NCBI RefSeq assembly: GCF_024713975.1
Contig: NC_091096.1
Coordinates: 4,243,501 to 4,307,500 of the forward strand
Direction: 5' to 3'
Source of the DNA: Paralichthys olivaceus
Taxonomy: Eukaryota > Chordata > Actinopteri > Pleuronectiformes > Paralichthyidae
Length of the DNA: 64,000 bases
The translations under genes and the position numbers were made by a program. Below the pieces are notes generated by a model that made no database searches, was not told the DNA's origin, and was given only the letters and a program-made list of their open reading frames with translations. Of this stretch, positions 1 to 64,000 are shown in pieces; the first letter of the stretch is position 1, and every line of letters begins with the position of its first letter.

Positions 1-756
1 TTCACATTTATTCCTGGGTCACACAGCAATTTAGTAATGTACCGTTAAGACACCGACACAGGAAGCCGGAGCATCGTTTGGTATTCAGGGGGAATCGCGG
101 TGCGGTGATAGTGGAGAAGAGCTGTTGACAGCCAACAAATACGAGTGAGGGAGTGTGAGTGTCAGACCTCATTGACTGCTGCGATCAACCTCAGGTTTAC
201 ACTGTAAGCAAACACAGCGAGGCTCAGAATGAGGGAAACGGGGGGGGGGGTTTATTGTTGAAGGGGACCTTTTAGGATTAAAGCTTATTTTCTGTCATAT
301 TACATAATGTCACAGTGTCGGAGTTCCCTTTCCCTTGTTTTCCGAGCACAATATTACGATGGTCTGACAGTTGATCCTTTTACACTGCATATTAACGTTT
401 TAGAAATATTCTCATTAAAGTATTTTCAAGGTGCATACAGACTTATGGTGAAACTGATAAACTACACCACACCAAACTAAAGCAGGTGCAATCAGCATTT
501 TCTTCTTTTGTCTCTCAGGGAGCTACATTACTTGCATTGGAAATTCCTACAGTGAAAATATAAGAAGTCAACCAATGACACAATGATTACTCCACGAGCT
601 GAACACAACACATGTATTAACCACACAGACCACAACCTCCTCCTCTGCCCACAGGGTGTTCGGCCCATGTGGGCTTTAGTCATAAACTCAAGTTGAGAAC
701 AAATGAACATGTAACTGAAAAGAAATTTGGAAGTGTAGAACAAATGAGAGAGAGCG

Positions 757-762
<6 letters not shown>

Positions 763-799
<37 letters not shown>
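763..799. repeat. (CA)n microsatellite
   Basis: Uninterrupted CA run of 37 bases. Confidence 0.95.
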
Positions 800-801
<2 letters not shown>

Positions 802-2450
802 GATCCATGTCCAGTCACTGCAGAGGAGCAGTGCAGCCTTTCTTAATAAAACATTCACAACTTCTCTGCAGTGGAGAGTCACTGAGATCTCCCCCTATCT
901 GCTCCAGCAGACCAGTCTAAGAGGCCCATTCTCTCAGCGGGGTTCAGTCAAGGAGGAAACGGCAGCGGCAGCAGGGAGCATTTACCCAGATATTCTCCAC
1001 ATCCCGAATGTTACTCACATTATGCTTAACACACACACGCACACACATGCACGCACGCACACACACACACAGTTTGAATCATCTTAGGAAACTGCATATC
1101 CCTGGAGAGGACTGTGAATAATTGATTTCAACCAGGGAGACGTTTGCATTTTTCGCCCCATTTCCATTTCGAGGAGAGTCTCGAGGAGGTGATTCAATAC
1201 TTGAATGATACTTGCAACACTTTGGAAAAGTTTGAGGAAGCATCAGTTGCAGGTCTAGGATGCGTCCCAGAGGATTTCAGGGGAATAATGCAGAGATTTA
1301 TTGAGAAGTCGGAGGAAAATCCTTCAACTTTTTCATCCACAGGTTGACCTGGATGTCACTGTTTAAAATGGAGCTACAACCAGGCGTGACTGTTCTATCA
1401 TGACAAACTCCAGAAGCCTTAAATAAATGCCTGCGTTTTCCTTCCTGACGACGTCCACTGGGAGACTTTCTGCCGTCAGGAACACAAAATAGACAACAAA
1501 GAACATTCTCACCGGTGTCACAGTTATGTAATCAGATTTCACCTCACTCCGACTGAACTCTGAGTCTGCTTGACTTTTTTATCAAAAACTAAACTCCCTC
1601 GTGGTTTCTCGCTTCGCTGCCTCCGGTGTTGTTTTTTCATTTTCTGGGTCATGAGAGGGAGAAGAGTCTCAGGCGTCTTATTTTTTGTGGGTGTCAAAAC
1701 GGCTCCTGCAGAAAAGGTGTGTAAACACTCGGCAGCTCGCTCTGGAGGTAAACATGACACAGCGTTCGTACCCTAGTTTCCACAACTTTGATGTTTTCGG
1801 GGAGAGATGGCATTAACATTCTGGAGGAAGCACCGTGTGCTTGAGCTCATCAGATATCCCTCAAACTAGGAGCTTAGGGCGAAGAACTCTGCCGGGAATT
1901 TTTTTTACTGAGCAAGTTTTTTTAAGTTGCTGTTCTGACGCCTCTGGGTAACACAGTCAGCTGGACATCACAGGGCAGAAGCTCAGGGGGGAATGTGAAA
2001 AGATTCTGTCTCTTGTGTTACAACAGGAAAGGTCTCCGCTGCAGCTCTACGGGGACTAACGGGCGTCCAAATCATTTTAGATCTGACTGATGAACCCTTA
2101 ATGAAACATTAAGTTTCACAAACCGGCTGGAGATTACCCTGCACAGGCCGTCAGCTCAAGGTTCCCTGGTTTTCATGAGTGGACGTCTGGGTGATTAATG
2201 CACAGTGATATTTTCACAGATTATAAATAAAAGGGACGCCCACTTGAATCACACTTTATACAGTGATTATTGCACGTCTGATGTTTCCAACTCACCCCCT
2301 CTACAATTAATTGTGCGGTTAGAGCGTTAAACTCATTTTTGTGTTCAGTATTTATTTTTGTCTGGACCAGAAATCATGGCTCGATGACGCACTGGAGCCT
2401 CAGCACAGCCTCTCCCCTAACATATAAAGACAAAGATGCATTATGAGTGG

Positions 2451-2451
<1 letters not shown>

Positions 2452-2497
<46 letters not shown>

Positions 2498-2509
2498 CAT
2501 ACATATATA
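2452..2509. repeat. (TA)n microsatellite running into (TACA)n
   Basis: About 40 bases of pure TA followed by three TACA units and a short TA tail. Confidence 0.95.
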
Positions 2510-5500
2510 CTCCAGTTTGCTGGCGCGCTGTACTCCTTTGTCCGACAAATCCATCTTCCCTGGACGCCATGACTCGTGATAACACTGGAACCTGCCACTC
2601 ACCAAACGTGCATCGACATGTAATCTTACAATCACTGAAGCTTGCAGCCGCATTGATTGTTTTTAAAAGGGTTGTGTGGGCGTGTTGCTTAAAACAAAGT
2701 CAGACCCATTTTTCTCAGTGAGTATTTTTCATTTGAGCTGGTGTCAAATCTGTGAATCACACTCGTGCTTCATGATACGGCTTTTTTTCCCCCACAATTT
2801 TGGAACCTTACTCATATATTTAACAATTCAATTTAGTGTTGTAGTTAAGATTAGATCAAATAGAAAGCTGTATACATATGTACTATGGTTGGTTAGTACA
2901 CCAAATCAAAAACTAAACTAAAGGAACTAAACTTGTAACTCGGGAACGTTTAAACAACTTCCTGTTGTGGACACAGTTTAATGTTTAGTGAAAGATTCTA
3001 TTTACAGCTCGGAAAATAAGTATATTTTAAGTCCCCAGCAGGACTCGAACCTGTGAGAGTCAGATGTGTTGCACACAAACAGCATGGTCTGAGTTAGAGC
3101 TGAATGTTGGGAACTGAAGTAAACTTTCTCCTCTGTCCCTCCTAATAAAGGGGTCGTTAATCTTTGATGCAAATTTAAGAATAACAATAGCTGTGATACA
3201 TAGGCTGTAAAAAAGATCCTGACACGAATAACTAGATAAAGTAGATGACATTAGATATTTTATATAAAATCAAATCTCCCTGGTTCGACCTCATATCGCT
3301 CCACGCTCTCTGTTTCCTTCTCTACCTCAAATACCCTCAAAGTTTCAACCCCTGCAAAGACGTGCAGGAGTTTTTGGATCTTTTCTTGTGTTTTCAAATC
3401 AAGAGCTTGTCACAACAGGGAGGAACCAGTTTGCTTCCACTTTCCACCAGAGGTTGCTGTTTTGTTTCTTTCACAATAAAAGACTTTCCTTTTCGTTTTG
3501 CTTCCAAATCCAATCTTTTTTCCTCCTACACCTCCTCCCGGCGGAAGCTCCCCAAATAGCAAAGCAGCACTTCAAACAGGCACCGACTTCCTCTGAAAAA
3601 AGCATTGATGGGGTCCAGCTTGGGGCTGCCCAGCAAGGAGAGGAGGAAGGGAAGAGAGGGGGGGCGTATCGTGGAGATAAACACAAGCCAAAACACCTGG
3701 GGAATACATGTTTGCGGCTGCAGTGCGGCTTATGTTGATCCTGCAGCCTCATTCAGAGGCAGATTCAGCGCAGGCGCCCACTGGCATGTTTATAATTCCC
3801 TTCATAGACTGGAACTCCTCTTCCTGCAGCCAGAAACTTTTAAGAATGGCAGCACCAGACCAGTCGTGTTTGTTCGGGGGAGAGAGGATTAATGTGAAAA
3901 GACGGATGATGCCAATTGCCAGAGCTTGAGAACTGTCGTGTAGTGGGACTTGAGGGATGCCGGGGTGATCCGATGTAGAGCTTAGTCAGACTTTTTGCAT
4001 TTCCGACTCCCAAAACGTCTCCGTTGTGGTGCAGGCATTTTGTAAATGCATCACCTAACAACATTAACTGGTTGTAATGCAGAGCTCTGATGCCGTGAGT
4101 CAGTTCAGGGCTTTGTGAAATGACCACATCTGTCTTTGTTTCCCTCCAACCAGAAGCTCTCAGTCTCCAGCTCTCTCTGGCTCCATGCTTATACTCCTGG
4201 AGCAGCTCAATGGGCTCAGAGTACGAGTCATTATTCACTTCAGCTCTCTGTTTTTTTTCTTTCTCTGCACTGGCCAATAGCCACAGTCAGAATTGCAAAG
4301 GGTTGTTTGTTTCACTGGGGCAGACAGACCTGACCACGGGGGCAGAATCACAGCGAGCCCTCGTCTTACACGCTCCCTATAGAAGAGGAAATGTCCACAT
4401 ATTGTACAAATGTGACTCTTTTTTGTCCTCCGCTGCCTGGGCGCTGTTATTTATTTTTTCGAAATATGGTAAATCTTCAGAAGTAATAACTTCTGGCAGG
4501 TAGCCTGACATGAAATTACAGTTTTTCACTCCCTCTCCCTTTAATCTGCAACAATTCAATCAGGCAGCTTTCGGGCAAACTTATTGGGCTCCTCTCTCGT
4601 CAAGACGTTTTTATCTGAGGAGGAGGGAATGTGGACGAACAAACGAATGAACGGGGTGAAATGTTTTTCTGACTATTGTTTGCACTGATGAGGGGAGAAG
4701 TTTAAAATCTGTCAAGACAAGTTGTCATTAGAAATCAAGAGTACGTCATATTTACCCCTAATTTGATTCAAACTAACTTAAAGTTACAAATAACCAGGTC
4801 TGCATCCTTCCACTAAGTTTCCCGTCCAGGAGTTTTTCACGTGATCTTGCTGACAAATAAATACAAACGACATCCATCGTGTTGAAAGGCGAAAGATCGG
4901 ATGACAGCTTCCTGTTTATCAACAAAACCCCACTTTTATTTGAAATCTCTTACATAATGATCCAGATGATTAATTCTGCAGCAGCTCTGAGCTTCTCTGC
5001 CAATAATAAATGATGCACAAGTTGCTTTTTTAGTGGTTATTCAGAGACTGAAAGAACTCAAACACATAATGAGTTTTCTGCTCATGGTGGCAACTTGGTA
5101 AAAAGGAGCTTGTGAGCAGATGAAGCCGACAAAACTGTTCCGCCAAACTGCCGCCGGGCGATGCACGGCCTTAATCCAGGCCTTAATGAGGGAAATATTG
5201 GACTCTTGAATCCACAGTTCAATCATTTGGCGTCTGAACACTTGGAATATTCTGCTGTTGCAGTGAATTTTTGGTCATATTTGTTTTTCACTTCTGGAAC
5301 TCACAGATGCATAAATGTTGGATCCAGACTCGCACCTGCTGTGCTAACGAGGTCATTAAAGCTTCAAATGTTATCTCTTTTTACTCAAGGGAGAGAATTA
5401 AATGATGAAATGTGATTTTTTTCACTCTGTTTACTGCCATTATTACTAATTTAAATACGATTCTAGGAAGCATCCATAAATAAACATTGGGACCGATGTG

Positions 5501-7479
5501 TACATGTTTAATTTAATGGTAGATTTCATTTAAATATCAGATCATCTGCAGTCACAGCAGCTTTTAGAGACTCGACTCTGGGGTGGAGGGATCGTCTAGT
5601 TCCAGCAGCTTCGCCTCTCACACACACACTGAGGTATCTATATCCACAATCTGACAGACCTCAGGCATGTACCCTAGCGGGGGACAATCATTTAACATTT
5701 TCAGGGACAAAGGGGTCCCTGTGATGCACTGAAGTCCAAACACTGAACCTATTGGATTTCCAAAGAGGTCTGACCTTCAAAGTTTCCTTCCGTCGAGAGG
5801 GCTTTCGGTTTGACTGGTTTTGTAAAAATAAAAAACAAGGTGCCACACTTTACCCCAGGATACAAAGTCAGCCGTGCCCTTTTGTGTCCAGCCAACGGTC
5901 GCTGGACACTGCTGACACTGTCAGACCGAAGATTTGGTCCGTTGAGCTTTGGAAAATGCCAGCCAGCACAGTGGACATTTCTAAGTGTGGACTCAGTCGA
6001 TGCTGCGTCTCAGTGAGCAAGTCGAGGTGGAATACTGGAGGAGTTTAAAGTTTTCATAGCAGGAATATAAAACACATTATTTATAATCAGGGCCAGGCTG
6101 TGGCGTAGGTATACAAGAAAATGCCAGTAGAGGACTTTTTCATGATTTAGATCACTTTTTAGTATCAATGTTTTATTTTTGGCGCCTCTCTAACCCAGAA
6201 TGAAAGAACACAGAGAACGATTATCACATATTTATGCTGCAACACTGAGTCCCCTTCTGTTCATCGGACCCAAGGTTACGTTAGGAAGCCTGATAGATAA
6301 CAACTGCATGAACGTACATAACATCTCAGCAATGAGGGCAATCGGATTTTCTTGAAAACATGTAGAGAAGACAAATGAATTAATGGTTTGACAAGACAAG
6401 CTAAACATATGAATCCAGTAGAGCTGCATGTGTAGACTAATGGTAGTGGCCACCTTGACTTTGTATGTTTATAATTTTTGTAATGACAGCATCCAGTATT
6501 GACAATAAACACCTCTGCTGAAGACGTCACCAGTCTCCAGAAAAACTCAATTCCTTCACGCTGCTAGATTTTTACAGTACCAACCCTATACGTGTGTTTG
6601 TTTTCCCTGAAATGAATTTATAGACTCATTCGTTGTGTTTTTTAAACTGGACACGTTCAGGAGAAGAAAACACACTTCCTATTGTTTTACTTTGACTTTT
6701 AAGAAACTTGCTCATGAACACTATTTTTAAGTGATGAAATATCCCTTTCGTTTGGCATGAAGAATAACACATTACTTTAGTTTGGGATTTCAGAGATGAC
6801 TGCTGTTATTATAGTAGATGTTTGCTCCTTATCTGTGACTGATATTGACAATAACCCTCAGGCTGCACAAACCTCCATCATTTCCAAATAAGTCCATTCA
6901 CATTCCTGTTGTTTTATAATAGTTTGAGGTCATAATTATATGAAGTCATACTTAGTGTCAATATGTAGGATAACATACTTTGTCCTTCTCCATACGTTTC
7001 ACCACATCGTCACCTCACACTTTTCTAGATATCTGATATTCAATAGATCCCGTCAGACTCAAACAATCATAAAAAATCCAAGGGAGACTGTGGAGACACG
7101 AAATTGACTTTCAAACATTTCCATAACCACTTTGCATTAACAAATAACATCTCTCAAAACCTGTCATACATCAAGATTGAGCAAGGTCATGTCTGTAGTT
7201 TGTGGTCGAATAGCTGCAAGAGCATTTTAGAAACCATGGAAGAAACCAAAGAAAACCTAAGAAGATGATGGCTGAAGTTGTAAATTGATTTAAAAGGTGG
7301 AGGAGATGGAGAAAAATACCTGATGTTCAGGCTCCTGCCAAAAGAGGGAACCAATCAGGGAACTGATTAGAAAAGTGGGAACAGTACAACAGTTAATTCC
7401 AATGTGTTGCTCTGCACCAATCTTGCAGCTGAACTGGAAATAATAAGAAAGAAAGCTCAACACATTTTCTTCTCTTCTT

Positions 7480-8484
7480 TATCTTTCCTCCTTTGCGATC
7501 TATAAAATACTCCCTGAAGCCTCCCACTATACAGTCCCCTCAGTGCAGCAGCGGCAGCAGATGCAGTTTTACAGCAAGAGCACGTGTCTGACCATCAGAC
7601 TTCTCGATCATAATTTGGGCAAAAGGCTTTAATATTTTCTTATAACTTCGGTGGGGAGGGAGGAAACCAACCATTCAGATACAGAACACATGATCATCAA
7701 TCACACTTACAATAATGCTCACGGGGGGGGGGGGGGGGGGGGGGGTGTGTGTAGATATATGTATGAGAGAGACAGTGGGGGGGAGAGAGGAGACTGGCTA
7801 CATATCTGATGCGCGCACGGCGCAGCCTCCTCTCACAAAACACTGGGAACGGATGGAACCACTGGATCTCGAGACCACAGTCTCCGAGGATCCGGACACG
7901 CACTCACCTGTCACCTGTGCACGCACCGGAGAGACACGTTTACATTTGTGGTTGGTTCACGCGTCGCTCCCCGTGGATTACATGAAGGTGTCTGGACCTT
8001 GAGGACGGAGTGCGTCAGGAGGAGAGAGCGCGCGTGTCCAACAAGTGGACGCAAGACTCGACTGAAAACACAAACTCTCAGTGGATTGATTGATCACCTG
8101 CTAATTCATCCATCCACGGATCGATCGATCGGTTCACAGTTGAGACTCAACTAACCTGCGCTCATTCGCTCTGCCTCAGATGTGGAGCTGGTGCGCATTG
8201 TCTCGCTCTGAAGTAGTTTCTCTCTCCAGTGACTGAGTATTATTTGTTCTTTTCCAAGCAAATAATGAAACTGCAATGAGGTAAGACAACGCCTGCATTT
8301 TTTTGTTTTTTCATTCATTGACCTAAAGCGAGATTTTCGGAGGACACGCTGCGGAATCCACCGCTCGCCCCCATCATCCACTGACGCGCTGCGGGTCCCT
8401 CGGTGATCGTGGGGGGAAGTTGGGATCCTCTCTGTGGGCATCTCTGCATGTCGAGGGCGCAGGTGGCAGCCAAAGGTCGCAGTC
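7480..8484 (+). promoter_or_regulatory. cabp7: Probable cabp7 promoter and 5' UTR region
   Basis: A TATA-like TATAAAATAC lies at 7501-7510, about 1 kb before the cabp7 start codon, followed by a CAG-rich stretch at about 7540-7565. The segment also holds a 23-base G run and, from about 7800, sequence richer in CpG than its surroundings (for example GCGCGCACGGCGC near 7810 and GAGCGCGCGTG near 8027). No other gene is nearby. The transcription start is not determined. Confidence 0.35.
7723..7745. repeat. Poly-G run of 23 upstream of cabp7
   Basis: 23 consecutive G followed by TGTGTGT. It lies 740 bases before the cabp7 start, in the probable promoter or 5' UTR. Confidence 0.9.
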
Positions 8485-8590
8485 ATGCCGATGCATCCAG
8501 TCACCTCCACGTTGATGTACCGGGGGATCTGCACCATCCCTGACATCCTCTACAGCGCGCCAGTGAACCTGCCCGAAGACGAAGTTGAAG
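8485..8590 (+). CDS. cabp7: cabp7 coding exon 1
   Basis: Encodes residues 1-35 plus the first base of codon 36. It is the N-terminal extension before the EF-hands, ending PEDEVE. The donor at 8591 reads GTAAGA. The exon ends in phase 1, and the split codon (G + AG) gives Glu36 with exon 2. ATG 8485 is the first ATG in this frame; the frame stays open upstream to at least 8434 but only through non-ATG codons. Confidence 0.93.
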
Positions 8591-11500
8591 GTAAGATGAT
8601 GATGATGATGATGATGATGATGAGGATGGTGATAATGATGATGAGGATGATGATGAGGATGATACCTGCTCGTGTTCACCTGAGTGATCACAGCCACAGA
8701 TCAACACTGGATCTGGTTGTTTTGTCTCATTTAGTGTCTGTGGCTGTGGTGGAGCTCATTCAGCACCTTGGACAGCGCAGAGATTGTAATTGATTTGTTG
8801 ATTTCCATCCCATAATTCTTCCTCATCTGACTTTAAGAAACAGAAAATAAAAAAAAAGAATCAACCACCTCGTTACCCGTGCTACTCAGAGATCAGATAA
8901 CTTGTTTAATTGAGTTTCATCGATTGGAAATATAGATTTGCAGCTGAGTCAGAGGGTCACACATGTCTTCGCTCAGATCTGGAGCTGGTTGGGTAAAAAG
9001 AAAAAAGAAAAAAACATCTCTGCAGCTTCTCAGTGTTGCTCCTTGAGATGATGAGACATTAAACCTGTGTAGAAGTAGAAGCTCCTGGGTGAATCATAGA
9101 AGTCTGATTTCACAGAGTTTGATGTTCCATATTTTTTTTCCTGGGGAAACTGTGGAAAACAGCAGGTGCATATACTAATTCAAACAATGTGCATGTTGAA
9201 TATTATCTTGATGTAATACATTTGAAAATCTCCTCTGTGCATCATACACATCGAACCTCCACAGCTCTGCAGTCACAGATGATGCTAAATGAAGTAGCCC
9301 ATCACCCACCTCCTCAACAACCATGACACATGACTATAACTATTCTGAGCAGCTTGTTTTCTTCTTCTTCTTCTTCAGTATACTGAGAATATTCCTGCCT
9401 GCAGCCCTTTTTGTGATGTGAACCTGTGACATATGCACATTATCATCCAGCAGCCCCTGGGACATTGCTCCAAGTATCACGCCGCGTGTGGTGACATTAG
9501 GTTCTTGCATTGTTGTCCTGTTGTCAGTGTGGTGACGCATCCCTGCTCAATTATTAGTTTTTATTTTTCTCCCGTCCTTATTAATCTGCACAGTTCTGAT
9601 AGATCTGAATGCTTCGGAGTCGGAGTGATTAGCGCGGACGCACGTGTCTTTAAAAGTGTCGCATTTCCGATGAGGCTCTGACCAACATGTGTAAATTACA
9701 GACAAGCTGCGTCTTGTGAGGGATCTGTCAGTGGGTGCTGGTGCAGAGAATCCCATGGACAAATCTGAAATGAATGAACTGAACCTGGAGTTGAGATGAG
9801 ATTGCACAGCCACACACGCTTCTTTGTGTCATATGCAAAAAGGTTTGGGCTGAACATGAATTGGTTTTGCCTTTGAAAAGATGTTCAAAGAAAAGAAAAC
9901 ACACACAGTTCAAAAAAGCTTCCAGAAATTACAAGAATAGATGCCACAGAAGTGTCAATATGCCTCCTGCATGTTATACTCCTCTGCTCTTCTTTCGCTT
10001 TGACACCCAACGAACTGAGCCGACGATAAAAGAGAAATGTCAACAATGCCAAAAGTGATCTTTGCATGATGCCATACCCCTGTCATGGCATTGCATCAGT
10101 CATTTTTCTTCCCCTGTCAAACATGATTTGCAGTTTAAAAAGAGACTGCATGACAGAAATATATGTTTTTGCAGCAAATATTTCAGCCCATCTTTATTTT
10201 GCACGGAAAGAAGCAGAGGTGTCGCTCATCAGCTCCAGAGGAAGCCGTGGGGTTGTTGAGACATGAGGAATCTCTGTTTCATCTTCAGCCTCCCACTTAA
10301 CTTCACAGTCCACTTTGGGTGCAATAAACAGACAACACTTCATTTTGACTTTAACTGCTCAAGTCAACTTGCTCTCTCTTGCTGCAGTCGCTCTCAACAT
10401 GAGCCGTTTGGGCTTTACAGCTCAACGTATAAATGTCAGTCTGCCTGGAGAAGCGATAAGTTGTGTTGTGCAGAGAGCAGGAGAGCACAGTCACGCACAG
10501 CTAACAGCGGCGACAGAGGCTTTTCCAGCCGCTGCAGAGCAGTGATCCCGTGTGAGGGACGTCTCGCAGGTTGTGAAAGAGGCAGCTTTGAAAGGCAGAG
10601 TCGCAGAGGAGGTCAAATGTTGCTGTCGTCGTCCTTGTCAAGCAAGAAATTCACAACCTCTTCCTGTCTGAAAGCATGAGATGGGAATTACAAAGACACA
10701 GCGGGGCTGATTGGTCTGTTGAAAAGCAGTACAAGTGACTGAATAAATACTTTGAAGGCAAGATTCTGACATTCACAACTCACATTGTGGCATCTGGAAA
10801 CAAACATGCTGTCGTCTGTGTATTTTTAGCAGCTCAGAGAGGATGAACAGTGCAACAAGTGAACAGCTGCGACATTCTCCTTCCAGGCAACATGTTGCAT
10901 TTGACATTTTTACCTTTTTATTGGACTTTTATTTTGGATTTCTGCTCTGGTTTTCTTTCTAGATCCTTTCCGGGTCAGATGTGTAAGATTTAGTTTAAAG
11001 GGAATCGTTGACAAAAAAATGTAACGACCCGATGGCCTGAATGAGTGCATTATTGAGTTACCTTACGTATGTACAACCAGAGCGAGTCTTCCTCTATGAA
11101 GGCAGCCATGTTGCATCACCATGTTTCTACAGTAGCCAAGAATGGACAAAACAAACACTTGCTCCAGAGATGGCCTTTGAGTTTTAAGGTAATGGGACTA
11201 CAATATGCAACCTTACCAGTAGATGTCACTAAATCCTACACACTTAACCTTTAAAGCACCAGGTCAATATACTTAACATTGTTGTATAAGCTTGATACAG
11301 AATTAGTTCAATTTTAAACTTGTTCGCTATTATTTTTTGTGTGTCTCAGAGACCTCAGCTGGTGTCGACCATAGGTTGTACACTCCAACATCCTCTGAAC
11401 TCATTCAATAGATCTGAAAAGATTTATCATTACAGTTTTATAACCCTATAACTCTAATCCACCTGTCTGGGGGTCAAACCTCTCTGAGATCTTATTGACC

Positions 11501-14500
11501 ACCTTCATTTGATGATAAAGCTCTGTGTGCAACAACAACAGAAAGAGATACCACTTCATATTTAGGCTTCTAAATAAAGGCAGAAGATTAAAAGATATAC
11601 AACAAAGATTTTGTGATGATTATTCTTATTTTGAAATATGTATTTTGTTGGTTCTGTATGACCACAAAGGATGTGGGGGTTTATTTATATAAAAAAAGAG
11701 GGATTCATGTTACTGTTAGTCCCACAGACGCGGCAAAGGTTGATAAGCTTTATATTATAATATGCATTTAACAATCAGTCAGATTTGGACGGCTGACTTT
11801 TCATAAACGTTGATGAGAGACGCGCTGCAGCTCAAGCGACAGATCTTGTCATCATCTCTTGAGAGACGGATGAGAACTGGCTGGAAGTCTGGAGTGTCAC
11901 ATGCATCAGCTCTGCTGTCAGGGAGACGGGCCTTTGTCACAAACCCCAAATTGCACATTAGTGCACGTGTGTGTGTGTGGGAGCATGTATGAGGACAGGA
12001 AGCTCGAGCCCTATTGGCCCACATGGCCACAAGGACGTGATTTTCAATTACTGGCGTGGACACCTCAGGGAACTGACCAATGGCAGAATACTTTGTGAAC
12101 GAGAAGGCTGTCAAAGCTATAATTGGAAGAAAATCCTATTTTTCTGGTGCTCGATAAGCCTGTGTGTGTGCATGTGTGTGTGCATGTGTGTGTGCATGGT
12201 AGTAGGTGGGGGGTGGTAGCAAGTACCTTAATGTACAATGATGTGAGCACAAATTGAATTGGAGTCCATATTCTCCATTTCCCCTCCCACACAAGAGGGA
12301 GGGAAGAACAGTTGGTCATATTACAGGAGCTCAATATAGTTTAGACCTCCTCCACCACTGAAGCACACACGGACACATGGACACACACACGCACGCACAC
12401 ACACACACACAGTGTCAATATCTCTCCAGGTGGAATTAAGTGGGTAGCCCATTTCCACACTGCCCAACAACAGCCCTATTTGTAAGCAGCTTCAAAATAG
12501 TCCCAGGGCTGAGCTTAAAGTATTTGTAACAGGTCCCCGAGTGAGGCTCAAGTAAACAGACGCCAGCAGTTTTCTGTAGGCACAAACAAAAACACAAGAC
12601 TGGAGCAGAGTGTTTGCATCTTTCTGACAAGTTGTGACTTCAGCAGCAGAAAACACCCAAATGAAACCCACATTTAAATCCACTGTAGATCCAGGTATTT
12701 ACTTGGATCCAAATAAACCAATCCCCTCAATTTGTGTGCATTTTTTTTACAAAAATGTCAAAATCTCAGGATGTAAAATCAAATGAAAAGCCTCCTGGAT
12801 ATGCACCGTTATTTAACAGCTTGTTCCCTGGTTCATACAACATCCGTCCACCAAGTTTCATGGTAATCCATCCACTGGTTTTTCTCTAATACCTTCATCA
12901 TGGAGGTAATAAATGTTTACAAATGTAATCTTTCACATTTTCATTGCCTCCTTTAGTCAATTTGTTTCTTTAGGGGATTAATTCAATTGTAGAATTAGTC
13001 CTGTTTTTTTTCCTCCTGTGTTGTTGCTTGCAGAGATTTGTCCCAAAAACCTCCAAAACACATTTAGAACTAAGTGTGAAAATACTGACATTAAGGTAAA
13101 TTAATCCATTTGACAAACAGGAGCAAGCTGCTATAAAAAGAGAACAACTCCTCTGTTGTCAAACAGCTGAATTTTATGTGTAAAAACTTGAACATTACAG
13201 CTGCAATTTATTACAAAAGCTGTAGAAGACTTAATGAAGTCATAAAAAATTTCAATATTGTGTTGAAATCTCCCTCAAATTTCTTGTCTCGGGATCAAAC
13301 ACAGATTGGACTGTCACCCCCGTCCTCAAGAGACAGGAAGCTGAGATGTAACAAACAGGAAGTGGAATTGGAATAAAGGGAACAAAGTCAGCGAGGCCTA
13401 GAAGCTTCTTTCATTGATACAGAGCGACAGTTGAAACAAAAGCTGATCAGTCCTCGTCGTTATGTTTTCCACGGGGTGATTAAATTATAAATAAAGACGG
13501 ATGACGCGTCTCCACTGTCTGTCACTCTACAAAAATGATGCCAAAAAGGATAAAGGACACGGGGGCTGCCATCTTGCACTGCTGACGCCAGAGTCTGTGC
13601 AGTCGAGGTTCTGCCGATGCACACACTCGACCAACTGTGAGTCTCAGCTGTCAATCACGATATTTCAAATAATGAGTCAAAACAAAACCTACTCAAAACC
13701 ATTATTTAAAATGAACCAACATCAGTGAGATAAGAACTACACAAACCGATAGAAACTGTCTTTTTGACGTGTACCAGGTGGTGATTCAGCTCCACAATCA
13801 TAAATCTATTTTTTAAAAACTCTGCAGATTCTGAACCCAGTCCACCACAGGGAACTCTGAGTATCTGTGCTCGGATCATTTATCACAGCAAGTCTACATT
13901 AACTAATACCTTTCACTTAACTGAGGTCGCTCCGTCTTCATAACAGTTTAGTTTGATTTGTTGCAGAGGGACAGTTTGAGTTGGATGTGAAATCTTTTTT
14001 GGGTAAAATGAACTCAAACTGGTAAAATATTCATTGCAGAGCATGAAACTCTGAAGGTTGTTGCTATTTGCTTGTGGACACCAGTAATTGGGTTGTGTTG
14101 TTTCTCATGTATCTCCCTGAGACACAAACATGCGCCTTTTCATAAGAAAGTCAGACTTGCACGCTGCATGTTGTTTTCTTTCATAGCAGTTTGCTTTCAG
14201 TGGTAAAAGTTGAACACGCTACTGGGACTTATTTTTCAACATTTTCGTCAGTTGTTCCCTCAGCAGTTTTTGGGACTTTGCAGATTGCTTTGACTGACAG
14301 CAGCGCATTTAAAAAAAAAAAAACAAGAAAAAACCACACTGACATCTCTGTGTTCCTGATGGCATAAATCGCCTGTGAGCCGATCTTGATGTTTCTGCAC
14401 GACTCCCACTGTAGCTGCGGCAGAGAAACATTGACTCATTTCTTTGCCCTGAGGTGGAGGGTTGACTTCCACTCCTTTGGAAATACTTACATGAATACAA

Positions 14501-17500
14501 ATGAAGATATTTAAAGACATCGGCATCTGCTTGGCAAGACAGAAATTATGCACACAACGTATCGCTGGTGCAGATTGCGTGGGCGTTTCGTGGGCGTACT
14601 TCCAAGGGGTCAACTGAGACCATTTTAAAACGTATGCTGCTAAAGGAAGATTTGGACAACAACACATAACAAAATGACCAATCATGATGGCAGCGGATAT
14701 GCTGGCTCATTTTCAGGATTATGGCACGTGCAAATGATCTAGATACTTTTACCTAAACACATCTATCTCTCCTGTTCACTTCAGCCTTCGACTGATATGA
14801 GGAAGGCTCTCTCTCAGGAAATTAGACCAATTATGGTTTCCTGCTGAAATAAACACCTTGATTTACCCTCAAATAAATCCCCTGAACAAACTGTTTGAGT
14901 TGCCTTTCATAGATGAGAGCCCCCGTGCATGTTGACAGAAATAAAACAACTAAGTATTCTCTCTCTGAAAAAGACATTTGAGCTAGAAGCGTTTTTTTTT
15001 CCCACTGCATGCCAACACATCACATTCTGCTTTCTCAAATCCTTTTGACATCTTTACAAGTGTGGGAAACATCATTTTCTAACCCAGACGGCTTTTGTTG
15101 GTGATTAACAAAGAAGACAGACATGTGGCATCAACAGCGCTGACTGCAATAATTGTTAAATTGCTCCAAAGTTAAAAGCCTGTGACATGTTCAGAGTTCG
15201 TTGTCAGAATTTGACATCCGTGATGTTGGATTTGTGAGTATCTACCCAATAACACACTCCATCGCAGGAAGGTGAGGTACAGCGTGAGAAGAAATGTTAG
15301 GTGGTTGTAAAAAAAGACAATGACACAAAACAAACCTGGGTGAAAAAGTAAAATAACACAGGAAGATTAACTTCATCAATATTGGACCTGCACAGTTTAT
15401 GGTGTTACAGATGGTCGGCACGGGGGAAACCCACAAAAGCATCCTGCTCGCATCCTTCTCCTTAATGGGAAAGTGGTCTCAGACTTTTGGTCCCCCTCTG
15501 TATGTAATCAGGCCAAGAATGAAAAATCTCACTTTGTACGTCTCGCCGTCGCTTCCCGTCAAGTAAATGATGGAAAGTCACCTCGCACAATCTGCCAGGC
15601 GGACAGGCACAGACTGGAATGGATCTGAAAATGGCTCTTTGGCTTGTATCACCCGCCTGGATGAGACGAGCAGCATATGAAGAAGCTCTACTTGACATAG
15701 ATGGTGATAAAGATGTGGGCATAAAAAGAGCCATTTCTCAGAGGGTGGAGTGACCCAGCACCACAGCTGGTGAGCCACAGGTTGGATCAGTGAAGTGAAA
15801 ATGCATCAGAAAGGATTTTTTCTGTGTTAAAAATGAGGTTTTTTTGGAGTTTGCATTCAGTCTGCAGACAGGAAACAGGAAAACACCATTAAAACACACT
15901 TATATCTGTATGTACGGATGGGAAATGGATCTCCACTTCCTCCTTCCGTACTAAAATCAAGTCAAAATATCCAGGTGTTATAAATTGCTCCTTTGACGTC
16001 ATTTGGAGCCAGAGTTTGCACAGTGGGGATTGTGGTGTGGAGACATGGTGTCGCGGTCTAATCGTACGGGCTCAACAAATTGCGAGTCGGTTTCATCTGA
16101 CGAAAAGTGATGTTTCATCCTGTTTTCATAGCATCAAACAACTAATTGAAACCACACTTCCTGGGAAGATTAGCATAAGATTAGATTAGAAATACATTGG
16201 TGTGTTAAGAACGACCTAAATAAATTATCAGTTTTGCCCATGTCCCATTCACTCACATGTAGGAGGCACAATTGATGACCTACACTGCAGGTAGCCACCA
16301 GGGGGCAATCCAGATCATTTCAGTTTTTAAGTCTGGCTTTCCAGGTAATTACTTTATACATGTCAACCATGTGTGTATTAATCTTTGTCTCCCTGCCTGA
16401 ATACAAAAGCCAAATTACTCAAAACTACAATTTACTCCTTCAACACAAACTTCAAAATAAAGCAAACTGTTTATTTCTTCACTTTGACATAAAGCTGCAA
16501 AAAGCTGACATTTTAAAACAATCTCAAACACAGTGACCACTCGTCGTCTAAATATTAGACAGAGTGTTGCATATTTTTCCAGTTAATCAGTTCCTGTAAT
16601 CTGGTCTGTGACAGCCCAACCTGCCAAATTGGGTTTTGTTGGAAAACATGTGGTGCAGATTAGCGAGGAATATCATGAAGTGCTGTGATTATGGCTGTCA
16701 GGTCGGATGAAGTTAAGTCATTTATTTCCATTTTGATCGATTGCCACGAAGGAGCGGATCCAGCAGACTTTATTACCTGTGAAATGAACTGAGATGAGCT
16801 CTGGAAGGTGAAGTGCTTTCTCTCCCGGGTAATATTTCCTCCCTTTGATGAGAAATACCGCAAAGTCTACATTAGACGATAACAAAATCCCGGCATAGAA
16901 AAATGGCATCCATAAGTGAGTGCGTAGCGAAGTGATGACGGAGTGTGGGGGGAGCTGTAAGGCACGGCAGATGCTTCTGATCGTTTTTCGCCTGACCTTT
17001 GTTTGAGGTTCTTCTCGCGGCTTTGTTCATTTTGTGGATCTTGGCTCCAGCTCAGCTTGGTATGAAAACTCGAGGCCTTGAAAATATGAGAGGGAAGGAA
17101 AAATATTGAGGGGATCGATAAATCCTCCTTTTCCGCAGGAATAGAAAAACAAAAGTATGTGAGACAACAGCTGCAATTACACTGATGACGTTGGTCAGTT
17201 TATTGTTCGTCTTGAGAATAAAGCACCTCAACCTTTTGCAGTCCCTCCCTGTGGTTTTGTCACCTCTACATCAGAGAGGGAAAAGCGCCTGAGATTTCAC
17301 AATGCAGGGAGAGAGTTTCTATCCAATCCCAGACTTGAATGGGATTTGTCCTAAAGCCACATACTACTTAGACTCTGCCATATACCCCGAATAGTACCCC
17401 AGAGGCTTGTTAGAAACCCGTTATGGTAATATTTAAATCTTCTGGGGTGCCAAGTAGTCCCACATCCAGCTAAAGATGGATTAAGTTTGCTAAGGGTGTT

Positions 17501-17521
17501 TAAAAATAGTTGACCAAGGTT

Positions 17522-17568
<47 letters not shown>

Positions 17569-20500
17569 GGCAAAGCTGTGTTCTTCCTCACACTGATAAG
17601 GTCTTACATAAAGAGTGGGAGTGCTGCAATTACCGATCCAAAGCAGCCCCAGGCAGATGCAGGTCTCACTGAGGCGAGGAGGATCTCCGGCTGTGAAAAC
17701 AGGCCATGGATTACATTCATGGACACTTCCCCACCGCTCAAGCCCCAGTGTTAGCCCACTCTGCTCAAAGTGCACCGTGTGTAATTAGCAAAAACCTCTC
17801 CCTGATGCTAATTTAGCACGAAAAAGGGGTAAAGCTCAGAGCGTGCCTCAGATATCCACATAATACTTCCCACAAAGATTAAGACATCATCAAAGCTGTG
17901 TTCACTTTGTGGCTACGTCTTCTGCAGACTAATAAAAAAGAGAAGGTGGATGTCATGCTCCTCGTCACTGATGTTTTACCTCCGTCACACATCCAAGTGT
18001 TTGTCTGCATGAATCAGCTCCGTTTCCAAGTGATTTCTGCCTTTACCTTCGCAGACTTAAAGCCAGTGCACTTCACTGATATGAGTACGCATGGCGGAGA
18101 GCGATGCAGCGAGAGTACACCGCACCTTACTCTTGTGGGAGTTCAGCGTTAGATGTTTGTCTCTTGCAGCTAGCAATCCTAACTTGGGCTTTTCATCCTC
18201 TGTCGGAGCAAACCGCATGGGAGCGCATTGGTGTCGCATCTTTGAAGGCCAACAAGCACCTCGCTAACATCAAAGCCAATAGCACATTCCAGTATTATAC
18301 CACAAAATATTCACACCTCCCCGGTGGAACTGTGGTTCCTGAGAACGAGCAACAACAACAGCTTTTCAATCTAAAAAAAAAAAAATTACATGTATATTAA
18401 TAAGGTGAAAGAGTAAAATGGAATCAGAATTGAAAGCGGTGTTAGATGGAGTTTAAAGAAGCAGTGTGGTGACGGTACTTTAAATCAACTGGAAGACACT
18501 GTCTTTCAGAAATTACTTAATTAATACATTTTTACATGCAACAGTAAATATGTTTTGAAGGAAAAATAATTGCTACTGGATTAGGTTTTCTTTTAACTTA
18601 ATGAGAAAATTTAATTAATTCACATTAATTGGCAAGTTGCAGATAATGTGTCAGTAAAATGTTCAGATTAGTTTTTCTACCAAAATATTTTAATCTTGGA
18701 GTACAAGACTACAGCCTCATTAAACTTTAACAGGGCGATATGAGAGTGGTCTGCCTTAAAGCAACACCATGAAACTGTTACCCAAGAGCCCCGGTTTCCT
18801 AAACCAACAAACTCTGACTATCAGTCAGTTCCACACTTCACACAGGAGATCGAACCCACTCACCAAAGTTACACAGAGCAAAACGTTGAGGAGAGGAAAT
18901 GAGAGAGGGAACATTCTCCTCCTCCTCTTCAGTGATGGTTTAAAAACAGTATGTGGAGCCCTGAGTGACATTCAGCCGCCTGTGCCTCACCTGTTGCTCT
19001 TAGTCATTAATCTGCATGGAAAGAATCCTCACCCCTAACTCTCACCCCGTCTCCTAAAGCTGTGGTTATGCTTGAACGAATGGTCAGTGTGTCATATACT
19101 CCAAAAAGCCAGAAAGAGGAAGAAGAGGAAACTACAGTTTTGGAGGAAACTTGTTTCCTGTGCATTTCACAAACCAAAGGGTTTTCATGGTTTCCAGCAG
19201 AATGTCATATTATTGCCAAATCTATGAGCAATCTTCCTCCAGGAGCACGAGACATGCCGCACATGGCAAGTTAAAAAAAAGAGGTTTGGAATTTAATGTA
19301 ATTTCTGCCGCATGCCACTGGACACATCGATGAGAATGGTGAGCATAGGCTTCTCCTAACTCACTAACTAACACCACAACTGGTGGTTAAAATGTTGGGT
19401 AGTAAAGATATTTTATTTGTCAATAAAAAGGTTAAAATTGATGTAAGTGGGTTTGAACACCCAACATTTGATGTGATTTGTTATTTGAATATATTTTAGA
19501 ACAATATATAATGTTGTTTTCACTGATTCCAAACTCATGAACCTGGTCACTGGTCTTATCAGTAGAATATTTACAAGGAAGTGTTACAGTGACTGAGCTG
19601 AACTAATCAGGGATACTCAATTAATCATTGAAATCTTTAATCAATGAAAAATGCCAAACATTTTTCGGGATTCAGCCTCTCAAATGTCAGGATTTTAGTT
19701 TATTCTTGTTTCGCTGTTTATCCTCAGGTTGTGAAGTGCGGCTCAGACTAAACAATAGATCGGATGATGTCACCTTGGGCTGCGGGAAACTTGTGATTGC
19801 AATATCTTATTGTTTTCTCTTGTTTCACAACTAGACTGAAAATAATTCTTAGTTGCAGCCCCTGAGATGATAAATCCCAGAAGAATTGAGTAAAGTCAAA
19901 CCATTGTAAGCTAAATACAACATGAGTGTGAAGTCACATGTCACTGATTGTTTTTCTTCTATGATTTGATTTAAATCACATAAAAAGTGATTTTAGTTTT
20001 GACACAGTTATGCCTCTTGTTTCACTTTGTGGTCATACGTGTTAATTAGCTCACACAGACTAGTGAAGGAGGATTATTGTCATCTCTCCAGAGGGTAATT
20101 AAGACAGAGTGCTATCTCTTTGAGAGTTTATCTATCTCAGAAGGAGAAATTAATTCTTGTGGGATGATGAGTCAACCTCTTTTACATGGTCTGTTTTACG
20201 TAGTAATTCGAATAGCTCCGTCTTGACTTCAAGTAGAGCCAAGCAGTTTCAATAATATATTTGTAATGGCTTTATAGATCCCAGCTTTACAGGTTTATAT
20301 CTCACTTGATAAGCAAATTATTATATTTCAGGACTGAGGCATTTTTATTCTATAAATGGTTCATGACAGAGTATAAAATCCTTCCACAACAAATTGTGCT
20401 CGTATTTCTATTTCTACATCAAACACACGGTGCACGTTGTTTTGTTCACCTTGACCTTTGATCAACAAATAAAAGCTTTCAGGGGGAGACGGAGTATTCG

Positions 20501-23500
20501 CCGTAACTGTTTGGCACCTTATTTCGGGTTGTGTTTGCCTCCTGCGACGTGGCAACGTGTTCAAGTATCTCCTGGAAAGCCCCCCCCCCCACAATCCTAA
20601 AGTAAACAGATGGAGCAGGGGACCTCAGGTGGAGACAGAGGTATTGTTATTCTATAAACAATGAGATCAGGGAAAGAGAACAGCACGTAGCTCTGGGCGC
20701 TCAGCGATTCCAACCATACCTGCAGTCAGACACTTTGCAGGGAAAAGCCACGTGAAAAGTAGCTGCTGCTATTGCCGCTCAGCCTGGTTCGGGGAATTGC
20801 ACGGCCAGATGTAATCCGCTGTAATACATGATTGTCTCTCACACGTTTGTACAGCTGTCTTAGTGAGGACCCTCATTGGCATAATGCATTCCCCAGCCCC
20901 TTACCCTAACCCTCCAAACTAAGTGCCTGACCCTTCACCTAAACCTAATTCTAACCCTAAAACCAAGTCTTGACCCTCAAACAGTCCATTAAAGAGGGGG
21001 GGGGGGGGGGGGGGGGTCACAAAGTGAGGACCGGCCTAAATGTCCTCACTATGACCAAAATGTCCTCACTCCGTAGGTTAAAGGCTAAAACTGGTCCTCA
21101 CAAAGATGGCTGTACAAACACACACACACTTTCTTGCCATCGTTCATATTTTCCACGTTTTGTTTTCCAACTCAAATATTTGTCACATATTGTCACGCTG
21201 AGGATTTTGGCCCGAGGCTCGGGACGTTCGTCGTTGTTCCGACACGTCTGTAAATAGACAGCAATTCCCCTTCACAAAACTCTTTGTTCAGTATTACACT
21301 TGAGTACATTACCAACAGCTAATAGGGTATTAGGGGAAGACATTTAAAAATTCTTGTGTGAAATGTTGTCTTTTTTTAATTTTCAGTCGAGAGACATGTT
21401 TTGAATTGTTTTGCATCAGTTGCCACATTTTATTTTGTTTTGTTAGTTTTCATTATTCATTGAAAACTCATATAATCTTATCTTTCCACTTCTCTGATGT
21501 TTTCCTCTTCATCAGCTTCCTGCAAATGTCTAAATGTGGTTTTAAAAAGCAACATTAACGAGATTACAGACATGATTTTATGAGAATTTACACTATGCAT
21601 TATCCTCTTCTTAAGATTCTTCTCCCGCTCTGCTCGTTTGTGTGCTAATCAGGCGTGTGACACGAGGATGTGACGAGTCCAGAATCGTAGGTGACTGGTT
21701 GGTGGATGCCCCTGCATGTAAATGAAGGGATTCGGTCACTTGCAAAGAGTAAACAAGCAGAGAATGAGGGGGGATATGCAGCATTGTGGAGGAATTACCT
21801 GCTAGAACATTTCCTTCATAATAAAGTGTGCTTCTAATAGTGTGGTTTAGGACTGTGACATCTTTTTCATGGGGTTTTATGATGAGCGTTGGGTTCATAT
21901 AGAACAGGTGTTTTGTCTATGTGAGAATGGTGGCTCTCTAGTTTGTCTTCTGTTGTTGATGCTGTTTGTGTCTTTGTTGCCACAGCAATAGATCATCATC
22001 TTGATTTGGAGCCTGGGTTCATGAAAAAAATTCAATACCGGCTCAGACAGAATTTAATAGACTTTGAGTAGATCGTTAAACCGAAAAAAAAAAGTGCAAT
22101 AGAACCAATAGAAGTTTTAGGATTTTTAAAAGAAAGATGTCGGGCTTTTCCCAGCTATAGGATCAGTCAAAACCAAAAAAAGCACAACACACTTCACAAA
22201 AAATAAAGTGCCTTAAATTCATACACAACAACACAATATATTGCATGTCGTAAAAGGAAAAGGAAAAGAAAATCAACCAGGCAGACCTGAGACTTTCTGT
22301 GAATTAGGTTGTATAACGAGTTTTCTGAATCGTGCAACTTAGACGGCATCAAAGCAATGGTTTCACAAACTAATTACCAAATACCAACAATTACCGACAG
22401 AGCAACAATCAATACATTTTTGGTTTGATGTGAGCCACTGAGCCTTGACATAAACACTCAGAACTCTAAGGTTCACTAAATATTTAACAAATCCACACAA
22501 TGACCACGTTGTCACAGATGTTTTCTGCTGTAGAGTCAGTTTTCGTCTGTAGTTGACTCATTAAACTTGTGCATATGGGTTCAGCTTTCACTGTCAATCA
22601 TTTGTCTTCGAAAATATTGGGCTGATGGAATCTAGGAAACAGCCAGAAAGCTACACTCTCCCGTCGTATGCACCCGGAACATATCCTCCGCAGGTTATTT
22701 TTGGCATTAAAGCTGTTCAGATGTTGGCAGCCGAGTGAAAAAGACTTCATAGGTTTGATTCATCCCCATAAAAGTTGAAATATAAGGAAGCAGAGAGCTC
22801 TGCCCTTCTTTATTTCAGTATTTATTTGACAGCCGCAGTTTCTTTGCAGAATATTGTCATGCACATGTTTTTTTAGCTCATAAAAACAATACATCACCAC
22901 AGGTTAAACTGCCCATCAGTACAGTATAAGGTAATTATTGCCTCCACCAAGGAGGATATGTGTGTATTTATTATGTAAATTGTATTTGCTATGTATGTTT
23001 TTGCCACTTTCTGGTGGTAGTTTGCAGGATTATGTAAAAACTGAACTGATTTCTATTCTGGTGGAAGGATGTTGCATTGGTCAGGGAAGAATCCATTAGA
23101 TTTTTCACTTTAATATTGTAAGATTGCTTTGCTCATTCAGGGAACTGATATTTATTGGTGTGTGGAACTTTGTGCAGCTTTACTGAGTTTAAATCGACTG
23201 TCATGCCGAGGCTGTCAGTTGGCGCTCTGGAAAGTTTGTGAATGATTTTGTCAGATCGTAATTTGTAACGGATTGTTTTTACGGTATCTCAATATGTCTT
23301 CCACCACTGCACAATGAATTAGTATTTTTCAGGAAGTAATAAAACAGTTTAGACTTATCTTATTGAACTAATGCTGGACGTAGAGTCCTGTGAGCATTTT
23401 TGTTTAAATCAAAATAAAAGACAAACAAAGTCAAGTTTTCAGGTTTGACTCAAGGTGCAACTCTGCAGTCCAGTAAAAGACTTTAAGTTTTATCTATCAC

Positions 23501-26500
23501 AATGAAATTTAAATTTCAGGTGTAGCCAGCGAGTATTGTATATAAAAACGTTGACATTCGTCCTGATCTCAGCTCTTTTTATTTATTTTACATCGTTTTT
23601 TCTCATTGAACTGGTGGATTTTGTTCTCCTAAGCTGCCAACCCACATATAACTATGACTCAAGCATTGATGCAGCATAGCAAATGTGTCTTTGGTGCGTG
23701 GACCATTTCCTGCTCTCATATCCCGCTCTGCTGAAAGACTTGAGCTTATGTGTGTTTGTGTGTGTGTGTGTCTCCTCTGCAGAGATCCGCGAGGCCTTCA
23801 AAGTGTTCGACCGTGATGGAAACGGATTCATCTCAAAGCAGGAGCTGGGGATGGCCATGCGCTCCCTCGGCTACATGCCAAACGAGGTGGAGCTTGAAGT
23901 CATCATCCAGAGACTGGACATGGATGGTGAGGCACATTCACTGATTGTTATCATGTTAAATCACAAAGTATAGAAACTTAACTAAAAAGCCAGAGTGTAG
24001 TAAGTAGTAAAACCAGTTACGATAAACACCAACTGCTCCTGTTTTCTACAGGCGACGGCCAGGTGGACTTTGAGGAGTTTGTCACTCTCCTGGGCCCGAA
24101 GCTGACGGCAGCTGGGTTGCCGGATAAGTTCAACGGCACCGACTTTGACTCCGTCTTTTGGAAGGTGCTCATTATTCAGTCACTCATTTCCTGCCAATTA
24201 GAAAGAAGACAGACAGCAGAGTCGCAAGCTGTAGCAAAACCTCCGACAGAGACATGTCGACTCTGCGACTTAAAAGGAAAAGCAGATTTAATTATTACAT
24301 TCACTGGGTCTTTAAAGGGAGAGGTTCGGATTCCCTTAAGAAATGTATCCTTCATCAAGACTCGGACCTCTACGTCTTTGTGTGTGGCTCCACCATCAGT
24401 ATTTATGTAGAACAGATATGGATTTATTTGCAGACACCTTATTAGATAATCAACAACTCGCTTAGGGGCTGGGATGGAAATGAAGGGGACGGAGCTCATG
24501 TCAAAGCCGCCTTTGTTGCAGTTATGTGATAACAGAGCTGGAGACGCTGTCAGAAAACAGGCTCCAAATTGATTGTTAAAGCGAGGGTGGATTTATGGGC
24601 ATTCTCGGTGCCGTCAGTCAGTGCAGGAGAATAATAAAAAAACATTTGCAGCCCAAGCCTCCTGCTGGGAGAGTCAAGAAACCCGAGGGATTGTTGAAGA
24701 AGCTGCATCGCTTCACATAACATTATATAACCGAGTTGTAGTATCAAGCATGTGCTGCTGGATTGATCACTGCAAGCCTCCGGTCACTCTGCTGAACTGC
24801 AGCTCAGGCTCTCAGTAACAGTCTTTACAAGCAGGCACTGATCCAGGATTATGTTTTTAGTTTTTGGTCTTAGTCATTCAGATTTATTTTATTTGACTCA
24901 GATTTTACATAATACCAGTGTTGGAATACAACCAGGGACATTTATTCCAAAAAATGTCATTTTTTGTTACTGCATACTGTGTATTTTAGGCACTGCTACT
25001 ACTACTACTACTAAAAGGTATTCACACTATGGTCAAATTACATTCGGTATAATAGTATGACAGACAGTAGCCTTAATACATTTACCTTTGATACTTTCCT
25101 TGCACTTTTAAAAATCAACAAAATGGGTGAGAAAAAAAATTAGCAATATCTAAATAAAGTTTTCCACCTTGCTGCAGTTTGAACTCGGTTTTCCAATAGT
25201 TAAACGACACCTTGTGTTCTTGTGCCCACCAGCCTTGCATCCATGTTAATGTTCAATTACATGTATGTGTGTGCGTATCTCCAGTGTGACATGCAGAAGC
25301 TGACGGTAGAGGAGCTGAAGAGGCTTCTGTACGACACCTTCTGTGATCACCTCTCCATGAAAGACATCGAGAACATCATCATGACCGAGGAGAACCACAT
25401 AGAGAACCCTGAGGAGTGCCAGGTGGATATAGACAGTAAGGAAGATCCTTCTTTAATAACAGGCCTCTGCTGTTTATGTTGTGGTTTGAAAGAGCGGGGG
25501 CAATTTATGGCACACAGCAAAGTTGTTTTGGATTACATTTGGCTCACACTGTCATCCGGCCCACATAGCAGGTGGAATCATGGTACTTGGGTACTCTGCT
25601 CCTGTTTCGGAAATCCAGATCTACAGTATTGCCATCGCGATACCACATCAACCAAAGCTGCTAAATGGTGCATGATTTTTTGGGCCACATTCACCATTTA
25701 CCACACGGGCCACTTGTTTGCCATGTTTGCCACTAACGCCCACCTATGTTCTGGGATATTTGGGCCACATTTGCTTTTTTTACAAGTGGGCCACTTTCGG
25801 CTCACATCCATTTTGTGCAGGAGACCAATTATCGTATGAGTTGTGTTATTATTGCAATATTTACACAACTTTTTACCAACAAATCAATTGATCAAAATGA
25901 TCTGCATGGCTCTGATCTTGGTGAAATTACCGAAGCAGAAAGCCTCCATATATGATATTATAAATGACTATGCTATTGTGAAAGCACCATCCACCCACAT
26001 AGATGCTACATGGAGAACCATATTCTCTGGGGCTCGTTTGAAAGTCATTGAAATGCAGGAAGTCCCTAACAGAAGCAGAGTCTTATTGACAGAAAAGTGT
26101 CGGAACAATGAAAAAGTATTTATACCTCTTCGTTAGAAAAGAGCTGTAATTTTCCTTCAATGGTAAATATCCCGAGGGGTGCAATTGAGAGTTCTTTGCT
26201 TTTTACTTGGTTCATATGGTCATTTTTTCAAGTGGAAATTAAACGACTGCTGGAGCCTTAACAAACCTAATCTGGGATTTTCAATAAGAAACTCTTTTGT
26301 GAAGAGTTTTTACTCTGAGAACAGCAATTACCTCTGGAGGAAAAATAGATAAATCAAAAAGCAAAATTAATTTAAAGCAGTAAGAAATCAATAATGCATT
26401 TTGCTTCGGTCCAGCTGCCTTGGCTCTTTCCTCAGATGATACTGAAGGTACGCTGCACCTTTTCTTGGGGGGCTGGTGTTTTCATGAGCATCCTTTAATA

Positions 26501-26920
26501 TGTCAGGTGCCAGTCCATTTTATGTGTGGTTCCAAACTCTAATCAGCATTTTAATCTAGATGCAGTTACGCAGCATACAGGTGTGAAAGCAAAAATTTCT
26601 TGGCTGAGTTCATCCCCTATAATTGTGTTCATGTAATTCTAAGGTTTTGTGATGAGCTCCTTCATTTGGAAATTACTTTCAGATGTCTTTCAAGCGTTAA
26701 ATAACTACTGATTCAATGAACCTTCAGGTGTTATTTTCCTTATTTCTTTCCGTCCCATCACATTTTTTTTTTTACATTTCTCTGTGCAGGTTCCAGCCCG
26801 ACGCAGCAAGTGAAGCAAACTTGTGTGCGCAAGAGCCTGATATGCGCCTTTGCCATCGCTTTCATCATCAGCGTCATGCTCATCGCAGCCAATCAGGTGC
26901 TGCGGAGCGGCATGAAATAG
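8485..26920 (+). CDS. cabp7: Calcium-binding protein 7 (calneuron-2), full coding span in five exons
   Basis: Coding exons are 8485-8590, 23783-23926, 24052-24164, 25285-25435 and 26790-26920. They join in phase to 645 nt, or 214 residues, against about 215 in human CABP7. Seen: EF-hand loops D45-E56 ([12 protein letters not shown]) and D81-E92 ([12 protein letters not shown]) have full Ca2+ ligands. The C-terminal half lacks canonical EF loops. Residues about 188-205 form one hydrophobic segment followed by NQVLRSGMK at the end, i.e. a tail anchor. Known of the family: calneurons are Golgi/TGN tail-anchored Ca2+ sensors that inhibit PI 4-kinase IIIbeta at low Ca2+. The N-terminus ([14 protein letters not shown]) and the EF-hand context fit CABP7 better than its paralogue CALN1. 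The first in-frame ATG is used. Teleosts often have a and b copies; which one this is cannot be told here. Confidence 0.96.
8595..8663. repeat. (GAT)n microsatellite next to the cabp7 exon 1 donor
   Basis: GAT/GAG trinucleotide run beginning four bases after the 5' splice site at 8591. Confidence 0.9.
10964..11254. mobile_element. Second, inverted and degraded copy of the TTAA-flanked element
   Basis: The right end TAAATCCTACACACTTAACC plus TTTAA is the inverted counterpart of the left end at 55434, and the internal GCAGCCATGTTGCATCACC and CAATATGCAACC match the same family. The left end is decayed (ATGTGTAAGATTTAG). It sits in cabp7 intron 1. Confidence 0.65.
12840..12912. repeat. Short fragment of the same repeat family
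   Basis: CCACCAAGTTTCATGGTAAT followed by CCATCCACTGG and ATGGAGGTAATAAATG, the flank normally seen at the end of the family at 22935. Confidence 0.4.
16215..16335. repeat. Interspersed repeat fragment with a CTCF-like motif
   Basis: CCCATTCACTCACATGTAGG followed by GTAGCCACCAGGGGGCAATC matches, from memory, a widespread teleost repeat. The CCACCAGGGGGC core at 16295-16306 fits the CTCF consensus. Confidence 0.45.
17525..17563. repeat. (CA)n microsatellite
   Basis: CA run of 39 bases in cabp7 intron 1. Confidence 0.95.
20846..21118. mobile_element. Short repeat with 25-bp terminal inverted repeats and an internal poly-G run
   Basis: The left end TTTGTACAGCTGTCTTAGTG and the right end, reverse-complemented, TTTGTACAGCCATCTTTGTG differ at few positions. 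Inside are CCCTAACCCT-like stretches and a run of 21 G at 20996-21016. It resembles a very common fish repeat (TGAGGACC...AACCCTAA). It carries no coding sequence. Confidence 0.7.
22935..23200. repeat. Old interspersed repeat fragment in cabp7 intron 1
   Basis: Starts TTATTGCCTCCACCAAGGAG and contains GGGAAGAATCCATTAGATTT and TTCAGGGAACTGATATTTAT, text typical of a high-copy fish repeat. It is the same family as 41290-41545 but more diverged. Confidence 0.5.
23783..23926 (+). CDS. cabp7: cabp7 coding exon 2 (EF-hand 1, start of EF-hand 2)
   Basis: The acceptor is a pyrimidine-rich tract ending CTCTGCAG at 23782 and the donor is GTGAGG at 23927. It encodes residues 36-83 plus one base: EF-hand 1 with its loop at 45-56, the linker [16 protein letters not shown], and the first residues of loop 2. 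A TG-rich stretch lies just before the acceptor. Confidence 0.96.
24052..24164 (+). CDS. cabp7: cabp7 coding exon 3 (rest of EF-hand 2 and linker)
   Basis: Acceptor TTTTCTACAG at 24051, donor GTGCTC at 24165. It finishes loop 2 ([10 protein letters not shown]) and runs through the linker VTLLGPK to DSVFWK at residue 121. It ends in phase 0. Confidence 0.95.
25285..25435 (+). CDS. cabp7: cabp7 coding exon 4 (degenerate C-terminal EF region)
   Basis: Acceptor GTATCTCCAG at 25284, donor GTAAGG at 25436. It encodes residues 122-171, beginning [11 protein letters not shown] and including [16 protein letters not shown], both hallmark calneuron stretches. No 12-residue loop with the full Ca2+ ligand pattern is present, as is normal for EF-3/EF-4 in this family. 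Confidence 0.95.
25548..25822. repeat. Diverged repeats of a GGGCCACAT motif in cabp7 intron 4
   Basis: GGGCCAC recurs at about 25682, 25708, 25770 and 25789, with a related GGCCCACAT near 25559, in an uneven array of about 15-60 base spacing. It starts 110 bases after exon 4 and keeps the exon 4 frame open for 135 codons without coding meaning. Confidence 0.5.
26790..26920 (+). CDS. cabp7: cabp7 coding exon 5 (tail anchor and stop)
   Basis: The acceptor is a T-rich tract ending TCTGTGCAG at 26789. Split codon 172 (A + GT) is Ser. It encodes residues 172-214: a short polar linker, [16 protein letters not shown], then the rest of the membrane anchor and the end RSGMK, with TAG at 26918-26920. 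This tail is nearly invariant in calneurons. Confidence 0.96.
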
Positions 26921-29601
26921 GAGCTGTGGAATTTTCAGCCTTGATCACCACCTAAAGGCTGCCTTGCAGATAAATGACTGAGAGAATAAAAAATAAAAAA
27001 TAAAAGCATTCTACGGACAATCACACAGGTGTAAAACAGGCTAACATATGACTGCTGGAGGCACCAAGGACACTTCATGTGCAGGAATCCGTCTTGGTGA
27101 CAGAGACAAGCTAACAGCTCTCAGAATTCCAAGGACAACAGGACCTCACATATAAAGAGACAGCGGTGTGTGTTAACTTGGACAGCTGACAATACATATC
27201 ACTCTTCGTAATAACAGCGTTTAGTATTCATTAGCTATGTGCATTTGAGCAGTGTTGCATTCACTATGGTGGCAGCTATAGAGAGAAGTGTAGTGACTGT
27301 CCAGTTTTGTATTTTTCAGTGTACCATCCGGTTAATTATAAAAGAATAGAAAGAAATCTGTGAAATATTGTGGGTAACATTAAAGAAAATGTATTCCAGA
27401 CGCTGGAAAGGAATTTTGGTGAGACTTGGTGTGCACAGCGATGTGTGGGGGCAGTGCATGTGGTGCAATATTGTTAAAATAATAAAAAAACACCTCTTGG
27501 GAATAACAATAGCGTGGTAAGAAACAGGCAGGTGCAGATTTCCAGGAAGGTGCCCATGATTGTGTGGATGGTTTCATTCATCCACATGCTGCAGGGCTTC
27601 AGGCTGAAGCCTCTTGGGAGGAAGGTGTTTGGGTCTGAATGCGAAGGTAACTGGCTGGAAAGTGGCTGGACATGCAGTAAACACTAAACTCTATCTCCAC
27701 AGCGGGGCTTTGTAGGCCTCGGAGTGTGACCATCATCTATGCATGAAGTGCATGGATTTAAAAACAGTCGTCTTGAAACATTTGTAAAAGTTCTTATCAA
27801 TGTATTAATCATTATGACTGTGTAACAGAGCTGTTCTAAATACTAAATGACAACTGTGAGCAATTGTTTGTGGTGCAGGGTATCAGCAATCACAACAACA
27901 GTAAATTATACAACTGCATGAAAAAGAAGGGCTGCTTTAGTACATGCTCGTGAAAACTATTTCTCGGATCGTTAATCCATGGACATTGTGCCTCACACGG
28001 GGCACCTGATGATGATCTCTTACAGCAACCGAAGAGCAAACTCCTTCAAGATGTTCGTCACTCAACCATTTAAAGAATATGCATCAAACTGATCTAGCTG
28101 GGTTTAGAGGTGTAAATCTGCAGGAATGTATTTTGTTCTTTTGTGTTTTTTGTCTGGAAGTGTTGCTATAGAGCAATAACTGTATGTAAAATAGTCATCA
28201 CAGGATTCTTCAAAAACATTAGCACCGATGGACCTACAAACTGCTGAGGTCAAAAAAGATTTTATAGCACTTTTTCGAATTAGAGTTTTTGGCAATATGG
28301 CAGACATTGGCTCTGATGTTCAAACAGTGAAGATCACAGATGAGTGGAAACCTGTGTGTTAGAAGTTGTCCGTTGCATTGAAGTAAGACAGGGGCCAAAT
28401 CGTGTAAACTGTTGCAATAAAACATTAATATCTGTGAAGCACCACATTAAAGATTTGTTTGGATGTAGTTTAGATTGTTGTGCATGCATCTGGGTCAGGT
28501 CTGTCACAATTGATGTGTTTTGTGCATTTGAAGCGACTTCAACCAAAGCTTTGGGGAAACAACACAACTGGGTCACTGAACAAGAGCAAGCTTGGTAATG
28601 AGATAAAAAAAAACAAAAAAACATTTGAATTATTAAAAAATCTGAAATCTTAAAGTTACCTATGCTCACTATTTTAGTAGATGCTCTAGAAAGGATTCAA
28701 TCTTACCTGAAACCAGGGAGGGCTGAAATGCCTCAAAGCCAAATTTGAATTTTTGACAGGGCAGCATTGTGTTTGAAAAGGCAAAAGAAAAAAGCCCTTC
28801 ACAATGCCTTCAAAAATAAGACGGTGAAATACAGAGAGCTGAATAATTCACATCTCATAAATATCCCCTTTTAGGATCGCTATTGGCAGCTCCCCAAACT
28901 TGGATCTCACACAAGAGCCACAACCTGAATTAGACTATACCCTTTCGCCCAGAGCCTGGCTGGATAATGATTATCTCATGCACTCGGGCAATTTGTCAAG
29001 TCTGTTTGGAAAACACTCTGGTAAAAATATAGAAAAAAGCTCTATTTATTAACTAATACCTTTGTTTCCATTTTGCACTTTAAGATGTGCCTCAGCGCAC
29101 AACAACAACTCACCGCCATGATTGTTCATCCATTTTGAGATACAGTTAGGCATACAATTACTTTACCATAGATGTATATTTTTGTGATGAGAGCGCAACA
29201 GTATAGAATATTTACTGACTGACAAATGATTATGTCTCATTCGTTTTCCATCATAGCATTACTGAGGGAAGATTTTCCTGCATAATAAAAGATTAATAAT
29301 TTGATTCGTTGCCTTATTCTTTGAGACACTTGTGTATAGACATAAACATACATGTATCATGGGTTTATTGTTAATCACCAGAGCAAAATATACAAACCAA
29401 TATTCATTTTCTTTTCACAGGCGAAAAAAACAGTATGAATTTGTTGATAGTCTACTGAATGTTATATTTCCATTGAACTGTACTTTGATACTCGTCTTTG
29501 GATCTTGCAAAAATGTTTATTGACCATGTGATACGTGTTCATTGACTCCACCAGATGTTCTTCTATGTGTGTGGAATGGTATTTCACATGAATAAAATCA
29601 T
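26921..29601 (+). other. cabp7: Probable cabp7 3' UTR with proximal and distal poly(A) signals
   Basis: No gene-like ORF on either strand for about 2.7 kb after the cabp7 stop. The first AATAAA is at 26985-26990, inside an A-rich run with more overlapping signals. A later AATAAA lies at 29591-29596, followed by GT-rich sequence. A long UTR with alternative poly(A) use is an inference; the true end needs transcript data. Confidence 0.45.
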
Positions 29602-30359
29602 ACGCCAACCGTGTGGTGTGTCTGAATAATTCTGGATTGTCAAATCTCCAATCACGGGGCTGAAGACGACTCTATGAAGTGCTGGGGATCAGTTTCACAG
29701 TATTGATTGACATCTTGACATTTCAGATTGAAATCCATGGAACAGAATGGATTTTCCTAGCTTGGCTGAATCCATTGATTGCTTTATTCCAGTTTGAGAT
29801 GCCCTTTGGCTTAGCAGAGTATTTTGAGCCCCATGATCTATCACATTTATCACAACAAAATCACCTCTTATATCTCATGTCCACCAGTGATGGTCAGACA
29901 ATTCTGGTCATTTAAAGCAAACTGGGAGATTTAATATAGTCAAACAATAACTTGAAATCTGGTTTACATGTGCAGCAGATGCAATTATCTTAAAACATGT
30001 GCTGTAACACACAGAAGCTAAAACCTCCATTACAGTGGTGCCATTCCCTTGAGGAATGCGAGCCTGTAATGGGCAGTAAGACCAATGATGCACTGCTACA
30101 TCCAACACACACAACACTCGGGTTGTATTATTACATGTGTTTTATTTTTGACTTAACTTTTTTGGAAATAAATGTTGCAGCACCGTTGTCTCTTGCTCAC
30201 AGTATGAGCTCCTAAAAATGCTAGTAGGTGGTGAGAGGAGATTAGGAGTGTCCTTATTTGCCAGGAGATAGAGGTTCTGTGTCCCAGAATGGAGTTTGAG
30301 CCAAACAACAAACTCTGAATGATGCAAACTTCGCTTTGATAAAAAAATATAGGACACGG

Positions 30360-30575
30360 CTTACTTCATCTTATTTAGGATTGCATTTTTATTTTGAATC
30401 ACATTCAGACATTTATACAGCACTGCAAATATCTGGACTATATTGACAACATTTAGGGGCTAAGTATTTTAGCAAACAACATTTCAGCATGCGGACTGAA
30501 GGGGCTGGGGATCGAACCGTTGACCTACTGGTTGGGGAGGCTTAACTTCCAGAGCCGCAGCCGCAATGTTCTGTT
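30360..30575. repeat. Interspersed repeat remnant
   Basis: Contains GGGGCTGGGGATCGAACCGT and later CAGAGCCGCAGCCGC, text I associate with a common fish repeat that ends in an ACTGAGCCACAGCCGCC-like stretch. A piece of its other end may be at 37475-37540 (AGAGCTTTTCACTCAAAGAG). Confidence 0.4.
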
Positions 30576-31148
30576 CATGAAGACCCAACTGCACAATGTT
30601 AGGTTAATGAAGATCTCTACAAATGAATCTGCATATTTCTCAGGTGCGTGTTTCCATCATATTACTCCGTGAAACCAATGAAAAAAACTACACACATTTA
30701 TACATAGAGTCATTTGTTCGCCCGGTTTTCCTTTCTATTTTCTACAGCATCTTAAAAATAAGATCTACTAATTGTTCAAATAAAACAGTGTGATGATTCA
30801 TGTTGCATGTTACTGATGTCTCAAATAAAAATATGTTAAAGAGAGAACCTCCATCTACGTGCTCCATTCTCGAACATGGATGTACGAAGGGAGAATTGTA
30901 TTTTCGTGTATTAACTCATTTTACGGCTGCTACTGTGCGAGTTGAGCAATGTTTCTTGTGTCACCACATTTTTCCAACTTGACTGGAGTCAACAGGCTTT
31001 TGCCAGAATGAGTAACGTTTGTGTTATTCCCAGAGGGAGAGGAAATGGGAAAAGTATTTCATTACTTTTGTCTCGACATTAATCAGCTGCTGAACGCCTC
31101 AAGGTCAACACTGGTGACCAAAATGAAATAACTGCCATGACAATCATT

Positions 31149-31150
<2 letters not shown>

Positions 31151-31182
<32 letters not shown>
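31151..31182. repeat. (TG)n microsatellite
   Basis: Sixteen TG units. Confidence 0.95.
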
Positions 31183-31184
<2 letters not shown>

Positions 31185-34100
31185 TAAAAACCTTGGAGAT
31201 ACAGTAAAGATAAAAAAAATCACTTAGCAGACACCAATGACTTACTGTTACTGTGACCTGATGAGAAAATGAAGTTGCACATGAAAACATAAATCATGAC
31301 TGGAGAATAAGAGGAGGAGACCCCCGTCCTATTCTACATGGTGGTGGAGTCTTGTTTTATTTTCAGGAGAGAAGCCAGATTTATCATAGATACAGTGGGA
31401 TCAGTGACTCACTGCAACTTTATTACTCAACGGTTCACAGAGAGAACGATTGCATCAGTCCGTAAACGGCTTTTCACTGACGTTCTACAGATCGCCACGG
31501 TGCCTTTGAACATCCAGGGACAATCTCCCTCCTTGGTGAAGCTTAGAGGCTTTTCATTAAGAATAAAATATATCTTGATGCTGCTTCAAGAGAACAAGCA
31601 AAGGTTTGACAAGGTCCCCAATGGGACTTAAAACCCTTAGTTGGCATGAGCCTAAAGGATGGAAAGAAAGGACATGAGAACATGTTCCAAAAATAATCCA
31701 AGATAAAAACATAAAACCCTCTTGAAGGATGTTTTGTCAATCTCATTAGAGCTTCGTAAACAAAACGGGCAATTTAACCTGTTTTCTTTCTGCTATACTC
31801 AAACAAGCGCTAGATCAAAGCCGATATGGCGAAACACTAGTGGTAATCAAATTCATTTTTGTAAGGGATTTTTATCAGAGAGCAAAATACGCTTTCTGTA
31901 TCCATAAAAAGCAAATTAGGATGGAAATGTTCACATGGGAAGAAAAAATCCAAGCAGGAAAACACTGACTGTTGAATTACTAATTGCTTGATTGTTTGCC
32001 AGTCAGGTGCAGAGTGTGTATCTGTGTGCACAAGGTGAATGTGCATACAACTGTTTGCAAAGTAATTGTTGGACGTGAGGCTCCAGCTCCGAATTAAAAG
32101 GCTTGCACGTCCGCGTCTCAGTCGGTTCTTTCAATCTTCCTCGCTCTCCTGGGCGTCTGATGCACATCAGATCATTATCATTTCTCAATAAGGTGCTGAA
32201 CACATTTGCACTATCCGACTAAACTAATTGTCAAGGGACTGTCTGGAGTGTTTGCCAATCACCATCATTTGTTGGACTGCACAGGCTGCATACAGATGAC
32301 TTGTCTGTGATCTGTACGACATGCAGCCATCTCTCCTGTGGCTGTACTGTAGATTTTATGTGCAAGCATCAGATCACAATGTTTTCAACGGGGACATTAG
32401 CAGTCACAACAGGCCAGATTTCCAACAGAGTGATTTAAAGATCCGACGGTCACAGCAGAAAATAGAAAGAAAAAAAAAACCTTCCTCATCTATTACTGAT
32501 GAGCCTGTTTAGCCTAAATAGATGAAACTCTGAATCTGAGCTTATTAATGTTTTATTCTTTGAATCTCATCTTTCGTCCAGAGTTAGAATTGTTTAAATG
32601 AAGTCATATTATCTGCAGTAATCAGTATTAAACAAAAGGGCGTACTACAAGTAGATCTCTTTAAGATAGATCCACTATACTTTGATTATACTTAAGACCT
32701 CCTACAAATACATTTACCACATCGTTATCACATCTGATAATTCCAGATATCTGCCAGCCTGCAGCTTACATATATCGAGGACTATTCATCACGTCAGCTT
32801 GTCACTTGTCGTGTGTTGTTATGGGAAGTGCAGTGTTAAATTTAGTGCGATTTGGACACATGATTGGTATTTATAGACTTTGAATTGACAGGCAACCAGG
32901 GCTCTGTATCCGGGGTGGCAGGGACTCATCAACGTGCCATTGTTGATCTCAACAACTGTAACAACAACCAACTCTCCAGTTTGGGGTTTGCTTTATCCAA
33001 CTTTGAATAAAAAAACCTTTTGTGTAGCAGCTGTTATTTATTTTTTTACTAGCAGCAGCCCAATTTCTGCAGGTCACTTTAACAGTTTCAGAAAGAAAAG
33101 CTGGAACCAGCAGCGAAAACATCTCATTCCTAACAGGCAGGTTTGGAGAGTGCACTCGATGTGCAGAGATAAGAGGGAAAAAGACACCCACATCCAGACT
33201 CACAAGGTGAATGCAATACCAGCCCCACCGCAGCTGGTAATCACCAATTGCTGGACCAACATCCCTGTCCAGCCGCTCCCCCCCCCCCACCTGGAGACGT
33301 GTCCAGCACGTTCACAGCTCAGGAGATGAACAGTAATCAACAGAGTTCCAGGAAATCAAACAGTGTCACACTTCCTGCCAGGAGGAGGTGCCATTCAAAT
33401 CGACCCCGGGGTCAAGGCCAGTTTGCTTGTGCGAGAGAGGATCTGGGGACCCATTTGATGTCATCAGCGCTGGACTTGATGGGAGCAGATGGAGCACTCG
33501 CTGCTGACGGACTGAGTGCAGCTGTCTGAGGTTTTTATTTTCTCCCTCGGTTGTTTGCGGTATTTGATGTTTGTGCTTTTTTGACAAGAGGCGGAGCTCA
33601 GGGGTTTTCTGTCATTCTGCTGTAATGTGACAGAGCTACACTGGAGACTTTGTCTTGGGATTACAAATGATATGTTATTGAGACAAAATGTTACCGTCAG
33701 GGAAAATTTTAAATAATTGAATGGCTCTAGACACACACCATTGTTGTTTTTCATAAAAAATGTTGTCATCTGGCAAAATGTTCAGTGTTAAACTTATAAA
33801 TTGAGTTTATTGAAAGTGGGGCCACAGACATATTTAGGCACATTTTGGACCAAATCTTTAATCGACTCTTGATGCAGTTGTGAAATATTATTGGTTCTAA
33901 CGTTTAGCTGCAGGATCTCTTGTAATGTTTGCAAACCTGTCTCCCTCGGAAACTGAAATATCGGTGAAACTACTAAAGAAACTATCTTGACGAAAGCTAA
34001 ATTTCAGTGTTAATGAAGCACCCCAACAGATAATGCCAATCACAGCCTGTACACGGCAAAATATATAAAAAGTGTTGATAGAATGTCAAATGATCTCAAC

Positions 34101-37100
34101 ACTGATCGTGCATGAGGCACCGTAACTTTGTATTCGCACAAAAGGCCGAGAGGCTCTTATAGCTAATGAGATCCAGTTGGATGGATACTTAATCATTTCA
34201 CCTTTACAAAAGCTCTTAATTGAATGTTTAAGGTCACAGCAAGTCAAAGGTCATGGTTGGTCAATTTAACGAGCAGTAATACCTCAAATGTGGGTAACCT
34301 GGATTACAACATCCAGAGACGTGACCCTGACAAGTGCAGATTAAGAGGCTCAGAGGCTCCGTGCCGCAGGAGGTGGCCACACACACCGGACTGAGTCATA
34401 GGGATACAAGTCTTTGTATTATGTTTCAATTTAAAATGGACAGTAGTGGTTAATGCACAACCTTACTTATATTGATTATTTAATAGAAAGCTCCTATCTC
34501 TCAAACAATAACAACAAACAACATTTCTTACACAGTTAAAAACAGAATAAGACTATTTCCTGAACTTGCTTCTTTCATTAGACTACTACAAGCCAAGTAA
34601 AACAGATTCAAACAGTTCATGAATTCTTTATACATTTACTCAGGACCAACTTTAATGTGCAGCAGATGCGTAAGTGTTTTATCCACCTCTTGAAACCACT
34701 GTTTCCCACAACTACACCACACACACATCCATCTCTAACCTGAAGGACTATTGTCCCCTAATCATTGAGGTTGTGAGCATAAAATAAAAGGAGATGACGT
34801 GAAGGTTGAAATATGCTCTGGGTTTTGTGTGCAAAGTAAAAAAGAAAACCATTTTGTGGCGAGGGCAAATAGTTTAATTGGCCCGTCTTTTCAAAAAGAC
34901 GTTAAAAGACAGCCTGTGAGGCGTCTTTAACCCTCGTACATGAATAAACACTGTAGTCAAGGTGAACTAAACTAACTAAATAAACTTTGGCTTTAAAGCT
35001 TACTTCTCCAGTTTTACTTCCACTGACGCCTCTCAGTCTGGTTTAGAGTTACCATCATTCTGCTGTGGGTCATTTGAGACCCTCAAGTGCCATTATGGGT
35101 ATATTTACCGTTTCACCAGAGCGCTGCATGCGTGCATAAATAGTTGTTTTGGGATATTTAGTCCATATTTGCTACATTCTCTTGTTCTGCTGCATGTATA
35201 TTTATTTAAAATGAGTCATCGTGAGTGCAATGCTATGTCGATGAAACTTTTAAACCTCAACTTCAGATAATGTGATGGCAAACTTCTAAACTAGACCTAA
35301 CATGAACCCATACAAAAACCTCAAATAACCAGAATATAACAAACTGATGGATCACGCTGCCTCTGTGCTCTAACTGTTGTTTTTTTCTATGACGTTATTC
35401 CCACAATAAATACAAACATTTCCAGTGACATTTTTCTTCCTGCCATCAGGTAATGTAGCGTTTCTTTTCTCCATCAGTGTGAGGGAGCAGCGCTGGGCAA
35501 AGCTTTTCCTCCTCCCCAACCTTTCCCTCTCAAACATCATTGCTCTGCTCCCTGGACATTTGACCATCACGCTGAAACAACTCGTAGACATGTGCCTTTA
35601 ATTTATTTCAGCGCTCTAAATTTCCAACGCAGTCTCGTTCTGCCAGGTCACAATTTGCCATGTTTCTGTCCGTCTCTGCGACTGTCCTCGGTGGCATTAT
35701 CATTCGCGTCATGGTCACGGACCGGAGCCAAGAGCTTGATTGGATCAGGAGTCACCGAACTTGCAGTTTTAATTGAATTGAGGCCGTTCTCTCCCAGTAG
35801 CCTGTGGGTAGAAAATACTAAGCAGAGCATTAAGAATATGCATGAGATGGTTAGTGTGCATCAACTGGAGGCTTCACAGAGATTAATAGCCAGTGAATAT
35901 CAATACATAAAGTTTCTTTATTTGCTGTTTTTTTTGTGTGATAAACAGGGCTTGATTTTGGACTGAGTGAAAATTAGAAACAAACATTACTTTAGAAACT
36001 ATACAGCCTGATTAAATATTTAATGAAAAATGTGATGATAAATGTGGCTCTGGAGAAAGAAGTTGTGCCCTCGTCTGAGGATCATTTTTAATCTCTGTAT
36101 CTTGACTATCATCTATTTCAGCGTTTTATTGTTTTGATGTGCCGGGCTTCACATTAAGAATGGGCTGGAATGAAGTGATGAGGGTTTTTTTCTTCTCCTC
36201 TGTCAGAAGCCTGGCATCGCTCTCCAGCGTGTTTTCCCTCGACTGTTTGTCAGCTCGGAGGAAGCTCGATCATTCAACTAACTATCACAGAAACAACATG
36301 TTTTCCCACAAGCGCCTGTGGAGAATTCTCAGAAGCTCTGTGGCTTCCAATTCTGCAAATGCACAAGAGCATGAAGAAAATGGAGTTCACGGGAGTACGT
36401 TTAGGGTTTCAGTTAATGAGTCATATTTTTTCTTGCATAATTTATTCAAAACCAATCAGCATTTCCTCGTGTTTGTACACCACATGCTTACATCCCTATA
36501 ATCGATCAGCATAACTGCTCTTATCCTCCTGGAATCTCACAGACCAAAGGCTTAATTGCTATAGTCAGAAAACAACTCAAACGGATATCAGAGTCCCGTC
36601 TGACTCAAACGGTTGGCGGGCCCACGACTGCTTCACACCAGCGTGGACACGGAGGTCTGCTGCTCTGCTGCTTCATAGAAAAGCCCAATGAGCCTTCATA
36701 GTCACATCAAGATGTCGTATAAGAACAAAAGAAAGCTTTAATCATAAGCCACAAACCGCAGGAGATTTAACTAAAGACTTCCTACTTCTGTCAGAATACA
36801 CAATAAAAATGTGATGTTGGACAAGTTCAGAAAGAAATTATTTTTGATCTTTGACCTTCCTTTCCTTCTTTGGTCTTAACATCTGTAAAATCAGTTTGAG
36901 TGAGCTGAGGAATAGTAAAAATAGAAATAAAAATTACACAACACATTTGTTGGTAACCATCCCCAAAACTAATTTCCCACTTGGAATCTTCTCTCTTGAT
37001 CTTTTCATATATTCATGTCAACGAGAGGCACTGGGATGTTTCTCAGCCACAAAAGTGATCCTGTTACGCTTGCTGAGCCACAGCCGCTCAGTATGCAGGA

Positions 37101-40100
37101 TTCAGGAGAGTGAAATGAAGTTTCTCCTTCATTTCTCAAGAATCTCAAGATATCATTTAGCACCAGAAGAAATGAGTGATTATCCGACCGTCAAATCAAG
37201 GGGAAGTTGCATAGGGTTTTGGTGCAAAAGGGCATAGCTGCTTGCACAGACAAGGCTTGAATCGCATGTTGAAAGAAAGTCCACAAAACCAGGAAGCAGC
37301 ATACATGTCTGCTGTTGAGGAACAGGAAAGACGCTTAGTCTAGTTTTCCTGAATTACAAAACTTGTTTGGCATTAATCTAAAAAATGAATTAGTGTGACA
37401 GCATCATTTATAAAAGTTATAATAAATAATGAGTGGCTCAATAAAGACACAAGTTTGCTAACATTAGCCACCATATGATAAATGATCAGTATTTATCTAG
37501 AGCTTTTCACTCAAAGAGCTTTACAGGACAGTGCATCTAAAATATTATATTTATATTTTATATTTATCATGTAATTTGCTGTGAATAAGCAACCAGCAAA
37601 TAAAATATTGAACGTATGGAAACACACATCGCTAAGCCTCTAAAACCCATGCCTCCGGTTTTTCTCTTTTTTTCATGAATGCCTGTCTGCAGCAGGAATG
37701 ATTAAATTGTATTTTTTAGGTGATGAAAGAAAGTAGGTTCAAGAGCTCATCACTGCAACGGCCAAGGTCACTGCAGATGCTTGAGGTGTCGAGCTGAAGT
37801 ATCCTTGAGAGAAGGATGGTTAACCCCCACCTGCTCCGTCAGTGACAGACCTCTTGATTAGATAAAGGGCTAAACTGTAATTCACACCTGCTCAAGTTCA
37901 GTGTTTGTCATCTGTTCAGTTATACGTCGAGCTACACTCACCACCGGGTCAGAGCTGCTCGTCTATAAATTCAATCAATGGTCTTGTCATCGTTGCAAAA
38001 GATGTCGTTGGCGCTGAACAGTCAACTCCTGAATCAAAGAGGAGGATCAGTGAGTCATTTAGAGCAGCTCTGATTCCAGAGACTAAATATTATATTGTGT
38101 AATGTGAGAGGATTGCACACATCACCCCTTTTCTGGGATCATGTTGGGATTAGGAAGCCAAAAGGGACAAAAGCCCAGGTTTCTTTGGATTGAGAGTTTG
38201 GTTGCAAATTTTGCTTTTGATTTGATTGCTTCATTTGCTGCCATTGGACCTGAGCATCAAGTGGAAGCTTGTCTGGGTTTCAGTTGATGTATTTGAGATG
38301 CTTCATGAAGTTTCCTCTGCAACAAGCAGTATTTCACTTCTAATGTAGAGCACCTTTAACTATCAGGCATGTTCAGGGGACTTATATTTATGATATATGT
38401 GTGTGATTTGGTGCTGATTCAAACAGAAAAACAGAAACAAACATTAAATCTAGATAAGTTCAACCCTGAAAATGTTTGACTACTGACTAACAAAATAGTA
38501 AACTGCTCATTCTTTAATTCAGTTTTTACAATAAATCTCTCTTTCTCTCTAAAGGTTGGCAAAAATACATCATTTAATGAAACCAAAGTCAAAATATGGA
38601 CCTAATTTAATGCAGTTGTATTTGAGACAAAAAGGCTGATGTGGGTAACATGTAAATGACTCAACTCAAAACCTTTTCAAATTATAGTAAAATAAAGATC
38701 CCAAGAAACTGGATATAAAAGCCTTTCTGTGGCTGTGGCTGTAAAAGCTGTACATTCTCCTGTGTCATCAAGCGCTGCAGATTTAATACTGTTGCTGCTG
38801 ATAAAATATTCATCTGTACTGTACAGCGAGCGGCCATTTAAAACACCGGGAGATACGACTTGCCGTGCCATTGCGCCTCACCCAGGTAATCAGACCCAAA
38901 TTGAAAATATCCGACTACCAATTTCACTCTGAGTTTCAATATCCCTGTCTGCCAGTGTGATGTCACATTTCCTGCTGGCTGTAAAAGGGGGATACAATAT
39001 AAGTAGCTTATGAATGAGATTTGAATTTCATGGCTCAATATCATTTAGAGGCAGTAATTGGGCAATATGGATTCTGTACCCCTCAAAAAAAAGGCCCCAT
39101 TCGTTCTGATATGAGCAGAGAAACACTCAGGTCGCAGGAATGGCATCAAATCACGAGTCGTACACGTGTTCCCATCAACTATGATATTGCCCTTTCTTTA
39201 CAAATGCCAGGTCCTATTCTATCAGAGGAAATGAGGACGGGAGATTGAACGGTGGACTCGCAGCTTGACGCTCCCTGTGGACTCGGGCAACTGGGAGTAT
39301 TCTTAGAAGTATTTTTCCTTCGGTTGCTAATGGAAACAGGTTGTGGACAGAATTGGAAGGGGGTGCAGGGTTGGGTCAGTGGCGAACATTTCATCAGTTT
39401 AATGAGTTTCTTTACCAGCTGGACAGACTCAGCATGTTGAAGGACTGGTTTGCCCAAAATTGCAAGAACATTGCTTCGCTCCAGTGGTACACACAAAACT
39501 TCAGACTGAGCAGAAGCAGCTGAGATGATTTTTCTGGATTTGCTCTCAGACACACGTACTGTACGTCTTTAAGATTTCTACCTGCATCCAAAAACAACGG
39601 AGGGAAATGGAAGATGTTCCTTAATTGTGCTCACAGATTCAGACTTTGCATTAATTCGTTTTTTCTAATAGCTCTAAAGTAGTTCCAATGGTAGTCATCT
39701 AAAAACCCTGGCTCAAGAAACACAACATCTGCATGGTTGGTTACTAAAAGATCTAAAAAGACTTCGTTAATATGAACCAATTTCTTCAATCTGACTGACA
39801 TAAGTATTTCATTTTATCATTACACTGTCCATTAGCAACTTGTGATAACACTTTGTGACCGGAGCTGAACAGTAGGGTTCAGGCTGTGAGGGTTAATTGT
39901 ATAACCACCTGGAATTAAGAGGATGGGAACATTTCCAGGCGTCTTGGCAGGTCTGGGGAGCTCTCCACCGTGAGGGATTACTGAAATAAGGAACGAGGAT
40001 GTTTCTCTGACGTGTCGGATATTGCCTCCTGCGAGCGCTTCGTAGCTCAGCCTCGTCAGTCACATCTTGCGAGCACCTCCGAGCTGCGCCCAATTATAAT

Positions 40101-41094
40101 TAAGGCGATGACAGACTCGCTGAAGCTCAGCAGACGATAATGTGAAAAAAAAAAGACTTGTTGAAAACTTGGAGAAGTTGCAGGAGCGTAGACTGTGAAT
40201 GGAAAGGACGTTAAAAAGCAAACTGTTTACAGGAGCCAGAGAACGTTACGTCTCCAGATTGTCCAAGGCTATTATTTGCTACACCTCAGACACAGGAAGC
40301 CAATTTGACAAAAGGTGACGGGTGCGAGGAGCCGCTTCAGATGTGACCACGATGTCTCCAGAGGGAATTTCTACTCCTTTCTGATTAATCTCCTTCCTCT
40401 GTAGATCCTAATAGAGTTATTAAAAACAGATAGAGGAGCTGCAGGGGTCAGAGCATCGTGGTGAGACCAACGCCTGAACACGAGAACACATTGGACGGAT
40501 TTAGAAAAACATGAACTTGACACGGCGACTGTGGATATAAAAGAACAGCATAAAGAACATTAGTTTGAGCACTTGAGTCTTGAATGTGACTCTGTGAACC
40601 GTTTATAACGAATCAAGACGTGACAATAGAATTAATTGTGATTCATTGGTATAATTACGATCAGACAAATGAGAACATGGTTGAGAGGATCGCAGCTCTA
40701 CCTGACGCCTGCAGCTTTAAAATAACCGCCTGCTTTTTTCCACGTTCATTCTCCGCATCTGTTTGTTTTCTCTTTGGATTTTACTGAAGAGGACAAACGT
40801 GTTGAAAGTGACTTTTTCCACAGTCCCAACTTTAAGAGACGGCTTTATCCTCTGTTTGCACTAAAAAGACGAGTGAACGGGTATTCTTCCTGTTCCTGAA
40901 TAGAATTTGTAAAAATCTGATTTTTTTTCTTTAAAAGTGCCAGGATTAGATTTTAGGGTATTAACGTGGCAATGATTAAAATGATGTTTAAATGTTGTTG
41001 AGGGCAAAACTGATGAGCAAGTGCTGTTCTCTCTGCATGTATTCTATAACTAGTGGTCGGTCTTAGCTGGTGTCATGATAAAACTCAAATCTGC

Positions 41095-41870
41095 CCTCTG
41101 TATAAAACCTGTGAGGAGCTAATGAGTGACGAGGTGCAGCCGGACAGAACCAGGGGATTAACTGAGGAGGAAGAAGTTCCTGCACAGTTGGCACAAAGAT
41201 CCAACATTGAACTTGTGTCTTCTTTATTGACTAAAGGTTCAGTTTTTGACTCGTTTGTTTGTTTAAAAAAACAACTTGGAGGGTGGCGTGACCCAAGGAA
41301 ACACAATTGGACTCATCACATTGTGGTGTGGATCTTTTTTTTTTTTTCCACTTTCTTTAACGTTGCTAGATGGGATGTTTTTTCATCATCATTATTATTT
41401 GTGATCTCTCAAAGAATAATTCATGCATCTTGAAATAAATCCAGCACATTTAGAGGACTGGGACTATGAGTGTGTGCCATTCAGTGCAGATGCAAATAAA
41501 AATCCAGATCTAATGTGGTTTCATAAGGGGACTTGCTAAAGTGCCAGTCTATAGTTTTAACATGGGAGCTTGGTTTGAGCCAGTGTATTAAGATCTGCTG
41601 GTAAATCAGTAATAATGAGGCCACACACACACACATGCACACACACATGCACACACACATGCACACACACATGCACACACACATGCACACACACATGCAC
41701 ACACACATGCACACACACATGCACACACACATGCACACACACATGCACACAGACAACAAGCAAGAAGCAGGAGTGAGGTCCAGCCTCTATATAAAACCTG
41801 TGAGGAGCTAATGAGTGACGAGGTGCAGCAGGACACACAGGTGAACAGAATCAGGTGATTAATGGAGGAG
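41095..41870. repeat. Direct duplication flanking a 12-bp minisatellite
   Basis: 41095-41170 and 41784-41870 share an exact 40-base core (beginning TATAAAACCTGTGAGGAGCT) and similar ends. Between them lie a repeat fragment (41290-41545) and a minisatellite at 41622-41750 with ten ATGC-containing units of ACACACACATGC. Confidence 0.8.
41290..41545. repeat. Interspersed repeat fragment
   Basis: TTTCCACTTTCTTTAACGTT, AAAGAATAATTCATGCATCT and GGACTGGGACTATGAGTGTG are in the order seen in a high-copy teleost repeat family. It is less decayed than the copy at 22935. No ORF. Confidence 0.5.
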
Positions 41871-43793
41871 GGACAAATGTGACACGGTTTGAAATGATCC
41901 GACATTAAACTTCAAAATATATATTCTTAAATACTATTTATAAATGAGAGATTAGTGAAGGACGTATGAGCATATTGTATATAAATGTGTGTACATAGTT
42001 AATATATCAGTGCATGTGTAGATATTATGACTGAGTAGTGTAGTTGCATGTTTTCCCAGACACCAGCATGTCTCTGCCAGCTGTGGAAATACATTTCCTC
42101 TTTGGAAAATAAAAATCTAACTGGTAATTAATATGTTGCTGCTCACAAACCAGATTCACGATCTAAAATAAAAACAACAGAGTAAACGGCTCTCTCTCTC
42201 CTGTTGTTTGCACATGCTATGTTTTCTCTTTCATTTTATCATTGAGCCAGAGGCACCAAACCAAAACCAAGCTTATCACCAGCAGGTTGTTCTTCCACTC
42301 CCCAAGGTTAATTCACTGTCAGTAAGAATTCAGGACACGTGGAGCAGCCTTAACTGAAGTGAAAGGGCAGCGGCTTTTATTTAACTATCTGTGTTTGGTG
42401 CCATTTTCCTTATTTAGTCAAGATAAACTCATTTAATCCTTCCTGTCGAACAATAAATAGACACTCCTATGCATACGTTTCTCCTTTGCTGCAACATGGG
42501 CCCTTGTTATTCTCGGGTATAATCTGAGCAGCGACTTAAAACGTAAACAAACATTACACACTCCACTTGAAATGTGTTTTTGCAGCAGCCACTGCAGCAG
42601 CCGAGTTTCCTGGATGTAAAGTGGAACGGGATGAACGCGTCCTATCGCAGAAACTGTGTCTCTCTCATTAGCAGCTTGTTGTGTGACTCTAAACAGTCAA
42701 GCATCCGAGACACCGGCTTTGGGCTCATCATAAAACAAGTGAGAAATTCATTTTCCGCCTGCATCAAGAGGACGAAAGGAGGTGCAGACAACACGATATG
42801 CAATCGATTTCCATATAGACATAACCTGGAGTTACAGATGATCAAATAACATTAGTGTGGAACTGCATAACCTTTCTTCCTCTGCCAGAGGGTTTCCTGG
42901 ACAGGACATGTGCTGCATGATAATCTGTCTCCTTGGACTGTGCAGCACTTTCAACACTTCCCATCCGTCTCCTGGTCACTGACTGCCACTGTGTGGTCAT
43001 AAATATTTAACACAGTTCTGCTGCAGTTACAGGTTGAAACTCTTGGACTTTATAAGCATTAAGAAATGTGATTCTCGCTATTAAAGATAATATCATAAAC
43101 TGTAGGAACCACTTAAAGATAAATTGGGGGGGGGGGAAGGTGTTTCTCATTTGCTCTTTCCAGAAATGAAAGAACAGGTTGCTTTCTACCTCTGAAAAAC
43201 TAATCTTGTCTCGTGGGCAAAGAAAAATGTAATCTACTCTTGCAAAAACAATTGTGTTCCACCAACACTCCAGCCTGCGTCATCCATCATCATTAAAGAG
43301 GAGAGAAGAGGGACAAAAGCAGCTTCTGGCAACGGACTGCTGTGTTTCTGAGCCTAGTTAGTTTTTTTGATGATGCACTTTCTTTTATTCGAGTCAGGCC
43401 ACTTTATGATGGCTCAGCTGACACAGTATCAGGGTCTGACATTTAGAGTGGGGCTGAAATGACTTCATCTTTTTTTTTTTAAACAACAACAGTGAACGTC
43501 TGGATTTCGGCATCAGTGTTTTCTTTTTCTCACACATCAGATAATCAAGGATGAAGATTTCTGACACATGCAATCTGCACCAGTCGTGGCCTCAAAAGAC
43601 CAGAATGCAATGCAATCACAACACATGATTTCTGTATTTAAATGTTCACAATGCATCAAGGTTTACTTTCATTATATGGGAGTTAATGGTGTGACACTTA
43701 AAGAGATACTGAAAACTTAAATGTGTTTCTTCAGCTGTGAACTAAATTATGTGTTTTATGACGAAACACATTTATTCAGTTTTTAATTTCATG

Positions 43794-43799
43794 TTTATT
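43794..43799 (-). terminator. tmem17: Candidate tmem17 poly(A) signal
   Basis: AATAAA on the minus strand, about 360 nt after the tmem17 stop. Another minus-strand AATAAA is at 43771-43776. The choice between them cannot be made from sequence. Confidence 0.45.
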
Positions 43800-44158
43800 G
43801 TCACACTTACAAAACCATGGCATACAGGGATGGCTCATAACGCCCCCTAGTGTTTCAAACCATCTAGGACCTTGCAGGCCTGACGCTTACACATACACTG
43901 TAGAGTAAGCAACAGTTTGGGACGTCTCTACATCATGACATTTATATTTAATTTTAGATTTCTGCCCCAAAAGGGTGTTTGCTGCTGCTGGAGTCGTCTT
44001 TCATGGCCGGACAGGGGGTGGGTCCTGTGTTCAGAAGGCATTTTTTTGAATTTCCAGTGAAAGACACTCAAACATTTAGGAATGAAGTTGCACTTAAGCA
44101 CAAATTCCAGTGTCAGGAACTGTAGGTAAACAAGTGTTGAGTCAGGTGAACTCATACT

Positions 44159-44479
44159 TTAGTCATACATGTCACGAGTTGGTGACACAGGCAGCACACT
44201 TCGATGGTACGTCAACCCGTGGACGGGGCTCATCCCCGCGTGGCGGAGGCTCTCCACTTTGCCAAACTGCCGCAGATGGAAGAGGAGGGTGAGCTTTCGG
44301 GTCATGGTCCTGAGCGCCAGGAAGGAGGCCAGGATCTGGGCGAGGAGGAAGAGGAGGTACAGGGAGTGGACGGCTCTCTCCAGGGGCAGGATGATAATTC
44401 CTTCATCGGTCAGGAAGAACAGCAGCACTGGCAGCTGGAACATGAAAGACAGGAGCCAGAAGGCGGCCAACTCTGGCAC
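44159..44479 (-). CDS. tmem17: tmem17 coding exon 4 (membrane segments 3-4, C-tail, stop)
   Basis: Acceptor CCTGTCATCAG before 44479. Encodes residues 117-222 in phase 0 and ends with TAA at 44161-44159. It contains VPELAAFWLLSF, the ILPLERAVH loop and the fourth hydrophobic segment. The cytoplasmic tail extends beyond the human end with no motif I recognise. Confidence 0.93.
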   Translation of the reverse strand: MPELAAFWLLSFMFQLPVLLFFLTDEGIIILPLERAVHSLYLLFLLAQILASFLALRTMTRKLTLLFHLRQFGKVESLRHAGMSPVHGLTYHRSVLPVSPTRDMYD

Positions 44480-46142
44480 CTGATGACAGGCGAGGAGGGA
44501 GGGAGAGAATTCGAGTTGGTGGACGGAGGCGATGCAGAGATAAAGCAGTCGAGTGTTTCTCTAGTTGTATCCACACACACACAGAGAAACTCAACAGAAT
44601 AAGGTGGTTGTAGCCTGGAGCTGTTTGTTTGCACACACAGGAGGAATATTCAAGCAGCCACTTCCTCCACTGTGTCCTCCAGGATTCCACAGAAGAGCTC
44701 TGTGTTGTGCGTCAGGGAGGATGTCGGCGGTTTCAATTACCTTTTCTTCAAGGTTGCCGATGTAGCCCAGATAAAGTCGCACCACTTCGATGACTGTGAG
44801 GAGGATCATGCCGGTTATGAGCAGAGCCTGGTAATATCCCGGCAGATGATAGAACTGCAAATGAAGCGCGGCTGTCATGTCAATATGTTGAATTAATGAA
44901 AAACAGCATACTTTAAAAAAAAACACTTTTAAAAGTATAATTCTTTAGCAAATCTCAAATGAGTTTTAAAGTTTTACATGACAAACCTTTATGTATATAT
45001 TCATGGGGCTTTTACAGGATGGTATTTTTTTCTGTTTATTCATTTATATATACAAATATCCACTGTATGCAAATTTCCATTGTGTTCTTTTTTCCCTTTC
45101 CTTTTTCATTTTCTATTTTTATGGTCTTATGGTTGTTCCCAGAGCACGACTGACTGATGCATTTGTTTTGTTTTGTTCTTTTGTGAAGCATTTTGTAACA
45201 TTGTCAAGAAAAGTGTAATACAAACAAAGTTAATATTATTATATTTGTTGTTGATAATATTATATTTGTTGTTGATAATATTATATTTGTTGTAATACAT
45301 TTATTATTAACTCGTCTAGTGTTTGTTTCGACCACTAGATGGCGCCAAAGTCACAAGTTTCCCAATTTGACAAATATTGACTTTAAGAGGATTTAACTTC
45401 TATTGAATGAGTTTACATCTTCATCTCCTCATTCTCTTATAGTTGACGATTTTCAACCGACCTTCACTTCCAGCATGAACACAGCCGAGAACCACCAGCA
45501 AGGAAAATAAAACATATTGAAGTAGAGCAGCATCTGCAGGGGGAGGTGAGAGACCAGCTCGTTGACCACTGCAACACAACAAACACAATAAACATCACAT
45601 CCATGATCTATGAAGCAACAACAGCGTTTATAAAAAAAAGCTGCACGGACAACAATTGTACACAATTTAGATTTCAGGGATACGCCCAGTTCCTGTGTTG
45701 GGGAGACCATAAGAATATAAAGCACATTTTGCTTCGACTGTTGATATTGCACAGACAGATGAATATAGAACAGTGAATATTAGACTTAAAGTGTTCTGTG
45801 CACTACTGGATGAAGATAGAGTTAAGTTAAGATAAGTTTACATGTAGTATCCACAAAGATCACAAAATATTTACCTCAGATATGAGATCAGAATTTGTTT
45901 CAGAAACTCATAATCACATATTTTCAAATAATTCATCATAGTATACTCTAAATAGTTGTTTTTTTTTAGAGTACATTTATATCTCAGTTGTATTTTTGTG
46001 GAACACGTGACTAACCCAATGCGTCCTCCTGCTCCCTGGTGAGGTCGCTGTCTCCCGTCCTGTTGTTGGTGAACACTGAGCTGCCCATGTAGGCCAGACC
46101 CATCTGCAGGTTCTCGGGAACAGGTGAGTAAAACACAGGCAT
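44159..46142 (-). CDS. tmem17: Transmembrane protein 17, full coding span in four exons
   Basis: Exons in transcript order are 46142-46016, 45568-45462, 44854-44741 and 44479-44159. They join in phase to 669 nt, or 222 residues (human TMEM17 is about 198). Seen: NNRTG in the N-terminal tail, then four hydrophobic segments at about 55-73, 85-106, 119-140 and 152-173, with family stretches LYFNMFYFPCWW, IEVVRLYLGYIGNLEEK and VPELAAFWLLSF. Known: TMEM17 is a tetraspan protein of the ciliary transition-zone MKS/tectonic complex that helps gate membrane proteins into cilia. The C-terminal tail is longer than in human. The start could instead be Met14 (46103-46101). The gene lies directly downstream of selenoe on the same strand. 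Teleosts may have two copies; which one this is, is unresolved. Confidence 0.93.
44741..44854 (-). CDS. tmem17: tmem17 coding exon 3 (second membrane segment)
   Basis: Acceptor TTCATTTGCAG, donor GTAATT. It encodes 38 residues from FYHLPGYY to GYIGNLEEK. The stretch EVVRLYLGYIGNLEEK is almost the same as human TMEM17 and is the strongest identifier of the gene. Confidence 0.94.
45232..45292. repeat. 21-bp tandem repeat in tmem17 intron 2
   Basis: Nearly three copies of ATATTATATTTGTTGTTGAT plus A. A+T-rich, no function visible. Confidence 0.85.
45462..45568 (-). CDS. tmem17: tmem17 coding exon 2 (first membrane segment)
   Basis: Acceptor TGTGTTGCAG before 45568. Split codon 43 is Val. The exon carries ELVSHLPLQM and the first transmembrane segment with FPCWWFSAVFML. 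The donor GTCGGT is weak, but the phase (0) and homology force this boundary. Confidence 0.9.
46016..46142 (-). CDS. tmem17: tmem17 coding exon 1
   Basis: Encodes residues 1-42 plus one base, a soluble N-terminal tail with the conserved FTNNRTG motif. The donor reads GTTAGT immediately after base 46016. The start ATG at 46142-46140 is the first ATG found in this frame. A second in-frame ATG sits after a CAG that could be mistaken for an acceptor, so the N-terminus is the least certain part of the model. Confidence 0.78.
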
Positions 46143-46531
46143 TGTGGGTAGAGCTGGTGACCATAACCGAGCCAAAGGAGTCAGGAAATCTCACGGTCTG
46201 GAAACTGTGTTCGTGTTTTCAGAGACTACTGCTAATCCCTGTTGTGTTAAGTTGCACAGAGACACAAATGGACACACACAGACGCAGGCTGGCAGACACT
46301 GCTGCTAATCAGATTAAAGTGAGGGAGGCGGCCTGAGGATTAGGCTGAAACAGCATCATGGCAGTTTGTTAGTCACTTAGTGGCCATTTATCATGCTCAG
46401 TATGATTTGTTTGTCTAATGACAGAATCCAAGAGTTATTCAAGATTTACAGAAATAAAATATGGAACTAAATAAAGTTTAATTTCACCCTCCCTTTCAAA
46501 TAAAACTCAAAGTTTGATTCTGTCTACAATG
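46143..46531 (-). promoter_or_regulatory. tmem17: Short selenoe-tmem17 spacer, probable tmem17 promoter
   Basis: About 390 bases separate the last selenoe poly(A) signal from the tmem17 start codon, so the tmem17 promoter should lie here or inside selenoe. I see no TATA box and no clear RFX X-box in it. Confidence 0.4.
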
Positions 46532-46596
46532 TTTATTTATTTATGAAGAAAACAGACCCATGAATTCACTGACACATTCAAACATTTTCTTTTATT
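46532..46596 (-). terminator. selenoe: Candidate selenoe poly(A) signals
   Basis: Minus-strand AATAAA-type hexamers lie near 46595 (CAATAAAAG) and as an overlapping pair at about 46541-46532 (AATAAATAAA), 170-240 nt after the stop and past the SECIS. They leave only about 0.4 kb before the tmem17 start codon. Confidence 0.5.
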
Positions 46597-46670
46597 GTTT
46601 AAATTCCGCTCACTAACAGAACGACACATCCATGTCTAACACCCTGCACCCAGCACCCGGCCAGCAAGTC

Positions 46671-46723
46671 CTCAGTGTGGAGCCTGGCTCCTCGGTTTTT
46701 GGCCTTTGGGCCCCACACATCAT
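46671..46723 (-). promoter_or_regulatory. selenoe: SECIS element (selenocysteine insertion) in the selenoe 3' UTR
   Basis: Read on the minus strand, the 5' quartet ATGA starts at 46723. The next 11 bases (GTGTGGGGCCC) pair with AGGCTCCACAC, six bases as an uninterrupted GTGTGG/CCACAC helix. An unpaired AAA at 46707-46705 is followed by a short GGC...GCC stem, and the matching TGAG is at 46674-46671. Outer GGCC/GGCC stretches could form helix I. This is the layout of a form-2 eukaryotic SECIS, which recruits SBP2 and the selenocysteine elongation factor. Confidence 0.85.
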
Positions 46724-46768
46724 TAAAGCGGCCTGGGTGCAGCGGCAGGGTTTGTCCACAAGATGTCG

Positions 46769-46912
46769 TCAAAGCTCGTCCCTCGGGGCGCTCAGGGGGA
46801 AATGCTGGAACTCCTCTGGCACCTCTTCCCCTTTCTGGGCCCTCTTGTAGAAACCCAGTGAGTCCAACAGGCTGCTGATCTCATCTGCCTTCATTTTCTT
46901 CACGGGAACAGT
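46769..46912 (-). CDS. selenoe: selenoe coding exon 4 (C-terminal helix, RDEL, UGA stop)
   Basis: Acceptor CGACACGTCAG before 46912. It encodes residues 84-130, including KMKADEISSLLDSLGFYKRA, which matches the C-terminal helix of SelM/Fep15, and ends SAPRDEL. The stop is UGA at 46771-46769. Confidence 0.92.
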   Translation of the reverse strand, partial: TVPVKKMKADEISSLLDSLGFYKRAQKGEEVPEEFQHFPLSAPRDEL

Positions 46913-48123
46913 CTGACGTGTCGGGGAAACACACACGGGATCACACACCCACATGCACGAGCACACACACACACACACACATGCGTATGGACGTGAGGCC
47001 GAAGAGTCTGTAATGTTGTGTGAAGTAGAAGGATGCAGAGGAGACTGTATTTTACAGACGAATGGTTCCTCGTGATTCTGTTCAGGTTTCGTCTTTAAAC
47101 CATTAATTTCACAATTTTTATTAAAACTTCCTTCTGCTCAGTAATTTAGTCTCTGCAATGATTCTTCATTTGAATTCAAATTACAGTCTCAAAGGGCCAC
47201 CGCCCACATAATGAAGCAATAAACGAACACAACAAACACGAGACCTTGAAACAGACGCTAAAGAGAAAACTACCACCTGGTCTTTAAAAGGGAAACTAGA
47301 ACGTAAAAGTCGAGAAGAAAGAAAACAACAAAGTGGGAGAACAGTTCACTTTTCAATCACAGCGCGGGCTCTTTGTGCGTTTAGAAGAAGCTGAAGAAAT
47401 TCATTAACATTGGTTTCACTCGAGAGTTTTATTGTCCCTTGTCGGCCTAAACACAGAATCAGGGGCTTTCCAACACGGATAAAAATAAAAGTCTGTGGGA
47501 AACATTAACAATTTGAAATTTAAGGGCTCACATATATATATATCAACATTTATGCCAAGTATCATGTCTCTGTATAAAATATTGCTCAGCTGTCAGAAAC
47601 TGATTTATGAACCTTCTCAGTCTTCTACTTTCTTTCCATTTGTTTCTGTGTGTCTCATTCTTTCAAACACACTCTGTCTCTGCGACTCGGTATCTGACAG
47701 AGGATCTGATATCAGATGCAGCAGCTTTAAAACTTCCCCACATGAATCCGTCTCGACATTCTGCTGCTCCTTAGAAAAAATACTGCACCACAAGGCGGAT
47801 AAGCAAAAGATCCCTGAACTCACATCTCACCTTTACAACCTCGTCCTTCTCGTCGTAGAATATCAGACGGGGATTCTTCTCCTCCGATGAGTCATATTCC
47901 AAGTTGTGGCTACACAGGAAAAGAAGGAATCAAGGGAAACAACAGGTTCGGGCGGCGTTCTGTGACGGGTGAAGCACATCCAATCGGCTTTTGCTATTTT
48001 TAGACTCAACATGATTTTCAGGAACAAGAGTTTTGGAAAGCTCCCAGAGCTGGCTGGCACCGGACCGGGCTATTTGCTGGAACCATTGTTTTGTCTGTGA
48101 GAGAGAGGTCATGAGAGGACCCG

Positions 48124-48158
<35 letters not shown>

Positions 48159-48638
48159 GGAAAAGGTCACGTCTCAACAAGAGGCCGCAGGAGAATGAAA
48201 AGAGCAACAAGGATACTACAGAGCCCATCGCTCCAGGAGGAAGTGATGGAGCTCGGGCATTTTCTTTATGCCTCATCCAACCAGGCTGGGAGCCTGCAAG
48301 GACGACAGCAGACGGTTGTTAAAGCAGCATGACAAATTACATTGTGCACGCTTTGTTCCACTCAAAGCTGCCAGCTATCAAAACTCTGGAGACTGACATG
48401 ACAGAACCTGTCAGCCCCGATGTCAAATATTCCTCATATTTTCACATGAATATTTGATTCATAACTTTTCAAGGTAAAGCATTTTATGGACTAACCTTTA
48501 AACTTCATCTCTGAGTGGTTCGTTATTAGAGGTCTGTATACTCACCAGCAGTTTACCTCTGGCTACAACCAGCTCTTCTGGTTCACTCTCTGACGCCCGA
48601 ACACCGAGGGTCAGCGTGAGCACCAACAAGGCCCACAT
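46769..48638 (-). CDS. selenoe: Fish 15 kDa selenoprotein (Fep15 / selenoprotein E), full coding span in four exons
   Basis: Exons in transcript order are 48638-48546, 48293-48217, 47909-47831 and 46912-46769. They join to 393 nt, or 130 residues, if the in-frame UGA at 48275-48273 is read as selenocysteine (Sec38). Seen: signal peptide MWALLVLTLTLGVRA; Sec in the context LVGUGIKKMPEL; YHNLEYD and SLLDSLGFYKRA, as in the Sep15/SelM thioredoxin-like family; C-terminal RDEL, an ER-retrieval signal. There is no cysteine at all. Known: Fep15 is a fish-only member of the Sep15 family, ER-targeted, with a lone Sec rather than a CxU pair; its exact redox substrate is unknown. A SECIS candidate lies 45 nt after the UGA stop. 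An annotation that treats UGA only as stop would break or miss this gene. Confidence 0.9.
47831..47909 (-). CDS. selenoe: selenoe coding exon 3
   Basis: Acceptor TTTTCCTGTGTAG, donor GTGAGA. It encodes the end of Tyr57 and residues 58-83 (HNLEYDSSEEKNPRLIFYDE onward to EVVK), the central beta-strand region of the Sep15/SelM fold. It ends in phase 0. Confidence 0.9.
48125..48155. repeat. (TG)n microsatellite in selenoe intron 2
   Basis: About 15 units, 62 bases downstream (in transcript direction) of the Sec-codon exon. Confidence 0.95.
48217..48293 (-). CDS. selenoe: selenoe coding exon 2, carrying the UGA selenocysteine codon
   Basis: Acceptor GTCGTCCTTGCAG before 48293, donor GTATCC. It encodes APSLVG, Sec38 (UGA at 48275-48273), then GIKKMPELHHFLLERWAL. 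It ends in phase 2 with TA, and exon 3 supplies C to make Tyr57, giving the family motif YHNL. Because of the in-frame UGA a normal ORF scan does not see this exon. Confidence 0.87.
48546..48638 (-). CDS. selenoe: selenoe coding exon 1 (signal peptide)
   Basis: Encodes residues 1-31: a hydrophobic signal peptide (MWALLVLTLTLGVRA, likely cleaved near SESEP) and the start of the mature protein (EELVVARGKLL). The donor GTGAGT is near-perfect. A nearby GTAAAC 12 bases upstream could also act as a donor but would break the frame into exon 2. Confidence 0.85.
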
Positions 48639-51148
48639 TTTACCACCAACTGGATTCTTTAAGTGCTTTTGCCGAAGTCTTTACCAACAATATCGAACCC
48701 TGTCACACACTTGGACACTTTCTCAGGCTGGACTGGACCATGACGTGTCCCCACAGGGGAGCAGCGTCCACCTGGGTTTGATTTCTCTCAGGGTTTCTTC
48801 CTGTTTCTTTGTTAAAATACTTTTTAAATCTCAGCTCTTAAGAAAAACTGTCTCACATATGCTTGATTCTTTTTCTGTTGTTATTTAGGCTGGGTTTTTT
48901 TGTTTTCTAAAGCCACACAGAGGCCCCGATCTTTGCGGTTAATGGTTTCTTCCACGTCAGATGTTATCACCAAACATCTGGACTCTTATCACTTCTTCTC
49001 ACAGGTAGTCGATGGCCAATGAGAGTGAGTCAGACCGTTGCAGCTGCTGACAGACGAAATTCCGCTGAACCTGATCCGTCTATTTTCCTTAAGAAACATA
49101 TTTAACCTGATTGTGAACTAAAAACAAAGTATTCTGAATCTCAGGAGAGTTTCTGATTGGAGAGAATCTGTATAAAACTCATACATTTCTACTTTATTAA
49201 TTTCAAACGCATCCATTTGTCATTGACAAGAAGCCAAAACAACTAAATGAAATCAACATTTAATATCACAAATATTTGAGGGAAATGTCACATTGACAAA
49301 TGAGGAACAACGACACCAATAGACTCTCAGTTTATCTCTTTGTGTTTTGATTTCCACAAACTCAAATAGAAATATTGATTACATCTGCTAATTTGTGTGC
49401 AATGGAGGAGACCTGCTGACTGCCTGCTCACAGTTTTCGCACTAAGCTAAACACAAACTTGTTCTTTACCTGTAAGTCTCACAAAGAAAGTAAAGGAGCG
49501 TCCATCCATGATCAAGCTGCATGTATTTAAACTGTGGGAAGAAGCCGGAGTACCTGGACAAACCCACACAGATAAGGGCAGGTCTTTTGTAAGGCAGAAA
49601 TAAAATCTTTCATGTCTGTTGTGTTCCATATTTAGAACATCCATACTGGTGCTGACACCTCTGCATAAATCAGAAAGTGTTGCTTTTATATAGATATTTT
49701 ACATCAAGACCCACAGTTAGAGAGATATTTTCCATTTTCTATTTATACCAGGGATGCCATTTTTGACTATAATAGAAATTGTTCCTGAAGTCTGAGGCTT
49801 CGGACTTTCTCCGGGGGTGCTTCTCCTGCCAGCCCTCTAGTAAAAACATCACCCGGAGGATTCAGGGCGAGCGAGTGGGCAAGTTGATGGCGTCACTATC
49901 AAGTGACAAAAGCAAAATTGAAAAAAAAATGAAAAGAATACAAATATCTCAGGATGACAAAGAAACGTCAAACACGTTGAAGACACGGATGGAGATGTCT
50001 CTCATCATTGAATTCTGAACAGATCTAAAAAATCGGCTTCGTTCAGATACAATCAAACTAGTGCCTTTCTCTCTTTCTTTCTTCTCTCTCTCTCTCTCTC
50101 TCTCTCTGACATTGCTGTTGTTGCACAAGAAGAACACTTGAATTCCCTCATGTGCTCCGATATGAAATCAGACCTTATGAGAGAACGCAGCACATTTGCA
50201 CTGCGTTAACACACTTGAAGAGGAAAACGTCTCTCCATCTGTCCGAGTTTACCCAACTCCCTCTATCTTGTGAAAAGGCAGACGCATCAGGTCACCACAC
50301 GAGGGCGGTGACACCCACACGTACACTTCCTGGCAGTTTGGCGGGTAAAATGTGTGCTTCCAAATCCTGAGCCACAGACAATTATGTTTCCAGCAAAAAT
50401 AAACCCCTCCTGCCTGGAATGCTGCAGAGAAACCATCTCTCTGTCTCTATCTCTTCCAGACGCAGCCGCTCTGTCGCTCACACCGCTTTCGCTCTACTGT
50501 TTGAGATTATGTGTCAAACGGCTGTAAAACAGTCCCCCTGCTTTAACAGGGTTTCCTCCCCTTGGCAGCTGTCGTAAAAAACCAGAGGGCCCCTACGCTC
50601 GTCCTGCCGGAGTTTCTTGCTTGCATCTTCAACTTTTTAAAGTTCCACTCCAGTTCCTCACGATCTGCGTTGGACTCGGAACAAAGAAAAAGTTAAATAG
50701 CCGAGATGGAGAAAGGGAGAGTTGATGAGATGTGGAGAAATCATAATGAGCGGTGGGGGTGGGGCGGCTGTGCCTCGGCCTGTATGTGTGGATGTAAACC
50801 ATATGTGTTCACCATCAGCATGTTTCAGCTTACATCACATGGTGCCGGCCAAAAAAGGAGGATGTTGTTATTATTCTGCTGACAAAGGGGAAAACGCTTT
50901 ATATTTATAACCAGGAGAGAGAAGCAGATGATGAAAACATTTACAAAAAATTTGTACCAAGCAACTTTTCTTCCGTGAGGAGCCTCTCTTTATTTTATTT
51001 TTTGCAAATTGCAACACTTGCGTTTGGCAAAAGATCAAACGCTGAAACACCTCGCTGTGATCCTGCCTCCTTCAGAGGGCTCACTATAAAGACACACACT
51101 TCCTGGCGATGCTAAACACCGGATGCTGCCCACCAGCCAGCAGGACAT

Positions 51149-51149
<1 letters not shown>

Positions 51150-51200
<51 letters not shown>
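51150..51200. repeat. (TG)n microsatellite
   Basis: Fifty-base TG run; a second one lies at 51355-51382. Confidence 0.95.
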
Positions 51201-51203
<3 letters not shown>

Positions 51204-52936
51204 CTCCTATGATGTGCACAGTCATTTGTGGGAGAGAAAACTTGGCTCTAATTTCGACGTCAGCTGTCACGTTTACGGAACATTTGCCTGTGCATTAAAG
51301 AAAGAGCAGCGGTGACAAATAAAAAATGTAAAGCTTTAGTTTGAACAGTTATCTTCTGTGTGTGTGTGTGTGTGTGTGTGTGAGTGTTTATCTGTCTGGA
51401 GCCTCAGGGAACCTGGGGGGAAGCCTGCTGCCTGTCTGCCTGCTGCGCTGCAGTCTGCTCATAAAGAGAGGCAGCACCGAACGCTTCACGCTTCATTCAT
51501 TAACAATACAATGCTAATGAGGGTGCTCCACTGTATAATGTGCAGTGTGTAGACATAACCTCATGGAGGTTTAGGTTCAAGGTGCAAATATATATTTCCT
51601 CGACTTGGAAAATGTGTTGAAACAGCACAAAACACAGAGAAGCTTCACAATATGTGAGAGAAAAACCAAAGAATAAGGTAGTTCCTGTATTTTTACTGTA
51701 TTATCCTCATGAGAAATCCTTCTAGGGACTTTCATTATGCATTTCCTCATTAACCGTTAACCGATAAACTATAGAGCATTAGTTGTTGACTTCGTGCTGT
51801 GGCCCTTTAATATGAACTCTCAGTCGACTGTCAGCTGACTCTCATGTGACCTCACACAGAGAATCACACAGGCCTCATCACGTCAAGACTTTTATCACTA
51901 AATCTAAAATTTCCCACAGATCACTGCGTCCTCACACTTTGTGCTCTGCAGCTGACCTGTGACCTGCCTCGAGCAGGAAGAAATCAAAAGAGCCATTTCC
52001 CGTTGAGGTCAACAACAGAAACCACACACCCCAGAAACACAACCGTGTTTACAGCTCAGCAACAAGAGCTCAAATTTAACTATGCAGCTGTCGCACTCGA
52101 CGCGATATGTACGTCCAGTACGACTCATTTCAGTGACAAAGATTTCACTGTTTACATGTTTATATGAGGAGCAGGATGAGGTGATACACAGGCCTGATGG
52201 TGACGTCATGGCGTGGAGGTGAGAAGAGGGGCGAGAGTGGCGGGGGTGGATTTGGACCGATGGTTGTCCAGTTGCTGGCCACATCAGAGGAGCCGGGGGG
52301 CAAGCAGACAGCAACCGCTGCTCCCCTCCCTCTAATCTGAGTCTGGGTAATCAGAAACACATGGCTCCCCATAATGACTCCAGTGTTGTCCTGCGAAGTA
52401 GAGCAGGGCTGCGAGGGTCATGTACACACCAGCACCCAGCCACAGTGACGGTAAATACACGGCCAACACTTCCCTTCACACGCCGCTACACCGCACCCAC
52501 GGACACTAAATAAGTCCTGGCATCCGAGCACGAGTAAAAACCACTCTTCTGCCCTTTTCGTTCAGCTGTTATCAGTGTGTCTGGATAAATAAACCTCAGA
52601 TAAGAAAGAGTGCGAATAATCCTGACCCGGGCTCTGAGTCAGAGAGATGTGATGGAGGCAGATCTGATGCCAGCTGATGGGGAAACGTTCCGGCAGGCAG
52701 AAGGTGAGTAACTCTGCATCGACATGTGTTTCTGTAACTGCAAAAACAAAAGTAAAGTTAGAGTTTATATCTGAAAACAAAATCTGCTGTAAGATTCAGT
52801 TGGTCGCTCACAGACAGGACTGATCGGCGGGTTCAGTGCACAGAAACATAACCTGTCTGCTTATTTTTCCCTGGGTCTGCACCGACACACTCAGTCTTGT
52901 GATCATTTTCCGTCCCAATATCTGGAGCAATGCAGC

Positions 52937-52938
<2 letters not shown>

Positions 52939-52976
<38 letters not shown>
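52939..52976. repeat. (CT)n microsatellite
   Basis: Nineteen CT units; a shorter TC run is at about 50085-50107. Confidence 0.95.
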
Positions 52977-52981
<5 letters not shown>

Positions 52982-55433
52982 TCTGCACCAGGTTGGAGTG
53001 AGTGAGAAGCAGAAAGGAAAGAAAAAAAAATCTTTGGTCGGGTCAGCCTGTGGAATTATGTGAAAGCTGAAACCTCAGGCCACATTATGAAGTCTGTATA
53101 CCCATTTTACTGCACAAGATAGCGGATGGATGGGTGTGTGAGGGATAAAAGGGGGGAGGAAGGAGAGAACGAGGGAGAAGAAGGAAAATGGGCTGTGGAG
53201 AAAAACACAAAAGAAGGAGAAAGGGTTTAAAAGAACGACAGAAAAAGAAAGAGAGAGAAAAGGGGAAGAAAAAGAGCATCTGACTGATCTGCTTCCTATT
53301 AGCCGTCCAAATCTTCTCCCCCTAATACGCTCGTTCTGCAGAATTATGCTGACAAAGGGGGAAAATTTCAGGGCAATTTGAAGTCCCAGACAACGGTTTG
53401 CACACCCTGAAAGACACGGAGGAAAAATAAACTCTCCATCTGGATAGAGAGAGCAATGTGGCTTCATTTCTCACTATTTGTGCTTATTTATTTCCACATT
53501 TACAGAGCGAGTGCAAATAACTACTGTGTGTGTGTGTGTCTTCCAGAAGCTTTATGTCCCGACGCTGCCAGAATAATAATACGGCAAACCAAAGTAAATT
53601 GTACTTTTCAATCTCATACAATGAAGTTTATTGATCCCAAACAGAAACTTCAACACTTCTTTTGTCTGCAGCGTCTTTTCAGGACTCCAGCTCTGTGTGT
53701 TGTCGTTCGTAGAACTTGTGCATCAAGAGCAAACTATTTTAGGTCACTGCCACTGCAAGGGAGTTTCATTTCTGTTATAATGACAGTCTTAAATCGCACA
53801 GCGAGTAGATGTCACTGGAAATCTATAAACACACGTCTGATGCTGGCATTTCCCCTCCTCTTCTGGTTGTGTGCTGACCTCAGTTCTCCGTGGTTTTGGC
53901 TCCAGAAAAGCACCAGCATCCATTTCCAGTAAATGTCATTTCATAAGTTCCTGAATTTCCACGGGGGCTGAGGAGGAACATCGAACGCGGAAGGAGGAGC
54001 GCAATTAGACAGTGTTTTCTTGACAGGGATAACAGATGAAAACAGCACTTTTCAAATCTCCCCTGGCTGCGTCTGATGCAAAGAATCGGCCGGGGAAATG
54101 ACAGTATTTTTAAGAAATCAGGGACGTAGCAGACGCACATGTTTGTCAGACAAAACTAGAAGAAAAACTCAGAACTCTATGTTACAGTGACTCAGAACTT
54201 AGACCAACAGCAGGCTGTCAAAACAAATCAAGAGATCTGCGGAGATGACGAGGAATCTCGCCTTTATTTCTGCAGAATATCTTTGTCAGCATGAGAAGTT
54301 GCGTTACAGCTGAGAAGGAGTTGCTTAATCCCCAAACCTGAACTTACATGGGCATCGGAAAACTGCTCTTGAGTCAGTCCGCGGCAGAATTAATATTCCC
54401 GACCTCTTTTAAGTGTAACATGACTCCACTTTCTTTCTGCTTTGCATTGCAGAAAATATTTGTCTTTTTTCCCCCCTCACTCATAAATTTCTTTCTTCCT
54501 CTCCTCGCAGGGACTGAAATGGCTACCAGATGTGGTTCCAATCTGTTCCTGTTGCCATGGAAACGCGGGGACTGGAATAGGTTTTCAGAGTCCAGGGCTT
54601 TTTGGCTGACTCATAGGGCCTCAGTTTTAAAAGCCTCGCTGTTGCTATAGATTTGGCACGAGGGCGCCCCAGCTCCAAGTCATGTTTAGACTGGCAGCCG
54701 AGATGTCATTGAACCCCCTTCCCATACTCCTCACCCTGACTTTTTGACCATGCCTTGCGTTATTCTGTATAGTCGCTCCTTTGTGTTTCACACGTCCACC
54801 TTCAATACCAAGTCAATAAAACCAGCAAAATATTATTCTCCACTAACTGCAGAGGGGATATGAAAAGGCCAAGTTCCATAATCATACACAGGCTTTGCGT
54901 GTTTAAATGCATTCATAAGCTGCAGGCACAGGAATCCCTAACCAGAGATGATACACATGATCAATCACCTTAGTTTATCCTGAACTGCTGCGCGGTGGTG
55001 ACACGCAATGTTCGTTTCCAAGCTGTGACTTTCCCACAACATGTCAGGGATGAAAAGCCAGAGAGCATGTGTCGGTGCGCTCAGCTGAGAATCTCCTCCA
55101 TCTGCTCGTCCTCAGCTCGCAGATGGAGGCAGTTGTGTCAACGTTCCTTTGCATCCTGGCAATGAATCAGCCTTCAAGACGTTGTCACATTGGATGTGCG
55201 ATGACTGGAGGGGCGTGTTTTGACTCTGGTATTGGATGGAAATTAAAAAGAAGATTGATTTGAACTATTAAAGTCCAACTAAGAAGTCTAGCTGCTGATG
55301 ATGATGTTCTACATCCTTGAAGTAAATGCCAACATCAACACACTCACATGTTACAGTATTACAATGCTGCAATCCAAGGCACAATCTGACGCCCTGCAAG
55401 TTTTTACTCTGCATTTGGACGTCTTGTCCACAA

Positions 55434-55786
55434 TTAAAGGTACAGTGTGTAGAATTTTGTGATATCTAGTGTCGAAGTTGCATGTTGCAGTTGAACACCC
55501 TTCACCTCATCCTCTCCTTCAAAATATGAAAAAAGAAACTGTGGAAGCCTTTAATTGTCAGAAAAACTCAAAAGGTGTTTAGTTTGTCCAGACTAGACTC
55601 ATGTAAAAAACATGGCGGCCTCAGTACAGAGGGTCCCCTCATACAAATATGAAGTATTTAAATATAAAGGGCCTTTTCTGGGGTAAAGAAAACTACAATT
55701 CATACAATTTAGATGAAACGATTATTCTACATTAAATTTCTGCCAATAGTTCTCTTTCACCTAAATCTTACACACTGGACCTTTAA
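55434..55786. mobile_element. Non-autonomous DNA transposon (MITE-like) with TTAA ends
   Basis: Begins TTAAAGGTACAGTGTGTAGA and ends ACACACTGGACCTTTAA, an imperfect inverted repeat of about 20 bp with TTAA at both ends, as for piggyBac-type target sites. It has no transposase ORF. The internal text (GTTGCATGTTGCAGTTGAA, ACATGGCGGCC) belongs to a repeat that is abundant in teleost genomes; that family match is from memory. Confidence 0.75.
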
Positions 55787-57975
55787 ATGTTTTCTCTCAA
55801 AATCTGTATAAATAACCAGAGTATCTGTGAAACAATGACATCACAGCTCATGTATGCCAGCAGCTGCTTTGTGTGACAAGTATTGTCTCGAAACAATAAC
55901 AACAACAATGGCAGCTACACACTTGGTAAGCGTTGCTAAGATCTAATCACAAGTTTGTAGCTAATTTTGATATTTTGTAAAACAGAGTGTTAAGTATCCA
56001 ATCAAGAAAATATCCACAGTAGTGTAGACAAGGCTTTTGTCTTTTGTGTTAGCTATAAAAAAATTCTGATCGGAATACTTTTGTGGTCAACATTAATGAA
56101 AGGCTTCATCAAAGTAGGTATGAGAATGTGCTGAGTTCCAAAGTGAATCCAAAGCCAGACTCAACACTTCATAAAACATACATGCATTCATTATACACAT
56201 GTAGAAGACCATGTAGAAAAGTGAAGAATCCAAAACAAAGCCTCTCCGTCTTCTGTTTCCAATTACCCATCACATGACCCATCCAACCATCCTTACATCA
56301 ACCCATTCATCCTCCTCCATTGCCTTGTGGCCCAGCCCTGGCTCTATCCTTCTTCTCCCCGCCAAAAGAGGACACATATGCAGCGCGTGATTAACTCCTT
56401 AGCACAGAGTTTCCAATGTTTTTCCCCAATGAAAGGAGCTCTTGTCCCTCCTCTATCCTGAAGGAGCCAAATCAACAGTCCCCTGGTTTCCTCGGGCTCT
56501 TTGAAGGGCCGCTGTGACCAAACAACTCTGCAGGACTCCTGCTTCGTCCCGGGACGCAGCAGCCCAGTAGCCCGCAGTCGTCAAAGGAAAGGGTCAAATA
56601 TCAATCAGCATTTGAATGAATCTCTTCAGAGAATACAACAGGCGATTTGTGTGGTGTATTACTTCATATATCCCATTTCACCTTATTGTTGTTCTACGCT
56701 GGAATCAGACACCAGGAGAAGAAGCCAACGAGAGGCTGTGACCCCCAGAGTAGGAACTGGGTCTAAGTTTATCGTGGCTGTCATTGTGAATCAATAAAAT
56801 GAGATGTGATTTTTAACTTCTGCTTTGACTAGAGCTACATGTATTGCTTTTTTTATTCCAAAGAAGTAAATGAGGAAACACCATGAATTTAATGACCGTA
56901 CACAAATGGAAATCAAAGATGCTAAAACACTCCACAAAAGACAAAATATATCTTACAGTTGGTAACGATTTTGCAGCTTTTCAGGCCCATCTTTACAAAA
57001 AAAGCACTGTAAGCCTATGATAACAGGCACGGACGGGCCAGTCAGATTAAAAATGACCACTTACTTCATTATTACACAATGTTAAGGTTTTAACTATATG
57101 CAATTGTTTCAACAGTGGTATCATAGTAGTATTGTACAATCCTTTCTGTATGTTTTCTTATGTGAGGCAATAATAATGACTGAAACAAGAAACAAGACAA
57201 GAAGATTACAGATTTCCTGTGCAGATATTAATGCCATATAATTACACTCTGCGTCATGCAGTTAAGTGTTAAACAAACAATAACATCAACAGAGAACAAT
57301 TACAAAGCCAATGTAAACTTTACAGGAGGGAAGTACTCATACTGTAGGTTTGCTTCAGAGCCAAAAATAAGTGACATACCAATGAAAAGCAAATGAAGCA
57401 TGAAAGCCAGTTCATCGACACCAAGGAAAACAGAAGAACTAAAAAAAAAGTCATATAAGCACAGCTTACAAGGATAATAAAAAGTACACAATGTATACAA
57501 GTAGAGAACGTTGAAAAAATAACCAAAGAAATGTGTTGTACCTTGATCAAAACACATAAAACCAAGACATTTTCTCAAATACGTTGTGAATGTAAAATAT
57601 TCCTCAGCCCAACACATACTGTTTTCACCCACTGCTCATAGCTCATGTTTTAAGTGCTACTTTAAAAAAAAGCTATCCACCAGTAACTGAAAAAAGAAGC
57701 ATTGTCCTCTTGAATTAGTCCAGTTTAAATGTTCCACCCAACCACTTTGTTTGCTTGACTTATTCTGGGATAAACACTTGAAATAAAAGTTGGTAACATT
57801 TTGGCTGACATCGCTTAGACTGATCCACAGTTGAGGCACATTTTAACACTCTAGGCACAGTACCATTTGGTCTTATTTTCTTACCCTATGAACAATCAAA
57901 TGAAAGCACCATGTTAATTTCAGCATGGATCTTCTAGCTTAAAATAATATGATCCTTAAGGGACAAGCATCAAGT

Positions 57976-59209
57976 TTTATTTTTTATACACAGTGCCCCG
58001 ATGGCATAAACAAATGCATGTGAAAAAAGAATAGCTCCAACGATGATACTGACCGAGTTTCTGGACTTAACTGAAAGAGCAAATAGAGATGGCAGTAGCC
58101 TCTTGACCTGTAGAGGACACTTCCGACTTTAACAAAACGATCCATTGTGTATATTTTCTAAAATGCAGTGAAGGGGAACTGCAGATTTAAACACTGGGTG
58201 ATCACAAGCATGACATAAAGCAAGGATGTAGGGCAGCTCGGGTTTCATTTTTGGTTTAGTGGTTTAGCTGACTGAACTTACAGTAAGAGCACATTCTGGT
58301 GATTTGGTGTTAGCACAAGTATGAAAGAGGTTTCAAATAGCCCCTTTTTGCAGGAAGATCAAAAGGCTTGTTTGGGCTTCAAAATACCATTCGTGACAGA
58401 GTTGAACAAAAGAGAGCCACTCCTTTGAATAAATCCCAAGATACTACATTTCTGAAGAGAAGAGCCTTGAAAGCAATATTGAAGCTCAGGAATTGAAGGC
58501 AAATCACAAGTGTGGAAGACTTAGCATAAAATGTAACTAGTTTTTGGGGTTCAAAACAGATAGCAACGAGGAAATCTGCTAACGACAAAGTTGATAAAGC
58601 TATGTAGAGTGTCATCTGCAAAGAATAGCCTTGACATAAACATGAGGCCTTTAACTTATATCTAACTGTGTCTGTGCATGTTGGTCCATTCAAATGACAA
58701 AATCAAAACAACCAATAGCTTGCAATCCTTAGAGGATCCAAATTTTCTCATTATTTTTAGTACCTTTAGTACCTGTGGAGAACGTACATAAAAATAGCTA
58801 TTTTTTCTGACACCTCCATAACATATTACAATTATGCAACCTCAAAAGCAATCCATATATAAATATAGTGGTGGACATACTGCAGAGATGAATGACCTAT
58901 GGATTATGTCAGTTTCCGGCCAAGCCACAGGCTGCTTTGTGAGATTGATACACAGTTGTTACACAAAAAAAAAAAAATCTTGAAATGTAATACAAAGGTG
59001 TATAGAGGTCATTATAATACAACTCACCAATATGCCCTTGATTTAAAAGCATTTCTCACTCTTGACTGGTCCTGAAGTCACAGCACACTCACACAGGAAA
59101 ATGTTTATTCCTCGATTGAAAAACGATGTGGTTCTCCTCCCGACAAATCCATTTAAGTTCTCTCAAAAAATCCATCACAAACTTTGTGCCATTTGTCTTC
59201 AAAAAACAC
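57976..59209 (-). other. scarf2: Probable scarf2 3' UTR
   Basis: No credible ORF. Minus-strand AATAAA signals lie at 59109-59104 (about 100 nt after the stop) and 57981-57976 (about 1.2 kb after). The transcript end is not determined. Confidence 0.4.
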
Positions 59210-60444
59210 TTATTTCACTACCTGTGGTGGCATGATGGCAGTCTTTTGCTGTGGTGTTTTACTTTCAGGTGTTTCCAAAGTACCCTCCTTGCCTTTCTTC
59301 CTGGGTGGCTTTTTTATTGGAGTTTTCTTTGGTGTAGGATCCAGCGCTGGGTCCCCTGACCTTGAGCCGTTCAAGTCCTGCTTCTCCGGGCTCTTGGCTT
59401 CCGGGGTCCCGAGGTCGGTAGTGACGGGCGCCACCATCTTCTGTAGGCTGCTTGAGGTGGGCAACAGGGGCTTGGTGGAGCCCTGCTGGCACAATCCACT
59501 GGAGGGGTTCCTCTTGGCTTTCTGTGGGGGTGTGGGCTTCTCTCGGTTTCCCTTGGGTGTGGAGAGACCGTTGGTTTTCGTCAGGCCTGTCCCCTCATTC
59601 CTGTTGATGCTTTGGGTTTTCTCCTTGAGCTGAGCAGCCAGCAGTGTGGCAGCCTCAGAGTTCATATGTGGATGGATTAACTTAGGGCTCTTGGGTGGCT
59701 CCTTGGGGGTCTCCTTTGGACTGTCAGAGCTCTTCTTCTCAGATGAAGAGCTATGGAAGTTACTAATCTTCTTCAGGGCATTCTGAACAACACCATTAAT
59801 GTGCTCCATGTGACTGGGACTGCTGTGCTCGTCCCCAGACTTCTTACCTCGCAGAGGTTTGTGTTTACTGGGTGAACCATTGGCGTCTGCCTCCTTCCCC
59901 TCCTGTTTCTTCTGCTGCTCACGGTTTCTCTCCTTCATTTTCTGCCGCTCCTCACTCTTGGCTGAGCCATCACTTGAGCTCCTCTTTTTCTCCTTTGGCA
60001 CTGCCAGGACCTTCATCCCCCCTTGCCCCTGCTGCTCTGGCTGGGGAGTCCCGGTGGCATTACCGTGTATCCACGATATCTTGGGCTTAGTCGATGGATC
60101 TGGAGGGCGTGGTTTAGGCTTGCCAGGTGAAGGCGGTGGTTTTCCATTGCGCTTGGTGTCTGGTGTAGGAGCGCCTTCCCCATCCTTGCCACTACCATCA
60201 TCCTCTTTGGACTTGGAGAGGCGGGCTATGCGGGCATAGAGAGCCGCAGTTGTGGACTCAGAACCACTGGTGGACCCCTCACTGTCAGACGACTTGATCA
60301 GGGGCTGCTCACTGCCTTCTGCTTTGGTGATGCTGGTGTCTTTCAGGGATGTGTACTCCCCTGCATCCTCCTCATTAGGAACAGCTTCGGGCCTTTCTGC
60401 TGCTGGGCTGGGGCTGCACTTCTCTTTGCTTTCATTCACCGACT
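59210..60444 (-). CDS. scarf2: scarf2 last coding exon
   Basis: Acceptor TTGGATTCACAG before 60444; the split codon gives Glu. It has 1,235 nt ending with TAA at 59212-59210 and encodes about 411 residues of low-complexity tail with islands of conservation (ALYARIARL, KPKISWIHG, LLAAQLKEKT, KKTPIKKPPRKK). It runs beyond the KKPPRKK block with residues ending PPQVVK. Confidence 0.94.
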
Positions 60445-61554
60445 CTGTGAATCCAAGGCAGATCACAAATTATATATTAAATTATGTACAAATATCTCAT
60501 TAGAAGAAGTGACACATAAATCTGAGGTCCAGTTCATGAGCAATTCAACAAACCGTGGCTTTAATCAATACACTGCGGTTTGGTCTAGTATGGCCATTAG
60601 TTTACTGTGACTAATGTTTGCTCATGTGAGCTGGCTACTGAGTACTTGCTGTTAAACGACTCAATTGTTCTCTCAGTGTGGTGCCATTACCTCATGTTCA
60701 ATGTTACACTATAATTACGTACTTGACAATGACTATTGTATATTGACAAAATGATAAAATTTGTGCCTTATCATTTTTCATGCAAGGCGTCATTATTTCC
60801 TTCCCACCAGAGAAGCATTCACACATGTTATTAAAGATTGATATCTCTTCATTTGTTAATTTGTATACACATACTTGAGAGCTGGAATGGTTCCAGTTCC
60901 TATCTTTGCAAATCTAATTCAAAGCCCTTTCAACATGTTTACAGTAATGAGTCTGTGCCTTCTGCGTTCTGCTCGCAATCAATTGTTTTCAAAGCCCTTG
61001 AACCATTAATGAGGAAAATGAGAATTCAATCACAGCACTAAACATACATCCATCAAACACACTTTAGAAAATACCCGCAGAAAAAACCTTGACCTCCAGA
61101 ATAGAAACTGATGGAATGGGTGTTTCCCGTCAAACTTCAAGAGGTTTGTCACTGTTTGGATTTGCGCCATATGCTGACTTGACTATTCCATTTCCTGTTT
61201 ATACTCCCCTTGTTCCCTAAGCAAAACCTGGACCTCGATGGCACAAGATAAAGAGTCATGCTATCTCGGTAATGACATTAACAGCAATGGGGATGTCACA
61301 GCATGGCACAGTGTGAATGCCCCTTCATGCAAAAGGCCAATTATCCTTTTATGTGCATCATTCCAGATAATGAAACTGTTTATTTAACAGTGACTCACCT
61401 TCATGGGGCACACAGTAAACCGGCCCCTCATCTCCACTCTCAAAGGAAGAGAAGGACTCCTGGGATGACCAGGAAGAGGGGGAGGGCTGCTCGGCCACTG
61501 AGGGGGGCTCGATGAAGCTGCAGTTGAAGGTGTTCTCTGGGTCATGGTGGGCTA
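59210..61554 (-). CDS. scarf2: Scavenger receptor class F member 2 (SREC-II), C-terminal two coding exons, partial
   Basis: Exons 61554-61399 and 60444-59210 join in phase and encode about 463 residues of cytoplasmic tail. The 5' part lies beyond position 64000. Seen: AHHDPENTFNCSFIEPPS and EGPVYCVPHEE match the juxtamembrane region of human SCARF2. The tail then carries ALYARIARL, PKISWIHG, EAATLLAAQLKEKT, PPQKAKR and KKTPIKKPPRKK, each with a SCARF2 counterpart. The region is rich in Ser, Pro and Lys and probably disordered. Known: SCARF2 is a single-pass receptor with EGF-like repeats that binds SCARF1; human mutations cause Van den Ende-Gupta syndrome. No EGF-like cysteine pattern was found upstream inside the window. 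Confidence 0.93.
61399..61554 (-). CDS. scarf2: scarf2 penultimate coding exon
   Basis: Acceptor CTGTTCTCAG before 61554, donor GTGAGT. 156 nt; enters and leaves in phase 1. It encodes the juxtamembrane acidic/serine segment with PSPSSWSSQESFSSFESGDE and the conserved GPVYCVPHE. Confidence 0.93.
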
Positions 61555-64000
61555 CTGAGAACAGAAAACAAACGCAGAAGCCAAAAGGTCAGCCAGAGGG
61601 TATTGTACCGAGTTACAAGAACAACAGTCTGTTCTCACTCACTCTCACAACTGCAGCAGAGTTGTAGAAATGTTGGTTTAAGTGAGTCTGCGGAAAAATT
61701 GGGTTTTTATTGGTTTTGCATGTGAGTTAACAGACACAGCAACATTATTGGGTTTTTTTGAGAGCAAAAGAAGCAAACGCCTTCACAGAAGCTGTTGAGT
61801 ATTTTTATATTTTGAAGCCAAAAGCTAAAGTAATTCAGACTTTTTTAAAACAGCATCCTGACCATTATATGAAACCCAAATTCTCAACTAACCCAAGAAA
61901 AACAGTCTGGATCACAAGACCTCAGAATCAATGCTAACAGGGGACAAAGAGATCTGAAGGTTTGTCCTTTTACAAATTGCCACATAAAGCTGCTACAGTA
62001 TAAATAGTAGTTTACTAAATCATTATTTACCTGTTTTTACTCCTGTCTGTTTTGTTGGACGGATGACGTAAAAACAACTGAATGGATTTCCACGAAATCT
62101 GGACTCTAGTTTTTTCTGAGAGTGAGATAATAATAAGGCTAATAAGGACATGCTCATCTCATCTCTTATTGTGGTCTTCTCCAGTATTTAAATACTGAGC
62201 AAAATGGGCCGCAATTGGATTCTTTCATCATATTCCACAGAATCCTCTCCTCCTACGATATGTAGGTCAAGTCATGTTTCTCTCTCACTGTCTCCCTCTT
62301 GCTCTCTTCCTTCCTCCCCTTCAGACACAGCAGGATTCTGCTGACCCTTCAGTCTCGGGACAGCTGCGGTTTGTGACGGATACTTGCAGTTTATCTTCCC
62401 ATCTGGCACGCACACTTTTGGCCTAAATCGCATTGGGCGTCAACTCGAATTGACCGACCACATCAGACGCTCCTATATGCCCGATGTCACATGGCTCTGT
62501 CCGTTTGTTTAGACCTCAGATAAACCCTCCATGTGAGGAATCCCCTGACTGTACCTGTATCCCCGCCAGGAACAAATTCAAGCTCCTCAGCTGTTGTTGT
62601 TTGACTGTTACTGAAAAGACGGCCTACTTTAAGAAAAGGTCTGCAGGGGTTTTGCAGACCTGGTGACTTGTAGAGCCACTGATAATACTCTGTGATATGA
62701 GTATAAATGAAGCCTATGTCACTGAGATTTCACACAGCTAGATATGCATTCTGCAGTGCTACAACACAATAAAGTCTTGATCTTAACAACATTCAAAAAC
62801 ATACAACATGAGCTCATGATCAGTTTAGAGGCTCTTCTCACCGTTAAGCGTAAACTGAGCACATCTGATTTATTTTTTCATCATAAATCTGTGGGATGTT
62901 TTCTCTCTCGATTCCTGCGGCCATTTTTCTGCCTCACACCATATGACAGCAAACAGATTTAGTCATGGTCAAATCATGAGTGGGTTATAAATGGTGTGTG
63001 TGTGTGTTTGTGTGTTTCAAGGACCCTGCTTTGTTGTTGATCCTGATGAGTTTTATCTAGTTTTCCAGATTGCAGCTGTTACAACCTCAGATAGAGTATC
63101 TGTTGTCTTGCTGATTTGCTGAGAACTAAGAAATTAGGTTAATCTTTATTGCTGATAAAACTGTTGTTCCTAAGAACTATTTTCTTACAAGTAATCTAAA
63201 CCTCTGAACTACATGTTTACGTTTGAGAATCTCATGTCTTGTCGGGTGGATAATGTCAACACAGGTGCAACATGTCTATGAAAAGCATACGCAGATGTGT
63301 AAAAGACGATCAAATTAACAAGGGTTTTGCATATGTGTGGAGAGTATTTCTATCCAAGGGCACACATCTATGTGATAATTTAAAGATATCCTGTTCCTGC
63401 TCTCTCTACATTGGTAGTATACAAATAGCCACAACATGCATTTTTCATATAGCTACTATTAACTGTGAGTAACGACCAGCTTTATGTGACTGTAGTAGAT
63501 CAATAACAATCTCATAATTCCAGATATCTGTCTGTATGTTGAACATCTTATCTGCTTCAAAACTTAGGGCTTAAGGAAGTGCAATGTCAAATGTGGATTT
63601 TAGGCATGCTATATGTTCAATATGAATAAACAGTGGACCAGTCATCAGTAGAATCTGTGGCTTGGATTCATCAGTGTAAGAGACGTTGATAACGACAACA
63701 GCTGATGCTCCGGTTCAGGTTCTGCGTACTGAGTCGAGCGTCACAGAACACAGAATAAACAGGTGAATGGCTCTTTGTGCGGAAGCGGTGGACAGTCTTC
63801 AGGGTTCTGTGGACTGAGCCCTGCAGCCGGTCTTCACTTACTGTGGGTCAATTACTGCAGGTAAACTTTTAAAGTTTCAGACAAAAAAGCAACAACCAGC
63901 ATAACCACAGGTCAAGTGGAGAACCCATTCCAACAAGCCTATGGACACTAACTTTCACTTAGTCTCTACCTTTGTGGCTGCTGCTGCAAGCTGCTCTTAG
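61555..64000 (-). other. scarf2: Intron of scarf2, running off the window
   Basis: The penultimate scarf2 exon begins at 61554 in phase 1, so a further exon must lie upstream. I looked for the expected basic juxtamembrane segment and EGF-like cysteines up to 64000 on the minus strand and found neither. Confidence 0.6.

Follow-up and report, generated by a model that had tools for sequence, protein, structure and literature searches.

Within the stretch of DNA analysed here, 64,000 nucleotides of Paralichthys olivaceus contig NC_091096.1 (the window), a short minus-strand exon carries an in-frame UGA. The question is whether this exon belongs to a working gene and, if so, whether its UGA ends translation or encodes selenocysteine (Sec). 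We conclude, with a probability of about 96%, that the locus is a complete, ordinary SELENOE (Fep15) gene of fish, whose UGA would be read as Sec and whose product would be retained in the endoplasmic reticulum (ER) by RDEL. We reach this reading because of a match to the Pfam family PF08806, an alignment with selenoprotein M (SelM), a test of the exon itself, a SECIS-like match and near-identity to selenoe primers from tuna. Papers are cited by PMC number, each for the part of its text drawn on here.

Gene structure

The four minus-strand exons of Table 1 (93 + 77 + 79 + 144 nt) splice in phase into 393 nt of coding sequence, which translates into 130 residues. The translation reproduced the exon coordinates, junctions and phases proposed in a preliminary description of this DNA. 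As that description had held, there is a single in-frame UGA, at codon 38 of 130, YHNL is rebuilt across the junction of exons 2 and 3, where the Tyr codon is split (phase 2), and the protein ends in RDEL, followed by a TGA stop. No further stop or frameshift interrupts the 393 nt, and GT and AG are present at all junctions. The N-terminus is hydrophobic as judged by hydropathy alone (Kyte-Doolittle mean up to 2.49 over 11 residues), and none of the 130 residues is a Cys. Were the UGA a true stop, the product would have 37 residues; skipping of exon 2 would shift the frame, and translation would then end at codon six of exon 3.

Table 1. Features of the selenoe locus, in window coordinates
Feature	Coordinates	Strand	Details
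selenoe exon 1 (coding part)	48546..48638	-	Start codon and hydrophobic, signal-peptide-like N-terminus; donor GTGAGT in top 0.12% of window GTs
selenoe exon 2, Sec exon, 77 nt	48217..48293	-	APSLVGUGIKKMPELHHFLLERWAL, plus TA of the split Tyr codon
In-frame UGA, proposed selenocysteine residue 38	48273..48275	-	Aligned with U of SelM CXXU (2a2p)
selenoe intron 2, 307 nt, probable U12-type	47910..48216	-	Donor GTATCCTT, branch-site-like TCCCTTGAT; class judged from these motifs
selenoe exon 3	47831..47909	-	Acceptor in top 0.19% of AGs; donor GTGAGA in top 0.13% of GTs
selenoe exon 4, coding part	46769..46912	-	Ends in RDEL and TGA; acceptor in top 7.5% of AGs; tuna forward primer 19/20
Candidate SECIS element	46660..46732	-	Rfam SECIS_1 (RF00031), 23.0 bits, under the gathering score of 35; fold z = -2.31
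AATAAA poly(A)-signal-like hexamer	46591..46596	-	Downstream of SECIS candidate

Exon 2 and its splice sites

Candidate exons were taken as AG...GT segments of 15-300 nt within the 636 nt between exons 1 and 3, provided that the flanking introns measured about 40 nt or more and that the frame was open with TGA read as a residue. Each was scored against the SelM stretch of PDB entry 2a2p, a distant relative. The gap holds 50 such candidates, 31 of them free of TGA, and the proposed exon 2 is the best SelM match among all 50, at 48.0 bits; with TA alone in its place, as a frame filler, the score is 37.7 bits. None of 300 dinucleotide-shuffled introns, which together offered 16,893 candidates, reached 48.0 bits (best 43.1). 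Exon 2 at 48293-48217 is more than chance.

Splice sites were scored with an approximate U2 matrix, and ranks are relative to all GTs or AGs of the window. The exon 2 acceptor scores +5.9 and falls in the top 1.0% of AGs. Its donor, GTATCC, scores -5.9, and 60% of GTs are equal or better, whereas the donors of exons 1 and 3 are both in the top 0.13%. Of the good acceptor and usable donor originally credited to this exon, then, the acceptor stands; the donor is poor as a U2 site and is instead an exact match to the U12 type.

Other boundaries for exon 2 were set aside. Starts at 48350 and 48374 come close in SelM score, at 46.9 and 46.7 bits, and have worse acceptors, which score -7.8 and -2.0, respectively. 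With the in-phase donor at 48220 (GTAGTA), YHNL would be left without its Tyr and the match falls to 39.7 bits; this donor scores -6.7, compared with -5.9 for the one at the proposed end.

Family and position of the proposed selenocysteine

With C placed at the UGA, the protein matches Pfam PF08806 (Sep15_SelM) at 2.3e-13 and 50.4 bits, over a cut-off of 26. The score is still 46.5 bits with X at that position and 31.7 bits from exons 3 and 4 alone, so the family call is independent of the UGA. Exon 2 nevertheless contributes similarity of its own, since the whole protein scores above exons 3 and 4 alone. Neither exon 2 by itself nor the exon-skipped product has a Pfam match. The full protein also has weak Pfam matches under their cut-offs, to PG_binding_2 (0.0012) and Inhibitor_I29 (0.12).

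The sole match in the PDB up to an E-value of 10 is selenoprotein M, 2a2p (1.3e-11). In this alignment the UGA faces the last letter of the 2a2p motif CGGC, and YHNL faces YHNL. CGGC stands for the CXXU of native SelM, with its last letter being the U. On sequence grounds, the UGA of exon 2 is most likely read as selenocysteine.

The 3' untranslated region

At gathering thresholds, Rfam has no match anywhere in the 64 kb window. Up to an E-value of 10, the only SECIS-family match listed on either strand is the SECIS_1 candidate of Table 1, which starts 36 nt past the selenoe stop codon and lies upstream of the AATAAA hexamer. Its E-value of 6.1 refers to the whole window and all 4227 families, which comes to about 0.0014 for a single family (6.1 divided by the number of families) and, by our own arithmetic, to about 2e-5 for a 1.1 kb stretch, one that was chosen as the 3' UTR. 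The candidate has the layout of an AUGA (46723-46720), a 10-pair helix, an A-rich apical region and a 3' UGA (46674-46672). Its fold is better than that of most shuffled sequences, 4 of 200 being as good. In the mRNA, 324 nt would separate the Sec UGA from this element, more than the minimum distance of 51-111 nt (PMC3316567).

A home-made SECIS grammar finds two sites in the window, both on the minus strand (46722 and 53882). As 20 block shuffles gave 1.65 sites on average, the grammar motif alone is not significant. The site at 53882 is absent from the Rfam matches listed up to an E-value of 10. The preliminary description had named no SECIS element; a candidate in the right place is present.

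A second line of comparison comes from published qPCR primers that give a product of 177 from bluefin tuna selenoe (XM_042422277; PMC9854485). The forward primer agrees with exon 4 in 19 of 20 bases (46846-46827), the reverse primer with the 3' arm of the SECIS candidate in 17 of 20 (46687-46668); they span 179 here and 177 in tuna. The best primer match in 10 shuffled windows was 15 of 20, and the next best listed places in the window itself reached 14 and 15. By this comparison of 40 primer bases, the locus is taken as orthologous to an annotated fish selenoe gene, and the match suggests conservation of the 3' UTR near the SECIS arm in this fish and bluefin tuna. Together with the SELENOE family, it also points to a ray-finned fish. 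It also ties the locus to a gene that has been annotated in tuna and whose expression there responds to Se in the diet: bluefin tuna larvae expressed selenoe more strongly when fed Se-enriched rotifers (PMC9854485).

The PF08806 match, the alignment with the SelM active site, the SECIS-like element and the near-identity to the tuna primers together bear out the assignment to the selenoe/Fep15 family first made from the letters, along with its Sec position and architecture. We propose a model in which the pre-mRNA would be spliced to four coding exons and the hairpin in the short 3' UTR would recruit the Sec-insertion machinery (SBP2, eEFSec and Sec-tRNA) at the exon 2 UGA. The product would be a small, thioredoxin-like protein with a Sep15/SelM domain, the fold being suggested by the SelM match. 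It would enter the ER by its signal peptide and be kept there by RDEL, as this ending and the hydrophobic N-terminus suggest. Because a Sec would be present and there is no Cys anywhere in the protein, we propose a selenol that works with an outside thiol partner, to which the oxidised Sec would pass.

Alternative readings of the locus

Exon 2 might begin at 48263, after ATAAAG, giving an isoform that leaves out the UGA and a protein without Sec. This start is open without TGA and is the best of the 31 such candidates at 42.2 bits, a score reached by 2 of 300 shuffled introns; but its acceptor is very poor, with no pyrimidine tract and a score of -8.6, and 70% of AGs do as well; the acceptor at 48293 scores +5.9. 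Such an exon would also drop the active-site residue and leave the SECIS-like element without use, and we consider it very improbable. It is most improbable, too, that the locus is a pseudogene, or that the UGA is a true nonsense codon that ends translation and leaves the remainder as a relic. This reading has in its favour the interruption of the frame by the UGA and the weakness of the exon 2 donor by U2 standards. A relic of this kind is nevertheless hard to square with 393 nt free of any other stop or frameshift, GT and AG everywhere, RDEL, a SECIS-like 3' UTR and a UGA that falls on the redox position of SelM.

The remaining alternative keeps the Sec and changes the family, placing this gene in SELENOM or SELENOF. 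The PF08806 domain and YHNL are indeed common to SelM and this protein. Yet where SELENOM has CXXU this protein has LVGU, without a Cys, and the CXU of SELENOF has no counterpart in a protein that lacks Cys altogether; the protein moreover ends in RDEL and matches the tuna selenoe primers. We find this assignment barely credible, and return to the reading of the locus as SELENOE.

Intron 2

U12-type introns have the donor consensus RTATCCTT and the branch consensus TTCCTTRAY. The exon 2 donor, GTATCCTT, is an exact U12-type match. Before exon 3 stands TCCCTTGAT, which agrees with the branch consensus at 8 of 9 positions and places the branch A 20 nt from the exon. The same donor 8-mer occurs at 3 of 7506 GTs in the window (0.04%), and 62 of 8249 AGs (0.75%), or 12 of the 692 AGs that have a pyrimidine tract (1.7%), are preceded within the tested range by a branch motif that has one mismatch or none. 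Since both motifs fall on intron ends that had been fixed beforehand by the protein match, we think it quite probable from the sequence that splicing of intron 2 falls to the minor (U12-type) spliceosome.

Comparison with published U12-type introns gives a mixed picture. Examples of U12-type donors are GTATCCTTTT and GTATCCTTCA (PMC7367187, Table 1). These introns are biased against phase 0, with which the phase 2 of intron 2 agrees; in phases 1 and 2 they disfavour A as the -1 base, and intron 2 has A (PMC7367187). The optimum distance from branch A to exon is 11-13 nt, against 20 nt here (PMC3584512, section 4). A missing polypyrimidine tract is characteristic of U12 introns, with the 5' splice site and branch site as the defining features (PMC3584512); intron 2 departs from this in having a clear tract, TTCCTTCTTTTCCTGTGTAG, next to the strong exon 3 acceptor.

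A second reading has to be weighed, one that bears on the intron class only: intron 2 may be of the ordinary U2 type and have a poor donor, or may be spliced by either spliceosome, the GTATCCTT being there by chance. The strong pyrimidine tract, with an acceptor in the top 0.19% of AGs, speaks for this, as do the incomplete branch motif and its distance from the exon, 20 nt against the published optimum of 11-13 nt (PMC3584512). The RTATCCTT count in the window is at chance level (3 observed, 3.4 expected), and both other GTATCCTT sites also have an acceptor-like dinucleotide and a branch motif with at most one mismatch within 3 kb, so donor-branch pairs of this kind do arise by chance. Against it stand the rarity of each motif among the GTs and AGs of the window, their joint position on protein-fixed intron ends, and a donor that lies under the median GT by the U2 matrix. 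We hold a U2-type or dual intron to be unlikely, though far from negligible. Intron 2 may also be a hybrid, or on its way to the U2 type.

Taking the U12-type donor and the U2-like 3' end together, we think it likely that the Sec exon of SELENOE is doubly non-canonical, in that its UGA is recoded and the intron after it, which splits the Tyr codon of YHNL, is of the U12 type with a U2-like 3' end. If this is true, expression of SELENOE would require the slow U12 spliceosome as well as the Sec machinery, and the class of intron found in SELENOE, SELENOF and SELENOM would be a marker of the way in which Fep15 arose. The likely U12-type intron suggests that the activity of the minor spliceosome exerts control over SELENOE, and it can serve as an evolutionary marker for the Sep15/SelM/Fep15 family. 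Such an intron after the Sec exon would also be a second reason why gene finders could miss that exon. A literature search with selenoprotein names and U12-type or minor introns gave no title linking both among the matches listed, which does not exclude that one exists.

Relation to known selenoproteins and annotation

Fep15, in the account of Novoselov et al. from 2006, reportedly has a single Sec without a Cys partner. The protein described here is like SELENOE/Fep15 in its Sep15/SelM domain, its single proposed Sec at the redox position without Cys, its hydrophobic leader and its SECIS candidate. It ends in RDEL, which the preliminary description had given as a feature of Fep15. Among the features tested we found no difference from SELENOE/Fep15; a U12-type intron after the Sec exon is not mentioned in the cited portions of the papers. 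The reference lists of PMC3316567 and PMC12822975 place the description of the family in 2006. Bony fishes and the elephant shark are reported to have Fep15, and frog to have a Cys form of it (PMC3316567), and further papers give its occurrence, in the portions cited, without sequence or intron data (PMC2375036, PMC3473315, PMC5981252, PMC2397514).

With SELENOM (mouse SelM, 2a2p) the protein has PF08806, YHNL and the redox position in common. The motif is CGGU in SelM, printed CGGC in 2a2p, and its Cys position aligns with a Leu here. SELENOF (Sep15) has CXU, in contrast to the absence of Cys here. SELENOF also has a Cys-rich domain that binds UGGT. SELENOM has been described as thioredoxin-like with a CXXU motif (PMC10668967), SELENOF as an ER protein with a CXU redox motif (PMC9304195), and SELENOF and SELENOE as one homologous family (PMC12822975). 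Our gene is a new member, in this fish, of the known SELENOE family. A look for relatives in viral contigs gave 18 pattern matches, none of which was confirmed.

It had been suggested that a standard gene-prediction pass would truncate or skip the Sec exon, and this agrees with the figure for Ensembl, where less than 1% of genes for SELENOE, SELENOL and SELENOJ are well annotated (PMC12822975). The dedicated pipeline of NCBI RefSeq, by comparison, is right in 77% of selenoprotein cases (PMC12822975). The description of the exon as hidden therefore holds for generic annotation; it does not extend to the family itself, which has been known since 2006. The selenoe gene may well already be annotated in RefSeq. 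As it belongs to a known family of fish selenoproteins, the present work is useful mainly in supplying a correct model for a gene of the kind that generic annotation usually gets wrong.

Neighboring sequence

Downstream of selenoe, also on the minus strand, lies a Transmemb_17 gene at about 44159-46140, with PF09799 in three open reading frames, two of them above the cut-off. It is presumably TMEM17, a ciliary transition-zone protein. An EF-hand gene occupies the plus strand at about 8480-26900, its span and other exons being judged by eye only. EF-hand families were matched in the open reading frame at 23680-23973, and none in those at 23982-24410 or 25204-25839. We take this gene to be CABP7-like.

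On the minus strand at 59210-61588 are a 419-residue open frame rich in Pro, Lys and Ser (59210-60469) and a 76-residue frame (61358-61588). The open frames of this region have no Pfam match up to 0.01; to our eye they resemble the tail of SCARF2. Apart from the exon 2 donor, exact GTATCCTT 8-mers occur on the plus strand at 24345, inside the EF-hand gene region, and at 37799. A 12-bp repeat, CACACACACATG, forms an array of 10.8 copies with a 99% match at 41626-41755.
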